This document shows positions 1-64,000 of a stretch of DNA of 64,000 nucleotides, one piece after another. A program made the position numbers and the translations under genes. The stretch spans positions 396,215-460,214 of the forward strand of contig NZ_LT700192.1 of the NCBI RefSeq assembly GCF_900155425.1, written 5' to 3'. The stretch is from Parabacteroides massiliensis. GTDB lineage: Bacteria; Bacteroidota; Bacteroidia; Bacteroidales; Tannerellaceae. Numbering within the stretch: position 1 is the stretch's first letter; each line of letters opens with the position of its first letter. The notes beneath the pieces were generated by a model. It did not search any database, was not told the DNA's origin, and saw only the letters and a program-made list of their open reading frames with translations.

Positions 1-166
1 GGATACCATTCTGGACGTAGCCAAATACATTTTGGCGGCGGTACTCGGCATCGCCCTGGTCTTTGTCATCTATTCGCTTGCCACGAACAACCCCCATGCC
101 AAGGAATACCTGCTCGGCTGGATCATCGCCGTGGTAGTCATCATGGTGGCCTTCCTGATTATCTAA
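1..166 (+). CDS. traE: TraE-like conjugation membrane protein (DUF4134), 3' end only
   Basis: The start lies outside the window; the frame opens at base 2 and ends at the TAA at 164-166. About 54 residues are visible. They form two hydrophobic stretches joined by a short polar loop (SLATNNPHAKEY). The same layout, with clear residue similarity, recurs in the small protein at 3086-3307, and both match the DUF4134/TraE family of Bacteroides conjugative elements. It is expected to be a small inner-membrane, pilin-like part of the mating channel. It lies 12 bp upstream of traF, as expected for this operon. Confidence 0.8.
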   Translation, partial: DTILDVAKYILAAVLGIALVFVIYSLATNNPHAKEYLLGWIIAVVVIMVAFLII

Positions 167-178
167 AAACGAAGAGCC

Positions 179-490
179 ATGAGAACCATGCGTAAAATCA
201 ACAAGCCGATCAAGTTCTTCGGTCTGTCATCGGGACAGTTCGCCATCTTCATGCTGCTGACTGCCATCATCATCATCGTGAGCATATTCAAGCAGCTGCA
301 CCCGATACTGATCATCGGAATCATTTCCGCCATTCTGTTTCTATCCGGTCTGCTGTTCCAAACTTTGAAAAAGGAACACAAGGCCGGCAACCCGGACTAC
401 CTGACCGGCCTCCGGATCAGGAACGCCACCCCCCCGCAGATAACGGACAAACGGCAGATTTTCAAATTCATTCTAAAACAGCGACCATGA
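179..490 (+). CDS. traF: TraF-like conjugation protein (DUF4133)
   Basis: A 103-residue protein with two adjacent membrane segments (about residues 20-40 and 43-62) and a basic, polar C-terminus. Its size, topology and position between TraE and the VirB4-like TraG fit the DUF4133/TraF family of Bacteroides conjugative transposons, which are VirB3-like inner-membrane partners of the ATPase. A second ATG at 188 gives a slightly shorter protein. The stop overlaps the traG start as ATGA, suggesting translational coupling. Confidence 0.85.
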   Translation: MRTMRKINKPIKFFGLSSGQFAIFMLLTAIIIIVSIFKQLHPILIIGIISAILFLSGLLFQTLKKEHKAGNPDYLTGLRIRNATPPQITDKRQIFKFILKQRP

Positions 491-3093
491 CAGGAATTAT
501 CATACTCATATCACTGCTAATCTGTGCGCTGTGCCTGCTGATTGCCCTGCTGTATATCCGGCAGACAGAGATAGAGGTGAAGGACAAATCCGTGGATCTG
601 GAAAGTGTCTTGCCTATCCAGACCATCACGGAGAATGCCGTCATCAACGGGAACGGTGACATCACCGTCGGCTACCGGCTGTTTCTGCCCGAAGTGTTCA
701 CCTTGTCGGAAAGCGAGGCGCAATACATCCACGAGCGATTGGAGGCTCTTTTGAAGATGCTTCCGGCAGGTACGGTCATCCACCAGCAAAACTTCTACTA
801 TACGGGGCGGTTCCATCATGCGGAATACTCTTCCAATGCCCTGATAGCGGAGAACAACCGTCATTTCAACGGCAAGGAGATACTGAATAGCTACACCAAC
901 CTGTATGTGACGTTCACGAACGGCAGCCGAAACGGCAAGATACGCAAAAGCGCATCGGGCACCTCGCTGATGCGAAGGCTGCACTACCCGTTCAAGCAAC
1001 CTTATAAGGAATATCAGCAACGGCTGACAGAAATGGAAGCCTTTCTGATGAACTTTGAGAACGGCTTGTCATCCATCCAGCAGTTTGAGATACGCAAGAT
1101 GGATAATACGGAACTGAATAACGCCATCTACGACTACATCAACCTCTCTTACGAGACACCGGAAAACGATGCCACACAGAAGAGCGTCAACCCCATTGCC
1201 GTCAGTGAAAGCGGAAGCATGAAAATAGGGCAGCAGCACGTTTCCATCCTTTCGCTGACCAACGAAGGCGAGCACCTTCAGGAACTTGCCGTGCCGCACA
1301 CCGGCAAGTCGAAGGCATACGGGGGAAACATAGAGATACCGGACAGCATACGGAGCAAATGCTCGATGCTGTACCCCGTAGGACTTGGCCTGCCGTTCAA
1401 CCACATCGTAAACATCGTGATAGAGATAACCGATCCCGATGCCACCGTAACTGCCATCGGCGCGGAGAAAGACGCGCTGAATTACATCACCAACTTCTAC
1501 CCGCCAGCGGCAGAGAAGCAACGCGAACAGGCAGCCTTCTGCGATGAGATTACCCAGTTCGACTACCAGACCGCCTACACCGCCTTCAATGTCGTGCTGA
1601 ACGACACAGACCGCACCTCGCTCATGCGGAAAACCGCACTGGTACAGCAAGGCTTCAGCTTTATGAACCAAAGTTCGTGCTATGTGGAGAACGCCGAGCT
1701 GTGCAACCTGTTCTTCTGCAACATACCCGGCAATGCCAGGGCCAATTACCGGGGTTTCGTCAACACGACCAAGCAAGCCATCTGCTATCTGCAAAAGGAA
1801 GGAATGTACCTTTCGGACGAGAAAGGGCATATCTACCATGACCGTTTTGGTACTCCCGCCAAGATAAATCTCTGGGATTATCCGGCACTGAACAACAAGA
1901 ACCGCATCGTTATCGGCCCGTCCGGTTCCGGTAAATCTTTCTGGCTGAACAATTACATCCTGCAAAGCTATGAGCTGGGCCGGGATGTGATGATCATCGA
2001 CATCGGCGGCTCTTACCGCTCGATGATCGCCTTGAACCGTGGCAAATACTTCGACTCTACCGAGCAGAAGAAATTTGCGTTCAACCCCTTCTTGTGTGAC
2101 CGTGACAAGAACGGCAAATACCTGTACATCGACACCACGGATGCCGAGTCTGCCGATGACCAGATAAAGACCATCGTCGCCATCATCAGCTACATTTGGA
2201 AGGTGCGTGAACCCATGCTTCCTGCCGAGAACGCCATTCTCAGGAAATCCGTCATCGGATTTTACGACTATGTGAACAACTCTTCAATAGGAGAGAAGCA
2301 TGAGCGCATCTTCCCGACGCTAACAACTTACCGGGCTTATCTGAAGGAAGTGTTCAGCAAACGGATGACCGAGTTTGAGAAACAGAAATTCGAGATAGAG
2401 GAACTGTTGCTTTTGCTGGAGCCCTATACGGACGGAGAGCTGTCATTCCTGCTGAACGCCACCGAGAATGTGGATATCGTGCATGACCGGCTGATAGCCT
2501 TCGATATGGAAGATGCCTCTAAGAAAGAGTACTTTCCACTCGTTGCCATCATCACCCTGCAAATGATCGTGGATAAAATCAAGAAACGCCAGGGATTTGC
2601 CAAAGAGCTGATCATCGACGAAGCACTCGACTTCCTGCAAGACGAGAAATTCGGAGACTTCATCGCCTATCTGTACCGTACTTTCCGTAAAAAAGAGGGA
2701 AGTATCACGCTTGCCGCACAGAACATCCTGTTTTTGAAAAACATGCCATCCAGTATCAAGGACTCCATCATCATCAACTGCGCGACCAAGATTATCCTCG
2801 ACCATTCGGAACACCGGCAGAACCTGCCGGAAGTGAAAGCCGTGCTTTCCATCACGGACGAAGAGATCCATATGATCGAGTCGTTGCAACGCACGGAACG
2901 CTGGAGAGAGTTTTTCATCAAGATGTCGAACGATGCCTTCATCTTCCGCAACGAGGTGTCCGACTTCGCCGCCGTAGCCTTCGATTCGCACCAAGCGACA
3001 GTAGTACGGCTGAAGCAACTGTTCAACGAAAGCAGCTCGACCTATACCGCCATCAACCGCTATCTGGAGGAAAGGAGGAAAAAGTATGGATGA
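487..3093 (+). CDS. traG: TraG, VirB4-type conjugation ATPase
   Basis: An 868-residue protein with one N-terminal membrane anchor (residues 3-24) and a large cytoplasmic part. Walker A is GPSGSGKS at about residue 477 and Walker B is LIIDEALDFL at about residue 708. This is the arrangement of VirB4/TraG ATPases, which energise assembly of type IV secretion channels. Its length is typical of the Bacteroides TraG family. It overlaps traF by 4 bp and the next gene by 8 bp. The gene looks intact. Antisense frames in this stretch are shadows of a GC-rich gene. Confidence 0.95.
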   Translation: MTGIIILISLLICALCLLIALLYIRQTEIEVKDKSVDLESVLPIQTITENAVINGNGDITVGYRLFLPEVFTLSESEAQYIHERLEALLKMLPAGTVIHQQNFYYTGRFHHAEYSSNALIAENNRHFNGKEILNSYTNLYVTFTNGSRNGKIRKSASGTSLMRRLHYPFKQPYKEYQQRLTEMEAFLMNFENGLSSIQQFEIRKMDNTELNNAIYDYINLSYETPENDATQKSVNPIAVSESGSMKIGQQHVSILSLTNEGEHLQELAVPHTGKSKAYGGNIEIPDSIRSKCSMLYPVGLGLPFNHIVNIVIEITDPDATVTAIGAEKDALNYITNFYPPAAEKQREQAAFCDEITQFDYQTAYTAFNVVLNDTDRTSLMRKTALVQQGFSFMNQSSCYVENAELCNLFFCNIPGNARANYRGFVNTTKQAICYLQKEGMYLSDEKGHIYHDRFGTPAKINLWDYPALNNKNRIVIGPSGSGKSFWLNNYILQSYELGRDVMIIDIGGSYRSMIALNRGKYFDSTEQKKFAFNPFLCDRDKNGKYLYIDTTDAESADDQIKTIVAIISYIWKVREPMLPAENAILRKSVIGFYDYVNNSSIGEKHERIFPTLTTYRAYLKEVFSKRMTEFEKQKFEIEELLLLLEPYTDGELSFLLNATENVDIVHDRLIAFDMEDASKKEYFPLVAIITLQMIVDKIKKRQGFAKELIIDEALDFLQDEKFGDFIAYLYRTFRKKEGSITLAAQNILFLKNMPSSIKDSIIINCATKIILDHSEHRQNLPEVKAVLSITDEEIHMIESLQRTERWREFFIKMSNDAFIFRNEVSDFAAVAFDSHQATVVRLKQLFNESSSTYTAINRYLEERRKKYG

Positions 3094-3307
3094 TGCCACC
3101 CAAGGGTTGACCGCCCTTCTAAGCTGGTCAACCGACTTCAACGGCAGCGCATACGATCTTGCCGGAAGCATTGCCGCCACACTTTTGGGTGTTGCGCTCA
3201 TTTTCGTGGTATGGGCACTCGCCACGAAAAAAGAGAATGCCAAGAGCTATCTGATAGCCTGGCTGGTATGTGTCATATTCACCCTATTATTCATCATCAA
3301 CAAATAA
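3086..3307 (+). CDS. Second DUF4134 (TraE-like) small membrane protein
   Basis: A 73-residue protein with two membrane segments (about residues 25-47 and 53-71) joined by a short polar loop (ATKKENAKS). It aligns well with the partial TraE at 1-166: both share an LLG/VLG-IAL-F-V start to the first helix, an LAT-NN/KK loop and a charged turn before the second helix. It sits where CTnDOT-type operons place the small gene between traG and traI. Two DUF4134 genes in one operon suggest duplication of a pilin-like subunit. It overlaps the traG stop by 8 bp. Confidence 0.7.
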   Translation: MDDATQGLTALLSWSTDFNGSAYDLAGSIAATLLGVALIFVVWALATKKENAKSYLIAWLVCVIFTLLFIINK

Positions 3308-3312
3308 CCGCC

Positions 3313-3909
3313 ATGAAAAGAATCATTCTCATACTCGGACTTGCCGTCTCGATGGCGCTGACGGGAACCGGCAGTGTTCATGCTCAATTCGTCGTGCATG
3401 ATCCCGGCCACACCCTGCTGAACTCAACGGAATGGATTGCCAATGTCAAGAAATGGGTTACACAAATCAATGAAATGATCGATGCCCAGAAACTGCGGCT
3501 CGGCCTTCAAAAAATCGACCAGTTGAAGGAACTCAAATCACTGAAAGAGCTTGCCGACCTGCTGGACGATGTAGCCTGCCTGAGCAGCGACTACAGCTTT
3601 TACCTGAACGTAGGATCGAATTACCACTGCCTGAAATTTCTCAACTTTCAGCGTGTGACCGTCAATCTGAACCTGAGTACCGACCTGCTGTTCAAGGTGG
3701 CCACCGTGACTAGTTACTTCTCGATGAACTCGGAAGGGCGCATGTCCTTTATCGAGCAGGTGAAGGAATCGGTGGAAAAAGCCGCCGAAGAGATGCGTGA
3801 GTTTAACGAATCCGTGCGTTCCACGGTCATTTACAAATCCATGAAGGGGCATAACCGGAAGACCTATTACCAGGGACGGTTGGCCGCTTTCACACGACAC
3901 ACCAATTAA
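3313..3909 (+). CDS. traI: TraI-like conjugation protein (DUF4141)
   Basis: I start it at the ATG at 3313, 5 bp after the previous stop, because this gives a clean signal peptide (MKRIILILGLAVSMALTG, cleavage near VHAQ) and removes an unlikely frame overlap. The mature protein (about 175 residues) is exported and helical, rich in charged heptad-like segments such as IDQLKELKSLKELADLL. This resembles VirB5/TrbJ-type periplasmic subunits, and the family annotation is DUF4141/TraI of Bacteroides elements. It is followed 6 bp later by traJ. Confidence 0.8.
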   Translation: MKRIILILGLAVSMALTGTGSVHAQFVVHDPGHTLLNSTEWIANVKKWVTQINEMIDAQKLRLGLQKIDQLKELKSLKELADLLDDVACLSSDYSFYLNVGSNYHCLKFLNFQRVTVNLNLSTDLLFKVATVTSYFSMNSEGRMSFIEQVKESVEKAAEEMREFNESVRSTVIYKSMKGHNRKTYYQGRLAAFTRHTN

Positions 3910-3915
3910 AGCGTT

Positions 3916-4971
3916 ATGAATCAAGATAATTTTCTCTGGGGACTTCAGATCACGGACGGTCTGACGATGGAACTCGTTTCACAAATGACGGTCATCGCCT
4001 TCGGTGTTGGTGTCATCTGCTTTATCTGCAACCTGGCATACAACTATCTCTATCACGGAGCCAGCCAGCTGTTAAGCCCGAATGAGGACAAATTCCCCGA
4101 CATGATGGAAATCGCCCGTTGCCTGGTACTGTTCTTCTGCCTGAGCATGTACACCCCCATCGCCCAAACCATCGTAGGCACGATGGAAGTAATCAACGAA
4201 GCCACCTCGCTGACCTCCGAGCGTGCGCAGGAATTTGCCCAGTTCATGGCACAATCAGCCACCGAACAAGGAGAGATGATTACCGAATACGACAAACACA
4301 GCCTCCAGTCGGAGGTAGCAGCCGGAGAAGACAGCACCGGCGCCATGCAGCACGAACTGGATAAAAAGATGGAAGAGGACGAAATGACCGGTGTACGCTC
4401 CAGCGTGGAGAAGATTGTGCAACTGCTCAATCCCGCCAACCTCGCCACCCTTGTGCTTCATGGTATTTCCGCCCTACTGGTAGGAATCATACAAGTAGTC
4501 ATCTTAGGTATCGGCGTGGTCATTGTCAAGCTACTGGTCATTCTCGGCCCGTTTGTCTTTGCCGTAAGCATGCTGCCGGTCTTTCAGAAACAACTGAGTA
4601 TCTGGTTCGGTACGCTCTGCTCCGCCTGTATGGTATTCACCGTCATCAATATCCTGAACCAAATTATGTGGCAGACCTTCAAGGCCATCTATACACCGGG
4701 AGCAGATCCGATTGATTCAGCCACCTGGCAACTACAATATTTAGGAATGAACCTCGCCCTGATCGGTGCTTATTGCAGCTGTTTCTGGCTATCCTCCAAA
4801 ATCGTAGGACACAGCGATGCCGGGAAAATCATTTCGAAAACCGTGTCAATCGTCACCACGGCGGCCACCATCGCCCTGATGGGAGGCGCAGCGGCAGGCG
4901 GCAAGCTGACCAATGTAGGCGGTGCCGCCTCCATCGGGGCAAGTTTCATAAACGACAACAATAAAAAATAG
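3916..4971 (+). CDS. traJ: TraJ, polytopic conjugation membrane protein (VirB6/TrbL-like)
   Basis: A 351-residue protein with several membrane segments: near residues 17-40, 65-90, a cluster at about 175-230, and 280-335. A charged, soluble loop lies at about residues 95-165. This layout and its position between TraI and TraK fit TraJ of Bacteroides conjugative transposons, equivalent to VirB6/TrbL. These proteins sit in the inner membrane and guide DNA substrate through the channel. The C-terminus is alanine- and glycine-rich. No defects are visible. Confidence 0.85.
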   Translation: MNQDNFLWGLQITDGLTMELVSQMTVIAFGVGVICFICNLAYNYLYHGASQLLSPNEDKFPDMMEIARCLVLFFCLSMYTPIAQTIVGTMEVINEATSLTSERAQEFAQFMAQSATEQGEMITEYDKHSLQSEVAAGEDSTGAMQHELDKKMEEDEMTGVRSSVEKIVQLLNPANLATLVLHGISALLVGIIQVVILGIGVVIVKLLVILGPFVFAVSMLPVFQKQLSIWFGTLCSACMVFTVINILNQIMWQTFKAIYTPGADPIDSATWQLQYLGMNLALIGAYCSCFWLSSKIVGHSDAGKIISKTVSIVTTAATIALMGGAAAGGKLTNVGGAASIGASFINDNNKK

Positions 4972-4975
4972 AACC

Positions 4976-5674
4976 ATGAATCTGATGAAATTCAAAGGAG
5001 CAGATGATGCGGTCAAGCTGACTATCCGGCTTTCAGCCGGGTACTGCATCATCCTGACTATCGCTTTTGTCAGCAGTATCATCTGCCTTATCAACAAAAT
5101 AGAAAAAGCATACGGCCAGGCTCTCGTCATCGACAGACAGGGAGAAGTCTATGAGGCAAGCAGCCTGTCTGCCAGCGATATGCGGCAATACGAATACATG
5201 AACCATGTAAAGACCTTCGTAACCCACTGGTATGCCTTTGACGAGAGCAGCTACGAGAAGAACATTTCGCTTGCGCTCAACCTCATAGGCAACAAAGGGA
5301 AGGAGCTGTTGAACGAGTACAACGACGTGAATATGCTGAACTCACTCATACAAAAGAATATCCGTTACGGAGTACGCATCAAGGATGTAGAGATTAACAC
5401 CCAAACGATACCCGTTTCCGGAAAGATAATCTTCACGCAGACCGGGTACCGGGCACGGGGAAGCATCTCACGTAATATCGAAGCGGAGTTCACCATCTAT
5501 GATATGCTGTCCCGCAGCGAGGAAAATGCGCACGGAGCCAAGATAGAAGATTGGATTGTCCGCTATTCCGAACCCGTGGAAAACAACGGTGCCAACACAC
5601 CGCAGGCAGCTTCTCCAAGCAAGAATGAAAACCAGTCAGAAACCTCTAAACCAACCGACCATGGAACCGAATAA
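4976..5674 (+). CDS. traK: TraK, VirB8-like conjugation protein
   Basis: A 232-residue protein with one N-terminal membrane anchor (about residues 18-40) and a soluble C-terminal domain ending in a low-complexity Asn/Pro/Ser tail. This is the VirB8-like topology of TraK in Bacteroides elements, a bitopic scaffold protein of the secretion channel. It follows traJ by 4 bp and overlaps traM by 14 bp. An in-frame ATG at 4985 is an alternative start. Confidence 0.85.
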   Translation: MNLMKFKGADDAVKLTIRLSAGYCIILTIAFVSSIICLINKIEKAYGQALVIDRQGEVYEASSLSASDMRQYEYMNHVKTFVTHWYAFDESSYEKNISLALNLIGNKGKELLNEYNDVNMLNSLIQKNIRYGVRIKDVEINTQTIPVSGKIIFTQTGYRARGSISRNIEAEFTIYDMLSRSEENAHGAKIEDWIVRYSEPVENNGANTPQAASPSKNENQSETSKPTDHGTE

Positions 5675-6944
5675 ACTTATCAAAGACAAGAACAAGCTGT
5701 TGATGGCCATCCCGGTAATCCTGGGCATCCTCTTCCTTTATGTATTCTTCATCCGTGAGGACGGGAACGTGCCGTCAGGGAGTGACAGACAGGCCGCCTC
5801 GCAAGCCTTTCTGGAACCACAGTCGGAAATGGCCGACAAGGTGAACGATAAGATGGAAGCCTATAAGCAGGACAAACTGGAAGAGCAGGAGAAGGCACGC
5901 ATCTTGAAAGAGTCTCAGGTCAAAGGATCTGATTTTTACTTCGAACTGCAAAACCAGCAGGAACGGTATGACCGTGCCACATTGGAGCGCATCCGCCGTA
6001 TGCAGAACGATCCATACAGCGAAGTCATGGCAGAATACGGAGGTGGCCGGAACGGACGCTTCTCTCATCAGCTGGAAAGCCAGCTGGACGGACTGGAGGA
6101 CGAGCAGGCGCTCAACGAGATTATCCGGGAAGCCAAGAAGAACTCACGCATCCGCAAAGAGCTGGAAGAATCCGACAAATACCGCAAGCGCATGTATGAA
6201 CGGATTGTCAATTATGACCAAGAGGGAAAAACGGATAAAGCCGCCTCCAACCCTTCCGGCCATCCATCCACCGACAGCCTGATGCAAAAAGGCCCGATCT
6301 ACCGTGCCGAAAACGGCAAGCGGGTACGCCGCCAACCGACCTCCGCACCGGGAAACAGCAACCTCTTTAGGGCTTGCATCCACGGCGACCAGACCGTAGT
6401 CACGGGCAGTACGGTACGGATGCGGTTGCTTCAGGACGTAACCCTGTCCGGCATGAAGATACCGGCCAACACGCTGTTTTACGGTGTCGCCACTTTGGGA
6501 GCCAACCGTCTCGATGTGATGGTCAGCAACCTGAAGGTAGGAGACAACCTCAATCCCGTATCGGTGGTTGTCTTCGACAATGATGCCATGGAAGGTTTGA
6601 ACCTGCCCAATAACCTGAAAGCCAGTGCAGCCAAGCGTATGGAACAAGGTCTTGTACAGAACATCGACATGCCGCTCTCTTCCATCGGCACGATGGCCAG
6701 CGAAGTGACCAGCGTAGTCAACGCCACCACCCAGGTAGCCAAGCAAATCCTGAACATGAGCCTCTCACAAGTGAAGGTACATCTCAAGTCCAACTACGAA
6801 ATGTATATCCAGGAAGAGAGTCAGGAATCGAAGTTGCGCAGGCAAGCCGTGCAAGCGGAGTTACAGAAGCTCTATGAGCAAATGGAACAAGAGAAAACGA
6901 ACAAGAAAAATCATCCCCTCCAAACATTGATAGACAAATTATGA
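5661..6944 (+). CDS. traM: TraM, VirB10-like conjugation protein
   Basis: The start is set at the ATG at 5661 (MEPNKLIKDKNK), giving 427 residues. It has a cytoplasmic N-terminus, one membrane segment (about residues 13-30), a long charged helical linker (to about residue 200) and a C-terminal beta-rich domain. The motif TLFYGVATLGANRLDV is typical of TraM family C-termini. TraM is the VirB10-like protein spanning inner and outer membranes in Bacteroides mating channels. It overlaps traK by 14 bp and the next gene by 4 bp. Confidence 0.87.
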   Translation: MEPNKLIKDKNKLLMAIPVILGILFLYVFFIREDGNVPSGSDRQAASQAFLEPQSEMADKVNDKMEAYKQDKLEEQEKARILKESQVKGSDFYFELQNQQERYDRATLERIRRMQNDPYSEVMAEYGGGRNGRFSHQLESQLDGLEDEQALNEIIREAKKNSRIRKELEESDKYRKRMYERIVNYDQEGKTDKAASNPSGHPSTDSLMQKGPIYRAENGKRVRRQPTSAPGNSNLFRACIHGDQTVVTGSTVRMRLLQDVTLSGMKIPANTLFYGVATLGANRLDVMVSNLKVGDNLNPVSVVVFDNDAMEGLNLPNNLKASAAKRMEQGLVQNIDMPLSSIGTMASEVTSVVNATTQVAKQILNMSLSQVKVHLKSNYEMYIQEESQESKLRRQAVQAELQKLYEQMEQEKTNKKNHPLQTLIDKL

Positions 6945-7126
6945 TAGACATTCTCAATTACCTGCTTGCCTTGTCAGCGGTCTTTTTCGGCTATCGCATC
7001 TATGTATCGCGCCGTAGCGGGAAATCCTTCAAGGAGATACGTCCGTTGACCGTTTCTTTCGGTATCACCCTGCTTCTGTTATGGTGCATCACCGTATTCA
7101 CAGCCTTTTTTTCAAGAACCGTTTAA
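6941..7126 (+). CDS. Small two-helix membrane protein of the tra operon
   Basis: A 61-residue protein with two predicted membrane segments (residues 3-19 and 38-57) around a basic loop (RRSGKSFKEIR). It overlaps traM by ATGA and precedes traN by 12 bp, so it is clearly part of the operon. I do not recognise a family. Position and size suggest an accessory inner-membrane component of the channel. Confidence 0.6.
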   Translation: MIDILNYLLALSAVFFGYRIYVSRRSGKSFKEIRPLTVSFGITLLLLWCITVFTAFFSRTV

Positions 7127-7138
7127 CATATCGACAAC

Positions 7139-8251
7139 ATGAAGAAATACATTCGCCTATTGTTCTGCTGCCTTGCGTGCAGCCTGTCGCTCTCCGCTCA
7201 GGAAAGCGTCAAACCCCGGCAACAAGCCATCAGCCAGAAAGAGATACACATCACTTTCGATTGCGTGAAGCACCTGGTCTTTCCCGCACAGGTCTCGGAC
7301 ATCGCCATCGGCGAGCAGGAGCTTGTCATGGCCAGCCGGGTAGAAGAGGCGCCCCATATCGTCAGGCTCTCGGCGCAAGCGGAAGGATTCACCGAAGAGA
7401 CCAACCTGACCGTAGTCTGCATCGACGGAAGCGTTTACACCTATCACATCCGCTACCTTCCCGAAGGCGGCACGGATTCGTACCCGAACATTTACGAGGA
7501 CAACGGGAAATGGCAGCACCATGACTATCAGGCAGAAGTCAGCGACCTCCATCTGGCCGAGTTCTTCTTTCCGGAGGACATCGCTTACGGAACGCCCGGC
7601 AACGAGGTGTCCTTCACTCTGACCGCCTACAACAACCAGTTGAAAGTATCAACCGCCAAAGATGCCGTGGCATATTCCAACCTGTTTGTGGTGGATAAGG
7701 TCATGAACACTTACCACATCACCATCAAACGGGGCAACACCTCCGTATTCACCTACAATTTCGATGACCAGCGCAAATATACCGCCCATGTGGATGTGAA
7801 CAGCAAGAAAATGGAAAGATGCATCCAGGAGCTGCGCACCAAGAAACGCAACATCTACAGTCTGGGGGTCATCGAGAACAAGTTTGAGTTATCAATGGCC
7901 AATCTGTATGTGCATGAGGGTTTCATGTTTTTCATCTTTGACCTGAAAAACAAATCATACATCGACTACGACATCGAGTTTGTCAAATGTTTCCAGCGTG
8001 ACCAGAAGAAGAGCAAGAATGCCATCCAGCAAGAAACGACCATCGAACCTATCTATCAGAAAGATTTTGACACGAAAATCAAGGGCAAGAGCCGGAACCG
8101 GCTGATACTTGGTTTCGACAAATTCACGATACCCGATGATAAGGTATTCGAGATCGAGATTTACGAGCGAAACGGCGGGCGGCACATCAAACTGGCCGTG
8201 TTGAACGAATACATCCTTTCCGCAGAACCCTTATACAAGCCACAGCCATGA
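7139..8251 (+). CDS. traN: TraN, VirB9-like conjugation protein (DUF4138)
   Basis: A 370-residue exported protein. The signal peptide (residues 1-20) is basic-hydrophobic with a cut near LSAQ. The body begins with a VirB9-like segment (HITFDCVKHLVFPAQV...IAIGEQELVMA), which is characteristic of the Bacteroides TraN/DUF4138 family. These proteins form the outer-membrane side of the channel together with TraM. The gene overlaps the next one as ATGA. Confidence 0.9.
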   Translation: MKKYIRLLFCCLACSLSLSAQESVKPRQQAISQKEIHITFDCVKHLVFPAQVSDIAIGEQELVMASRVEEAPHIVRLSAQAEGFTEETNLTVVCIDGSVYTYHIRYLPEGGTDSYPNIYEDNGKWQHHDYQAEVSDLHLAEFFFPEDIAYGTPGNEVSFTLTAYNNQLKVSTAKDAVAYSNLFVVDKVMNTYHITIKRGNTSVFTYNFDDQRKYTAHVDVNSKKMERCIQELRTKKRNIYSLGVIENKFELSMANLYVHEGFMFFIFDLKNKSYIDYDIEFVKCFQRDQKKSKNAIQQETTIEPIYQKDFDTKIKGKSRNRLILGFDKFTIPDDKVFEIEIYERNGGRHIKLAVLNEYILSAEPLYKPQP

Positions 8252-9720
8252 AACTGAGAGAAGTATTAGACACCTATATGTTCGACAACGTGGGACAGTT
8301 CGGTGGCATCGCCGAATCACTGGGCTATCAGACCGAATACCGGGACGGATATTTCCGGTTCCGCAAAGACGGGGAAGAGCTGAGCATGAGCGTAAGCGAA
8401 ATCAGGGAAAAAGCCGGAGCAAAGTACGATGAAAGCCTTCGTGACCAATCAAAAGAACGTGTATCCGCCCTTTTTGACAAGGAACGTGCCAATGATCCTA
8501 AATATGTTGCCGAGCTGGAGAAGGAGGGCATCAGCATCAAGCGGTGGGAGAACCTGAAGGGACATGACAGGGACGGCTTTACCGTCATCGACCATCGCCT
8601 GAAGGTATGCTACACCGGACAGTCGCTCTATGAATACGCCTACAAGCAAGGGAACATCCTCGACGGGAAAGGCACCAAGCTGGAAAAGGGTGTCATGTCT
8701 GATTTGATGGAGATACACGGCAAACCGGGGAAGCTCCGTTTCAACGATGACGGAATCTCCGTATTCTACCGCAAAGAGGCGTTGGTTATCCCGGACAAGG
8801 TGCTGGGAAAGAAGTTGGGCAAGAAAGAGAAAGAACAGCTGCTTGCCGGTGACATCGTACCCATCACCGTAAATAAAAAGGACATCCTGCTGCAAGTTGA
8901 CCGGGATCTGAACTCCGTCATCCTGCGCACCAACCAGGAAATCAAGATTCCCGACATCATCGGGCAGACCAGCGAATATGGCGGCTACAAGTTAACCAAA
9001 GCCGACAAATACCTGCTCGCCAACGGCCATGCACTGGAGAATAAGCTGCTGCACAGTCCGGAAGGCTACTTCATTGCCGACATCCAACTGACGGATGACA
9101 GGAAAGGAGTCATGATACAGAACATACAGAGTATCACTCCCGGCAAGGCACAAGAGCTGATCAAGGCCATGACCCCCAAACTGGAAGCCCATGCGGCCAA
9201 CATAGAGGCTGCAAAAGAGCAAAAACACGAAGAGGGGCGCAATATGGAAGCCGAGTTTAAGGAAGCGGTGGGCAAACATGACTTTGAAAAAATCGGGAAG
9301 CTCAAAAAGGAAGGATATAAACCCAGTGAAGAGTTTATCAAAGGAATCGGTAAGGAACACGGTCTGGATGAAAGGCAAACCCATGAAGTCATTCAACTGT
9401 TCGGCACCAAACCGGAAGAACAGGGCGAACATGAAAGGCAGGCGGCACGTCTGTTGGACGCCGCACAGACCGACAACTTTCATGTCATCCAAGAGATACA
9501 GAAAGAAGGGTACCGGCTCACCCAACAAGACCTTACCCGGATGCGTGAAACGGGTGTGCAAACCAACACGCTGATAGCCGTACAAAAGATTTTCGGGATG
9601 GAAGGCAACACAAAGACACTGGGAGATGTCAAACTGGCCAGCACACCCAAACCCGACAACAGCAAGGAAATGGCCCGTCCGATAGCCAGCACCATCAACC
9701 GGGCTTTCAATGACTTATAA
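8248..9720 (+). CDS. DUF4099/DUF3945-domain mobile-element protein
   Basis: A 490-residue soluble protein. The N-terminal part (about residues 1-70) resembles DUF4099. The middle (about residues 100-300) has the repeated two-lobed pattern of DUF3945 proteins (KLSEKEQLLAGDIV-like and KLTKADKYLLANG segments). The C-terminal third has three alpha-helical repeats built around short KKEGYKP / QKEGYRL motifs. Such proteins are common in conjugative elements of Bacteroidota, but no biochemical role is established that I know of. It is coupled to traN by a 4-bp overlap. Confidence 0.75.
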   Translation: MKLREVLDTYMFDNVGQFGGIAESLGYQTEYRDGYFRFRKDGEELSMSVSEIREKAGAKYDESLRDQSKERVSALFDKERANDPKYVAELEKEGISIKRWENLKGHDRDGFTVIDHRLKVCYTGQSLYEYAYKQGNILDGKGTKLEKGVMSDLMEIHGKPGKLRFNDDGISVFYRKEALVIPDKVLGKKLGKKEKEQLLAGDIVPITVNKKDILLQVDRDLNSVILRTNQEIKIPDIIGQTSEYGGYKLTKADKYLLANGHALENKLLHSPEGYFIADIQLTDDRKGVMIQNIQSITPGKAQELIKAMTPKLEAHAANIEAAKEQKHEEGRNMEAEFKEAVGKHDFEKIGKLKKEGYKPSEEFIKGIGKEHGLDERQTHEVIQLFGTKPEEQGEHERQAARLLDAAQTDNFHVIQEIQKEGYRLTQQDLTRMRETGVQTNTLIAVQKIFGMEGNTKTLGDVKLASTPKPDNSKEMARPIASTINRAFNDL

Positions 9721-9738
9721 CCTAAAAATTCAGGAAGT

Positions 9739-9924
9739 ATGGATTACGATGAATTAGTACAGAAAAACATTGCAGGAGAAATCAGTGACTTAGAGTTTCT
9801 ACTTGCACAGGAAGAGCTTGCACAAGCCTATCAAGAAGAGATGGCTGCCAAGCATCAAGAGACAAACAACCAAACGGCCAGACAATGGCTGCTTGATTAC
9901 GAAAACAGAAATCTATACCAATAA
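9739..9924 (+). CDS. Small acidic hypothetical protein
   Basis: A 61-residue, acidic, helical protein (MDYDELVQKNIAGEISDLEFLLAQEEL...) with no membrane segment. It lies 18 bp after the DUF3945 gene and 3 bp before the ardC-like gene, so it is probably co-transcribed. Many Bacteroides mobile elements carry a small ORF of this kind next to their antirestriction gene. The function is unknown. Confidence 0.6.
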   Translation: MDYDELVQKNIAGEISDLEFLLAQEELAQAYQEEMAAKHQETNNQTARQWLLDYENRNLYQ

Positions 9925-9927
9925 ATC

Positions 9928-12900
9928 ATGGATACAGCAAGTGACAAAGCATTACAGCGTTTCGCCGAACTGATGATCGAGAAGATAAAGCAGGTGGAAG
10001 ACAACTGGCAGAAGCCTTGGTTCGGGATAAAGGGTGGGGGACTTCCGCAAAATATCGAGGGAAGAACCTACAATGGAGTAAATTCCTTCATGCTGTTTCT
10101 ACTTTCGGAAAAAGAACAGTACAGCCTACCGGTCTATATGACATTCATGCAAGCCAAGGACAGCGGCCTTAACATACTGAAAGGAGAAAAGTCATTCCCG
10201 GGTGCGCCCATAATGGCTGCATGTTAAATATCTCTTTGGCAAGAGATTAGACTAGGTTCCAATGGTCTACTTCCAACCGACTTACCTTGAGAGGAAACTC
10301 GTATGGGGAGTGTAGCATGTCGGTAACGTAGATAAGCAACTAACTGCTATGTTGTATTAGGTCTGCAAGGAAGAAGGATAGTCATGAGGATAAAGCCTGA
10401 TTGGTTGAATGATAGTTCAGTGACCCACGATTCGGTGGTGACGGAAAGCAGTTACAAACGTCACTCCGAGATACTCGACCTTACACTGGGAGAGGAAGAG
10501 CAGGAACATATCTCGGCACAATCGCAGTATGCGAGCAAAAGGACGTAAGTCATATCCGACAATCTATCGAGCCAAATAGTTAATATGCATCTAAATGGGG
10601 ATTGCCTAAGTTAGAAAGCCCTTAAAAGGCTATGAGTTTCAGACTCTGAAAATCTAATATGGCAACGGAGCCTCCGTAGTACTCTGAGCAAGATAACGAC
10701 TTGTACATGGGGAAGGGAGGCAGTTAATAACTTTAGTACAAACAAAGGAAAATGTGAGAGACATTATGAGAAATCCCGAGCTAGTATTAAATAATCTAGC
10801 GGCACATAGCAAACTTTCGGACTACAATTACGAAAGGCTGTACCGTCTACTATTCAATGAAGAGATGTTCTTTGTCGCCTATCAACGCATTTATGCGAAA
10901 CAAGGCAACATGACAGCTGGAACTGATGGCAAAACCATTGACGGCATGAGTCTTCAAAGAATTGAAAGCCTAATAATGAGTCTCAAAAGTGAGGCTTACA
11001 AACCAAATCCGGCACGACGTGTCTACATACCCAAGAAGAACGGAGGCAAAAGACCTCTGGGTATTCCATCGGTAGAAGACAAGCTGGTGCAAGAGGTAAT
11101 CAGAATGATTCTTGAAGCCATATATGAAGGTGCATTCCAAAGCACATCTCATGGCTTCAGACCCCATAAGAGTTGCCACACTGCACTTAAGGATATTCAA
11201 ATAAACTTCAAAGGAGCGAAGTGGTTCATCGAAGGAGACATCAAAGGCTTCTTCGATAATATAGACCACGAGATTTTGATTGCAATCCTAAGGGAACGCA
11301 TATCAGACGAACGATTCCTAAGACTGATAAGAAAATTCCTTAAGGCTGGATATATGGAGGATTGGACATATAATAAAACCTTCTCTGGAACTCCTCAAGG
11401 AGGTATTATAAGCCCAATTCTGGCAAACATCTATCTTGACAAATTCGACAAGTATATGAAACAATATGCCCAAGAATTTGACAAGGGTGTTAAAAGGCGG
11501 ACTAACCCAGAATACAATGTATACCGAAATCGGATGACCGCAATCCAACGCAAACTTAAAGTCGCACAGAGTGATACGGAGAGGCAATCGCTTCTTCGTA
11601 AGCTCAAAGCCACACGTGCAATCATGGTGACCATCCCATTCGGAATGAGCATGGATGAAAAATACAGAAGATTGAAATATGTGAGATATGCAGACGATTT
11701 TCTTATCGGAGTAATCGGCACCAAAGCCGAGTGTGTCAACATCAAAGAGGACATAACCAAATTCATGAGGGAAATCCTTCATTTGGAAATGTCCCAAGAA
11801 AAGACACTAATCACACACTCCGAAGAGAACGCGCACTTTCTCGGATACGATATCCATGTACAGAAATCAGACTTACTCAAACGAAACGGAAACGGAGACA
11901 AAGCAAGAATCCATACGGGAGCCGTTGTATTGAAAGTCCCCGTAGAGGCTATAAAATCCAAACTAAAAGCCTACAAGGCAGTCGAATTCGAGACTGTAAA
12001 TGGCAGAGAAGTCTGGTGGCCGATACGAAGGAACAATCTGATCGGAAAACCCGAAGAAGAAATCATTGCCCAAGTCAACTCCGAGATAAGAGGTCTCTAC
12101 AACTACTATGCGTTTGCACACAACGTGTCACAAGTAATAGGCTCGTTCGGCTATGTCATGACATTCAGTTTCTTCAAAACCCTTGCAGCGAAACACCGCA
12201 GTTCCATACGAAAGATAAACAAACGCTATCGCAAAGGTAGCGACTTTGTAGTCAAGTATAAGGATAAGAAGGGTAATGAAAAGTGTATTGTCCTGTACAA
12301 TGGCGGCTACAAGCGTAAAGCAGTGGCGAACAGATTTGCGAATGTTGATGAACTCAATCACCGCATATACACGCCCCTCCCAACTATGGTTGACAGACTG
12401 AAACTGGGTAAATGCGAATTATGTGGCTCTAGCTCAGATTTGGTCATGTACCAAGTTAGAAATCTCAAGCTATTGAAGCCAGACACGAATTGGCATAAAC
12501 TGATGATTGAGAAGAACCGCAAAACGCTTGCAGTATGTGAAAATTGCTATCAAATGATTCACAGCTATGGCAAATAGATTAATGTTATTAATGGAGAGCC
12601 GTATACATGGGAACATGTACGTACGGTTCGGAGGCAGGTCTGCGGAAACCTGCTGCCGAAAGGCAGTAAGGCGCCGCAAACCGAGCCTACTCATTTACTG
12701 GAACTTTTCAGTAAGAGACAAGAATGGAAAGAAAATACCTTTCGACGTATATAAGAACCTGGACAAAAACGAGCAGCAGGAATATAAGGTCACGCCATTT
12801 TTGAAGACATACAATGTATTCAACGTACAGCAGACCAATCTTCAAGAAACGAAACCGGAGAAATGGGAAGCATTGAAGGAGCAATTCAAGATACCGGCCA

Positions 12901-13610
12901 TCAAGGATGAGCAAGGGATGCTCACCGTGCCCCTGATCGATGCGATGGTACGGGAGCAGAAATGGATCTGCCCCATTTATTCCAAGGAAGGAAATAGTGC
13001 TTACCATGCAAGGGGAGAAGAAAACCATATCGTCGTACCCCTGAAGGGACAGTTTAAGGACGGAGAGAATTTCTACTCCACACTACTGCATGAGATGGCG
13101 CACTCGACTGGAGAGCTTGAGCATCTGAACCGGGAAAAAGGCGTGATTTTCGGAGACAAGCAATATGCCAAAGAGGAACTGGTTGCCGAACTCACCTCCG
13201 CTACTGTCGGGCAAAGCCTGGGAATATCCACCCATATCCGGGAAGAGAATGCCATGTATCTAAAAAACTGGCTGGGAGCCTTGAAAGAAGATCCCAAATT
13301 CATCTACAACATCCTTGCCGATGTAGGAAAAGCCAGCAATATGATTCAGGAACATACCGCACGGATGGAACAGTACCTCACACCGGAGGAACGATTCACG
13401 CAGGCCGTCCTGCAAGACTACCGTCCGGTATTGGAGCAGATGAAAGACGAAGGTTTTACTCCTTCAGCCCGGTTATTGGAAAGTGTTGCGGCAAACCATC
13501 CTACAGCCGACAACCTTGAAACGCTACACAGCACTTTCGGCATTTCGCTGCCTTCCATGGAAGCGGAGCCAGCCATGAAAAATATGAATGAGCCACAGCT
13601 CGGATTATAA
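9928..13610 (+). CDS. ardC: ArdC-like antirestriction protein with zincin domain, split by a group II intron (join 9928..10201, 12691..13610)
   Basis: Exon 1 encodes the ArdC N-terminal ssDNA-binding domain (RTYNGVNSFMLFLL, ILKGEKSFP). Exon 2 continues with YWNFSVRD and carries the zincin motif HEMAH at about residue 225 of the joined product. Removing 10202-12690 joins a G to TC, making a Val codon, and yields an uninterrupted 397-residue protein of normal family length. Without splicing, translation stops at 10227. ArdC proteins help incoming conjugative DNA escape restriction. The location among tra and ssb genes fits that role. The exon join is inferred from consensus intron ends and protein continuity. 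Confidence 0.85.
10754..12577 (+). CDS. ltrA: Group II intron reverse transcriptase/maturase with HNH-type endonuclease domain
   Basis: A 607-residue intron-encoded protein. The reverse transcriptase has GTPQGGIISPILANIYL (finger/palm motif) and the active site YADD at about residue 312. It is followed by a maturase (X) domain and a C-terminal zinc-binding HNH-like domain with paired CxxC motifs (CELCG, CENC) and a following MIH. It would assist intron splicing and target-primed reverse transcription. The start is GTG at 10754, preceded by an AAAGGA ribosome-binding site; an ATG at 10766 is an alternative. Confidence 0.92.
   Translation: MRDIMRNPELVLNNLAAHSKLSDYNYERLYRLLFNEEMFFVAYQRIYAKQGNMTAGTDGKTIDGMSLQRIESLIMSLKSEAYKPNPARRVYIPKKNGGKRPLGIPSVEDKLVQEVIRMILEAIYEGAFQSTSHGFRPHKSCHTALKDIQINFKGAKWFIEGDIKGFFDNIDHEILIAILRERISDERFLRLIRKFLKAGYMEDWTYNKTFSGTPQGGIISPILANIYLDKFDKYMKQYAQEFDKGVKRRTNPEYNVYRNRMTAIQRKLKVAQSDTERQSLLRKLKATRAIMVTIPFGMSMDEKYRRLKYVRYADDFLIGVIGTKAECVNIKEDITKFMREILHLEMSQEKTLITHSEENAHFLGYDIHVQKSDLLKRNGNGDKARIHTGAVVLKVPVEAIKSKLKAYKAVEFETVNGREVWWPIRRNNLIGKPEEEIIAQVNSEIRGLYNYYAFAHNVSQVIGSFGYVMTFSFFKTLAAKHRSSIRKINKRYRKGSDFVVKYKDKKGNEKCIVLYNGGYKRKAVANRFANVDELNHRIYTPLPTMVDRLKLGKCELCGSSSDLVMYQVRNLKLLKPDTNWHKLMIEKNRKTLAVCENCYQMIHSYGK
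12596..12629 (+). ncRNA. Group II intron domain V hairpin
   Basis: A 34-nt hairpin beginning GAGCCGTATACATG and closing GTACGTACGGTTC. It has the AGC-type catalytic triad region near its base and a GGGAAC-type tetraloop region. It lies 61 nt before the intron 3' end, leaving room for domain VI. This is the conserved catalytic hairpin of group II introns. Confidence 0.85.
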
Positions 13611-13629
13611 ACTTTTAAAAACTATCATT

Positions 13630-13971
13630 ATGTTTACAGGACAAATTATCGGTTATGTCGGTGCGGATGCCCGGCAGAACAAAAATGGAAAAGGATTCAA
13701 CTTCCATGTATCCACCAAGTACAAGAACGTGAACAACGAGGAACAGACCCTATGGGTATGCTGCTTCGTGAATTACGAGAGTAAGGTCTTTGAGTATCTG
13801 AAAAAAGGGACACAGGTATATGTCTGCGGAGATGTGTATGCCGATGTATTCCAGAAAGATGACGGTAGCCACATCCCATCCGTCAGCCTGACCGTCTCAC
13901 GCATTGAGTTACTGGGAAAGGCAGAGAAAAAAGAGAACGGTGACGGAACGGTATCCGGACAACCCCAATAA
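13630..13971 (+). CDS. ssb: Single-stranded DNA-binding protein (OB fold) of the conjugative element
   Basis: Start set at the ATG at 13630 (MFTGQIIGYVGADARQN), giving 113 residues. The sequence has the SSB OB-fold pattern: GYVGADA, GFNFHVSTK, TLWVCCFVNYES and KGTQVYVCGDVYADVF. It probably coats the transferred strand in donor or recipient. It lies 19 bp after ardC and 11 bp before the coupling protein gene. A different, larger SSB is encoded at 22951-23349. Confidence 0.88.
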   Translation: MFTGQIIGYVGADARQNKNGKGFNFHVSTKYKNVNNEEQTLWVCCFVNYESKVFEYLKKGTQVYVCGDVYADVFQKDDGSHIPSVSLTVSRIELLGKAEKKENGDGTVSGQPQ

Positions 13972-13982
13972 CAGCAACGGGT

Positions 13983-15929
13983 ATGGAAAGAGAAAAGAAA
14001 GACCTGTCATTCATCCTGATCCTGCTATCTACGCTCATCGGGACAGCCGTACTATTCCAGTGGGCTATCGTTACGGGATTATACACCCCACTACGTAATC
14101 CGGCCATGTGGGAAAGGCTGATGGAAAAGGATGCCCTATTCCGGTTTCTCTACGTTATCCTGATCGGAGGCCTCGCTTTTCTCTTTCCGGTTGGCAAAGT
14201 GAAAGACGAAAACAAGAAATGGGTTTACACCAGTATGACATTGGTTTCGGCATCCATGCTGGTTATCGGATTCAGCCGGTTATCAGCGTGGTATAACCTA
14301 TTTGTGTTTCCTACTGTGTTTGTGGCGTACACGCTGCTTGTCATCAAGGCTCTGCCTTATTTCATCCGGCGCCATGCCCAATCCGATGACAGCATTTTCG
14401 GGTTAAGCCGGGAAGAATCAGCTTTCTACTTCCGCTTTGAGACCGCCTCCGGGTCGTTGGTCATCCATAAGCCGCAGCAGAATGTCTATATTGACGGCGG
14501 TCCGGGAAGCGGTAAATCGGAAAGCTGGATCAAGGGAATCATCTACCAATGCGCCGAGCGCAACTATGCCGGATTCGTGTACGACTGGGAGGGTGATCCC
14601 ACCAAGGACAAGTCACCCATCCTCTCACGTATAGCCTACGGAAGCATTGAATACTTCCGGGCTAAAGGAGTGGAGACACCCCGTTTCGCCTATATCAATT
14701 TCGTGGATATGTCACGCACGGTCAGGGTAAACGTACTATCTCCGAAATATATGTCAAAGGGCAACGAATCGCTGTTCATCCGTAACATCATCATCACGCT
14801 GATGAAGAATCTGGAAGCAAGCTGGAAGGAAAAGACCGACTTTTGGGCCAACAATGCCATTAACTACGTCTATTCAATCGCCTACAAATGTTTCAAGGAG
14901 AGGGAGCTTGGCATCTGTACGTTGCCCCATGTGATAGCCCTTGCCCTTTCGGACAGCAACCTGGTATTCCATTGGCTGTCGGAAGACCCTGAAATCGCAT
15001 TGAACATGTCCTCGATGCTGACCGCCTGGAAGTTGGGCGCACAACAGCAGACAGCTGGAGCCGTATCATCCGCACAGACTCCGCTGGTACTCTTGAACAA
15101 CAAATACATCTTCTGGGTGTTGTCGCCACTTCCCGAAGAAGAGTTCTCTTTGGATATAACCAACAAGGAACACCCAACGCTGTTATGCGTAGGCAATGTG
15201 CCCACCATCAAGGAAGCCATATCTCCCGCCATTTCCTGCATCGGCAGCGTACTGATGTCGCAGATGAACAATCCCGGCAAAGCAACCAGCGTATTCATGG
15301 TAGATGAATTTCCAACCATCCTGTTACAAGGCATCGACACCTTCATCGGTACAGCCCGGAAACACAATGTCGCCACCATCCTTGCCGTCCAGGACTTCAA
15401 CCAAGCGGTCAGGGACTATGGAGAGAAGAGTGCCAACATCCTGAAAGCCTCTTGCGGAACACAAGCCTACGGCATGACCGGAAACGAGAAGACGGCCAAG
15501 GACATCGAGAACCTGCTTGGCGAGAAGAAAGAGGCACAGGAATCCTATTCCCACCAGACAAGTGGAAGCGGCAGCGTAACGGAAAGCCTACAAAAAGAAA
15601 AAGTCTTAAAGGCAAGGGACATTGCCGGGCAAGCAGCCGGGCACTTCATCGGTAAGATTGCCGGAGGCAAGCCGCCATTCTTCAACGTGCAGATGGATAT
15701 GTGCCGTTTTGAAGAGAAGGAGATACCCCGTTTCTCCTTGCCGGTCAAACTGGGCAACGGCAAAGAAGAGATGGAACTGGAAATCCTGGAAGAGATTATC
15801 CAGCAGAACTACATTAAAATCATTGAAGATGTCAACGCTATCCTTAAAAAGATAGAGGACAAATTAAAAGAAAAGTCAGCAGTTCCGGCAGCCGGGACAC
15901 ATAAGACAGAACAAAAAATCATCCGATAA
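13983..15929 (+). CDS. VirD4/TraG-type coupling protein (T4CP)
   Basis: A 648-residue protein with about four N-terminal membrane segments (residues 10-30, 56-75, 84-105, 110-125) and a large cytosolic ATPase. Walker A is GGPGSGKS at about residue 172 and Walker B is VFMVDEF at about residue 437. This is the type IV coupling protein fold that links the relaxosome to the mating channel; in Bacteroides elements it is often called MobC or TraG-like. The helix IFGLSREES precedes the nucleotide-binding part. No relaxase gene is visible in the window, so it must lie outside. Confidence 0.9.
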   Translation: MEREKKDLSFILILLSTLIGTAVLFQWAIVTGLYTPLRNPAMWERLMEKDALFRFLYVILIGGLAFLFPVGKVKDENKKWVYTSMTLVSASMLVIGFSRLSAWYNLFVFPTVFVAYTLLVIKALPYFIRRHAQSDDSIFGLSREESAFYFRFETASGSLVIHKPQQNVYIDGGPGSGKSESWIKGIIYQCAERNYAGFVYDWEGDPTKDKSPILSRIAYGSIEYFRAKGVETPRFAYINFVDMSRTVRVNVLSPKYMSKGNESLFIRNIIITLMKNLEASWKEKTDFWANNAINYVYSIAYKCFKERELGICTLPHVIALALSDSNLVFHWLSEDPEIALNMSSMLTAWKLGAQQQTAGAVSSAQTPLVLLNNKYIFWVLSPLPEEEFSLDITNKEHPTLLCVGNVPTIKEAISPAISCIGSVLMSQMNNPGKATSVFMVDEFPTILLQGIDTFIGTARKHNVATILAVQDFNQAVRDYGEKSANILKASCGTQAYGMTGNEKTAKDIENLLGEKKEAQESYSHQTSGSGSVTESLQKEKVLKARDIAGQAAGHFIGKIAGGKPPFFNVQMDMCRFEEKEIPRFSLPVKLGNGKEEMELEILEEIIQQNYIKIIEDVNAILKKIEDKLKEKSAVPAAGTHKTEQKIIR

Positions 15930-15951
15930 CATTCAACAAAAGAATCCTACC

Positions 15952-16371
15952 ATGAGAAAAATCCATTCATTATTAGTGGCAGCCTGCTTATTGGCCGCTT
16001 CATGCAACAGAGAGGAAATCCAACCGGAAACAGACAAAGCCGGTATGTATCACATCACCGTAGCCGTAACCGGCACCTCACCCAAAGGCAGTGTACATAT
16101 ATATAATCTTGACGGCGTGAAATTCAGGAACGAACGCACCGGCACCTCCGCATTTTCCGTAGATAAGACCTTCACCGATAAAGTGGAATACAGTACGGAA
16201 AAGCCGGTCAGCCAAATTACCGTGCAAGGCATCCTCTATTCCAAAGAGAACGCAACCATCACCCTGCAAGTAAAGAAAGACGGTGAAAGCGTATTCAACC
16301 AGAGTAAACAGTTAGAGGCTGTTCCCGGTATAGACAACACGGTAGATTTGGTTTACAGTACCGTGAAATAA
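15952..16371 (+). CDS. Exported lipoprotein of the conjugation region (TraQ/DUF3872-like)
   Basis: A 139-residue protein with an N-terminal lipoprotein signal (MRKIHSLLVAACLLAASC; lipobox LAASC at residues 14-18). The mature part is rich in beta strands with alternating Thr/Val. Small lipoproteins of this type (annotated DUF3872 or TraQ) are a regular component near the end of Bacteroides tra operons. The family assignment is from general resemblance only. It starts 22 bp after the coupling protein gene. Confidence 0.65.
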   Translation: MRKIHSLLVAACLLAASCNREEIQPETDKAGMYHITVAVTGTSPKGSVHIYNLDGVKFRNERTGTSAFSVDKTFTDKVEYSTEKPVSQITVQGILYSKENATITLQVKKDGESVFNQSKQLEAVPGIDNTVDLVYSTVK

Positions 16372-16494
16372 AATAAAAAACATATACTTTCTCTTTCGTA
16401 TTTAGATGATATTTATTATCTTTATGAAAGATAATCGTTCTCATTTATAATCTAAACTCAGATAAAATGAGATTCAACTAATCCAGTCAATCGT

Positions 16495-17520
16495 ATGAAA
16501 GTCGATTTCAATCAGATAAAAACAACCATTTCTCTACCCGATTTCCTGCTGGAGCTGGGATGGAAAATCGTGGAAGGCTCTTCCAACTCCTGTCCCAAAA
16601 TGAGCAACGGAACGCATACCATCGTCATCAAGCGGAACTCGCAGAACCAATATACTTATTGGGACGTGCATAGCGACAGCGTGCGTGGCCGAAGCATCAT
16701 GGATCTGATGCAGGAACATCTATTTGAAACAACCGGAAAAATGCCGACCTTGCGCGAGGTGGGAGAGATCCTTCAGAACTACATCAACACCAACCGCATC
16801 ACGACACCCGAAAAAAGCCGGTATGAAGTCGGTAACACAAGCATGGGAACGGACGAACTACATTTCTACCTACGCCAACTGCAAACCTACAAAGGAAACT
16901 ATCTCTCAAAAAGAGGTATCTTGAAAGAAAGCATCGAAAGCCGGTTCTTCAAAGACACTTTCTTTATCCGTGAAGTAAAGAACAAAGGGAGTGTTTACCG
17001 AAACGTGTGTATCAAGATGTACAATGAAAACGGTGTACAAGCCATTTCACAGCGGAATGAGGCGTTCAAGGGTATTCTCGGTGGCAAGTTCGACTGTCTG
17101 GCGACCAGCAACCATGACAAAAGCCGCCCGATAGACATTCTATACATCGGGGAGTCATTTATCGACTGTATCTCCCACTATCAGCTATGCCATTCCGGAA
17201 GCGACCTCAATCTCGTATATGTATCTACGGAAGGGACATTCACGGAAGGACAAATGAGGCTATTACGCCTGATTCTTGACAAGAACCAGGTAAAGGATCT
17301 TCGGAGCATCTTTGACAACGACAAGCAAGGACACAAATACACCCTATGGCTGCATCGTTACTTTCATGGCGATACGACTGATGTCGAAAGCCTGAGCAAC
17401 GATGAACTCCGCAACAAGGTACAGGAACTGAAGAACGTCGAACTCTCGGAAAACAAGGATTGGAACGATGATTTGAAAGTCTCGTGTGGTATCTATACCT
17501 CCACGGATGGCGACCAGTAA
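16495..17520 (+). CDS. Toprim-domain (DUF3991-like primase/mobilisation) protein
   Basis: A 341-residue soluble protein. The N-terminal part (about residues 1-110) resembles the DUF3991/CHC2-like region found before Toprim domains (SLPDFLLELGW, YWDVHSDSVRGRSIMDLMQEH). The C-terminal half has Toprim features: an acidic motif IGESFIDC at about residue 222 and FDNDKQG at about residue 262. Such proteins act as primases or mobilisation factors in Bacteroides elements. A 123-bp AT-rich gap upstream contains an imperfect inverted repeat, so it may have its own promoter. Confidence 0.7.
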   Translation: MKVDFNQIKTTISLPDFLLELGWKIVEGSSNSCPKMSNGTHTIVIKRNSQNQYTYWDVHSDSVRGRSIMDLMQEHLFETTGKMPTLREVGEILQNYINTNRITTPEKSRYEVGNTSMGTDELHFYLRQLQTYKGNYLSKRGILKESIESRFFKDTFFIREVKNKGSVYRNVCIKMYNENGVQAISQRNEAFKGILGGKFDCLATSNHDKSRPIDILYIGESFIDCISHYQLCHSGSDLNLVYVSTEGTFTEGQMRLLRLILDKNQVKDLRSIFDNDKQGHKYTLWLHRYFHGDTTDVESLSNDELRNKVQELKNVELSENKDWNDDLKVSCGIYTSTDGDQ

Positions 17521-17574
17521 CCTCATAGATTTGCTCAATCACATAAATACGACAACCAATAAAATCAGGTCAAT

Positions 17575-18059
17575 ATGAATATCAAGCACTTATTTTTTAT
17601 ATGCTGCTCATTGCCTTTTCCTCATGCAGCAAACCCGGCTATGAGAAAGCCATTGCAGAATGGGTTCAGACAGATTCCCACGGCACCTGGACGGATTTAA
17701 AGTTTGAACTACTGGAAGTGTTGGAAACAGAAGATGTCACCGTATCGGACAGCCTGCGCCACTTGAACAACAAAAGCGCACAATTATCCGCTGTCATACA
17801 AAAAGCGGAAAGTCCCCGTGCCTTATTCAAACCCTCCTTTTCCGCCTATATGGAAGCTAAGAAAAGCATGAAAGAAACGGAGGCCATGAAAGCCATGTAC
17901 CTGAACCGTGACAGTGCGGAAGTTATCGGCAAGATATTGAAATGCAGGTATGCCATCGTCCAGCCACATTCAGGGGTGCAGCAGAAAAAAACGGGTTCTT
18001 TCCTATTGTCCCCCGACATGGGGAAATGTATCGGAAAACTAAAACCTGCAAGCAAATAA
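17575..18059 (+). pseudogene. Small lipoprotein gene with a probable 1-base deletion in a T-run
   Basis: The long frame opens at 17601 (MLLIAFSSC), which would leave an implausibly short signal before the lipobox cysteine. An ATG at 17575 reads MNIKHLFFI in another frame. Adding one T to the T6 run at about 17592-17597 joins the two as MNIKHLFFY-MLLIAFSSC, a normal lipoprotein signal with lipobox AFSSC. The rest is a soluble helical domain of about 140 residues. Either the gene is frameshifted, the run varies in phase, or there is a sequencing error. The function is unknown; it is the last gene of the tra block. Confidence 0.6.
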
Positions 18060-18096
18060 TCCGAGCGTAACGGTGTGTAGCGATAACGTTTTTTGG

Positions 18097-18127
18097 GTTC
18101 TTTTTTGGGCGTGTTCCAAAAAAGAAC
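18097..18127. terminator. Bidirectional hairpin terminator, copy 1
   Basis: A perfect 12-bp inverted repeat GTTCTTTTTTGG / CCAAAAAAGAAC with a 7-nt loop, placed 38 bp after the last tra-region gene. The A- and T-tracts on both arms make it work-like in both directions. The same hairpin recurs at 42491-42524 between two convergent genes. Confidence 0.6.
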
Positions 18128-18191
18128 TGGGGGTGTCATAATTCCTGATTATGTGCAGCCTCTTTTTGTGTCTATACAGCCATAAATTTGA

Positions 18192-19859
18192 TTATGCCGT
18201 CATTTTTTCAAACTTATCCTGGCATATCTCCAGTTTATGCATGTAACAAATAAAAATAATCACGAATTTTCCATAAGAAGACGTTTTTCTTCCCTTTTTG
18301 TCTATTTTTCTCATCATTGAACATAGTTTCTTTATATTGAAGGCTATGGCAAAGAAGGTAAAATCCATCAGGACCTTGTCTTTTCCCATATGCCTGAAAC
18401 GGCGGTAAGCCATATTGGACTTCATCTGTCCGAAGACTGCCTCCGGTTCAATGCACCGCCTCCCCCTTTCCTTGATCCCTTCTTCTGAAGTCAATAATTC
18501 ACAGGCCTTTCGTTTATAGGCATTAAGCCGGTGATTGACCCTGATCGTCCTCTGGTTGGCCTTGGCCTTGTAACAGAGGCAGCGCAAGGGACACCCCTTG
18601 CATCGTATGGCGCGATAACAGGCGCTCTCGGAGATATAACCGCCCTCCGTCCGGGTTTGTACCGTACCGCTCCGGGACATGCGCTGCCCCATCGGTCATA
18701 TGTAATAATCTTCTTCCTCATTATAATAGAGGCTGTCGGGATGAAAGGTGTCAGGTTTATAGCGGGGACGGTGTTCCAAATGGAAACGATTGTATTTGAC
18801 GAACCCCTCAATGCCGGCTTCGTCCATGAAACGGTAGTTCTCTTCCGAGCCGTATCCGGAGTCGGCGACAACCCTTTTTGGGAAACGACCGTAACGGCCC
18901 GGGAAAGAGCCAAGGAATGGTATGAAGGTCAGCGTGTCGGTCGGGTTCGGAAAGAGGGCGAAGTCTGTGATGAATTGGTTCTCGGAGGATATCTGCAAAT
19001 TGTAGCCGGGCTTGGTTTGTCCATTACACATGGCGTCTTCCTTCATGCGCATGAAGGTGGCCGAGGGATCGGTCTTGGAGATGGAATTGCGGCCTTCCAT
19101 CTGTTCCAGGCGGCTGTTATATTCCGCTAGCTTCTCGCCATGCCTCTCCAATTCTTTGAACATCTTGTTCTTTCCTCTTTGCGCGGCCTTCTCTTCCTTT
19201 GTCTTTGCCTCAGGTGCCGAACCGAGTGCCTCCTTGAATTCCTTGGAGATCTCGCACAATGTCTGGGGGGTAAGCTCCAAGGTGTCAACATCGGCCGCCT
19301 TGTCTTGTGCCATCTGCTCGTTGATCTGCTGGAGTAACACACGGATTTTCTCCAACAGCTTCTCACGGTTCCTTTCCACGCTCTTGCGCCATACGAAGGT
19401 ATACTTGTTCGCCTTGGATTCTATCTTCGTCCCGTCAAGGTACTCGACCTCAAGCGTGACAAAACCTTTCTCTACCAATATCAACACTAAGAGGGTGAAT
19501 ATATGTCCGATCTCATTCTTGACACGGTTGCGGAAACGGTTGATGGTAGCGAAGTCAGGCTTCTGGTATCCCGACAGCCAGATATAATAGATGTCCCGGT
19601 ATAGGAGTTTCTCTATTTTTCGGCATGAGTATACGTTATTCATGTAACTATAAAGGATTACCATGAGCATCATTTTGGGATGATAAGGGCTGCGGCCACG
19701 CTCATGGTATAGTTTCTTGAAACCTGACAGGTCCAGGCTCTCGATAACCGACTTGAGGATACGTACAGGATCATCCTTAGGGATATCCCGGTCGATCCTC
19801 TGGGGAAAAAGTAGCGTTTGATCGGGATCATAACTTCTGAAGTGTAAATTTTCTGGCAT
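18192..19859 (-). pseudogene. IS1182-family transposase with an in-frame TGA
   Basis: On the minus strand one reading frame of about 555 codons encodes an IS1182-type DDE transposase (N-terminal DPDQTLLFPQRIDRDIPKDDPVR; C-terminal EAVFGQMKSNMAYRRFRHMG). It is cut by a single TGA at 18696-18698, in the context DYYI-stop-PMGQRM. Related transposases have Cys there (CPMGQ), so TGC/TGT to TGA is the likely change. The upstream 387-residue and downstream 166-residue parts share the frame. I could not define the terminal repeats or target duplication with confidence. Confidence 0.85.
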
Positions 19860-20001
19860 CTTGTAAGCGTTTATTTGTCACTAAATTACAAAAATATCAG
19901 AACTTGGGCAAGTTCTTGCAATAGAAAATCAAGTTATTTATCTTGATTTTCATATCTTATAAAAAGAATAAGACTGCTGTGTGAATACCGGCTTTTACAA
20001 A

Positions 20002-20154
20002 AGGAGCGCGCCCAAAATATGGGACACGCTCCTCGTCATAATTAAAGTTTTGGCTGTCATTATTATATTATTATTTATCCTTGTCAATCCCATATTACAA
20101 AAAAAGCCTGACACGATAAGTTGTCAAGCTACACATCCCGTATAGTCAAGGCTT
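20002..20154. terminator. Two hairpins in the 19.86-20.34 kb gap
   Basis: The gap between the IS1182 transposase and the IS110 left end has no gene. It holds a strong hairpin at 20002-20033 (AGGAGCG ... CGCTCCT with inner CCCA/TGGG) and another with arms at about 20104-20112 (AAGCCTGAC) and 20145-20154 (GTCAAGGCTT). They may be terminators or parts of degraded IS ends. Further right, a 20-bp motif (AAAGGGGGAATTTTGACACA at 20280-20299) recurs at 47057-47076. Confidence 0.4.
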
Positions 20155-20339
20155 CTTTTGCTTGGTTACTCTCTACTTATAATATCTCTTAAAACGAGTG
20201 ACTTTGCAAAGGAACAATTTTATTTTATACAAAACAATTTTTTTAGACTTTACTTTATATGTTGGCCAACATAAAAAAGAAAGGGGGAATTTTGACACAT
20301 TTACATTTGCAGTATTAAATATCACAACAAAATATAAGT

Positions 20340-20490
20340 GTATATTTGAAAAGTAGAGTTGCAGTGAACTAACTTTGACACTAGTCTTAAATGACTATAG
20401 GCTGAATCAGACTGCAACTCTCTTAATAGGAGAACCTAGCCAGTTAGAATTGTAGGCTCACGACCTAATAAATGTATTAGCTGTTTCTCC
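20340..20490 (+). ncRNA. Candidate IS110 bridge RNA in the left non-coding end
   Basis: Immediately upstream of the IS110 recombinase start there is a TATATTTG promoter-like box (about 20341), followed by an 11-bp perfect inverted repeat (AGAGTTGCAGT at 20355-20365, ACTGCAACTCT at 20411-20421) with a large loop. A second stem, GGAGAA at 20429-20434 with TTCTCC at 20485-20490, encloses another internal loop. IS110 elements are known to encode a two-loop guide RNA in this position that pairs with donor and target DNA. The structure here is inferred by eye; RNA expression is not shown. Confidence 0.5.
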
Positions 20491-20519
20491 TTCATGTTTA
20501 ATACTGTAAATACAAAGTT

Positions 20520-21703
20520 ATGAATTATTCTCATTTTGTAGGTCTTGATGTAGGGAAAAAAACTTTCGATGCACACGGCTCTTTCATTTAAAAATGCTTT
20601 GAAATTTCAATGTTTGTGGCTGATAGGCATTTAGGAGCATCCAAACGTCGCTATTGACACAACATAGACTAAATGCCATCTGTCTCTGTTGATGTAAAAT
20701 CAACATAATCAGTGGTTGTCTGTTTGTTCCGAGTTTAAATGAAAGAGCCGTGTTCGATGCATCATTAATGTCCGCAGACGAAAAAGAGTTGTCTCACAAG
20801 TCTTTTGATAACACTCCAACTGGGATCCAATCTTTATTGGATTGGATAGCTGGTTATCATCTCTCTTTATCCAAACTCTTGTTCTGTGCTGAAAACATGG
20901 GAAGTTATGTCACAGAGTTATCTGTTTCCAGTGTCTCCATGGGATTTTCCCTGGCTTTGGTTTGCCCGTTGACCATCAAGAAGTCCATAGGCTTGCAACG
21001 AGGCAAAAATGACCGCATTGACGCCAAAAGAATAGCGAACTATGCGGTATTACACTATCGAAAACTGGAGTTATACAAATTGCCTGACAAAGACTTGGTG
21101 AGACTGCGGGGATGGATTATTATACGTGACAATTTGGTCAAGCAAAAAGTATCAATCATAAAGTTATTGGAAACATTCTCCTGGATGGCTAAGTTGGCTG
21201 ATGTGACAGAATCCATTTCTTTTTTGGAAGAGCAGCTCAAGTCGATAAAAGAAAGAATCCTGGAGGTGGAAGAGGATATGGAGCAACTAATAGCCGCCAG
21301 TACATCGCTTTACACAAACTACTTGCTATTAAGAAGTATAAAAGGAATAGGAATTATCAATGCCATTGTATTACTGTGTGTTACTGACAATTTTCAAAGA
21401 TTTGACAACCCGAGGAAATTTGCCTGCTATTGTGGGGTCGCCCCATTTGAACATACTTCAGGTATTTCCATACGGGGAAAAACGCAGACTTCTTCATTGG
21501 CTAACAAAGAAGTAAAAGTATACCTTACCCGGGCAGCTATTACTGCCATCTCTTGGGATCCGCAGATGAAAGCATACTATAAAAGGAAAATAGCAGAGGG
21601 GAAACATAAAGCATCTGTAATCAATGCTGTAAGAGCCAAAATCATAGCAAGGTCTTTTGCTGTGATACGAAGGCAGACTCCATTTGTAACATTAGCCGTA
21701 TAA
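20520..21703 (+). pseudogene. IS110-family DEDD recombinase split by a MITE
   Basis: The ATG at 20520 begins MNYSHFVGLDVGKKTFDA, which carries the first catalytic Asp (GLDVGK). At codon 18 the frame is broken by a 179-bp MITE (20574-20752) flanked by 9-bp duplications TTCGATGCA. After the insertion the frame resumes DASLMSADEK and runs to 21703. Other IS110 signatures are present: CAENMG, KNDRIDAKRIA and a C-terminal part with CYCGVAPFEHTSG. A GTG start at 20750 would give 317 residues but lacks the first catalytic Asp. The element is therefore probably inactive unless complemented. Confidence 0.9.
20574..20752. mobile_element. MITE-1 copy 1 (179 bp)
   Basis: A non-coding insertion with 19-bp terminal inverted repeats beginning CACGGCTCTTTCATTTAAA, flanked by perfect 9-bp direct repeats TTCGATGCA (20565-20573 and 20753-20761). 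An apparently identical copy in opposite orientation is at 57201-57379. It carries no ORF, so it must have been moved by a transposase encoded elsewhere. Confidence 0.93.
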
Positions 21704-21714
21704 TAAAAAGGTCC

Positions 21715-22014
21715 TTAACTTCGAAAATATCTTAGGTTTAGGAAGTAGCTATACACTTCTGAAGAGTAGTTATGTCTATATACAAACTTACCCAAGGATA
21801 CGTTAATGTTCGTAAACTTGGGTAAGATTTTATAGATATTGTTTGGAGAGGACTTAGAATTCACCCCCCTATTCACTATACTATACATGTAGGTAATGCA
21901 ATTATCTATATTCTTTGCAGTTTTTTGATAGACTGGAGCAAACAGACTATCCACCTCTGCCATATTATCAAGGTATGCCTTGATGGTACTTTTAAATTGT
22001 TCTGACACTTTCAT
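21715..22014 (-). pseudogene. PcfK-like protein, N-terminal remnant
   Basis: The first 45 or so residues (MKVSEQFKSTIKAYLDNMAEVDSLFAPVYQKTAKNIDNCITYM, shown here only as a family match over that span) follow the PcfK-like pattern common in Bacteroidota mobile elements. After about residue 48 the sequence becomes unlike the family and runs towards the IS110 right end, which includes an inverted repeat of ACTTACCCAAG. I interpret this as a gene truncated by an IS110-related rearrangement. It overlaps the upstream membrane protein gene by 4 bp. Confidence 0.55.
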
Positions 22015-22202
22015 AGTATATCATTTTTAGATTTCATTTCACAATAAGCCAATTTCACGAGGAACAAGGAGAATAGGCAGATGAGAGCCAATAACGTAAC
22101 TGACACAACCTTTATCGGGCTTGGCGTTATTACCGCTCCGACAAACATAGCCACTGCACAAAGAGCGATGATGACCGAAAAAACAAATTGAATGATTTGC
22201 AT
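22011..22202 (-). CDS. Small two-helix membrane protein
   Basis: A 63-residue protein made almost wholly of two hydrophobic helices (residues 4-26 and 31-53) with a short lysine-rich tail. Its stop overlaps the PcfK-like start as ATGA, so the two were one transcriptional unit. The family is not recognised. Confidence 0.5.
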   Translation of the reverse strand: MQIIQFVFSVIIALCAVAMFVGAVITPSPIKVVSVTLLALICLFSLFLVKLAYCEMKSKNDIL

Positions 22203-22950
22203 ATACTTCTGTTAATTAGTTTATTAAACTTCTAATTTTATGCTTCAGCTAGATTTAAAGACCTTTTTTTAAACCCTTTCCGGGATGACCTTTTCTTTCT
22301 GCCGACTTTTTTTTTAAGCTTTCATGCCCCATCTGAGTTTATGAGCCTTTTTTTTACGGCACGCATCAATAAGGAAGGAGGGATTAAGAAAAGTTTTGGA
22401 CGACAAAAAATGTCGGAGACAGCGAAGCCGTCCGGCGTTATTTTTTTCGGGACAAAGGGCGAAGACCGGAACTCTTTCGTATCCATCCACCGAAATAAAT
22501 TTGCCGTTCAAAAACAAAGGGTCTCAGATGGAGCTATGAAAAGCGCACATTAGGGAGGCAGAAAACAAGGAAAAGGGCAGTACGGAAAGTAAAACAAACC
22601 ATACGGTTTTGCCTGCAAAGCCGTATTCCTATCTCCGTGCCACTTGTGGCAGGGGGGAACAGGTTAGCAACGGACTGCCGGGACAAACGGTAAAAGGAAG
22701 GGGCTACAATACGGAAGAAGGAGGTCGTTTCGGCAATGCCGAAGCTCCACATGATGACGGTTGCAATCCCGCCCACGTTTGGAACTTCTCTTTTCAGCTT
22801 TATCCGAAATCAACCGCAAAGCAACTGACTGAGGGTAAACTTGGAATGAGAACAGTCATTCCGCTGAAGGGGAGGGTAGGGAAGAAGACTGCGTGAACGC
22901 AAAGACACTCTCGGATATGTAGTAAAAAAAGCGGCACCAGGCCGCTTCAA
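22203..22950. other. Gene-poor stretch with structured repeat element A
   Basis: No convincing gene is present. Short open frames lack codon bias and family resemblance. At 22655-22880 lies element A, a roughly 225-bp sequence related to element B at 24103-24312. Shared blocks are GACTGCCGGG, GTTTCGGC-NNN-GCCGAAG (a hairpin) and CAGTCATTCC-CTGAA followed by a G-rich tract. The bases between vary, but the hairpin arms are kept. Confidence 0.5.
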
Positions 22951-23349
22951 TCATTTGCTTGCTTTTTTCTTTTTAGAGACAGCCTTCTGTTTAGGCTGAT
23001 CCGGTTTTTCTTCTTCTTTTTCCGGAGCCGGATAAAACTTGGTGGCTACCATAACGATGCGGTTACGCTTCTCCCCACTTTTAGAATCCGTCCATTCTTC
23101 CGGCTTAAAGTAGCCTTCAACGATAATCAGCTCACCTTTTTTCAATACATCAAAGGAATCCAGCGCTTCATTCTTTCTCCAGGCTTCAATCCCCATGAAA
23201 GCGGAAACATAAGAGGTTTCTTCACCTGTCTTGTCTGCACGGCTGACTGCGATAGAAAAGCGTGCTACGCTTGCTGTTTCAAAACTACGGATTTCTGCAT
23301 CCTTACCGATAAAACCTGTTACTGCGAATGAATTTTCAATCTTTTTCAT
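22951..23349 (-). CDS. ssb: Second single-stranded DNA-binding protein
   Basis: A 132-residue SSB: ENSFAVTGFIGKDAEIRSF at the N-terminus, VARFSIAVSRADK, FMGIEAWRK and VLKKGELIIVEGYFKPEEW form the OB fold (to about residue 105). The tail is Pro/Glu/Lys rich and lysine-ended rather than having the acidic DDDIPF-type tip. It differs from the SSB at 13630-13971 and belongs to the accessory rather than the tra module. Confidence 0.88.
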   Translation of the reverse strand: MKKIENSFAVTGFIGKDAEIRSFETASVARFSIAVSRADKTGEETSYVSAFMGIEAWRKNEALDSFDVLKKGELIIVEGYFKPEEWTDSKSGEKRNRIVMVATKFYPAPEKEEEKPDQPKQKAVSKKKKASK

Positions 23350-23436
23350 ATCTCTGATTTTTTTAGAAGTTAATTAATCAATTTTACAGTGCAATAACTG
23401 ATTGTTGGCTTTGGGGTACACCATGAAAAAAGATAT

Positions 23437-23555
23437 AAATACTCTTTTTATGCTTGCCGAAAAAAGGAAAATTTGTAACTTTTTTATTGGTGAAGATGGC
23501 AGCAAATAATTCGGGTTAAATACGCTTTTTATGCAAGGCAAAAAAAGGAAGATTT
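23437..23555. repeat. Pair of 38-bp imperfect direct repeats upstream of the second ssb
   Basis: Two copies at 23437-23474 and 23518-23555 (81-bp spacing) share AAATAC-CTTTTTATGC, then GCC/GGC and AAAAAAGGAA-ATTT. They lie in the 300-bp gap between the minus-strand ssb and a plus-strand promoter. They may be binding sites for a regulator or replication protein. Confidence 0.5.
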
Positions 23556-23588
23556 CAGACGAATAACAACGTGGTGTTTGTGAATCGT

Positions 23589-23630
23589 CCCCTTATCCCC
23601 GTAAAAGGGGTTAGCAACAATCTATATTTG
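23589..23630 (+). promoter_or_regulatory. Promoter-like box with upstream hairpin
   Basis: TATATTTG at 23623-23630 matches the Bacteroidetes -7 box TAnnTTTG. A CCCCTT...AAGGGG hairpin at 23589-23610 covers the -33 area, where no good TTTG is seen. It would drive the small ORF at 23666 and the repeat element B downstream. Confidence 0.4.
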
Positions 23631-23665
23631 CAACGGAAAATGATTTGACTTCACTAAAAAATGAT

Positions 23666-23872
23666 ATGAAAAAGACAAAACTTGAAAATCAGCAACAGGT
23701 TTGGAAAGGATGCAAAAAACAACCGGTCAGACAGCAAGCATGGCACATTCTGAGAATATGGTCAGCCGCCTATCAACATACCGGAAGAAACATCTGCAAT
23801 TCCTTTAAAAAAATGAAGCCGAAGAATGAAGCATACAATATTCCACGTATCGAAAAAGTGACTGCACGATAA
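23666..23872 (+). CDS. Small basic hypothetical protein
   Basis: A possible 68-residue, strongly basic protein (MKKTKLENQQQVWKGCKKQPV..., ending RIEKVTAR) starting 35 bp after a promoter-like box. No family is recognised and no clear ribosome-binding site is seen. The transcript could instead be non-coding and serve the structured element at 24103-24312. Confidence 0.35.
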   Translation: MKKTKLENQQQVWKGCKKQPVRQQAWHILRIWSAAYQHTGRNICNSFKKMKPKNEAYNIPRIEKVTAR

Positions 23873-24102
23873 AATGAAAGGCTGCAACGGAAGAACAGAC
23901 TTGCGGATTCTGCGGGGAGAACATAACCATACAGGCACACAGCCACTACAACTGTTTCCGGAAAAAGAAGATTATACAACCGGAAAAACAGAAAGGCATC
24001 CACTCGGAGAAAAGCAAGCAAACGATTGAAGCGGACTGCCGATTTGGCGGCGAAATATCCGACTACCTATCTACGACCCTAAAAGGCTGGGATATATGGG
24101 TA

Positions 24103-24312
24103 AGAAACAGACTGCCGGGCAAATAAAAGGAGAGTGGCATAGCTGCCGGAAAGAGGTTGTTTCGGCGTGGCCGAAGATCCGAAAGCAGACCGGATATGCC
24201 TCTCTCATTTGCCTTCCCCATTCCTGGATTTCACACAATCACAGAGCGTACGAGTGACTATGAGAAATCTTGAAATGGGGACAGTCATTCCACTGAAAGG
24301 GTGGGTGGGAAA
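24103..24312. repeat. Structured repeat element B
   Basis: Related to element A at 22655-22880. It holds GACTGCCGGG, the hairpin TTCGGC-GTG-GCCGAA and the GGGACAGTCATTCC block followed by CTGAAAGGGTGGGTGGG. The hairpin loop differs from that of A while the stem is kept, suggesting selection on structure. Its right edge coincides with the break in the rdrB pseudogene. Confidence 0.5.
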
Positions 24313-24525
24313 CCTATGACTTCCTCCACGATAACGAATAGGGGTAGATTTCTAAAGAGAAGAGATCCGTTTCATATTTTTTATTTTCTGAGAAATTAGG
24401 ACAGAACATAAATTTGTTCTTTTCATACCTTTGAAAGTTCGTAAGCATTCGGTAAACCACGTTGCAAATTTTGTGAATTAGTTCCGAATCGGTGCTATTC
24501 GTAGTCGTTTCGGAACTAATAGTAT

Positions 24526-26091
24526 CTATTCGGAACAAGTTTGATGGGATTTTGTCCAATTACGTGGTAGAAGTTCTTCCATATTCTTCTTATCCCTCTC
24601 ATAATATGGGATTTTGCTCAGGACATCTTCCATCCAAATTCTAGGGTCTACTTCTGCTGATTTGCAGGTGGCAATCAGTGAGTACACGATGGCAGCCCTG
24701 TATGCGGATGCATCGTTGCCACAGAACAGATAGTTCTTTCTTCCCAAAGCCAAAGATCTTATGGCATTTTCTATGCGGTTGTCATCAATTTCTATTCTTC
24801 CGTCGTTTACGTATCTGGAAAGTCTTGGAAGGAGCGTGTACGTATATTCGATGGCTTTACCCATACGGCTTTTAGGAAGCACTCTAAGATAGGTGTCCTG
24901 TAGCCATTTTTCAAATTCAAGTATCAGCGGATAGGACTCATGGATACGTTTTTCCTTACGCTCTTCAGTAATGAGTCCTGCATGATTGGCATCAGATTCT
25001 ATCTTGTACAACTTTCCGATGTAGTGTATTGCCTGTGTGGCCAGGGTCCTGTTCTCTTCCAGGGCATCCACGTATTTTCTTCTGACATGTGCCCAGCAGC
25101 CGACCAGAGTGATTCCTTTCATCTGCTCAAACTGTTCGTAAGCTGCGTAGCCGTCACATTGCACAATGCCACGGTAGCATCCCAGCAGTTCACGGGCTAC
25201 CATGCCTGAACGGCTGCCACGGTCATAATGGAACATGACGTCCCCCGTGATGCCGTCGCGTACGCACCACTCATACCCCTTTTTCGCTTTATGTTTCTCA
25301 TTGTCCATAACAGGAATGACACTCTCGTCCACTTGTATATACTCACTGGAGAGTATCTTCTGTTTGAGCAGGTTGTATAGCAGCTTGAGTTTCTCCACCG
25401 CCATTTCATACCATCCGCACATGGTAGATTCGCTTATGCTGATTCCTGATTCGCGATACTGCTGTATCAGCCGGTAGAACGGGAGATGATACATGAACTT
25501 GCCGATGATAATGTCTGTCAGGACCGAGGAGCCTGCCATACATTTGCTGACCGGAACAAGAGGTAGAGGGTGAATCAGAATCTGCCTTTCCTCGGGGTAT
25601 TTCTCCATATCGGATTTACTTATCACTTTGTGACGGACGGTCTTCAGGATATATAATTTTGCCGGGACACGTTCCAGGCGTGAACTCTCTTCCTTTCCGA
25701 TTTCAATGAAATCATCCTTAAGCCTGCCTTCCTCGTCCGTTGTCCCTTCGGGGTAAAGATCAACAACTTCTACCGCAAGAGAAGATGTATCCAATGGCTT
25801 GCGGGCCGGCTTCTCCTTGACTTTTATGGTTCTAGTGATTTCTTCATCGCTCTTGCGGACTTCCTCCTCCATCCGGGATATTTCCATGGAGGACATTTCT
25901 TCTTTTGAGAACAGAAGAAGCTGGTTGGGATCAAGCGGAAGATTTTTTTCGCTCATCCGTCCGAAGACTTTTTTCCGGAGCCAGTACAGCGACTGCTCCA
26001 GCGAAGCAACCCTGCTGATAAGCATCGCTTTATCCTGGCGAAGCATTTCAATCTCTTCCAATAAGGCTTTTTCCTGTTCTTCCGTAAGCAT
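24526..26091 (-). CDS. tnpC: IS66 transposase TnpC
   Basis: A 521-residue DDE transposase with the IS66 layout: an N-terminal coiled coil (EEQEKALLEEIEMLRQDKAM), a leucine-zipper/zinc-like region, the catalytic domain with VDESVIPVMD, CDGYAAYEQF and the C-terminal RIEIDDNRIENAIRSLALGRKN motif. It looks intact. It is translated from the same strand as tnpA and tnpB. Confidence 0.93.
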   Translation of the reverse strand: MLTEEQEKALLEEIEMLRQDKAMLISRVASLEQSLYWLRKKVFGRMSEKNLPLDPNQLLLFSKEEMSSMEISRMEEEVRKSDEEITRTIKVKEKPARKPLDTSSLAVEVVDLYPEGTTDEEGRLKDDFIEIGKEESSRLERVPAKLYILKTVRHKVISKSDMEKYPEERQILIHPLPLVPVSKCMAGSSVLTDIIIGKFMYHLPFYRLIQQYRESGISISESTMCGWYEMAVEKLKLLYNLLKQKILSSEYIQVDESVIPVMDNEKHKAKKGYEWCVRDGITGDVMFHYDRGSRSGMVARELLGCYRGIVQCDGYAAYEQFEQMKGITLVGCWAHVRRKYVDALEENRTLATQAIHYIGKLYKIESDANHAGLITEERKEKRIHESYPLILEFEKWLQDTYLRVLPKSRMGKAIEYTYTLLPRLSRYVNDGRIEIDDNRIENAIRSLALGRKNYLFCGNDASAYRAAIVYSLIATCKSAEVDPRIWMEDVLSKIPYYERDKKNMEELLPRNWTKSHQTCSE

Positions 26092-26168
26092 CTATATCTC
26101 ATTGTTTCACAATGTAAATATACTAAAATCCAATGACATACAAAATCAAACAGAGTAAGAAAACGGCA

Positions 26169-26537
26169 CTATTTTCGAAGTTTCTGCAGGTTTTCAAGTC
26201 TCGTGCGACGGGAGTCGCGGGCTTCCATGATACCCTCCACAATCATGACAAGTTCCCGCCATTCTATATTTGTACAGACCTCATTCTCGTTGGCAGAATG
26301 AGGTTTACCTAAGGTACCGGCTTCCAGAAGTTTGGAATACAACACCATGCCGCCCGGCTCCCAATGCAGGAGCTTTATGCGATCACGGGCACGGTTTATG
26401 AAGATATACACATTGCCGTTGCAGGGATCCTGACCCATGGCGTCGGTGATGATACCGCTGAGAGTATGAAAGCTTTTGCGCATATCAGTCGGGCGATTAT
26501 ACAACAGATAGCGCATACTGTCATTAAGGCTGAACAT
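26169..26537 (-). CDS. tnpB: IS66 accessory protein TnpB
   Basis: Start set at the ATG at 26537 (MFSLNDSMRYLLYNRPTDMR), overlapping the tnpA stop by a few bases. The 122-residue product has the IS66 Orf2 signature: DMRKSFHTLSGII, GNVYIFINRARDRIKLLHWE and GGMVLYSKLLEAG. TnpB is required for IS66 transposition by an unknown mechanism. Confidence 0.92.
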   Translation of the reverse strand: MFSLNDSMRYLLYNRPTDMRKSFHTLSGIITDAMGQDPCNGNVYIFINRARDRIKLLHWEPGGMVLYSKLLEAGTLGKPHSANENEVCTNIEWRELVMIVEGIMEARDSRRTRLENLQKLRK

Positions 26538-27062
26538 GGCTGCAGGCCCGGATGATTGAAAACAGTTCCTTTTCATTTAGCTCACCGCAAATGCGTATGG
26601 CACCACCGGCCGGTGTACGTATTTCTATCTCTTTCAATCCGCTTGGCGTGCCCGGTGTACTTTTCTGTTTCCGTCCGCTTGTTCCGGCAAATGAAGGAAC
26701 CGGAACAAAAGATCCCCTGTGGGGAAGCTCGATAAACTCACCTTGGGGGGGAGTAAATTAAACTGTGTCATTGTTTTGTTTTTTCTTTTGGCCAGTAAAA
26801 TATCATTTCATATCGAATTTATATTCAGATATTTATCCGAAAGTAAAATTATGGTTTATCTGATAGATTAGAAACTGACACAGTTCAAATTACGACCTCC
26901 ACCTTGGACCGATTTACCCGATGATTGCTCGGCGGCATAACGGGATTTGCTGTCATAAAACCGCCATACAGGGATATTGAGTTCCTCTAATCTTGACTTA
27001 TAAGTCACTTTGTGCTCTTTGCAGTAGTTCATTATCTCTACTACTTCTTCTCGTGTCATCAT
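26524..27062 (-). pseudogene. tnpA: IS66 TnpA interrupted by MITE-2
   Basis: The N-terminal part (MTREEVVEIMNYCKEHKV..., ending SSGKSVQG) runs from 27062 to 26900. The C-terminal part (EFIELPHRGSFVPVPSF... ending RACSHVQP) runs from 26746 to 26524. A 153-bp MITE with 8-bp duplications CACCTTGG lies between. Removing it with one TSD copy gives a continuous IS66 OrfA of normal size (about 125 residues). The interruption may have silenced this IS66 copy. Confidence 0.9.
26747..26899. mobile_element. MITE-2 copy A (153 bp), in IS66 tnpA
   Basis: The ends are GGGGGAGTAAATTAAACTG and ACAGTTCAAATTACGACCTC, giving imperfect inverted repeats around AACTGTGTCA. It is flanked by the 8-bp direct repeats CACCTTGG (26739-26746, 26900-26907). 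Nearly identical copies are at 34145-34297 (reverse) and 57535-57684. It contains no gene. Confidence 0.93.
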
Positions 27063-28279
27063 AACTTTGCTTTTTGGACGTAAAGTTTATGACGGAAGTT
27101 TGAGACAAAAATACGTGGTTTACCGAATGCTTACGAAAGTTCTCAAAACCTATCAATGAATTAGTTTGTGCAAATTCACGTCTAATTTTACTCTTTATCA
27201 GCAAATACAAGAATACATACGGAGCATAAACTCGTTCATCTCCTTCATCTAAGAATCTCCGGTAAAAGTGATATAATATTTTTCGTTCTCCTTGATGTAT
27301 AGCATACGGACTCTGCATTTCCTCATTCGGCATTCCCATAATCTCCAAATCCTTATTTCTAATCGCATAATCCGGCTTGTATCCATTCACAGAAGGAGCT
27401 GCATCCACACGAAGTATATTGATTCGATGTTTTGTTTCATTGAACTGTTCTTCCAAAAATTCCTTCTCATAAAACAGCTTTCCTAAAGAACAGATTCGAC
27501 TATCAATCCCTTCCTCCGAATCATAACACAAATCATACAAGCAGACACGAATGAATGCTGCTATTTTCACCTACTCGTTCAAAGACAGGTTTATCTCGGA
27601 AAACAGACTAATCGAATCATACTCTTGTTTGAACCCAGTAGAAAGAAATTCATTTCCTTTGGGTAAGTTCACCAGTTCCGGATAATTCATTAATCCCAAC
27701 CAATTGAACTCAAAAACATCCAATGCCGCATTGATATGCGTATGTGTATCCGAAAGTTCTTGGTCCAATATCGCATTAATCCGAAAATTATCATGGTCTA
27801 TAATCGTTGGCCATATAAAAGAAGAACGTACATACCCTCGATTTAAATCCTGCTCAGCCAAATAGGGAATTATCAAATTATCTTCCCCTATATAGAGAGA
27901 CAATTCACGCCACCGAAGCAAATACTTGAATTGAACCAATGGAGACACACCTTTCATTGTTAGCATATCCTTGGAAAAATGGTTCAATATCAACAGACAA
28001 CGATTTAAGAAAGGAAAAATCTGAGGTTTATCTTTTCCTCCATCGTGAAGCCAAACATCTTTAAGCACATTTTTCAATAGACAGATTTCAGTATGCGAAA
28101 ATGCCTGTTCCTCGCGTTTTACAATCTCCACCACATAATCCAATAATTCGCCCTCGCTTTCCGGATTACTAATCTTTTCGGCCACAAGGTTCAGTGGAAA
28201 ATCATAGAATATACTCTTTATCGTCGCTCTTAATAAATCCATGATTGTTTAGATACAATTTACCAATCAAACATATTAC

Positions 28280-31168
28280 TTATTCTTGATTTTCAACTCT
28301 ATTTTCGGCAGGTTCAGGATTATTCACAACCTCTCCCTCCGGCATCGCATCAACCGCTACTACTGGTTCATTTTCCTGTTGTTCTTCCTGTGGCTGCTGT
28401 GACTGCTCCGCATGTTGCGATTTTGCCATATGTCTTTCTTTCCACTGATTATACAAAGTTTCCTTTTCTTTCATAGTTTTTATATTTTCCCCGTCTGGGT
28501 AAATACCTTTCAAATCTTTATCTGCCCATGAAGCAAAATAAGGATGCTCTCGTAGGTTTTCTCTTATTTTATCTCTTTTTTTTACTTTACTCAACAACTT
28601 TGACAATTCATTCCATTCTGGAATTCGGTTTTCATTAGTAGGCTCCTTTTTATCTATAGTAAACACAGCCTCAAACACATCTTTCTGTCTTGAATTCTCA
28701 ACCTTCTCTAAAAATGTCTCCAATGGTTTAATGAAATTAAACTTTATCTTGTAACGTTCGTTTTCATCATCTATTCCATAAATTGCCTTCCCACTGTTTT
28801 GAATAGTCTTGTAGAATTTGCCCATTACTTCATAAGAGACCTTCTGCTTGCTTACATTCCTATAACTTCTTGCATTCTCAAAAAGCGAAGAGATGATTTC
28901 CACATTCCGAAGTACTCCATCAGAAAGAAATTTGTGGAAATTTTGTTCTCTTTTTTCCAAAAACTTATAATCCGACCTATTATTACACTCTTTTAGCATT
29001 CGGTTCAACATGGATTCTGACAATTTTTGAGCGACCTCATAAACACCATCAAAAATACCATTAAACCTTTTGTATGCAAACTCAGGATTTACTACATTAT
29101 AAAACGGTGCAAGTATATCAAATAGGAAAAAGCCTGTCTTGTCGGTAAATTGTGACAAATAAGCAGGAACCACATTTTTTCGTACTAAGTCTCCAGCTTT
29201 TAATATATCCATCTTCTCCTTTGAACGTACCGGATAACGTATCGTCCAAATAAAAAATTCAATAAGATTAAAATCTTTCGCAAATTCCTTTTCTTTATCC
29301 CCCTTCTCTTTTTTCTTTTCTTTGTCATTATCTTCTAAAGAACTGATTTCATCCCATTCCTCCTTCAATTTTCTCATTTGCGCTATAAGCGACTTGCCAT
29401 CAATCACTCGAAGATCAAAAGTCTGCTTATTACTCTTTGGCAACAATTCTCCAGGAATATACGTAAAATAGCTTCCTCCCACCAATCTTTGCAACGCATT
29501 GGTATGTATAAAACGGCTATCAATTCTACTGATTTCTTTCTCGTCTTCTCTATTTTTCGGAAAAATATTTCCTGGTGTTTCAGTGATAGATTCATAAGCC
29601 TCATAAAGCCTCATTGAAAGCAAACTCTCCAAATAGAACAATAAAGCAGAGTCCTCTTCCGATAGGTATTCTTTCTCTAACAGAGAAATGATATAAAGCA
29701 CATCACCACAAGAAAGATTATAACCAAAATTCAATGAACTAATAATACTTTTCACCAAAAACTGTGTGTCCGTATCAGTTTTACTTTCCGAATTACTCTT
29801 TCCTTCCCCTTCTATTTCATCGAAATCTATTTGCTCATAATCCCTATCATTCAATCCCTTAAGGATTTTTTGTCCCAAAACCTCCACTATTTCCTTATTT
29901 AAATAAGTTCCATTTTCATTGAAAACTATCCTTGATAGTTTTTCCTGTATTTCTTTAGAGAATCGGGCATTCCATATCGTATGGAAATAGGTCTTGAACC
30001 ATTGTTTGTTATTACGTAAATCTTTTTCCTCTTCCGGATTAGTGGAATCTTTGATTGGCTTCATCGAAACCAGCAACCCTATTAGGTTCATCAACTCCCT
30101 CAGATTATTGGGAATAATAGGAGACACAAGTCCACGACTATTATAGAACAAATAGCGGGTGCGTGAAAATATCAGTTCCATGACACGCTGTTTAAGCGGG
30201 ATATACGTACCAGCCTCCACTACACTTAGCCATTCTTCTTGATTATCATTCCCTTCTATGAAAAGAGGTCCCTCTGCAATGGAATAAGTTTTAGGCATAT
30301 TTACACGACTGGCTACCGGCATCAGTTTGGATATATATTTCTTAGCCATTTCATATATCTCATTATCATCCACCAATCCTTCTACAACCTTTCCATCCAC
30401 ATGAGAAAGACCGCTTTTTTTTGCCAATGCCACCGCATCTCTCAATTGCGACACCTTTACCGAAACAAATACAATGCAGTTAGGTATGGTTAAGAACTTC
30501 CTTATTTGTTCGCACATCTCATAAGCATGTTCCATATTCAAGTCTACATCGTCTATTGGAATAATAACCACCTCTTTTTCACTGAATCGCAAATATAAAT
30601 TTACAGCCTCTTCTATGTGTTTCCTAAGCTCCAGCCCAGCGGCCAATACATCCAAACTCTCCAGATTGTCTATACCCTTTTCCCTTTCGCGTAGCAATAT
30701 ACCCAAACATTGTCTAACTTTTTGAAATTGTTCTATCAATTTTCGATTCAAATCCCTATCTAAACTTCCGCTATCCTTCTTCGCTTGAATGTATTTCAGA
30801 TATAACTTGCCTATAACCAGTTCCAACACATTGTGACATTTATCAAAGAATGAAGGATCTATGATATCTAAGATTTCAATTTTTCTCTTTTTCAGACTGT
30901 TGACTCCGATATTCTCTAAATATTGTGAACATGTATCAGAACACCTATTTTTCAATATATCCAAAACCGTTTGCATACAAGAAGTTTTTCCTTCCCCTCT
31001 TTCCCCACAAAACCAAACACATTTCAATGTTCGATTTTCTTTATCGCCCCAATACCTATCAACCAACGATAATGCTTGCTCATATTGATCGGAGAATATA
31101 GAATCTTCAAATCTAGAATCCTCACGAACGACATCATATTCCTGACCTATTTTATATTTTATATCATT
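28280..31168 (-). pseudogene. rdrA: RdrA-like P-loop ATPase (RADAR), 5' end cut by IS4
   Basis: An AT-rich minus-strand frame of about 960 codons with Walker A GERGEGKTSC and a likely Walker B in VVIIPIDDVDLNM, as in KAP/STAND-like NTPases. The frame stays open upstream to the IS4 end (KIGQEYDVVREDSRFEDSIF...) with no ATG, so the true start has been lost. A TTG at 31066 is a poor alternative. The C-terminus is Gln/Glu rich and disordered. RdrA is the ATPase that works with RdrB in RADAR. Its size, fold and position directly upstream of a deaminase gene support the call. Confidence 0.68.
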
Positions 31169-31170
31169 GC

Positions 31171-32472
31171 TGTCCCATTAAAATCTAAAATTGCTCTTTG
31201 AAATATTTGAAATATAGTTAGTTACGGAGATTTTTCGATTAAACGGATTTCAATTCTCATCTTTGCGGCCTAAAATAGGCTGGCATATGCATAAGGATAA
31301 ATTCGTCTTCTCTCAACTGATAGTCTTCTTAAATAGAAATAAGTTCAACTACATCGTTCGTAAGCATGATGGAGACAAGTATGTGAAGCATTTCACTTGC
31401 TGGAATCAACTGCTTTCTTTGATGTTTGGCCAGCTCTCCAATCGTGAGAGTCTGCGAGACTTGATTGTCGCTCTTGATGCTCACCATTCGAAATGCTATC
31501 ATTTAGGGATGGGTCGGAATGTCTCAAGATCATCCTTGGCGAGAGCCAATCAAGACAGGGACTATCACATTTTTGAGGAATATGCCTACTACTTGGTAAA
31601 TGAAGCAAGGCAGAAGCGTGTTACCGATATATTCAAACTCGGAGGAAACGTTTATGCCTTTGATTCAACAACAATTGATTTATGCCTTTCCGTGTTTTGG
31701 TGGGCAAAGTTTCGTAAGAAGAAAGGTGGCATCAAAGTACATACATTGTACGATGTGGAAACGCAGATACCGGCATTCTTCCATATCACCGAAGCTTCCG
31801 TACATGATTCAAAGGTTATGAATGAAATTCCCTATGAGTCTGGTTCCTACTATATCTTTGACCGTGCTTACAACAACTTCAAGATGTTGTATAGAATTAT
31901 CAGATAGGTGCCTATTTGTTGTCAGAGCCAAGAAGAATCTTCAATACAAGCCTATCAAGTGGAAGCGAAGGATGCCCAAAAATGTACTATCGGATATGGC
32001 TATCGGGGTGACTGGATTTTATCCGAAGCAATACTATCCTGAGCCGCTTCGTTTGGTCAGATATTGGGATGAAGAACAGAACCGTGAGTTTGTTTTCTTA
32101 ACGAATGCAACACACATTTCCCCTCTTCAAGTTGCCGAACTTTACAAGAATCGCTGGCAAGTGGAGCTGTTTTTCAAATGGCTAAAGCAGCACCTCAAAA
32201 TTAAAAAGTTCTGGGGAACTACCGAAAATGCCGTTCGAATACAAATCTATGCTGCTATATGTACCTACTGTCTGGTGGCAATCGTTCAACACGACATGCA
32301 ATTGGATAGAAGTACATATGAAGTTCTTCAGATATTGAGCATCTCGCTGACCGATAAAACGCCTCTTCGAGACCTCTTTGACAAAACTAAATTTCAAAAT
32401 GACAAAGAACGATTTGGACCTGATGGACCAAGTTTATTTGATTTTTAATAACGTCCCAATTTTAATGGGACA
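31171..32472 (+). mobile_element. IS4-family insertion sequence, copy 1 (complete)
   Basis: A 1302-bp element with perfect 14-bp terminal repeats TGTCCCATTAAAAT at both ends. The flanks give no clean target duplication. The 10 bp before the left end (ATATCATTGC) are the same as those before the left end of the truncated copy at 47263, so the true end may extend further or the two copies share an origin. It has cut off the start of rdrA. Confidence 0.88.
31287..32448 (+). pseudogene. IS4-family transposase with frameshift
   Basis: Starts MHKDKFVFSQLIVFLN. The catalytic motifs are visible: FDSTTIDL (D), FDRAYNNF (D) and the YKNRWQVELFFKWLKQ signature (Y-R-E-K). The frame breaks at about 31905 and resumes in frame +1. 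Adding one T in GAATTATC and one in CTATTTG would give RIYQIGAYFVVRAKKN, so two nearby 1-base losses are likely. The same change is in the copy at 47.3 kb, so the shift predates duplication. A programmed -1 frameshift does not fit the direction. Confidence 0.8.
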
Positions 32473-32630
32473 CTAGTGATTTTATATATTTCATATGTAC
32501 AATTTCTGAAACTTATTAAAAAATCAAACGAATGTTCCCCAAACTCATACAAACACTTTTTCACAAATCCCTGCTCATATCTCGAAGCAATCAATATGTA
32601 ATCGTTTGTAGAATCAACAAACAAGTGCAA
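32473..32630 (-). other. Short open frame next to IS4, possible detached rdrA 5' fragment
   Basis: A 53-codon minus-strand frame ending at the IS4 right edge (HLFVDSTNDYILIASRYEQG... IYKITS). It looks protein-like but has no ATG; it begins with TTG after a TAA. It lies exactly where the missing 5' part of rdrA would be, in the same orientation. No family is recognised, so it may equally be unrelated. Confidence 0.3.
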
Positions 32631-32780
32631 TTATAAAAAAAAATTAACCTGTAGTGTATGTTGCGCAAAAATATTTCAATGGGGCACAAAATCAGTTTAA
32701 TATTTTTCAAAAGATAATTTTTTCGGAAGATATTACCAGAATGGATAAAAAAGTCTATCTAAATCAATCCGAAAATAAAT

Positions 32781-32819
32781 AACCAAATTTGGTTATTATC
32801 GCAAAAGAATGTATATTTG
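32781..32819 (+). promoter_or_regulatory. abiE promoter with palindromic operator
   Basis: TTTG at 32788-32791, 20 bp, then TATATTTG at 32812-32819: a textbook Bacteroidetes promoter. The -33 box is embedded in a perfect 14-bp palindrome AACCAAATTTGGTT (32781-32794), a likely binding site for the HTH antitoxin encoded 29 bp downstream. Confidence 0.75.
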
Positions 32820-32847
32820 CACTTGAAAATCTAAACGATAAAGCAGT

Positions 32848-33363
32848 ATGTACGAGGAATATATCAAATCAGAAAGGACACCTGCCGGAAAAGTTTTGGA
32901 GCATATTTTGAGAAAAGCCAAAATGACCAGAAAGCAACTGTCCATTGAGGCAGGCATATATCCACAAAGAATCAGTGAACTAATCAAAGGTACAAGGGAT
33001 TTCACGGTTCAGCAGTCCATTTCCATAGAAAAAGCATTGAAAATAGGTATTGAAGGCTATTTCTATAAGATACAAGCCAATTATGAAGTTTATGCTTATC
33101 TGACAAAAAGAGAACAGGAAAAACACCCTGACTTGTCGAAATTCAGCAAGGCATTATTTTGGGACACGAGAATTGAAAGGATTAACTGGACGAAAAATAA
33201 GGAATGGGTCATTCAGCGCATATTTGAATACGGCAATAATCAGGAAATAGAGGAAGCCATCCGGTTTTACGGCAAAGAAACTATACAGGCTGTATTGCAG
33301 AGAATAAGCAGTAAATGGAAGGAAGAGGCAAGAGAAAGAAACTTTAAAAAATTTGTACAATGA
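32848..33363 (+). CDS. HTH antitoxin of an AbiE-type toxin-antitoxin pair
   Basis: A 171-residue protein. Residues 13-65 form an XRE-type helix-turn-helix (TRKQLSIEAGIYPQRISELIKG). Residues 95-150 resemble the DUF6922-like segment common next to AbiEii toxins (LFWDTRIERINWTKNKEWVIQ...EAIRFYG). The gene overlaps the toxin by 4 bp. A palindrome at the promoter suggests autoregulation. It belongs to the antitoxin role of AbiEi but is built on an HTH fold. Confidence 0.78.
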   Translation: MYEEYIKSERTPAGKVLEHILRKAKMTRKQLSIEAGIYPQRISELIKGTRDFTVQQSISIEKALKIGIEGYFYKIQANYEVYAYLTKREQEKHPDLSKFSKALFWDTRIERINWTKNKEWVIQRIFEYGNNQEIEEAIRFYGKETIQAVLQRISSKWKEEARERNFKKFVQ

Positions 33364-34046
33364 AACTTCATTATGAAACTGTATCTCCCCAGTTAGTCCA
33401 CTGCTTGAAAACAATTCTGCAATCTGATGTTTTCAAGGATTTCAACTTGGTTGGTGGAACATGCCTAAGCCTTCAAATAGGACACAGACGTTCCATAGAT
33501 ATAGACTTATTTACAGCAATAGACTATGGAAGTATGGATACCACCGCTATAAAAGTTTTCTTACAAGAAAATTTCCCATATTCAGAAAATTTGAACAGTT
33601 TAGACCAACCAGCTTTGGGATATTCTGTCCGTATCGGTGAATCTCCAGCTGATTGCATAAAGGTAGACCTCTTCTACACGGAAAACTTTATCTTCCCCAT
33701 CAAATATACAGACGGCATCAGGCTTGCGGATATAAGAGAGATTGCAGCGATGAAAATTAAAGCAATTACTCAAGACGAACCCAGACAAAAAGACTTTTGG
33801 GACATTTACGAACTTTGCAACATGTACAGCCTGAAAGAAATGACAGAATGGGCAATGATGCGTGATGAATGGAGCTTTACGAAAAAAGACATAGAAACCG
33901 GATTTGAAAGAATTTTCGATGTCAAAGAGTGCCCTGAAGGGATAGATTGTTATAGAGGATATGCGTGGGAACTTATCAGCATGGATCTAAAAACAGCCGC
34001 AGAGGAATATTTTAATCAGGAAAAAGAATCATCCAATCCAGAATGA
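33360..34046 (+). CDS. abiEii: AbiEii/AbiGii-family nucleotidyltransferase toxin
   Basis: A 228-residue protein with the nucleotidyltransferase motif FNLVGGTCLSLQIGHRRSIDIDLF (GG...DxD), followed by a helical domain with VDLFY and KIKAITQDEPRQKDFWDIYEL (the conserved Lys and D-x-x-D region). This matches AbiEii toxins, which add nucleotides to tRNA or other targets and cause growth arrest in phage-infected cells. All the motifs are present, so the toxin appears intact. Confidence 0.87.
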   Translation: MKLHYETVSPQLVHCLKTILQSDVFKDFNLVGGTCLSLQIGHRRSIDIDLFTAIDYGSMDTTAIKVFLQENFPYSENLNSLDQPALGYSVRIGESPADCIKVDLFYTENFIFPIKYTDGIRLADIREIAAMKIKAITQDEPRQKDFWDIYELCNMYSLKEMTEWAMMRDEWSFTKKDIETGFERIFDVKECPEGIDCYRGYAWELISMDLKTAAEEYFNQEKESSNPE

Positions 34047-34144
34047 CAACAACCACGGCAACAAAATAAATAGGAAAAAGGAGGGAGAAGAGGCATAATT
34101 CACCAGCTTTAACTTAATTGCAACAAGTTCAAATCATCAGTGAC

Positions 34145-34297
34145 GAGGTCGTAATTTGAACTGTGTCAGTTTCTAATCTATCAGATAAACCATAATTTTA
34201 CTTTCGGATAAATATCTGAATATAAATTCGATATGAAATGATATTTTACTGGCCAAAAGAAAAAACAAAACAATGACACAGTTTAATTTACTCCCCC
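34145..34297. mobile_element. MITE-2 copy B (153 bp, reverse), at the hipA 3' end
   Basis: Same sequence as copy A in reverse orientation. The flanks are TCAGTGAC (34137-34144) and TCAGTGCC (34298-34305), an 8-bp duplication with one mismatch. Its insertion removed the last codons of hipA and supplied a new reading-frame extension. Confidence 0.88.
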
Positions 34298-35546
34298 TCA
34301 GTGCCAATCCATCCAATACATGTTGGATTTTATCAGATATGGCTTTATCTATGCCATACGTGACGCACAATGATTGAAATTTGCTTACAGCATCGAACAC
34401 CTGTAATATCTTCTTTTTAGGATTTTCCACAAAATCCTCGGCGAAATTGACAAAATCACTTGTGGCCAAGGCCGATCTCTTGCCCATCACACCCATAGAA
34501 TGAATATGTGCAGAAGAATTTTCCCATGTATTTGCCGTGAACATTACATCATATGCAGGTGATAAACGCCACCTCCCTGTCTTATCCATGATAAACGATA
34601 TGTTCTTATTATGGTCATCAGATATACCTGCGACATAATTAAATACCATTCTGATAAATATCTGGTCTTTGTCTTCCTGGGGAAGTTTCAGAGTCTCTGC
34701 CAGCCAACATAGCTTCATATAATCATCTGCACCTGGCATAATGGCCGCAAGGGTCTGGCTAAGAATCTTGTCTCCATCCTTGCTATCAAATCTTTCCGTT
34801 ACGAAATGATTTCTTCCATCAATCTCTTTCAGAAAGCATGGCATCATGTTGATTCCTGCCACCTTTGCCATTTCGCTATATACCATTTCTATCTCTGTGG
34901 TAGGAGAGTCATCTGCTTCTTTAAATTTTATGATATACTGCTTAAAATTTTCAGGCAAATCCACCTGGCCGGAACGGAACTCTTCCGTTTCGAGGTTATA
35001 GGCAATCACCGCCTTCGGGCGCATGCCACCGGCAGAAGTTCCGAGATATATTAACTTCTTCATCGTGAGGCTATCCTCCGGTGATATGACAGCAGCATCT
35101 CGATCATTATATATTTTAGAAGCCAAAGTTGCCAATGATGACATGTTTACTGACTCATGGATGGCATCATCATTAAATTCCGGTTCAAATTCCAATGCTC
35201 CCATAGCCCTCTTGCCAATATAAGAGAGCTTCAATAGAGGCAATGATTCCGTAACCTTTATATTGTTATCCGTGAGCCATTGGTCAAATAGGGAAGCCCC
35301 CCATTTGTCAGGAAGCGCATCTGCAAGAAATTCCGGAAGCCCTTGATATAATTTATCTTTATTCCCATAGAAAGACGCAAACAAAGGGATTCTCTTAGGA
35401 TGTGTGGAAGGACATATATCATAATCTTGTTTCCTATACTCATCCGTAAATTGGAATACAGAACAATGCTTTTCAAAGTCCCAATTCAATTTGCCAATAC
35501 AAGTTCCCCACAGATATACATTCACTATAATTGGCTCTTTCTTCAT
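34173..35546 (-). CDS. hipA: HipA-like kinase toxin with MITE-encoded tail
   Basis: A full-length HipA (about 417 native residues). It has the N-terminal HipA domain, the Gly-rich loop GTSAGGMRPKAVIAY, the catalytic NYVAGISDDHNKN and the metal-binding LSPAYDVMF. HipA kinases phosphorylate translation factors such as GltX. From residue about 417 the frame enters MITE-2 (LALRG-SKLNCVIV...), replacing the inferred native end LALMI with about 40 hydrophobic residues. The start overlaps hipB by ATGA. Whether the tail affects activity is unknown. Confidence 0.88.
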   Translation of the reverse strand: MKKEPIIVNVYLWGTCIGKLNWDFEKHCSVFQFTDEYRKQDYDICPSTHPKRIPLFASFYGNKDKLYQGLPEFLADALPDKWGASLFDQWLTDNNIKVTESLPLLKLSYIGKRAMGALEFEPEFNDDAIHESVNMSSLATLASKIYNDRDAAVISPEDSLTMKKLIYLGTSAGGMRPKAVIAYNLETEEFRSGQVDLPENFKQYIIKFKEADDSPTTEIEMVYSEMAKVAGINMMPCFLKEIDGRNHFVTERFDSKDGDKILSQTLAAIMPGADDYMKLCWLAETLKLPQEDKDQIFIRMVFNYVAGISDDHNKNISFIMDKTGRWRLSPAYDVMFTANTWENSSAHIHSMGVMGKRSALATSDFVNFAEDFVENPKKKILQVFDAVSKFQSLCVTYGIDKAISDKIQHVLDGLALRGSKLNCVIVLFFLLASKISFHIEFIFRYLSESKIMVYLID

Positions 35547-35881
35547 ACCATCTTACGTTTACTGTTAATTCTTTGTATTTTCTTACCTGTTTCTTCATTG
35601 ATAAGGAAAGGGGAGTCTGGAAGTTCCGGTACCAAATCGACAACGCCTTCAAGAGTTCCACTTATACGCAAAATCTTAAGCAATGTACTTAGGGCAATAT
35701 CACTTACTTTGCAAGATTCTATTCTCTTAATAGTAACGATAGATACTCCTGCCTTATCCGCAAATTCTTGCTGAGAAAAACAACAACTAAGTCTTATAGC
35801 CTTAACTCTCTTGCAGATTTCCTTAACAATACATTCATCTGAAAATTCGTATATTGTATATGTATCATATAACCTTTTCAT
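35543..35881 (-). CDS. hipB: HipB-like HTH antitoxin
   Basis: A 112-residue protein. Residues 22-70 form an XRE HTH (FSQQEFADKAGVSIVTIKRIESCK) followed by a linker that probably reaches the toxin. It is transcribed with and overlaps hipA by 4 bp. Its upstream region includes a 35-bp segment shared with an ISL3-like relic at 37.4 kb. Confidence 0.82.
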   Translation of the reverse strand: MKRLYDTYTIYEFSDECIVKEICKRVKAIRLSCCFSQQEFADKAGVSIVTIKRIESCKVSDIALSTLLKILRISGTLEGVVDLVPELPDSPFLINEETGKKIQRINSKRKMV

Positions 35882-35916
35882 AGAGAAAAAACATATTTAG
35901 GTATCATTTTTGATAT

Positions 35917-35951
35917 AAAGGTAACACAATTATCTTACATGTGGAATCAAA
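35917..35951. repeat. 35-bp direct repeat flanking the DUF4143 cassette (left copy)
   Basis: Shares 34 of 35 bases with 37415-37449 in the same orientation. The right copy lies in an ISL3-like transposase relic, and this left copy reads the same protein segment (GNTIILHVESK) without the stop codon found on the right. The two copies bracket the DUF4143 gene and its promoter repeats. Confidence 0.7.
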
Positions 35952-35965
35952 GATAATATTTTTTT

Positions 35966-36035
35966 GCGGTTGTATTCTATAATTTCGGCTGAATTTTGCG
36001 GTTGTATTCTATAATTTCGGCTGAATTTTGCGGTT
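35966..36035. repeat. 32-bp tandem repeat in a promoter region
   Basis: Two exact 32-bp units at 35966-35997 and 35998-36029, plus a 6-base third start (GCGGTT). Each unit begins GCGGTTGTATTCTATAATTT and ends CTGAATTTT. The downstream -33 box of the DUF4143 gene falls at the last unit boundary. Copy number may differ between strains. Confidence 0.85.
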
Positions 36036-36059
36036 ACAAATCCTTTTTTCGTATCTTTG
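36027..36059 (+). promoter_or_regulatory. Promoter of the first DUF4143 ATPase
   Basis: TTTG at 36027-36030, 21 bp, then TATCTTTG at 36052-36059, matching TTTG-N19-21-TAnnTTTG. It places the transcription start just upstream of the ATG at 36073 and excludes the earlier in-frame start at 36028. Confidence 0.7.
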
Positions 36060-36072
36060 CAAGAAAACAGGT

Positions 36073-37194
36073 ATGATAAACCGTATAATAAAGGATTCTA
36101 TTTTAAGCGATTACAAACGTAGAAAGGTAATCGTTTTACTTGGTGCGAGGCAGGTAGGTAAGACTACGCTTCTTTCTGAACTTTGCAAGGGGAAAGACAG
36201 GGTGCTTTCATTGAATTGTGACAATGTGGATGATGTGTTGGCTTTGGAGGGAAAGACTACCACCGAGCTAAAGCAGCTTTTATCGTCTTATGAGTTGGTT
36301 TTCATAGATGAAGCGCAACGGGTGAAGAATGTCGGGCTGACATTGAAAATGATTGGGGATTTGAAGTTGGAAACACAAGTGGTTGTTACAGGTTCTTCAT
36401 CGCTCGATATGGCAGACGAGATAAACGAGCCAGCGACTGGGCGACTTATCGAGTACAACCTATTCCCGTTCTCGCTGCCGGAACTCGCTTTGTATAGTTC
36501 GGAAAGGGAGGAAAACAGATTGTTGGAAAACCGGATGATTTATGGGCTTTATCCGGAGGTCGTAACGGAGCCGGGTGATGCGAAACGCACGTTGATGACA
36601 CTTACCAATAATTACCTTTACAAAGATTTGTTTGCTTACAAGGGTATAAAGAAACCGGAACTGATCCAAAAGCTGGTAAGGGCATTGGCTTTACAGTTGA
36701 GCAGCGAAGTTTCTTATAATGAGCTAAGCAACCTGTTGGGGGTTGATCGGGGTACGGTTGAAACGTATATAAATCTGTTGGAGAAGTGCTTCGTTGTTTT
36801 CCGTTTGGATTCTTTCAGCCGGAATCTTAGGAATGAGATAAAGAAGGGCAAGAAGGTCTATTTCTATGATAATGGGGTGAGAAATGCCGTCCTTTCCAAT
36901 TTCGCTCCGTTGGAGCTAAGGAATGATGTTGGTGCGTTATGGGAGAACCTCATGGTGAGCGAACGTGTGAAACGAAACGCCTATTCCGGCAACTATGCGC
37001 AACTGTTCTTTTGGCGTACCCATGAGCAGCAGGAAATCGACTTGATTGAGGAACAGGACGGTATGTTGCATACATTCGAGTTCAAATGGAACGGAAAGGC
37101 AAGGAGCAGCCAGCCGAAAGTATTTGCCAGTTCTTACCCAAGTTCGACTTATGAAGTCATTACACCGGAAAATTATTGGGCGTTCTTGAGATAG
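36073..37194 (+). CDS. AAA_14/DUF4143 ATPase
   Basis: A 373-residue protein. Walker A is GARQVGKTT at about residue 24 and Walker B is LVFIDEAQ at about residue 77, followed by the sensor-like VVTGSSSLDMAD. The C-terminal DUF4143 half has HTH-like LLGVDRGTVETYINLLEKCFVVFRLD and a nuclease-like end (FFWRTHEQQEIDLIEEQDGMLHTFEFKW). These ATPases are very common in Bacteroidota. Their role is not established to my knowledge. It is flanked by the 35-bp direct repeats and followed by a hairpin terminator. Confidence 0.88.
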   Translation: MINRIIKDSILSDYKRRKVIVLLGARQVGKTTLLSELCKGKDRVLSLNCDNVDDVLALEGKTTTELKQLLSSYELVFIDEAQRVKNVGLTLKMIGDLKLETQVVVTGSSSLDMADEINEPATGRLIEYNLFPFSLPELALYSSEREENRLLENRMIYGLYPEVVTEPGDAKRTLMTLTNNYLYKDLFAYKGIKKPELIQKLVRALALQLSSEVSYNELSNLLGVDRGTVETYINLLEKCFVVFRLDSFSRNLRNEIKKGKKVYFYDNGVRNAVLSNFAPLELRNDVGALWENLMVSERVKRNAYSGNYAQLFFWRTHEQQEIDLIEEQDGMLHTFEFKWNGKARSSQPKVFASSYPSSTYEVITPENYWAFLR

Positions 37195-37206
37195 GAAGAA
37201 TAACCA

Positions 37207-37235
37207 GCCGTTGGGAAATCCCGGCGGCTTTTTTT
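37207..37235 (+). terminator. Rho-independent terminator after DUF4143 gene
   Basis: GCCGTTGGG-AAAT-CCCGGCGGC followed by seven Ts, 12 bp after the stop codon of the ATPase gene. Confidence 0.8.
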
Positions 37236-37348
37236 GTTTGTGGAATAGGTTCTTTCTGGTTCATCCGACATTTCGCGTGATCGTGTCCTAAAAAGGGAAA
37301 CCGCTGAACAAATTGTATATTTGAATAACCACAAACAAATGTACAATA

Positions 37349-37560
37349 ATGAACAGCAGTTTTCTATATCATGCGTGGGGTCTGTATAACCACAAATGTA
37401 CTCGTGAGGAATACAAAGGTAACACAATTATCTAACATGTGGAATCAAAAGAGCGACAGAAAGTATGCCCCCAATGCGGCCATAGTCATTTGGTGAAAAA
37501 TGGTTTTCGCATCCGCACCTTTATAGGTCTTCCTATTGGTGGCAAGAAGTTGATAATCCA
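37349..37560 (+). pseudogene. ISL3-like transposase N-terminal relic
   Basis: From the ATG at 37349 the frame reads MNSSFLYHAWGLYNHKC, then a TAA (TII-stop-HVES), then KVCPQCGHSHLVKNGFRIR and FIGLPIGGKK, the zinc-binding N-terminal region of ISL3 transposases. It breaks at about 37556 against the mazF stop. A promoter-like TATATTTG precedes it. Confidence 0.65.
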
Positions 37561-37881
37561 TCATTCACAAAACATTTGTCGGAACACTTCTTTCAGTTCC
37601 TCTATTTCCCTGTTGTTAAGTTCTCCAATTTTTCGTTTTATACGGCTTTTATCCACCGTGCGAATTTGATCAGTGGCTATCTCTCCTTCACGCCCAGCTA
37701 TAGAACACAGAACCCGGTAAGGATAGTTCCTTATCGTAGAGGTTATCGGAACAATGACTACTGTTGTAAGGTACATATTCAAATCTGAAGGAGTAACAAC
37801 AACACATGGCCGTGTCTTTGCCATTTCCCCCCCACGGGTAGGGTCTAACTCTACCCAATATACTCCATACTGTTCTACCAT
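37561..37881 (-). CDS. mazF: MazF/PemK-family toxin
   Basis: Start set at the ATG at 37881 (MVEQYGVYWVELDPTRGGEMAK), giving 106 residues. It has the MazF fold signatures: GVYWVELDPTRGGEMAKTRPCVVV at the N-terminus and the VIVPITST strand, ending in the helix DKSRIKRKIGELNNREIEEL. MazF is an mRNA interferase. It overlaps mazE by 7 bp, typical of the pair. Confidence 0.92.
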   Translation of the reverse strand: MVEQYGVYWVELDPTRGGEMAKTRPCVVVTPSDLNMYLTTVVIVPITSTIRNYPYRVLCSIAGREGEIATDQIRTVDKSRIKRKIGELNNREIEELKEVFRQMFCE

Positions 37882-38123
37882 GTCCAATCCTCAAACTTTT
37901 CATCCTCAAACACATCAGGGATAAGCAACTCATCATCCCTATTCTCATGGGCACGTTTGGCAGCTTCCGCCCATCCCTGCCGTGGTTGTGCCTTTATCAC
38001 AATATTGTTCCCGTCCAAAGAAACGCTCACAGCCGATTTCAAGGACAAACGCAACTGTTTCAATATTTCGGAAGGAAGTATTATCCCCTTGCTGTTTCCA
38101 ATCTGAATAATATTCGTTACCAT
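37875..38123 (-). CDS. mazE: MazE-like AbrB-type antitoxin
   Basis: An 82-residue protein with an N-terminal AbrB/SpoVT swapped-hairpin motif (IIQIGNSKGIILPSEILKQLRL) and an acidic, aromatic C-terminal tail (FEDEKFEDWTW) that would bind MazF. It lies upstream of mazF on the same strand. Two 12-bp inverted repeats upstream suggest autoregulation. Confidence 0.92.
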   Translation of the reverse strand: MVTNIIQIGNSKGIILPSEILKQLRLSLKSAVSVSLDGNNIVIKAQPRQGWAEAAKRAHENRDDELLIPDVFEDEKFEDWTW

Positions 38124-38126
38124 AAT

Positions 38127-38187
38127 GTTATAACTTTAAAATTGATTATCACGATACAAATATAGATAAAGTTATAACAGCGCCAAA
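38127..38187 (-). promoter_or_regulatory. mazEF promoter with inverted-repeat operator
   Basis: On the minus strand TTTG (38184-38187), 19 bp, TATATTTG (38157-38164). The arms GTTATAACTTTA (38127-38138) and TAAAGTTATAAC (38167-38178) form a perfect 12-bp inverted repeat around the -7 box. Each arm also holds the palindrome GTTATAAC. Confidence 0.8.
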
Positions 38188-38241
38188 AGAAAAACTAACT
38201 TTTTCCCATTTTCACCGATAATCCGGCCAACGGCTGCACTC

Positions 38242-38286
38242 GTCGGGAGTGCTGGTGTATCCCCTTGCCGTGCGGCGCTCCCCGAC
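38242..38286. other. Strong hairpin between mazEF and rhuM
   Basis: The 380-bp gap has no gene. GTCGGGAGTGCTG pairs with CGGCGCTCCCCGAC (with G-U pairs in RNA), with a GC-rich loop. It could be a small RNA or a relic of a mobile-element end. No poly-T follows, so it is not a typical terminator. Confidence 0.35.
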
Positions 38287-38525
38287 ATATGATTCTTATC
38301 ATGCCTTGTGTCCTTTTCTCCGGCTTCTAACAAACAAACATGCATTAAAATATAGAGTAGTGTTTCCATTTGAATTTTAGTTATTTGATACCCCAACTAT
38401 GAACAACAAACAGACAACTGTTTTCTTTGAGACAGCAGAATGTTTCTGTTTTATTAAAATAAAAGAGAAACGAGAAAATTAGAAGAATACTTTCGAAAAA
38501 AATGCTTTTAGATGTTTCTTTTATC

Positions 38526-38533
38526 TATCTTTG
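38526..38533 (+). promoter_or_regulatory. -7 box of the rhuM gene
   Basis: TATCTTTG, 28 bp before the ATG at 38562, which has an AAAGGAAA ribosome-binding region. A good -33 TTTG at the expected distance is not seen. Confidence 0.45.
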
Positions 38534-38561
38534 CCAAAAGACAATAAAAAGGAAACATCAG

Positions 38562-39473
38562 ATGGAGAAGCAAGGAGAAATCATACTATACCAACCAGAT
38601 GAAGTCGTAAAACTGGAAGTACGCTTAGAGGACGAAACAGTTTGGCTAAACCGCCAACAGTTATCAGAGTTATTCGACAGAGATATAAAAACAATAGGCA
38701 AACACATAAGCAATGCTTTAAAAGAGGAATTAATAGATATTCCAACTGTCGCAAAATTTGCGACAGTTCAAAAAGAGGGTGAACGATTCGTCACTAGACA
38801 GGTTGAGTTCTACAACCTTGATATGATTCTTTCTGTTGGTTACAAAGTTAAAAGTCAAAGAGGAATACAGTTTCGCCAGTGGGCGAATAAGATTTTAAAA
38901 GATTATCTATTAAAAGGATATTCTATTAATCAACGGTTGAATGAGATTGAGCAGAAAATGGATAACAAGTTTTTCCGGATAGAGAAAACCATTGCGGAAC
39001 ATGACAAGAAAATCGACTTTTTCGTGCGCACCTCATTGCCTCCGGTAGAAGGTATCTTCTTTGACGGCCAGATATTCGATGCGTATAAGTTTGCCACAGA
39101 TTTAATAAAGTCAGCCAAATGCTCACTTATACTTATCGACAATTATGTAGATGAATCCGTGTTACTCATGTTGAGCAAACGAAACAGTGGAGTATCAGTT
39201 ACTATTTATACACACAAAATAAACGCACAGCTCCAACTTGATTTAAATAAACACAACGACCAATATCCTCCCATTGAAGCTAGAACCTACAAAAGCAGTC
39301 ATGACCGCTTCTTAATCATTGATAATACGGAAGTATATCATATTGGGGCATCGCTAAAGGATTTGGGCAAGAAAATGTTTGCTTTCTCTAAGTTGGATCT
39401 TCCTGCTCATACGATCATAAATCGTACTGTAAACATTAATATCCATACAAGAAACAGAAGAAATTTCTTTTGA
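38562..39473 (+). CDS. rhuM: RhuM-family protein with C-terminal PLD-like domain
   Basis: Start set at the ATG at 38562 (MEKQGEIILYQPDEV), giving 303 residues. The N-terminal RhuM domain (about residues 1-150) includes VWLNRQQLSELFDRDIKTIGKHI and QVEFYNLDMILSVGYKVKSQRG. The C-terminal part (about residues 165-290) is PLD-like: FDAYKFATDLIKSAKCSLILID, a variable VTIYTH strand and SHDRFLIIDNTEVYHIGASLKDL. The HKD-type Lys is replaced by Arg (HDR). RhuM proteins occur in defence islands and pathogenicity islands; the function is unknown. Confidence 0.8.
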   Translation: MEKQGEIILYQPDEVVKLEVRLEDETVWLNRQQLSELFDRDIKTIGKHISNALKEELIDIPTVAKFATVQKEGERFVTRQVEFYNLDMILSVGYKVKSQRGIQFRQWANKILKDYLLKGYSINQRLNEIEQKMDNKFFRIEKTIAEHDKKIDFFVRTSLPPVEGIFFDGQIFDAYKFATDLIKSAKCSLILIDNYVDESVLLMLSKRNSGVSVTIYTHKINAQLQLDLNKHNDQYPPIEARTYKSSHDRFLIIDNTEVYHIGASLKDLGKKMFAFSKLDLPAHTIINRTVNINIHTRNRRNFF

Positions 39474-39502
39474 TATACATCTGTTATTCTGTTGTTTTTC
39501 AC

Positions 39503-39510
39503 TATATTTG
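39503..39510 (+). promoter_or_regulatory. -7 box of the Septu-like operon
   Basis: TATATTTG, 22 bp before the ATG at 39533. The -33 area (about 39480) has no TTTG at ideal spacing, only GTTG at 39491, so the promoter may be weak or activated. Confidence 0.45.
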
Positions 39511-39532
39511 TTAAAGAAATAAAGAATCGCTT

Positions 39533-40774
39533 ATGATAATAGAATCAATAAAAATAGAAAATTTCAGGGGTATAGAATATTTAGAAATACCTGCACTGGA
39601 CGAACATATAAATCTTTTCGTCGGTGTCAACGGAGCTGGTAAAACAAGCGTATTGGACTCCTTTTCACTTGTGCTTTCTTGGCTTTTGGCCAGAATCAGA
39701 AATCCGAGATCATCCGGTACACCCATCGCTGAATCGGATATAAAAAACTATTCGAAAAGTGTATGTTCAATCTCTATCAAAGTAAAAAATTCCGGTGAAT
39801 GGATTTTATACCGTTCTAAATCTTATGCTAAAAATAAAGCAGATAACGGAAAAACTGAACTCCAGGATATGATGGAATATATCAATGAGATACATCATAG
39901 CGCAACTCAGGGAGGAAATATACCAGTAATTATGTATTATCCGGTAAACCAGGCCATCAACAATGCACCGGCTCATCTGAAAAGAGGAGGAAAAGAACCT
40001 GAAATTTGGGACACCTATGAAAATGCACTAAAAGGAAATACTGAATTCCGTTCTTTTTTTGAATGGTATAGAAAACAAGAAGATAACGAGAATGAACACA
40101 TATGTGACAACAGAAATTATCAGGATAAAAAACTTTCTACAATCAGAGAAGCCATAAAAAGATTCTTCCCTGATTTCAGTGATTTTCGTGTTCGTCGTAA
40201 TCCTCAAAGATATGTTATTCAAAAAGATTCTGAAATCATTGAATTCAACCAATTATCACAAGGAGAAAAATGTTACTTGGCTTTAGTATGTGATCTTGCA
40301 CGAAGGTTCGCTATGGCCAATCCAAACAGTGACTACCCACTACAAGGAGAAGGTATTGTGTTCATCGATGAAGTTGATTTGCATTTACACCCTAAATGGC
40401 AAATGGAAATTGTTGATAAATTGCGTACGATTTTTCCTAATTGTCAATTCTTCTTGTCAAGCCATTCACCTCATGTACTTTCTGATCTTACTTCCCACCA
40501 GATTTTTTTATTGGATAATGGCAATCTGAATCATACATCATTCAATCCCTATGGAAAACTAGTATTAACCAATTACTTTTCCATTTCAATGGCAAGAAAC
40601 TTGAAAGTAAAAGAACGAATAAATGATGCATATAAGGCATTAAAAGAAAACGATTCCACTACTTTTCAAAAAATCTTCGAAGAATTATCCAAGCAATTAG
40701 GTAAATTAGATCCGGATATGGTTAATCTAAAATTGGAATCTGTAAGAAAAGAGAACGATGAAAAAAATAAATAA
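39533..40774 (+). CDS. ptuA: PtuA-like AAA ATPase of a Septu-type defence system
   Basis: A 413-residue SMC/RecF-like ATPase: IENFRGIEYLEI then Walker A GVNGAGKTS at about residue 31, the ABC signature LSQGEKC at about residue 242, and Walker B GIVFIDEVDLHLHP at about residue 275 with the switch FLSSHSPHVLSD. Between them is a long insert with NQAINNAPAHLKRGG. This matches the ATPase of Septu and retron-Eco7-type effectors. It overlaps the HNH partner gene by 17 bp. Confidence 0.87.
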   Translation: MIIESIKIENFRGIEYLEIPALDEHINLFVGVNGAGKTSVLDSFSLVLSWLLARIRNPRSSGTPIAESDIKNYSKSVCSISIKVKNSGEWILYRSKSYAKNKADNGKTELQDMMEYINEIHHSATQGGNIPVIMYYPVNQAINNAPAHLKRGGKEPEIWDTYENALKGNTEFRSFFEWYRKQEDNENEHICDNRNYQDKKLSTIREAIKRFFPDFSDFRVRRNPQRYVIQKDSEIIEFNQLSQGEKCYLALVCDLARRFAMANPNSDYPLQGEGIVFIDEVDLHLHPKWQMEIVDKLRTIFPNCQFFLSSHSPHVLSDLTSHQIFLLDNGNLNHTSFNPYGKLVLTNYFSISMARNLKVKERINDAYKALKENDSTTFQKIFEELSKQLGKLDPDMVNLKLESVRKENDEKNK

Positions 40775-41384
40775 ATCAGAGGAGCCTTCCTCCTTAACTA
40801 AATTCAGGCGTAAAAATTCTTCCAATAAATGGGAGGACATTCATACAGAACAAAATCTGTCTATATATGAAGATTGCCTGCTTCAATGCATGGATGACCC
40901 AAATTACTTATGTGGCTATACAGAGATAAAACTTGAGGCCAACTACCACATTGATCACTTCATAAAAAGAGATATTTCCCCACGCCAAACATTTGATTGG
41001 CAAAATATGATTGCAGCAGTCCACGATTCCAAATTTGGAGCCGATTTTAAGGATAAGACTGTCAAAAAGAACGATTATAACAAACAGTTGAAAAAATACA
41101 ACCACATTCTTAATCCAGTGACAGACAATATAGAAGGTCGTTTTATTTTTTCAACAAATGGCGTTATCGAACCTGCAAATAGAAATGATACAGCTGCAGC
41201 AGAAACCATCCGTGTCTTTAATTTACAGGAGGATTCCCTGAACAGCAGACGAAAACAGGCAATGGAAAATACAAGAAGATTATTGGAACAAATGGATAAG
41301 GAAGCAGTAATTGGATATTTACAAGGAGAAGAATTTCCGAGTGCTATTGCTTATGAAATTTCCAGAAATCAACAAATTCACTAA
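40758..41384 (+). CDS. ptuB: PtuB-like HNH endonuclease of a Septu-type defence system
   Basis: A 208-residue protein with the HNH core YHIDHFIKRDISPRQTFDWQNMIAA (HIDH and W-N). The usual zinc-knuckle cysteines are largely missing: CGYTE replaces CxYC, and AVHDSKFGAD replaces CxxCNxxK. Overlap with the ATPase and gene order (ATPase then HNH) fit PtuAB, in which PtuA holds the nuclease that degrades nucleic acid on infection. The C-terminal half is charged and helical. Confidence 0.78.
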   Translation: MKKINKSEEPSSLTKFRRKNSSNKWEDIHTEQNLSIYEDCLLQCMDDPNYLCGYTEIKLEANYHIDHFIKRDISPRQTFDWQNMIAAVHDSKFGADFKDKTVKKNDYNKQLKKYNHILNPVTDNIEGRFIFSTNGVIEPANRNDTAAAETIRVFNLQEDSLNSRRKQAMENTRRLLEQMDKEAVIGYLQGEEFPSAIAYEISRNQQIH

Positions 41385-41414
41385 TTCTGAAATACCCCTA
41401 AAGTAAACCTTGCC

Positions 41415-41741
41415 ATGCGAGAAGCGGAAGAGAATATAAAATTCAAGATGGAAATTGACGTATTGGTTCCCATTCCACGTACTGTCACCCGTGATTTCAC
41501 CAGTTTGAAGCACCTGCGTCAATGGCAGAAACGGAATGACATTGACGTTTCTCTTTACTGTTTTGCACACCGGGAATACCTGCTCAACGAAAAGGGAGAA
41601 TGGGAACAATTTACCGTTATCGGCAAACAGGTAGTGACTATCGGAGAATTGGAAAGGCTTCTTTTGGCTATGAAGCAAAAGGGGTTCCACCAATACAGCC
41701 GTGAGGAATATGAAGAATTAAAACCTTCATCAACCAACTAA
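41415..41741 (+). CDS. Hypothetical protein upstream of serine recombinase
   Basis: A 108-residue protein with a mixed alpha/beta composition (DVLVPIPRTVTRDFTSLKHLRQW ... VVTIGELERLLLAMKQKGFHQYSREEY). It ends 11 bp before the recombinase, so it is probably in its operon. No family is recognised; it may modulate or accompany the recombinase. Confidence 0.6.
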   Translation: MREAEENIKFKMEIDVLVPIPRTVTRDFTSLKHLRQWQKRNDIDVSLYCFAHREYLLNEKGEWEQFTVIGKQVVTIGELERLLLAMKQKGFHQYSREEYEELKPSSTN

Positions 41742-41752
41742 AACGATACAAA

Positions 41753-42349
41753 ATGAAAATTGGATATGCACGTGTTTCCACTAAGGAACAACATTTGGAT
41801 ATGCAACTGGAAGCGTTGAAGGCTGCCGGATGCGAGAAGATCTTCTCTGAGAAAATGACCGGACGTCAACAAAACCGCCCGGAGCTGGATGCCTGCCTGA
41901 ACTTTCTCCGGGAAGGCGACACGCTTGTCGTATATAAGCTGGACCGGCTTGGCCGTTCTCTGAAGAATATCCTTACGCTATTGGAAGATTTCAAGAATAG
42001 GGGCATCCAATTCACCTCACTGCAAGACAACATCAGTACGGAAGGCGCAATCGGCCAACTGATGAACAACATTCTCGGTGCTTTCGCCCAATTTGAGCGT
42101 GACCTTATCTATGAGAGAACCCAAGAAGGCAGAAGAATCGCCAAGGAAAAAGGTGTCAAATTCGGCAGAAAGACACTTATCAACAAAAACAACATCGCCA
42201 AGCAGAAAAGCTGCATCCAGCTCTATGAATCCGGAACGCCGGTAAGGGAGATACAGAAGATATTAAACATAGGCAGTAGCGGAACAGTATATCGTCTATT
42301 GAGAAGGAATGGAATTGCGCTGAAATCCGAGAACAAAAATAACGAATAA
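41753..42349 (+). CDS. Serine recombinase (resolvase/invertase)
   Basis: A 198-residue small serine recombinase: IGYARVSTKEQ with the catalytic Ser at about residue 9, YKLDRLGRSLKN, GIQFTSLQDNI, AFAQFERDLIYERTQEGR and a C-terminal HTH (LYESGTPVREIQKILNIGSSGTVYRLLRR). It probably resolves or inverts the element that carries it. It follows the hypothetical gene by 11 bp. Confidence 0.93.
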   Translation: MKIGYARVSTKEQHLDMQLEALKAAGCEKIFSEKMTGRQQNRPELDACLNFLREGDTLVVYKLDRLGRSLKNILTLLEDFKNRGIQFTSLQDNISTEGAIGQLMNNILGAFAQFERDLIYERTQEGRRIAKEKGVKFGRKTLINKNNIAKQKSCIQLYESGTPVREIQKILNIGSSGTVYRLLRRNGIALKSENKNNE

Positions 42350-42490
42350 ACCTCTTCCTATCCTTCAAAGATGATTCTCAAAGATCGTCTGCAATTTCAC
42401 CTCTTAGCAAGATTATAGAAAAGTCTCTGAAAAGCCATGTCTTTGCGTATTTTACGATGTCGTATCCGATAGTCAGGGAAGCATTTTTTT

Positions 42491-42524
42491 GGTTCTTTTT
42501 TGGGGTGTCTGCCAAAAAAGAACC
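42491..42524. terminator. Bidirectional hairpin terminator, copy 2
   Basis: A 13-bp inverted repeat GGTTCTTTTTTGG / CCAAAAAAGAACC with an 8-nt loop, lying between the convergent serine recombinase and radC genes. It is nearly the same as the hairpin at 18097-18127. Confidence 0.65.
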
Positions 42525-42576
42525 CCGAAGCCGAAATCCCGGGCAGACGGGATTTCTCCCGTCCCCTCTACATTTC

Positions 42577-43194
42577 TTATAAATTTCCCTCGTCCGCATA
42601 ACTATAATAGCTATCGCCTGCTACAATCACATGGTCTAACAGACGGATGTCTAATGTTTCAGCGACTTTTTTAACCACTTTCGTCAAACTGTTATCCACA
42701 CAGCTGGGCTTGCGTGACCCTGACGGATGGTTATGCACCATGATAAAAGATACGGCATTATAATACAATGCCTGCTTCATGATAACCCGTATATCCACAG
42801 GGGCGGTATTTATCCCACCGCATGAGATACGAACTTTGCGGATGAGTTTGGACGAACTGTTCAGCAACAGCACCCACATCTCTTCAGTAGCAATATCGCA
42901 CAAAACAGGATGCATCATTTTATAAACATTATTGCTGGATAAAAGCGCAGGACTTTCAACTTGTCCTTCTTTCAGCCGTTTATATAACTCAATCGCCGCA
43001 TAAGCGACTTTTTTACGGCTGGGTGTCAGTGTTTCCAGTACATCAGACAAACACAACCCGTCCATTTCCATCTGTTCATACTTATATTCTTCACGTTTCA
43101 GTTTCTCACTGTTCGTCAAGGTATAAATCAACTCGCTGTTTTCCATCACCCGATAAATGTCATTCACTTCAAATACGGTTCTTTTCGTTTTCAT
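42577..43194 (-). CDS. radC: RadC-like JAB-domain protein
   Basis: Start set at the ATG at 43194 (MKTKRTVFEVNDIYRV), giving 205 residues. The JAMM/RadC motif is VHNHPSGSRKPSCVD near residue 155, after the SCGGINTAPVDIRVI strand. RadC-like proteins are common on Bacteroides plasmids and ICEs; their role is debated. It is convergent with the recombinase. Confidence 0.85.
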   Translation of the reverse strand: MKTKRTVFEVNDIYRVMENSELIYTLTNSEKLKREEYKYEQMEMDGLCLSDVLETLTPSRKKVAYAAIELYKRLKEGQVESPALLSSNNVYKMMHPVLCDIATEEMWVLLLNSSSKLIRKVRISCGGINTAPVDIRVIMKQALYYNAVSFIMVHNHPSGSRKPSCVDNSLTKVVKKVAETLDIRLLDHVIVAGDSYYSYADEGNL

Positions 43195-43217
43195 ACTGCC
43201 AAAAATTAAAAGATTAA

Positions 43218-43454
43218 TACTCGCAAACATCGCTTGTCGCCTCAACCATAAATTTTTCCTCAACTGATTGGGAACAGTGCATTGAAGAGAAAGCGGGAAA
43301 GACGGATCAGAACGGGATTGAACTGGTAAATACTACCTCCCGGAATGGGAGGATGGAGATTTGGCTTTTCAATATCGGGCGTTCCGGCCACGCCTACCTT
43401 CGCAATGTTCCTATCAGTTCAGGAAAAAATCATCATACCTCTCTTCCGGCATAG
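43218..43454 (+). pseudogene. Protein-like frame without start, gene remnant
   Basis: A 78-codon open frame with coding-like composition (TDWEQCIEEKAGKTDQNG..., GRMEIWLFNIGRSGHAYLRNV). It lacks an upstream ATG before an in-frame TAA. The C-terminal end runs into a hairpin (CCGGCATAGCCGG). The family is not recognised; it may be the 3' part of a lost gene. Confidence 0.35.
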
Positions 43455-43862
43455 CCGGAGCGTAGAGCGTTAGGGATAGTAGGGAAAAGCCCGGAGGGTA
43501 ACGAGGACTTGCAACGAATAGCCCGGCCAGAAGGGAACGCCCAAAGAAACCAATTCGGGTACAGAAAAACAGAACCGCCTTCCAACTATATAAAAAAACG
43601 TGAAAATCCACACATACTTCTGAAAAATCTTTTTCCGAAAGTATGTATAGGGTATGTGAAGGGAAAATAAATTTTCCCGGTCATTTCTGTGTTACTGCTT
43701 TGGGGATATTTAAAGGGGTTAGGAGTTTAGGTTTTTATTATGTATTTTGGTGGATGATTTTACACAGCCAATGCCTTTTATTTAAAAGACTTCTTTCTTT
43801 TATTTTACTGATATATTGACATATAAAAGAACAGGGATTACCTATTCCCTTCATCAACGGGT

Positions 43863-44082
43863 AGACAGTTTTACACAGCTGACAAATGGAACCGGACATT
43901 TATACACAACTAAAGCAAAAGTTGTGGACGGTTCTACACAACTATAAGCAACAGACGGGACACTTGTACACAACTAAAACAGGCAAAGCGGACGGCTCCA
44001 CACATCTAATAGTCCCAATAGGGACACTTGTGCACAACTAATTCTGTAAAAAATCGTGAAATGGGGACGGTTCTACACAGCT
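43863..44082. repeat. Iteron array, candidate replication origin
   Basis: Seven 18-bp repeats of the form GGAC-NN-TT-N-TACACAACT start at 43863, 43894, 43926, 43958, 43990, 44022 and 44065, spaced 31-32 bp except the last (43 bp). A further copy is at 43752-43769. The copy at 43894 contains TTATACACA, which fits the DnaA box TTATNCACA. The array lies directly at the 3' end of the minus-strand initiator-like gene, and the last copy overlaps its stop codon. A 32-bp period equals about three helical turns. Confidence 0.85.
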
Positions 44083-45407
44083 GGGACATCCATGTTCACC
44101 GCCCCGTCCGTTTCCGGGGATATGAACTCTTCTGGAGTAGGAGTAACTTCCGTTCTATTGGCACTCTCTAACTCTTCCTGTGCCCATCCTTCCGGAAACC
44201 TGCCGAATACAGCCACGAAATCACTGATATATATCTGTTTTTTCTTTTCTACGCTTTCCGGAGAGTTTGCCCATAAAAGGAACTCTTTATACAGTCCGGC
44301 ATCTTCCTCCACCTCTTTTGCCTTCTTCCTCCTGACATCCATATCCGTGTCTGGGTAGGCAATCTCGACATACAGCCCAAGCAGGTTCTTATAGAATTTC
44401 TTCACCACGACAGCATATTGTCCTTCATCAAAATAGTGCAGCGTATGCCTGGGAAACGAGAACAACACGGTATATGCCCATCTCTCATGATCGCCTTTCA
44501 CAAAAGAGAAATTGAAATTGGTATATTTCAGGTAAGTATTCATCTTTTTCAGTATCGAGGCAACCTTCTTTTTCCGGTCTTTGGGTTCGGCAATCTCTAT
44601 GCCGAGCTTTTTAGCCAGTTGATCGACTGTCAGCACATAAAAAGGAGCCTCATTCTTGGCGGTCTTATACTTGATCAAGTAAATCATCTTGGAAAGCTCC
44701 AGATAGAAATAGCGGTAACGGCTGGGCAGGCTACGGTAATCCTGAAGTTCCAAAAGGTTATAGAGCGAGAACATGAAATTTTTTATCTCCGGGCTTACCA
44801 CTGCCGAATACAGCCTTTTCGTTGACTTCTTCGTCTTGAAATCGGTCATTATGTCGAAACGTTTCAGGATCTGCACGAAATTATAGGATGTACGGCCATC
44901 CTCGCCAATGGTCGGATAACAGAGGTTCTCCAATCCCAGTTTATAGAGAGCCGCCTCAAAAACCGTCTCGATAGGATGGCTGATTCTCTGTCCTGCCATG
45001 TCGGTACATATATATTCCGGCTGCATATTCTTTCCGAACATTGCCGCAAGTTGCCGGTTATCCAGCTTGCGCTGCAAGTTGGTACGGTCATACCCCATCT
45101 TACGGCAAAAATCTTCTACGGAGAACCAGGAAGTCCCGAACAAGTCTTTGAGGTGATAGCTGCCCAGGTATATGATCAGATCGAGCATGACGTTTCCACC
45201 TGCCTTATACAACCGTTCAATCAGCACGGAATTATAGCTTTCCCCAAGCACCCTGGGGACACGGATCAGTTCTTTTGCCATGATAATACTTACAAAATCA
45301 ATCCTCTCACTGTTTTCATTGCCACAAAGATAGGCATACCGGCCAACATACGCATCATACTTATCAATCAGTTTTAACGGTATGACCGGCATGGGGAAAG
45401 GATACAC
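44073..45407 (-). CDS. Probable plasmid replication initiator
   Basis: A 444-residue soluble protein. Its C-terminal boundary falls in the iteron array. The N-terminal half contains helical winged-helix-like segments (SWFSVEDFCRKMGYDRTNLQRKL) and the central part LYNLLELQDYRSLPSRYRYFYLELSKMIYLIKYK resembles initiator WH domains of RepB-type plasmid proteins. The start may be GTG at 45407, one base after the upstream stop, or ATG at 45392. The iterons support a Rep role; the family match itself is by eye. Confidence 0.65.
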   Translation of the reverse strand: MYPFPMPVIPLKLIDKYDAYVGRYAYLCGNENSERIDFVSIIMAKELIRVPRVLGESYNSVLIERLYKAGGNVMLDLIIYLGSYHLKDLFGTSWFSVEDFCRKMGYDRTNLQRKLDNRQLAAMFGKNMQPEYICTDMAGQRISHPIETVFEAALYKLGLENLCYPTIGEDGRTSYNFVQILKRFDIMTDFKTKKSTKRLYSAVVSPEIKNFMFSLYNLLELQDYRSLPSRYRYFYLELSKMIYLIKYKTAKNEAPFYVLTVDQLAKKLGIEIAEPKDRKKKVASILKKMNTYLKYTNFNFSFVKGDHERWAYTVLFSFPRHTLHYFDEGQYAVVVKKFYKNLLGLYVEIAYPDTDMDVRRKKAKEVEEDAGLYKEFLLWANSPESVEKKKQIYISDFVAVFGRFPEGWAQEELESANRTEVTPTPEEFISPETDGAVNMDVPAV

Positions 45408-46688
45408 CTATATCGCATATAGCGGAAAATTTGTAAGATTACCCTGTACTTTATAAGGCAACATAGAAAATCTCTCCGCATGCAATTCAGGTCTTTTGCC
45501 CAGTAATGCTGTCAACGAATTGGCCCGGACATTTCCTTCTGCCTTCACTTCTATCGGCACCATTTGGGCATTACGTTGAATAACAAAATCCAACTCAAGA
45601 CGCGAATTGTCTGTGTTATGGTAATAAATCGGCGATACGCCCTTACTTTTCATCTGCTGCAATACATACTGTTCAGTCATTCCTCCCTTGTATTCCTTAA
45701 ATATGTCGTTTTTAATCAGGACTTGTGCCGGATCTGTCTTGACCATAGCACCCATAAGCCCCAAATCAACCATATAGAGTTTGAAAGCCGACAGGTCTTC
45801 ATAAATATCAAGCGGAAGCTCCGGTTTGGTGCATCGAGGCACTTTATACAACAACCCGGCATTTAGAAGCCATTGAATTGCCATCTCAAAATCATTGGCT
45901 CTGGCACCTTTTCGCAAAACTCCGTAAATGAATTTCTTGTTTTCTTTAAATAATTGGGAAGGAATGCTGTTCCATACCATTCGGATACGCGGGACCTGTT
46001 CTTTGGGCGCATGTTTTGAGAAGTCAAGATCATAGCCTTGCAAAATCTCCGACTGGATCCTTCTGACTTCCAGCAAGGAATCCGTTTCTACATATTTGAG
46101 TACAACTTCCGGCATACCACCTACATAATAATATTGCCGAAGGAGATCCGTATATTTGTCATGCAGGAGGCTTATCGTTTCAAAATCCCCACTCATAAGC
46201 AATTTACAAGCTTCTTCTTCTCCCTTGGCGACAAGAAACTCTTCAAAAGTCATAGGGAATATATTGATGACATTTACCTTCCCTACGGGATAAGACACAT
46301 CCTGATGAAGGGATATCCCCAAAAGTGAACCCGCCACAGCTATATGATACTTCGGAACCTCCTCTTTAAAATACTTCAAAGATTCCAGTGCTTCCGGGAT
46401 ATCTTGTATCTCATCAAGGACAATAAGCGTATCACCCGGAGTAATGTCAACGGAAGTCATCGCACGCAGACCTCGTAAAATTCTGTCAACATTGAAATCT
46501 TGAGAAAAAAGCTGGTGTGCAAGGTTATTCTTACGGCATACCACATAAGCCTCTTTTTTGTATTCAAGTTTGGCAAACTCATGGAGCAGCCATGTTTTCC
46601 CAACTTGTCGGGCACCATTTAAAATCAGAGGTTTTCTATCCTCACGGTTTTTCCATTCTATAAGTTGTTGCAAAACAAATCTTTTCAT
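45408..46688 (-). CDS. AAA_14/DUF4143 ATPase, second copy
   Basis: A 426-residue protein with Walker A GARQVGKTW at about residue 25, Walker B LIVLDEIQDIP at about residue 90, and AVAGSLLGISLH. The C-terminal DUF4143 part ends with the nuclease-like PIYYHNTDNSRLELDFVIQRNAQMVPIEVK. It is not a close relative of the 36-kb copy. It is directly upstream of rep on the same strand (stop and GTG adjacent), so the two may be co-transcribed. Confidence 0.88.
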   Translation of the reverse strand: MKRFVLQQLIEWKNREDRKPLILNGARQVGKTWLLHEFAKLEYKKEAYVVCRKNNLAHQLFSQDFNVDRILRGLRAMTSVDITPGDTLIVLDEIQDIPEALESLKYFKEEVPKYHIAVAGSLLGISLHQDVSYPVGKVNVINIFPMTFEEFLVAKGEEEACKLLMSGDFETISLLHDKYTDLLRQYYYVGGMPEVVLKYVETDSLLEVRRIQSEILQGYDLDFSKHAPKEQVPRIRMVWNSIPSQLFKENKKFIYGVLRKGARANDFEMAIQWLLNAGLLYKVPRCTKPELPLDIYEDLSAFKLYMVDLGLMGAMVKTDPAQVLIKNDIFKEYKGGMTEQYVLQQMKSKGVSPIYYHNTDNSRLELDFVIQRNAQMVPIEVKAEGNVRANSLTALLGKRPELHAERFSMLPYKVQGNLTNFPLYAI

Positions 46689-46732
46689 CTACAAACAGCA
46701 TTTTATACATATAAAAACAGCGTACAATACAT

Positions 46733-46779
46733 TTATCTGCACTTATTTAAAGCACAAATATACAAAAATAAGCAGATAA
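46733..46779 (-). promoter_or_regulatory. DUF4143-2 promoter with inverted-repeat operator
   Basis: On the minus strand the -7 box TATATTTG covers 46754-46761. It is flanked by TTATCTGC-AC-TTATTT (46733-46748) and AAATAAGCAGATAA (46766-46779), inverted copies differing only by a 2-base insertion. The HTH protein encoded at 46810 is a good candidate ligand. Confidence 0.6.
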
Positions 46780-46809
46780 CAGAAGCAATCTTATACATTT
46801 TTCCGCATT

Positions 46810-47013
46810 TTAACTCTTTAATCCGATAGTTATTTGAAGCCCAAGCGTGTCAAGAATGGAAAGCAATGTTGCCAATTTAGGATTGCCTTCTCCACGCTCG
46901 ATAGCCACCAGCGTATTGATGCCCACGCCTGCCAGTTCGGAGAGTTCCAGCAGATTGACCTTCAAACTCTTCCTGCGCTCTTTAATAATCTTTCCTATCT
47001 CTTTCGTATTCAC
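46810..47013 (-). CDS. HTH regulator of the HipB/antitoxin type
   Basis: A 67-residue XRE protein (GKIIKERRKSLKVNLLELSELAGVGINTLVAIERGEGNPKLATLLSIL). Such short HTH proteins usually precede a HipA-like toxin in Bacteroidales. Here the next gene is the DUF4143 ATPase, with a palindromic operator between. Possibly it is an orphan antitoxin or the regulator of that ATPase. Confidence 0.75.
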   Translation of the reverse strand: MNTKEIGKIIKERRKSLKVNLLELSELAGVGINTLVAIERGEGNPKLATLLSILDTLGLQITIGLKS

Positions 47014-47046
47014 AGTACATTGTGATTTTTCGGCAAAAATGCCAAT

Positions 47047-47211
47047 TTAAAACATTAAAGGGGGAATTTTGACACACCCCCATTCCTTTGTCTGATTGTC
47101 AGCAACATAATACCATCCGTTTTTATTTTTAATCTTGTTGCATCCTAAAATACTTAAAGTAGCAACAAGCAAGACTACCATACTTAAATGAAAAATATAT
47201 CTTTTCTTCAT
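47047..47211 (-). pseudogene. Truncated lipoprotein gene
   Basis: The ATG at 47211 gives MKKRYIFHLSMVVLLVATLSILGC, a lipoprotein signal with lipobox SILGC, then NKIKNKNGWYYVADNQTKEWGC. It is cut at about 47076 where the 20-bp motif AAAGGGGGAATTTTGACACA begins, a candidate IS end also at 20280-20299. Confidence 0.5.
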
Positions 47212-47262
47212 AAATAATCTGTTTGATGATAAATTACAAAATACATTGCTGGATATCATTGC

Positions 47263-48248
47263 TGTCCCATTAAAATCTAAAATTGCTCTTTGAAATATTT
47301 GAAATATAGTTAGTTACGGAGATTTTTCGATTAAACGGATTTCAATTCTCATCTTTGCGGCCTAAAATAGGCTGGCATATGCATAAGGATAAATTCGTCT
47401 TCTCTCAACTGATAGTCTTCTTAAATAGAAATAAGTTCAACTACATCGTTCGTAAGCATGATGGAGACAAGTATGTGAAGCATTTCACTTGCTGGAATCA
47501 ACTGCTTTCTTTGATGTTTGGCCAGCTCTCCAATCGTGAGAGTCTGCGAGACTTGATTGTCGCTCTTGATGCTCACCATTCGAAATGCTATCATTTAGGG
47601 ATGGGTCGGAATGTCTCAAGATCATCCTTGGCGAGAGCCAATCAAGACAGGGACTATCACATTTTTGAGGAATATGCCTACTACTTGGTAAATGAAGCAA
47701 GGCAGAAGCGTGTTACCGATATATTCAAACTCGGAGGAAACGTTTATGCCTTTGATTCAACAACAATTGATTTATGCCTTTCCGTGTTTTGGTGGGCAAA
47801 GTTTCGTAAGAAGAAAGGTGGCATCAAAGTACATACATTGTACGATGTGGAAACGCAGATACCGGCATTCTTCCATATCACCGAAGCTTCCGTACATGAT
47901 TCAAAGGTTATGAATGAAATTCCCTATGAGTCTGGTTCCTACTATATCTTTGACCGTGCTTACAACAACTTCAAGATGTTGTATAGAATTATCAGATAGG
48001 TGCCTATTTGTTGTCAGAGCCAAGAAGAATCTTCAATACAAGCCTATCAAGTGGAAGCGAAGGATGCCCAAAAATGTACTATCGGATATGGCTATCGGGG
48101 TGACTGGATTTTATCCGAAGCAATACTATCCTGAGCCGCTTCGTTTGGTCAGATATTGGGATGAAGAACAGAACCGTGAGTTTGTTTTCTTAACGAATGC
48201 AACACACATTTCCCCTCTTCAAGTTGCCGAACTTTACAAGAATCGCTG
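47263..48248 (+). mobile_element. IS4-family insertion sequence, copy 2 (3'-truncated)
   Basis: Matches copy 1 (31171-32156) over 986 bp without a difference that I noticed, including the frameshift. It then ends abruptly after AAGAATCGCTG, followed by 22 bp and the susC start. The transposase catalytic Glu region and the right end are missing, so it cannot move. It appears to mark a deletion that fused the IS to the susC leader. Confidence 0.9.
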
Positions 48249-48270
48249 TAATAATTAAATCTAAAATTAC

Positions 48271-51200
48271 ATGAAAGCGGTAAAGCTGAGGAAAACAGGA
48301 AGATGGATGGCTGTTGCTTGTGCAATGGTAGCGGCTTCATTTTCTGCCGGAACGGTATTTGCATCGGACTTGCAGAATTGTTATTTGTCTTCCGTACAAG
48401 TGCAAAGCACAACTCTTAGGGAATTGTTCGGTTTAATCGAGCAGCGGTTTAACTATTCATTTTTGATACGCAGTAATGATATCAATTTGGAAGAGCGTGT
48501 GGTGGTCGATTTTGAACGGAAATCAGTGGAAGAGATTTTAAAAAGTGTATTGCGGAATCAGCAAGCTGATTTTATTGTAAATAATAAGCGGATCATTATT
48601 TACAATATCGGTTCTAAGCCTAATCATGGAAAGGCTTCCAAAGAGGTAGGCGTGAGGGAAAGCCAGCAGGTGAGCCACGTCAGCGGTACGGTGATCGATG
48701 CTGTGACCGGTGATCCGGTTATCGGTGCCAGTGTCGTGGAGAAAGGGACGACAAATGGAGGAATTACAGATATTGACGGGAAGTTCAGCATCGAATTAAA
48801 AGGTACACAAAAAATATTGGAAATCTCTTATATTGGTTATGTCAAGCAAAGTATCAAAGTTACATCGGCCGTGTTGGATATCCGGTTGAAAGAAGACACG
48901 CAGACCTTAAGTGAAGTCGTCGTGGTTGGATATGGTGTCCAGAAGAAGGAGAACCTGACGGGAGCCGTCTCTTCTGTCAAAATGGAGGATGCTCTCGGAG
49001 ATAGACCGGTTACGAATGTCGGGACGGCTTTGCAAGGAACGATTCCGGGATTGGTCATTTCGGGAGGTGCTGTCCCTGGACAATCCAAAACATTTAATAT
49101 CAGAGGTACGACCTCTATTAATGGGGGTGGTCCGTTGGTATTGGTAGATAATGTTCCTGCGGATATAGATCTTGTCAATCCGGAAGATATCGAATCTGTT
49201 TCTGTGTTGAAAGATGCGGCTTCGGCTGCTATTTATGGGGCAAGAGGTGCCTTTGGCGTTATTTTGATTACGACGAAAAAAGCAAAGAAAAACAGTCGTT
49301 TACAATTGAACTATAACAATAATTTTGGTTTCATTAAAAGTATCAATCGTCCGGAACAGGCTTCTATTATCGATATTTTGGAAACGCATAAAGCGTATGA
49401 CAATGATGGGAAGTATTTCTCGGAAGGACAAGATTTGGCAAGCTGGATTGGTTATGTGAAGGAGTATAATGCTAACCCATCTGCTTTTCCTGCTAATGGA
49501 ATTTATGTTCCGGAAGGAGAGAATATCTATTATTATTTGAAGGATAATGATCCGCAAGGAGCTGTTTTGGACAAATTCGGTTTTCAGCAGACGCATAATG
49601 TCTCGGCTAGCGGGGGTGGTGAAAAAATTACCTATCGTATTTCTTTAGGATATACAGACAACCAAGGTCCACTGATTACGGACAAGGATAGTTATGACAG
49701 AATCAATATGTCGTCATACGTCAGTGCGGATATTACATCTTGGTTGAACCAGTCTTTGGATGTCCGTTATGCCAACAGCCATCGTTCTTATGTAGAAGCC
49801 GATGCCGGTGTCTATAAAACCAACTTGCCTCGTTTCTATCCACGTGGAGAAATGGTAAGAAGTAATGATCCGGATGGTCCGGCTTATCCGGTCAATACGC
49901 CGGAAAATTATGTCTTGCTAAAAGACCCGGTGAAATATAGAAATGAAAATCCTCGTGTGTTTTCACGTACGTTGCTGAGGCCGCTCAAAGGATTCGAAGG
50001 AGTTTTTGAATATACGTTTGACAAGGCGAGCAAGGATAAGAAAAATTATAGCAGTCCTTTCCAGATGACCAATGACCAGATGGGGGTCTTGTGGTCCAAT
50101 ACTCCGTCTGGGGGACGTTATCGTCAGGATAAGACGTCCATCGATTATAATGCGATCAACACGTATGCAACTTATTCGTTTGATTTGAAAGAGCAACATA
50201 ATTTCAAGGTAATGGCCGGTTATTCTCAGGAATCCCGTAATTATGAATTGGTCTGGGTGCAAAGAGATGAGATGATTAATCCGAATATGCCATCGTTGAG
50301 TGGTGCAACCGGTGAAATTCAAACGAAAGACCAGTTTAAACAATATGCAATCCGGAGTGGTTTTTTCCGGGTGAATTATGACTATTTGGGGCGTTACTTG
50401 GTAGAAGTAAATGGTCGTTATGACGGGTCGTCAAAATTTCCGAAAAATTCTCGTTTTGGATTTTTCCCTTCTTTTTCATTAGGATGGCAGATGGGACAGG
50501 AAAAATGGATGAAATGGAGCGAAGACTGGTTGAACGAATTGAAAGTACGTGGTTCATGGGGACAGGTAGGTAATCAGGCCATTGAAGAATATGCTTATAC
50601 GCCTTTGATGACATCGAAACAAGCATCTTGGGTGGTTGATGGGAAACGCCCGATTACGCTTAATTCTCCGGGATTGGTCAGAAATGATTTTACCTGGGAA
50701 GTTGTTGAAACATTGGATGTCGGATTGGATTTTAAAGCCTTGAATAACCGTTTGGTTGGTACATTTGACTGGTATCAGCGTGACACGAAAGGAATGCTTA
50801 TGCCGGGAGCCGAATTTCCGAGCGTAGTCGGAACAGATGCACCGAAACAGAATGCTGCCGATTTGCGTACGAAAGGTTGGGAAATAGCAATCAACTGGAG
50901 AGACCATATTGGAGACTGGGGTTATAATGTCGGTTTTAATATTTATGATTCTCATTCCGTCATTACAAAATATGAAAATGCGGCTGGACTTTTTTATGAC
51001 CGGAACAGTGCGCAAGATGCAAAGCGCTATCGCGAGGGTATGGATTTAGGTGAAATCTGGGGATATGTTACGGAACGTTATTATACAATCGATGATTTTC
51101 AAGATGGATGGCAAAACGGGATATGGAAATTGAAAGAGGGAGTGACGACTATTAAAGGGAACAACAATATCCGACCGGGCGACATCATGTTCAAAAACTT

Positions 51201-51804
51201 GAGAGATGATCCGGAAAACGAGAGTATCAACCAGATTGATAACGGACGTAATAATATAAACGATCCGGGCGATCGTACCATTATCGGAAATGAAACTCCC
51301 CGTTATCAGTTTGGGGCAACAGCCGGTGTCAATTATAAAGGATTTGACCTTTCCATCTTTTTGCAAGGTACAGGTAAAAGAGATGCTTGGTTGGGGGGTG
51401 ATTTGCGCTTTCCGCTTTCACAGGGAACTTTTGGGACGGTTTATTCGCACCAACTCGATTTTTGGAAACCTGTGGATCCTGAAAATGGGAATTGGAATCC
51501 GGTGAACCCGAATGCGGAATTTCCGCGTTTATATGATGAAGGCAAAAATGCAGGTTCCAACAACCGTATACAGACTAAATATTTGGCTAATGCCTCATAC
51601 GTTCGTCTGAAAAATGTGACGTTGGGATATACGCTGCCTAAAAATTGGATAAATAAGATAAGCTTGGCAAATGTGAAACTTTTCATTTCTGCTGAAAATA
51701 TTTATACTTGGGACAAACTTCCGAAAGGATATGACCCGGAACGTCTGAGTTGGGGATACCCGTTCTATGCAACTTATTCGTTTGGACTTAATGTAACATT
51801 ATAA
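48271..51804 (+). CDS. susC: SusC-like TonB-dependent receptor with STN domain
   Basis: A 1177-residue outer-membrane receptor. After the signal peptide (about residues 1-31) it has an STN domain (about residues 35-110, VQVQSTTLRELFGLIEQ), a carboxypeptidase-regulatory-like domain (about residues 131-215, VSGTVIDAVTGDPVIGASV), a TonB-box-like SEVVVVGYG, the plug (residues about 225-345) and the barrel ending FGLNVTL. STN domains normally signal to a FecR anti-sigma factor. No FecI/FecR genes are nearby. The leader is only 22 bp from a truncated IS4. Confidence 0.95.
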   Translation: MKAVKLRKTGRWMAVACAMVAASFSAGTVFASDLQNCYLSSVQVQSTTLRELFGLIEQRFNYSFLIRSNDINLEERVVVDFERKSVEEILKSVLRNQQADFIVNNKRIIIYNIGSKPNHGKASKEVGVRESQQVSHVSGTVIDAVTGDPVIGASVVEKGTTNGGITDIDGKFSIELKGTQKILEISYIGYVKQSIKVTSAVLDIRLKEDTQTLSEVVVVGYGVQKKENLTGAVSSVKMEDALGDRPVTNVGTALQGTIPGLVISGGAVPGQSKTFNIRGTTSINGGGPLVLVDNVPADIDLVNPEDIESVSVLKDAASAAIYGARGAFGVILITTKKAKKNSRLQLNYNNNFGFIKSINRPEQASIIDILETHKAYDNDGKYFSEGQDLASWIGYVKEYNANPSAFPANGIYVPEGENIYYYLKDNDPQGAVLDKFGFQQTHNVSASGGGEKITYRISLGYTDNQGPLITDKDSYDRINMSSYVSADITSWLNQSLDVRYANSHRSYVEADAGVYKTNLPRFYPRGEMVRSNDPDGPAYPVNTPENYVLLKDPVKYRNENPRVFSRTLLRPLKGFEGVFEYTFDKASKDKKNYSSPFQMTNDQMGVLWSNTPSGGRYRQDKTSIDYNAINTYATYSFDLKEQHNFKVMAGYSQESRNYELVWVQRDEMINPNMPSLSGATGEIQTKDQFKQYAIRSGFFRVNYDYLGRYLVEVNGRYDGSSKFPKNSRFGFFPSFSLGWQMGQEKWMKWSEDWLNELKVRGSWGQVGNQAIEEYAYTPLMTSKQASWVVDGKRPITLNSPGLVRNDFTWEVVETLDVGLDFKALNNRLVGTFDWYQRDTKGMLMPGAEFPSVVGTDAPKQNAADLRTKGWEIAINWRDHIGDWGYNVGFNIYDSHSVITKYENAAGLFYDRNSAQDAKRYREGMDLGEIWGYVTERYYTIDDFQDGWQNGIWKLKEGVTTIKGNNNIRPGDIMFKNLRDDPENESINQIDNGRNNINDPGDRTIIGNETPRYQFGATAGVNYKGFDLSIFLQGTGKRDAWLGGDLRFPLSQGTFGTVYSHQLDFWKPVDPENGNWNPVNPNAEFPRLYDEGKNAGSNNRIQTKYLANASYVRLKNVTLGYTLPKNWINKISLANVKLFISAENIYTWDKLPKGYDPERLSWGYPFYATYSFGLNVTL

Positions 51805-51816
51805 TTTGGAGAAATA

Positions 51817-53727
51817 ATGAAAAAGATATATATAACAACACTGATTGCAGCTTTGTCGTTAGGGGCTTGCAATGATGATTTCTTGGAAAAATATCCGATA
51901 GAATCTCAAACCGAAGCTACGGCTTTTATAACGTATGACAATTTCAAAACGTATGCTTGGTCTTTATATTCGATATTTGACAATGCAGAGAAAATAAACG
52001 GCGTGGATAATAAAAATAACTTTGTACAGTCTTTAATTACGAATTATGGGCGTTACGAGGGAGACTTCATGGCTGGTTATTTGTCGACTTATTCGACGAC
52101 GGAGAACAATCCGTACCGGAACCAAACGGCGACTGCTCCTTCGAGTGGTGGTGGTTGGGATTTTCAGTATTTGCGGAAGATAAATTTGATGATTGATAAT
52201 GTTGACAAGTCGGAAATGTCGGAAGCTGATAAAGGACATTGGCGTTCAGTCGGTTATTTTTTCCATTCTTACAATTATCTGGAACTGGTTTCCCGCTTTG
52301 GGGATGTCCCCTGGATTGACAAGGTCTTAGGTGAATCGGATGTTGATTTGATCTATGGGCCGCGTTCTTCCCGAAAGGAGGTGACGGATAAAATGCTTGA
52401 ACGTCTTCAATATGCCGAAAAGCATATTAAAGTAGATGGAGATGGAGCCAATACGATTAATGTCCATGTCGTACGGACTTTGATGTCTCGTTTTTGTTTG
52501 TTTGAAGGAACTTGGAGAAAGTATCATGGTTTGGGAGATGAAGGAAAATATTTTTCGGAAGCTATACGGGTGTCAGAAGAGTTGATGAAGAACTTTCCGG
52601 CGGTGAATGAAAACTATGATGCCTTGATGTGTAGTGAAGATTTAAGTAAATATGAGGGGATCATTTTATATAAGGAGTATGTTAAGGATATTCTGTTGAA
52701 TTCGGTCGGACATACGGAAAGGACTTCAAGCGGTAAATATGAAATGCACAAAGCAACGGTGGAAATGTACCTTTGTACAGATGGGAAGACTATCTCCAAC
52801 AGTGGTTTGTATGAAGGTGATAAGTCTATGTATGACGAATTTCGAAACCGCGACCGTCGTCTGTTGTTCCAGGTTGTTCCTCCTTATTTTATGAAAGATG
52901 GTGTTAGCCATGATTTTACGCTTAATGGGGCAAAGAACTCGACTGTGTATGATGGAGATGAAGATGTCAATGAATATGCGGAGTTGCTGAAAGAACTGTT
53001 GCCGGCGAATGGTTCCAAGCGTTTGCCTGTTTTCAACTGGTCGGGTACGATGAACTGGATGTCTCCTAATGTGAATGGGCCGGGGCAGGCTCCGCTGGGT
53101 TCTCGTTCGGGCTATTATATGTGGAGGCATTATAATTTGTGGGATGCAAATAGTAATATGGCTGCGGTGAATGTTTGTGACAAACCAATTTTTTACATCG
53201 AAGAAGTGTTGCTTAATTATGCTGAAGCAATGTTTGAAGCAGGGCTGTTTACTCAGTCCGTAGCTGATGCAACCATTAATAAGTTGCGTAAGCGGGCAGG
53301 AGTAGCAGATATGAAGGTTGCAGATATTGATGCCGGCTTCGACCCGAAACGGGATCCGGAAGTTGATCCGGTCTTGTGGGAAATCCGTCGTGAACGTATG
53401 GTTGAATTGATGGGAGAAGGTTTTGGTTTCCAAGATATTCGTAGATGGAAAAGAGGAGCATGGTTTATAAACCGTACACAAATGGGGGTTTATGTGAATA
53501 AGGCCAATTATCGGAATGCAAAGGGAGAGATTGTTCCGGCTTGGCAAAAATTGAAATTGGTAGATCGGGATGGAAACGAGGTAGAGGGAAATGAAGGCTA
53601 TTTGCAGCGTTTTGATAATCCGGTCAAATTGGGAAAAGGTTGGAAAGATCAGTATTATTTGTTTCCTATTCCGTTAAATGACTTATCTTTGAATGACAAT
53701 TTGAATCAAAATCCGGGTTGGAATTAA
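51817..53727 (+). CDS. susD: SusD-like glycan-binding lipoprotein
   Basis: A 636-residue surface lipoprotein starting MKKIYITTLIAALSLGAC with lipobox LGAC, followed by the SusD N-terminal NDDFLEKYPIESQTEATAF and C-terminal WEIRRERMVELMGEGFGFQDIRRWKRG. It pairs with SusC as the lid that hands glycan to the barrel. It is 12 bp downstream of susC. An IS inserted right after its stop codon. Confidence 0.95.
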   Translation: MKKIYITTLIAALSLGACNDDFLEKYPIESQTEATAFITYDNFKTYAWSLYSIFDNAEKINGVDNKNNFVQSLITNYGRYEGDFMAGYLSTYSTTENNPYRNQTATAPSSGGGWDFQYLRKINLMIDNVDKSEMSEADKGHWRSVGYFFHSYNYLELVSRFGDVPWIDKVLGESDVDLIYGPRSSRKEVTDKMLERLQYAEKHIKVDGDGANTINVHVVRTLMSRFCLFEGTWRKYHGLGDEGKYFSEAIRVSEELMKNFPAVNENYDALMCSEDLSKYEGIILYKEYVKDILLNSVGHTERTSSGKYEMHKATVEMYLCTDGKTISNSGLYEGDKSMYDEFRNRDRRLLFQVVPPYFMKDGVSHDFTLNGAKNSTVYDGDEDVNEYAELLKELLPANGSKRLPVFNWSGTMNWMSPNVNGPGQAPLGSRSGYYMWRHYNLWDANSNMAAVNVCDKPIFYIEEVLLNYAEAMFEAGLFTQSVADATINKLRKRAGVADMKVADIDAGFDPKRDPEVDPVLWEIRRERMVELMGEGFGFQDIRRWKRGAWFINRTQMGVYVNKANYRNAKGEIVPAWQKLKLVDRDGNEVEGNEGYLQRFDNPVKLGKGWKDQYYLFPIPLNDLSLNDNLNQNPGWN

Positions 53728-54993
53728 TGCAAGAAAATGAAATAAGATGCAATAGTTCGTTAAAAATTCGCCACGCCTAAGCGGCTCTGGCAGTAAATAA
53801 AAGAGTTCTTTGAAAAGTTTGTCAATAACTTGCGGGTCTGGGCTAATCCCAAACACGCAAATAAATCGTTCAAGCATATAAGCATTGTGTATGAAAGACT
53901 TGCAGGAGGATATGGAATAGGTTATTCCGAGCCTCTTACATGCCGCTTTGGTCAAGTTGACAGCAGCAAGCGATGCATTGAAGTGAAAATCCAACTTTCT
54001 GAAGTCGGTTGACTGACAGTTGGTGATTCCTGCATGCTGCTTGCCATCTCTAAAGCAAAATTCCAATTGGAACCTGGTTTTGTAATAATCCAGAACCTCC
54101 CGCCCATCCATCGAATCGTCTGTAGAGAAGTAAAGCTGCCACTTGTCTGTCCTCCCGTCCATCGGATACCAGATGGCTAAGGAAACATACCTTTTGAGAG
54201 CTTTTGCATATACCCTCAATCCGTATAGCTTTCCTTTGTTGACCTCGTATTCCTTGCACCGGGTCAGATCCAGATTGGCAAAGTCGATTCTTCCGTCAAA
54301 CCACTTTGGATGGCCACGTTTTCCTGTTTTCTGCTCCAATGTCGGATAGTATAGGATTACGTCATTCCGAAAGCGGCTGATGACATGGAAATCGTTCTCA
54401 CACATAGGCGTTATGAAAGTTTCCTTGGAAAAGAATGCGTCTGCAACCACCGTTCTTGATATGTTCTGTATCTTGTCTTTTCTACTGATAAGATAGCTGC
54501 TGTACCAGTCAACGAGGTTCTTGTCCATATTATCCAAGGTTTTACAATCCGGCGTCTGAATGGAACCTAAAGTCATGCATTCATGGTTGTCGATGTCAAT
54601 GACACCGATGCCCATGATTTCCAATCCACGCTTGTACTCTCCTGCACAACCAGACCAGAAGTAACCTATCCAAGGTGTCTTCTTGCCTGATTTGGGGATA
54701 TAGGAAGGATCAATGGCGATGGCTTTTCTTTTGCCTGTGAGATGCTTGCTGATGATAGATCCGTTGAACGCAAACCAGTCGAAAGTTTCATGCTTAAAAA
54801 GGTTACGATAAGTCTGTTCTGAGAAACAGCCATATCTGCCCAATTGAAGGAAATTTATACGATTTGGGATGGCCATGAATAATTTCATGGTGTCCATGAA
54901 CGCTTTTTCAAAAGGTTTGTGTATATTCGCTACTGATTTGAGAGCCGACAGGCACTCAGATTGGTATTGCATAAGGAGTGTTTCTTTAGTCAT
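53683..54993 (-). CDS. IS4-family transposase, reading past the IS end
   Basis: A 436-residue DDE transposase with AIDPSYIPKSGKKT (D), VVADAFFSKETF (D) and YYKTRFQLEFCFRDGKQHAG (Y-R-E-K signature). The last 14 or so residues (LIPTRILIQIVIQR) are translated from the antisense of susD, since no stop is present before the IS edge. Otherwise the gene appears intact and potentially active. Confidence 0.88.
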   Translation of the reverse strand: MTKETLLMQYQSECLSALKSVANIHKPFEKAFMDTMKLFMAIPNRINFLQLGRYGCFSEQTYRNLFKHETFDWFAFNGSIISKHLTGKRKAIAIDPSYIPKSGKKTPWIGYFWSGCAGEYKRGLEIMGIGVIDIDNHECMTLGSIQTPDCKTLDNMDKNLVDWYSSYLISRKDKIQNISRTVVADAFFSKETFITPMCENDFHVISRFRNDVILYYPTLEQKTGKRGHPKWFDGRIDFANLDLTRCKEYEVNKGKLYGLRVYAKALKRYVSLAIWYPMDGRTDKWQLYFSTDDSMDGREVLDYYKTRFQLEFCFRDGKQHAGITNCQSTDFRKLDFHFNASLAAVNLTKAACKRLGITYSISSCKSFIHNAYMLERFICVFGISPDPQVIDKLFKELFYLLPEPLRRGEFLTNYCILFHFLALIPTRILIQIVIQR

Positions 54994-55057
54994 AATCAGA
55001 AGAGTTCAGAGACTTCTAATTTACTAAAAAACAACGAATTATGCAATACTTTTTCAT
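53731..55057 (-). mobile_element. IS4-family insertion sequence next to susD
   Basis: Approximate ends. Left sequence GATGCAATAGTTCGTT and right-end reverse complement TTGCATAATTCGTT form imperfect inverted repeats of about 28 bp, starting near 53731 and ending near 55057. The insertion is 3 bp after the susD stop. A clear target duplication was not found by eye. Confidence 0.65.
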
Positions 55058-55389
55058 CTTTATTATCAGCAGGTTAGCTCTCTTTTTTTAGCACATTTCT
55101 TCATGCTTAAACATTCGTTTTTGACAACATTTCAATGACCTCTTTAGTGTTTTCGAACCAGCTTTTGCCGGTTCTATTGTTTAACATTTAATTTTTCGGT
55201 AAAAATTTACCGAAGTATTGATTTAATGTAACTAATAATTTATATATAGAAAGACAATAGAATTTTTTCTTCATACCGAAGAAAAAATATGTTATACAAC
55301 ATGATTGCATCTCTGAAACTATATTTTAGACCGATCCCCAAAATGAAAAGAGACAGGATGTAAGTTTCTGTGATACTTTATCTCAAATT
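55058..55389. other. No gene; two hairpins
   Basis: AT-rich spacer with no supported ORF. It has GAACC-N10-GGTTC at 55155-55174 and a perfect TTCGGTAAA-AATTTACCGAA-type hairpin at 55195-55214. The second may be a terminator for susCD that was separated from the operon by the IS. Confidence 0.4.
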
Positions 55390-55741
55390 TCCATTCTCCG
55401 ATCAAGGATATGCGGGGGAAGTTGTTCCCTTGAATAACACCATTCTTGTACTACCCTCGATTCCGTCCTACTATCGTACAAACAATTCTTTTCGGCAACT
55501 GGCTACTAAAGATTCTAAAGGATGACCCTCATTTCCTATCTAACTGCACAATTCTGTCCTTCCCAAACCAATACATGATTCGGTACTATGACGTCTGCTG
55601 ACTTCTCATGGTTCGTTGTTACTGCTTAACGATTTTAGTCTCGCCCATGAGACATCCCCAGTTAAGAACATATGCTTTCCATCTTATGTCAGGGCGTATT
55701 AGGGACTTGCACCCGTTAGAATATGACCATGCTGGGCGAAC
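55390..55741 (-). pseudogene. Group II intron relic (5' part)
   Basis: On the minus strand the sequence begins GTTCGCCCAGCATGG at 55741, close to the GTGCGCCC start of the intact intron at 10202, and continues with the domain I segment CGGGTGCAAGTCCC and GAAGTCAGCAGACGTCATAG and a GGGAAGGACAGAA stretch that usually precede the intron ORF. No reverse transcriptase or domain V follows. I read it as a 5' fragment truncated at about 55390. The 3' limit is uncertain. Confidence 0.6.
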
Positions 55742-55772
55742 TAAAAAAAGCCGCGACTTTACAACTTTTTTA

Positions 55773-57170
55773 TCAAAGATCCTGTGCCGTCCTTATCTCG
55801 TTTTTCATCAAACGTTCATGCAGGCCGTTTGTGATTCCGGCCCAGCCCTCTTTTATCCAAAGGGGATCTTTGCAACAGGTCTGCTCCCATTCGTTCAACT
55901 GCTTCATGAGTTCCCGTGCTTTTTCTGGCTCGGAAGATAAAAGGTCGTGCATCTCTTCCACGTCCTGGTCCATATTATACAGGACGGTATCAACACCGAG
56001 AGTAACGATCAACTTGTATGAACCGGAACGGACGGCCCGCGTATCCATCTTACGCCAGAACAACGCTTCATGCGGATTACCGTTTTTGTCCCCTGAAAGA
56101 TACGGCAGCAGGGAGACACCGTCAATCGGTTTATGCAACCCTTCTTCCGGAATGTCCAACGCATCCACCACCGTGGCAAAAATGTCCAACGAAGAGGCCA
56201 GTCCGGTGAAACGCTGATCCCGTTTGAAACGATCGCCCCAAACGACAAAGAACGGAACCCGTTGTCCGCCTTCGAACTTATTTCCTTTGAAGCCTTTCAG
56301 CGGAAGGTTGGAGGACTGGTTGGTCGTGGAACCGCCATTGTCGCTCAAAAAGAATATAATCGTATTGTCGAACTTGCCCGCCGCTTTCAGTTCGTCCACA
56401 ATCTTGCCGACACCACGATCCAGCGCATACATCATAGCCGCATACTTCTGGCGGGGCTGTCCTTCGAAACGCGCCAAATCTTCTTCCGTCGCTTCATTGG
56501 GAGAATGGGGAGCGGTAAAAGACATATACAGCATAAAAGGCTGTTCGCTTTCCGTAACAAATTGCTGTGCCTTAGAAGTCAGTTCATCGGTGAAGTAACC
56601 GTCAAAAGACAGCTTCCGCCCATTGTGCTGGTATTGTTGCAGGCTGCCATCCTTGTCACTGGTTTCAGGATTATAAAAATAAGAACGATGGCCGGCCAAA
56701 AGCCCGTAGAACGTATCGAAGCCTTTTGCATTCGGACGCTGGGAAGGTTCGGAACCCAAATGCCATTTCCCGATGCAACCCGTACGGTAGTCATACCGTT
56801 TCAACAAGGCCGGAAGCAATTCTTCATCGTCAGGAAGGCCATCTCCCGGCTTATCCAGATTACATTCATATCCGTAACGTTGTCCGTAGCGGCCCGTCAG
56901 CATCATGGATCGCGAAGGGCTGCTCACCGTCGCCGCCACATGAGCATCCGTAAAGATACACCCTTCGGCAGCCAGGCGGTCGATGTTAGGGGTCTGGATA
57001 TCCGTTGCCCCCATAAATCCGAAATCCGCATATCCGGCATCATCCGCAAGCAGGATCAGGATATTCGGTCTTTGCGCCTCTTCCTTCTGGCCGGACGAGC
57101 AAGAAACCAATCCGGTGATTGCCCCCAAAGAGGCAACAAACATACAATCGATCTTCATTTTAGACATCAT
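55773..57170 (-). CDS. Sulfatase (S1 family), lipoprotein
   Basis: A 465-residue sulfatase. The N-terminal signal ends in lipobox GLVSC. The active-site motif is SSPSRSMMLTGR (S-x-P-S-R, Ser-type, needing anSME maturation to formylglycine). NILILLADDAGYADFG supplies metal-binding Asps, and GKWHLG and SDNGG are present. It probably removes sulfate from glycans taken up by SusCD. It is convergent with susD and separated from it by an IS and an intron relic. Confidence 0.93.
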   Translation of the reverse strand: MMSKMKIDCMFVASLGAITGLVSCSSGQKEEAQRPNILILLADDAGYADFGFMGATDIQTPNIDRLAAEGCIFTDAHVAATVSSPSRSMMLTGRYGQRYGYECNLDKPGDGLPDDEELLPALLKRYDYRTGCIGKWHLGSEPSQRPNAKGFDTFYGLLAGHRSYFYNPETSDKDGSLQQYQHNGRKLSFDGYFTDELTSKAQQFVTESEQPFMLYMSFTAPHSPNEATEEDLARFEGQPRQKYAAMMYALDRGVGKIVDELKAAGKFDNTIIFFLSDNGGSTTNQSSNLPLKGFKGNKFEGGQRVPFFVVWGDRFKRDQRFTGLASSLDIFATVVDALDIPEEGLHKPIDGVSLLPYLSGDKNGNPHEALFWRKMDTRAVRSGSYKLIVTLGVDTVLYNMDQDVEEMHDLLSSEPEKARELMKQLNEWEQTCCKDPLWIKEGWAGITNGLHERLMKNEIRTAQDL

Positions 57171-57200
57171 CTATTATTAAACTTATTACACCTTTTTCTA

Positions 57201-57379
57201 CACGGCTCTTTCATTTAAACTCGGAACAAACAGACAACCACTGATTATGTTGATTTTACATCAACAGAGACAGATGGCATTTAGTCTATGTTGTGTCAAT
57301 AGCGACGTTTGGATGCTCCTAAATGCCTATCAGCCACAAACATTGAAATTTCAAAGCATTTTTAAATGAAAGAGCCGTG
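57201..57379. mobile_element. MITE-1 copy 2 (179 bp, reverse)
   Basis: Reverse complement of the copy at 20574-20752 and apparently identical. It is flanked by 10-bp duplications CCTTTTTCTA (57191-57200, 57380-57389). It lies 30 bp upstream of the sulfatase start and may affect its promoter. Confidence 0.93.
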
Positions 57380-57497
57380 CCTTTTTCTATTTTAACGTGA
57401 GTTTGACGAATTATAAATATCTGTAAATTTGGTGATTAGCAAAAAATGTTGTAACTTTATAGTGTTAAATTACAAAGTATTACAAACAATAATCGCT

Positions 57498-58252
57498 ATG
57501 ATCACCAAAAACAAAGTTACGGAATTATTTTGTAGGGGGAAATTAAACTGTGTCATTGTTTTGTTTTTTCTTTTGGCCAGTAAAATATCATTTCATATCG
57601 AATTTATATTCAGATATTTATCCGAAAGTAAAATTATGGTTTATCTGATAGATTAGAAACTGACACAGTTCAAATTACGACCTCATTTTGTATGGCAGAT
57701 GATTTCTGCAAGTTTTTTGATGCTATGACGGAAAGATATACATTAAAATCAGACAAAAAACGGCGTTATCACCGTGAGTCGACCATGTCAAAGGCGGAAA
57801 TTATGCTGATATTGATACTCTTTCATGATTCAGGCTATCGCTGTTTAAAGCATTTCAATTTGGATAAAGTTTGCAAACACCTCCGCCATCTTTTCCCCAA
57901 TGTTGTCTCCTGCAACCGTTTCGTGGAACTTGAAAGAGAGGTTGCCGTTCCATTGGCCCTGTTCATCAAGAAGGTACTGTTGGGTAAATGTACCGGAATA
58001 AGTTTCGTAGACAGTACTCCTTTGAGAGTGTGTCGAAATCAGCGCATACATATTCACAAAGTATTCAAGGGTATAGCTCAAAGAGGAAAATGTTCTATGG
58101 GATGGTTCTTTGGATTCAAGCTACACCTGATTTGCAATGAAAAAGGAGAACTTCTGAATTTCATGATTACACCCGGAGACGTAGACGACAGGAAACCTCT
58201 GGAATACAAAGCATTCATGGATTTCTTTCTAAGCAATAGGCCTAACGAGTAA
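57498..58252 (+). pseudogene. IS982-family transposase, split by MITE-2 and 3'-truncated
   Basis: Starts MITKNKVTELFC at 57498, is split by MITE-2 copy C (57535-57684) with TSD ATTTTGTA, and resumes MADDFCKFFDAMTERYTLK. The catalytic FVDSTPLRVCRNQRI and the GWFFGFKLHLICN motif are typical of IS982 (DDE). It ends at DFFLSNRPNE, roughly two thirds of a normal length. Confidence 0.85.
57535..57684. mobile_element. MITE-2 copy C (150 bp), in an IS982 relic
   Basis: Same as copies A and B but 3 bp shorter next to its G5 end. Perfect 8-bp duplications ATTTTGTA (57527-57534, 57685-57692). Confidence 0.93.
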
Positions 58253-58370
58253 GGAGAAAACAGCCTTTTTCGTTGCAAATATACAGCATTTGCACGAATT
58301 ACGGTAATGTCCCCCTCACTTTACAGGGCAACCGCACCAAATTTACCATATTCCATAAATTCTTTACGTT

Positions 58371-58514
58371 ATGAATCCATCCGTTTATTTTTCAGAAGTT
58401 ACCGACCCTCGTGTAACCGGTCGTTATCTACATCTGTTGTCAGACATATTAATGATAGGTCTGTGTACTTACTTGACAGGTGGCACAGATTATGAGGGTA
58501 TGCGCCAGATTTAG
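58371..58514 (+). pseudogene. ISAs1-family transposase N-terminal fragment
   Basis: 48 codons, MNPSVYFSEVTDPRVTGRY then LLSDILMIGLCTYLTGG, the N-terminal region of ISAs1/H-repeat transposases. It stops at a TAG at 58512 and is followed by a different gene remnant. Confidence 0.75.
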
Positions 58515-58559
58515 GTGTAATTATCGGAAACGGAATCAGTCCGTTCAAAGAGTATTTAC

Positions 58560-58859
58560 ATGAAGGTAACGGGAAACCAAATCGTACATTGTGAAATGTG
58601 TGATTCACCGAGTATGGCAATCCTGATGCATGAAAATAACCATTTGATTGAAAATAAATACATTCACGATGTTTGTCTAGAAGTAGAAGATCAAGGTGCT
58701 TTTTATTATGGCCGCAATCCTTCCGAATGCGGAACAATAATACGAAACAACCTGTTTACCAATATCCCCGACACTTATAGTACCTGTGCTGTCTATCACG
58801 ATGACGGAGCCGGTGGATTAACTGTGGAAAATAATACAATAAAAAAGGATACTCTCTAA
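58560..58859 (+). pseudogene. Right-handed beta-helix enzyme, internal fragment
   Basis: 99 codons with repeating beta-helix rungs (NNHLIENKYIHDV, VEDQGAFYYGRNPSECG, IIRNNLFTNIPDTYSTCAVYHDDGAGG). This is the usual core of parallel beta-helix glycan-active proteins in Bacteroidales PULs. Both ends are missing, so it is a relic of a larger PUL enzyme, cut by the transposon debris at its left. It is followed by 178 bp with no gene. Confidence 0.7.
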
Positions 58860-59037
58860 ATAAACTCCTATTCAATGGAGATACTTTTAAAAGAATTATC
58901 GGATAAAAATTATTGGACAACCATTAGCTCCGCACCAATAGGCATACTTTAATTCTCAAGCATTACAAAATCAAATATTAACCAATGCAAAAAATACAAG
59001 GTAGATTATTCTATTCTCCCCTGTATTTTTTTGCTTC

Positions 59038-59901
59038 TTATTTTAACTTTTGATAAATAGCATCTGCAAACCGTTCACCCAATATCAGAATACCATAGGT
59101 TCCTAAATATACATCATCTTTGGGCATCGGTGTTTTATAATCGTTACACCTCATTTGTAAGTCATCAGCAGGAATTAGCAAGGCATTCTTTACCGACAGT
59201 TCAGAGCTGGGACCTTCGTCTATTGCAGCCTGGGCCTCTTTCACTAACTCACGACCGGTAAAACGCGGAGCAGCCAAAGGCATAACCGTCCCATAAACAA
59301 ACAACATATCCTCACAGCCAAACTCTTTCCGCACTTGTTCTATAAAATTCTTCAGATTCGGACCATACCGGCGGGATTGATCCATACCGGCGATATCACG
59401 GGCATCCGCTTCTCCCTGTTGCCAGACCATCGCCCTGATAATGGGACGATATCCCTGCTTCTTCAGATCAACAAGTGCATTCTTTACCGTCTCGACAAAC
59501 TTTACATATTCTTCTCCTCGAATATCCCCCGGACGGTTACCCGGATTCCATTGTTTATACAGATTAGAACCGGACAAAGCATGTTTTATCAATGCGATAC
59601 GATGTTCGGGATATAATGATTACAACTTTGTATCCAGACTCAGCTCCACACCGAACTTGTCTTTTGTTTCGGAAGCCTGGCACAAAGCCGTCCACTGTCC
59701 ACCGCCTTCCCCCTGATTGAGAAAACGGGAATAATAGAACCGAACCGTTGTATCCACCTTAAAAGTAGCCGGAATATTCCTGACGTATCCTTGCCCCGTT
59801 GCATTCGATTGCCCTCCGATTAAAAAAACATCTACCTCTTGGGCGGAAAGAGACAAGACCACTGCCCAAACAGACAAAAAGAATAAAACGAACCTTCTCA
59901 T
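59038..59901 (-). pseudogene. SASA-type carbohydrate esterase with an in-frame TAA
   Basis: From 59901: signal peptide MRRFVLFFLSVWAVVLSLSA then VDVFLIGGQSNATGQG (SGNH block I with catalytic Ser), ending at LDTKL-stop. The next codons continue in the same frame with SLYPEHRIALIKHALSGSNLYKQWNPG and VWQQGEADA (block III), reaching 59038. One TAA near 59611 replaces a sense codon, so the sialate O-acetylesterase-like enzyme is split. It is the last gene of the minus-strand operon (10 bp after the sulfatase). Confidence 0.85.
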
Positions 59902-59911
59902 AACTCTCGTC

Positions 59912-61498
59912 TTAATCGATTACTTTACTATCCCACCACGTCTTATTCGGTTCAAAGCCCGGAGAAAGTTGCTGCTTGCGTTCTTTTTCCAACCTCAACA
60001 AGTTATCGGTCTGCACTCTCTTTTTATAAGCGGCTTCTTTGACCGGATCATATTGAGAGTCAGGTGTCGGATATTTGGCTCCGGCTTCTGTCAGCCATAC
60101 GGATAACTTCTGACTCAAAAACTCCACTTTATCCGGATATTGGGCATTCAACGGTTCCGATTCCGTTTCATCTATCTTCAGATTATACAATTCGTTTCTC
60201 CCGTCTTCATAATAATGAATCAGTTTCCAATCACCGTCACGAATTACGGAAGAGGGCTCACCACCTTGGTTCCCGTAATGAGGATAATGCCAATACAGTG
60301 CCCTTGACGGAAGTTCTGAACCTTCCAATACTGGTATCAGACTCCGGCCATCGACATGTTGCTCCGGCAATAACGGCACTCCGGCATACTCAAGGATAGT
60401 CGGATAAAAGTCTGTACCGATAGCAGGAACATCGGTCGTCGTTCCGTGAAGCGGACAGTCCGGATCTTGGATAATAAACGGAACACGCAAGCCCCCTTCC
60501 CATTGACGGCCTTTTCCACCACGCAACGGCAAACACGATGTCGAATAATTATCGCCGGAAGACACGCCTCCATTATCACCGGTGAAAATAATCAATGTAT
60601 TTTCCATCAGTCCCAATTCTTCCAGTTTGTCCAATACCACACCGACCGCATCGTCCATCTGTCTGATCAGACCTGCATAGATTGGATTATCCTGCCTCTG
60701 CCGAACCGGCAATGTGCGGTCTACCTTAAAACCTTCCGGAGCTATCCCCATCAAGTCGGCTTTATTCCGAAAGTAATTCCAGTTTTCTTCCGTGGTCTGG
60801 ATAGGACCGTGCACGGCATAAAAAGACAAATAAGCGAAGAAAGGCTGCTTTTTGTTTTTCTTCGTTTGTTCTCCTATAAATTTAGATGTTTCTTGTGCCA
60901 ACCGCATGGAAAGATTTTCACCTTTCGGACCATCCGGCAATTTAGGATTCTTATAAGGAGAGAAGTAACCGCCGACAGGACTACCGGCTTCAAAACCACC
61001 TATATTGATTTCAAAGCCATGATCTTCCGGAGTAGATCCTTCCCCTCCGATATGCCACTTGCCTGCCATAAAGGTTTTATAACCATGTTGTTTTAATGTT
61101 TCCGGCAATGTCTGTTCTTCCTGGGACATTTTCCAGGCATACTCAGCCGGAAGTAGTTTGGAATGACGCCCCATTTTACGCCATGCCTCCCCCGAAGCTT
61201 CTCCGATCCAGTTGGTGATACCGTGGCGGGCAGGCGATTTACCGGTCATAATACTGGCACGCGATGGACTGGATACCTGGCAAGCGGCATAGCCCTGCGT
61301 AAACATCACTCCCTGTCGGGCAATCCGGTCGATATTCGGGGTTTCGTAAAACCGACTGCCCCCACAGGAGGTATCATTCCAACCGTAATCGTCTACAAGA
61401 ATAAACAAGACATTACGAGGTTTCTCTTTGGCTTGCATAACAGATGCCGACAGAAGCCCGGCACCTGTACAACATAAAACGAATAAATTGTTTTTCAT
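59912..61498 (-). CDS. Sulfatase (S1 family), exported
   Basis: Start set at the ATG at 61498 (MKNNLFVLCCTGAGLLSASV), giving 528 residues with a signal peptide. The active-site motif is SSPSRASIMTGK (Ser-type). Further motifs are NVLFILVDDYGWND, GKWHIGG and GDNGG. It is followed by a C-terminal DUF-like tail rich in Lys. It belongs to a minus-strand operon with the fucosidase (9-30 bp spacing). Confidence 0.93.
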   Translation of the reverse strand: MKNNLFVLCCTGAGLLSASVMQAKEKPRNVLFILVDDYGWNDTSCGGSRFYETPNIDRIARQGVMFTQGYAACQVSSPSRASIMTGKSPARHGITNWIGEASGEAWRKMGRHSKLLPAEYAWKMSQEEQTLPETLKQHGYKTFMAGKWHIGGEGSTPEDHGFEINIGGFEAGSPVGGYFSPYKNPKLPDGPKGENLSMRLAQETSKFIGEQTKKNKKQPFFAYLSFYAVHGPIQTTEENWNYFRNKADLMGIAPEGFKVDRTLPVRQRQDNPIYAGLIRQMDDAVGVVLDKLEELGLMENTLIIFTGDNGGVSSGDNYSTSCLPLRGGKGRQWEGGLRVPFIIQDPDCPLHGTTTDVPAIGTDFYPTILEYAGVPLLPEQHVDGRSLIPVLEGSELPSRALYWHYPHYGNQGGEPSSVIRDGDWKLIHYYEDGRNELYNLKIDETESEPLNAQYPDKVEFLSQKLSVWLTEAGAKYPTPDSQYDPVKEAAYKKRVQTDNLLRLEKERKQQLSPGFEPNKTWWDSKVID

Positions 61499-61528
61499 GA
61501 CATTTATTATATTTTTCAAAATAAGACG

Positions 61529-62926
61529 TTAGTATGAATAAATGGAAAAATCGGCAATGACAGGAAGAGCCAACGACTCTCCGATTTGTAACCTGAGAGC
61601 AGAAACCTCTACGGGCTCTATCTCTTCGATCCGTTTATGTCCGATACAACTTCCCGTAGCCAATGTTTTCCATTTCCCGTTCACTTTCCCTTCCACCTTA
61701 TAGCTGCGGACACGTTCGCCTTGGCGGATGTCTTCTGCAATGACAATGGCATTAATCTTTGTCGTCGCAGGCAATTTCAACTGTAAACGCTTTCCTTCTC
61801 CTTGGGTTGTGGCTATCGGGTTCCCAAAACGACGTTGTATTTCTTCACCAAACTCTTTCAGGCGAGCGACATCCACATCTGGAAGCAATCCTCTGTCATC
61901 CGGCGTTACTCCTAAAATCAATGTCGAATTACGGCCCACCGAACCATGATACATTTTCATCAGATGTTCCAATGGAAAGACATGCGTATCGTCTCCCGGC
62001 TCCCAGAACCACTCATGACGGCCGTTATAACCCCTCAACGGGGCATCCGACATGGCAGGCATATAGTATTTACCCTCTGGATCACCTGTTTTCAACAACT
62101 TAAAATTATCCTTGAAGATTATATCCTGGCTTTTGGAATGGGAATAAGGAAATGGAAATGTTCCCCAGCAAGGATAAGAAACCATTCCCGACTCGGAACC
62201 TCCCCAGCGGATATCGGCACGTTGGCTATTGTGATAGAAGATTATATTCTTTTGGTATTTCTCTACAATCGGAAGGATATCTGCTCCTCCCAACTCCGGA
62301 CCATGACCTCCACCATCATACCAAACGATAGCCAAGTCACCATAACGGGACATCAACTCTTCCGTCATACCTTCACACATTTTATTATAGAAGGCCTGTC
62401 GGTTTTCCTGAAATTTAGTGCCGTCTTTAGGCATCATGAAATCATATACTCCCAGAAAAGAGTTCCAACGGATACCGATATAGATACCCGGCCGAACGCC
62501 ATATTTCCGGCAAGAATTGACGAAATCACGGACAATATCCCCCTTGCCGTCTTTCCACTTCAAGGCTTTCATGCAATACGGGTTCACATCCGACTGGTAA
62601 AGGGCAAAACCGGTTTCATGGGTTGCCGTAAGAATGGCTATTCCGGCCCCCATTGCTTTTACCGAACGAATCCACTGATCCGTATCCAACTGTTCCGGGT
62701 TGAATATATTTATATCTGGCATCGGGGTGATACGGTTATAAGCCTGGTTATATTTGACTCCGTCGAACACATGCAAGTCGTAATGGAAAACAGCCACAAG
62801 TTCTGCATCTTGCCATACCAACTGAGCCGGGGTCGGCAACGGGAGAACTGTTTTCTCTTTCTTTGCCTGCCCGTCCACCGGTATTAACAAGGCAAACAGC
62901 AGGAATAATAATCCGATTTTTTTCAT
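61529..62926 (-). CDS. GH29 alpha-L-fucosidase with C-terminal F5/8-type domain
   Basis: Start set at the ATG at 62926 (MKKIGLLFLLFALLIPVDG), 465 residues with signal peptide. The GH29 catalytic nucleophile is probably the Asp in AIVWYDGGGHG, and the residues around LTATHETGFALY belong to the active site. The C-terminal 130 residues have the beta-sandwich look of a carbohydrate-binding domain (INAIVIAEDIRQGERVRSYKVEG). It would release fucose from host or algal glycans. Confidence 0.9.
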   Translation of the reverse strand: MKKIGLLFLLFALLIPVDGQAKKEKTVLPLPTPAQLVWQDAELVAVFHYDLHVFDGVKYNQAYNRITPMPDINIFNPEQLDTDQWIRSVKAMGAGIAILTATHETGFALYQSDVNPYCMKALKWKDGKGDIVRDFVNSCRKYGVRPGIYIGIRWNSFLGVYDFMMPKDGTKFQENRQAFYNKMCEGMTEELMSRYGDLAIVWYDGGGHGPELGGADILPIVEKYQKNIIFYHNSQRADIRWGGSESGMVSYPCWGTFPFPYSHSKSQDIIFKDNFKLLKTGDPEGKYYMPAMSDAPLRGYNGRHEWFWEPGDDTHVFPLEHLMKMYHGSVGRNSTLILGVTPDDRGLLPDVDVARLKEFGEEIQRRFGNPIATTQGEGKRLQLKLPATTKINAIVIAEDIRQGERVRSYKVEGKVNGKWKTLATGSCIGHKRIEEIEPVEVSALRLQIGESLALPVIADFSIYSY

Positions 62927-62968
62927 TTCTTTGATCAATCTATTTTAGTAACACAAATCCAATAAAAA

Positions 62969-64000
62969 TCAAGGCAACCCTAAGGGTTCATTTGTTGACT
63001 TCGATAAGGGGATAGAGGCATTCACCGATTGCAAGTATTCGCACAACTCTTTCCGCAAAACCTCCGCTTTCGCCGGTTCTTTTTCTATCAGATCGGTCGT
63101 TTCACCTATATCCTCTTTCAGGTTAAATAACTCTGCTCGTTGGTCGGCATAATGCCAGATCAGTTTCCAATCCCCTTTACGGATGACACTGTACGGGTCG
63201 TTTATATCATAAATATGCGGATAATGCCAAAAGAAAGATCGGTTCTTGTCCATAGACTTCTTCCCTCTTAATAAAGGAGAGAAATCACGACCGTCTACCG
63301 TTTCCATATTTTTTGCAAATTCCGTAGCCGAAGCCAAAGATAAAATAGTGGGATAAATATCTTCTATGATAACCGGAGCGTCACAAACCGACCCCGCCTT
63401 CGTCATTCCCGGCACCTTTACTAACATCGGCACACGGATACCGCCTTCGTAAGGCGTTATCTTATGTCCCCTGAGAGGGGGATATTTTTGGGCTTGACGC
63501 GGCTGGCCGTTGTCCGACATAAATATGATTATCGTATTGTCTTCAATCCCCAAACGACGGACATGTTGCATCAGGTCGCCCAAAGACTTATCCATGCTTT
63601 CCAACATAGAGGCATAAATAGCTTCGAAATCCGTCAGTCCCATCTGCTTGTATTTATCCAGAAAACGGCTGTCTTCTTCCCACGGGGCATGGATAGCATA
63701 GTGGGACATATAAAGATAAAACGGCTTTTTTTCATCTACTGCCTTTTCCATTTCACGGGTAGCCTCCAATGTCAGTGCTTCGGTGAGATTAATATCTTTG
63801 CCATGATACTTTTCCAACCCCGGAACATCCCATTCGGCACCTCCTTTTCGAAAAGTGGCACTGAAATTACGTGTCCCATGATAACTACCCGGACCTCCGG
63901 CTGCATGCCCTGCAATATTGACATCGAATCCCAGGTTCAACGGTTCTTCGCCCGGTGTCCCGATAGCCCCCCAATGGGCTTTCCCGACATGTATCGTTTT
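62969..64000 (-). CDS. Sulfatase (S1 family), C-terminal part
   Basis: The frame is open to the window edge, with 343 residues visible (HVGKAHWG motif at the N-terminal edge, IFMSDNG, GEALT-like segments). The active-site motif lies beyond the window. This is the third sulfatase and the first visible gene of the minus-strand operon, 42 bp before the fucosidase. Confidence 0.9.
   Translation of the reverse strand, partial: KTIHVGKAHWGAIGTPGEEPLNLGFDVNIAGHAAGGPGSYHGTRNFSATFRKGGAEWDVPGLEKYHGKDINLTEALTLEATREMEKAVDEKKPFYLYMSHYAIHAPWEEDSRFLDKYKQMGLTDFEAIYASMLESMDKSLGDLMQHVRRLGIEDNTIIIFMSDNGQPRQAQKYPPLRGHKITPYEGGIRVPMLVKVPGMTKAGSVCDAPVIIEDIYPTILSLASATEFAKNMETVDGRDFSPLLRGKKSMDKNRSFFWHYPHIYDINDPYSVIRKGDWKLIWHYADQRAELFNLKEDIGETTDLIEKEPAKAEVLRKELCEYLQSVNASIPLSKSTNEPLGLP

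Follow-up and report, generated by a model that had tools for sequence, protein, structure and literature searches.

A probable remnant of a divergent RADAR operon among conjugative-element genes in Parabacteroides massiliensis

INTRODUCTION

The RADAR systems of E. coli, C. rodentium and S. suis, the source organisms of the solved RADAR structures, consist of two adjacent genes, one for an AAA+ ATPase with Walker A and Walker B motifs (RdrA) and the other for a deaminase of the ADA type (RdrB). RADAR is reported to be rare, being present in 270 of about 38 000 genomes, and in the E. coli RdrB the zinc ligands are H152, H154, H498 and H530 and the catalytic residue is E501 (both statements from PMC9994260). 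A literature search that had most subscription journals outside its scope found no paper linking RADAR defence to Bacteroides or Bacteroidales.

We describe here a locus found in a stretch of 64 000 nucleotides of the Parabacteroides massiliensis genome (the window), where the same two kinds of genes lie side by side. It differs from the three systems named above in being divergent, in having both genes broken and in lacking the catalytic half of RdrB. We consider the locus very probably to be what remains of a divergent RADAR operon (rdrA, rdrB) of Bacteroidales, no longer functional, which a host resembling Parabacteroides carried as accessory cargo, together with an AbiEii-type pair, among its conjugative-element genes.

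RESULTS AND DISCUSSION

Identity of the two genes

The first-pass annotation, made from the letters of the window, had described rdrA-like and rdrB-like genes adjacent on one strand, with a P-loop in the former and an HxH deaminase motif in the latter; the adjacency, the common (minus) strand and the two motifs are all confirmed. The genes and the elements inserted in them are the following.

32479 to 32494, minus strand: start codon and first codons of rdrA, beyond the IS4-type element, recognized by eye from the N terminus of the relative P0002
31165 to 32478, plus strand: IS4-type insertion element, with DUF4372 and DDE_Tnp_1 in its first ORF; 9-bp target duplication ATTTTATAT
28280 to 31164, minus strand: rdrA-like AAA+ ATPase gene, first codons excepted; Walker A motif GERGEGKTS and Walker B motif IIPIDDVDLN in a frame of 961 open codons
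27571 to 28242, minus strand: first 223 codons of the rdrB-like gene, with HxH (DTHTHIN), closed by an in-frame TAG
27135 to 27570, minus strand: second piece of the rdrB-like gene, in the same frame past the TAG, with no more stops before the IS66 element
24441 to 27134, minus strand: IS66-family element, with TnpB_IS66 (26169-26576) and DDE_Tnp_IS66 (24526-26091); 8-bp target duplication GAAAGTTC
26747 to 26899, no strand assigned: 153-bp repeat inside the IS66 element, with 8-bp duplication CACCTTGG; two further copies, nearly identical, at 34145-34300 and about 57540-57684
24375 to 24440, minus strand: final 22 codons remaining of the rdrB-like gene, the C-terminal half being absent

The listed rdrA ORF (28280-31066) encodes 928 amino acids, and its frame stays open to the edge of the element at 31164; over these 961 codons there is no internal stop, against a mean of 80.7 and a minimum of 56 in 1000 base shuffles. 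The profile search that had been proposed as a check gave a match of the window RdrA to the PADLOC RdrA model (E 8.2e-16) and a score of 91.1 bits with the NCBIfam RdrA model, far under its equivalog cut-off of 600. The Walker residues G24, G26, K27, D172 and D173 are invariant in the RdrA alignment (A1). With the window RdrA alone as query, no PDB chain was matched (phmmer, threshold 0.01); a profile built from 20 RdrA-like proteins matches the solved RdrA 8fnu (E 3.8e-25), 8hr7 and 8fnt, and can be aligned with solved RdrA over the ATPase domain. The RdrA search of a protein set returned 700 relatives at E 1e-5. Among the best 120 of these 700, the closest non-self protein is P0002 (73-74% identical), known here as a protein only, followed by P0003 (71%), the remaining ones being 32-45% identical.

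Scanned as ORFs, neither of the two longer rdrB pieces matched anything in PADLOC, Pfam or NCBIfam, and the ORF containing the third piece matched no PADLOC or Pfam family. The RdrB proteins of five intact relatives match PADLOC RdrB (E 8e-20 to 3e-36) and score 100-165 bits with NCBIfam RdrB, for which the cut-off is 800, so that the NCBIfam cut-offs for the RADAR equivalogs seem to have been set for nearer relatives. A profile of 18 related RdrB matches the solved RdrB structures 8fnv and 8fnw (E 7.3e-68), with HxH, HVGED and RxGH of the intact relatives aligned to theirs. The deaminase part of these relatives also matches, weakly, the CARF-adenosine deaminases of type III CRISPR (PADLOC CARF_ADA, and PDB 9ebt, a CRISPR-associated ring nuclease and adenosine deaminase). 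However, the RdrB models score much higher on them, their partner is an RdrA ATPase, and the Pfam scan of the five intact RdrB showed A_deaminase and no CARF domain.

Taken with the gene order, which is that of RADAR, the PADLOC matches, the NCBIfam matches below cut-off, the profile matches to PDB structures and the RdrB of the five intact relatives support the RADAR identity put forward in the first-pass annotation. It had named profile hits to an unrelated pair of KAP-type ATPase and amidohydrolase as the result that would overturn it, and this result did not occur. Such a pair could be thought of because the NCBIfam equivalog cut-offs are unmet, but the top PDB and family matches are to RdrA and RdrB themselves, and the zinc histidines and the catalytic glutamate are conserved across the aligned intact relatives; we regard it as hardly credible.

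Related RADAR loci

A single scan in which the RdrA alignment was run against genome contigs brought 32 loci, 28 of which are from Bacteroidales (as labelled, or from taxa that we place there); the others are labelled 'Bacteroidia', 'bacterium', Erysipelothrix (L038) and Clostridia (L040). A Parabacteroides acidifaciens contig is among the matches. The first rdrB piece has matches in 30 of the 32 loci. Seven loci were set aside, six because a gene is cut by, missing at or ending next to a contig end (L015, L021, L028, L030, L032 and L038; in L021 there is a stop 24 bases from the contig end) and one, L040, because its RdrA match is of 208 amino acids only. Both genes are full length in 23 of the 25 fully visible operons, L011 and L036 being interrupted. 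An illustration is provided by L009 (Bacteroides caecigallinarum) and L024 (Bacteroides muris): their gene order is that of the window, with a short intergenic gap, and their proteins are 38-39% (RdrA, best segment) and 44-46% (first RdrB piece) identical to those of the window; unlike in the window, RdrB (828 and 841 amino acids) and RdrA (922 and 972 amino acids) are all encoded by single open frames. Within the host family an RdrA match of any kind was found in 6 of 123 genomes, the window's own genome counted, and one same-genus genome (G033) has such a match.

Four lesions in the operon

It had been proposed that at least four lesions destroyed the locus; all four are real, and the details of three of them (IS4, IS66 and the edge of rdrB) needed correction. 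The first concerns the 5′ end of rdrA, thought to have been lost to an IS4 element. The insertion of an IS4-type element is real, but the start codon and first codons survive on its far side, where they agree by eye with the P0002 N terminus, MKYIKYKIG. The element is flanked by a perfect 9-bp duplication, ATTTTATAT, as in a simple insertion, and the target duplication (32479-32487) lies within the start segment of rdrA; the ends of the element were set against a third, 80%-identical copy elsewhere. Its transposase frame is split over two ORFs (31263-31907 and 31822-32448). A second IS4-type copy is present in the window at 47257, and recombination between these copies was considered as another way in which the rdrA 5′ end could have been lost; it is ruled out by the element ends and the 9-bp duplication.

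The in-frame amber codon of rdrB was found as described, between 27571-28242 and the frame that follows, and in 25 of 25 full-length relatives a single frame runs across the corresponding region. The IS66-family element with its 8-bp duplication also stands, with the addition of the nested 153-bp repeat; on a different contig, C2, a stretch that resembles IS66 and aligns in pieces at 77-82% identity is continuous without this repeat. Six records of a plasmid collection had short matches, which fell on the IS4-type element and the nested repeat, and a scan of viral contigs gave a single distant match.

The last lesion is the 3′ break of rdrB against a repeat element. A break against the backbone is real, but the left edge is at about 24375 and not at 24314, because 22719-24374 is backbone common (95%) to a same-genus genome. 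What remains of rdrB amounts to about 388 residues (223 + 142 + 22), compared with 828 in L009, and some 440 are missing. When the intact L009 RdrB was used to query all 23 contigs of the assembly (99.9% complete), only residues 1-377 were recovered, with one TAG, at the window locus, and the C-terminal half was found nowhere else in it. Residues H169, H171, H539, E542, H571, D773 and D774 are, among others, invariant in the 18 related RdrB; the window gene retains the HxH pair alone, without counterparts of H539, E542, H571 and D773/D774, and the missing part thus includes the catalytic glutamate and two of the four zinc ligands. Since only the HxH of the deaminase site is left, the locus is to be regarded as a RADAR remnant and not as a working member of the family.

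One could still imagine that the remnant is active, the long RdrA frame being expressed from an internal start and its product acting alone. Its 961 codons are open, its Walker motifs are kept and none of the 77 family-invariant columns is broken. But the IS4-type element severs the authentic start, upstream of the P-loop the frame contains no ATG (the earliest start listed being the TTG at 31066), the ORF given in the protein database begins past the P-loop and, according to PMC9994260, RADAR requires both activities. We therefore hold this to be very improbable.

An optional insert in a variable region

The insert that holds the operon is bordered by two stretches of backbone.

22719 to 24374, no strand assigned: backbone, including an ssb gene (22951-23349); 95% shared with a same-genus contig that has no RADAR at this place
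34107 to 35919, no strand assigned: backbone flanking the insert at its other end, with a weakly hipA-like gene (34173-35546) and an HTH gene (35543-35881)

Comparison of the equivalent site in same-genus genomes, which had been suggested as a further check, revealed two copies of the backbone without the whole insert. In one of them (L080, a contig of 4533 bases) the position equivalent to 24374 joins that of 34107 with 34 bases between, and in the other (L081) 24109 is followed by 34304 with 296 bases between; neither has RADAR there. Since the backbone is continuous in both, the insert with the RADAR segment is optional. An AbiEii-type pair, one gene of which is at 33360-34046, adjoins the RADAR remnant. 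Elsewhere the window contains a conjugative transposon ATPase of the TraG family (above cut-off), MobC-like and RadC-like genes (scores below cut-off) and a Septu ptuA/ptuB pair at 39533-41384. The GC content of rdrA is 35.7%, compared with 50.8% for the tra block.

Why the operon is broken

The first-pass annotation saw in the accumulation of lesions a sign that selection on a costly system was relaxed or negative. To estimate past constraint we counted, by leave-one-out, the columns broken in the window among those where all other rows agree, a count which stands in for dN/dS and covers these columns only. None of the 77 RdrA columns is broken, nor is any of the 14 and 15 columns in the two longer pieces of RdrB; for relatives treated singly in the same way the counts are 0-7 (RdrA) and 0-1 (RdrB pieces). 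Because no family-invariant site is broken, the coding sequence of rdrA and rdrB was probably under constraint until recently, and its decay looks recent.

As for insertions, there are eight transposase or intron gene sets in the 64 kb of the window (10754, 18192-19859, 20750, the IS66, two IS4-type, 53683 and 57692; shorter remnants were left out), from which 0.53 would be expected in 4.2 kb. At this density the probability of at least two insertions in 4.2 kb is about 0.10. The IS load at the operon is not clearly higher than the background of the window, and selection against a costly system is, for this reason, unproven.

Loss by selection would mean that RADAR, and RdrB especially, was costly enough for its inactivation to be favoured. 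Three of the four lesions are located in rdrB, two insertions lie within about 4 kb, and overexpressed RdrB leads to ITP accumulation and toxicity without phage (PMC9994260). On the other hand, two or more insertions are expected about 10% of the time, 23 of the 25 fully visible related operons look intact, and a single null lesion relieves the constraint on all the rest: since the first lesion already kills the operon, the later ones are cost-free. Chance decay and selection against RADAR cannot be told apart on this evidence, and we consider selective loss unlikely. In the history that we favour, the lesions would be recent and mostly due to chance, in a region rich in insertions, and whichever came first would have inactivated the operon before the others followed. 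By analogy with published RADAR, the intact ancestor may have had a ring of RdrA that fed a deaminase shell of RdrB, and its RdrB would have converted ATP and dATP to ITP and dITP upon infection.

A cyclase-like third gene in some relatives

Six of the 32 related operons have a third gene, an ORF of 231-252 amino acids located -11 to +10 bases from its neighbour, after rdrB in L018 and L034 and before rdrA in L033, L035, L037 and L039 (the L035 and L039 proteins are identical as aligned). None was seen beside the window copy. All six proteins match the PADLOC PycC model PDLC02368 (best E 3.2e-31; L018 3.7e-18), and the four scanned against Pfam had no family above cut-off. A profile of nine sequences matches PDB 7r65 (E 0.0004) and 8jsz (E 0.008), and an AlphaFold model made from nine sequences (pLDDT 79.8) has as its best match the cUMP synthase 7r65 (Foldseek E 1.2e-9, TM 0.65, rmsd 5.9).

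PycC has two conserved metal-binding Asp residues, according to PMC11224242. Where 7r65 has its first Asp-rich strand, the strand aligned with it has no Asp in any of the nine rows, and the second site is variable; the assignment of the metal-binding Asp in 7r65 is our own reading. The third gene would encode a class III cyclase-fold protein nearest to the Pycsar cyclases, from which the first metal-binding Asp is apparently absent. A regulatory or sensing role can only be guessed at. It is conceivable, though we put it forward as a tentative idea, that these loci form a divergent Bacteroidales branch of RADAR, missed by the curated cut-offs, and that in the six loci with the cyclase-derived third gene its product might detect a nucleotide signal and regulate RADAR. 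No paper joining RADAR with the Pycsar uridylate cyclase was found in the literature search, which had most subscription journals outside its scope.

Implications

Because the window RdrA and the RdrB of five relatives fall far below the NCBIfam cut-offs, RADAR in Bacteroidales may be under-counted. The cyclase-like third gene of some relatives is the part that specialists might wish to follow. The window itself illustrates the death of RADAR cargo among conjugative-element genes, at a site whose insert-free form is visible in two genomes of the same genus.

Additional genes at related RADAR loci

A third gene is present in 6 of the 32 RADAR loci found by the RdrA scan of genome contigs:

L018, 12635-13330
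L034, 11596-12300
L033, 7015-7761
L035, 7081-7791
L037, 7037-7795
L039, 7081-7791

Its product has a class III cyclase fold, to which the Pycsar cyclases are nearest, and apparently lacks the first metal-binding aspartate. At three of the 32 loci RADAR is adjoined by another protein, related among them and of about 200-250 amino acids, for which a search of curated families gave no match above the cut-off; judged by eye, it looks like a membrane protein:

L010, 13434-14195
L025, 7218-7814
L031, 7093-7794

Other defence-like genes and mobile or mobile-looking elements in the window

32848-34046, HTH gene and AbiEii-type nucleotidyltransferase, adjoining the RADAR remnant
39533-41384, Septu-like pair ptuA/ptuB (PADLOC)
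10754-12577, group II intron reverse transcriptase, lying among conjugation genes
47257-48248, second IS4-type copy
26747-26899, 34145-34300 and about 57540-57684, copies of a 153-bp repeat

Both ptuA and ptuB are open frames with strong PADLOC matches, and their scores with the NCBIfam PtuA and PtuB models fall below the cut-off.

The second IS4-type copy, identical (100%) along its length to the first, which is inserted in rdrA, is incomplete and ends shortly before the start, at 48271, of an ORF that by eye is SusC-like. The 153-bp repeat looks mobile, its three copies being near-identical; one sits within the IS66 element of rdrB, flanked by an 8-bp duplication, and another lies at the 3′ end of the weakly hipA-like gene, whose last residues come from the repeat.
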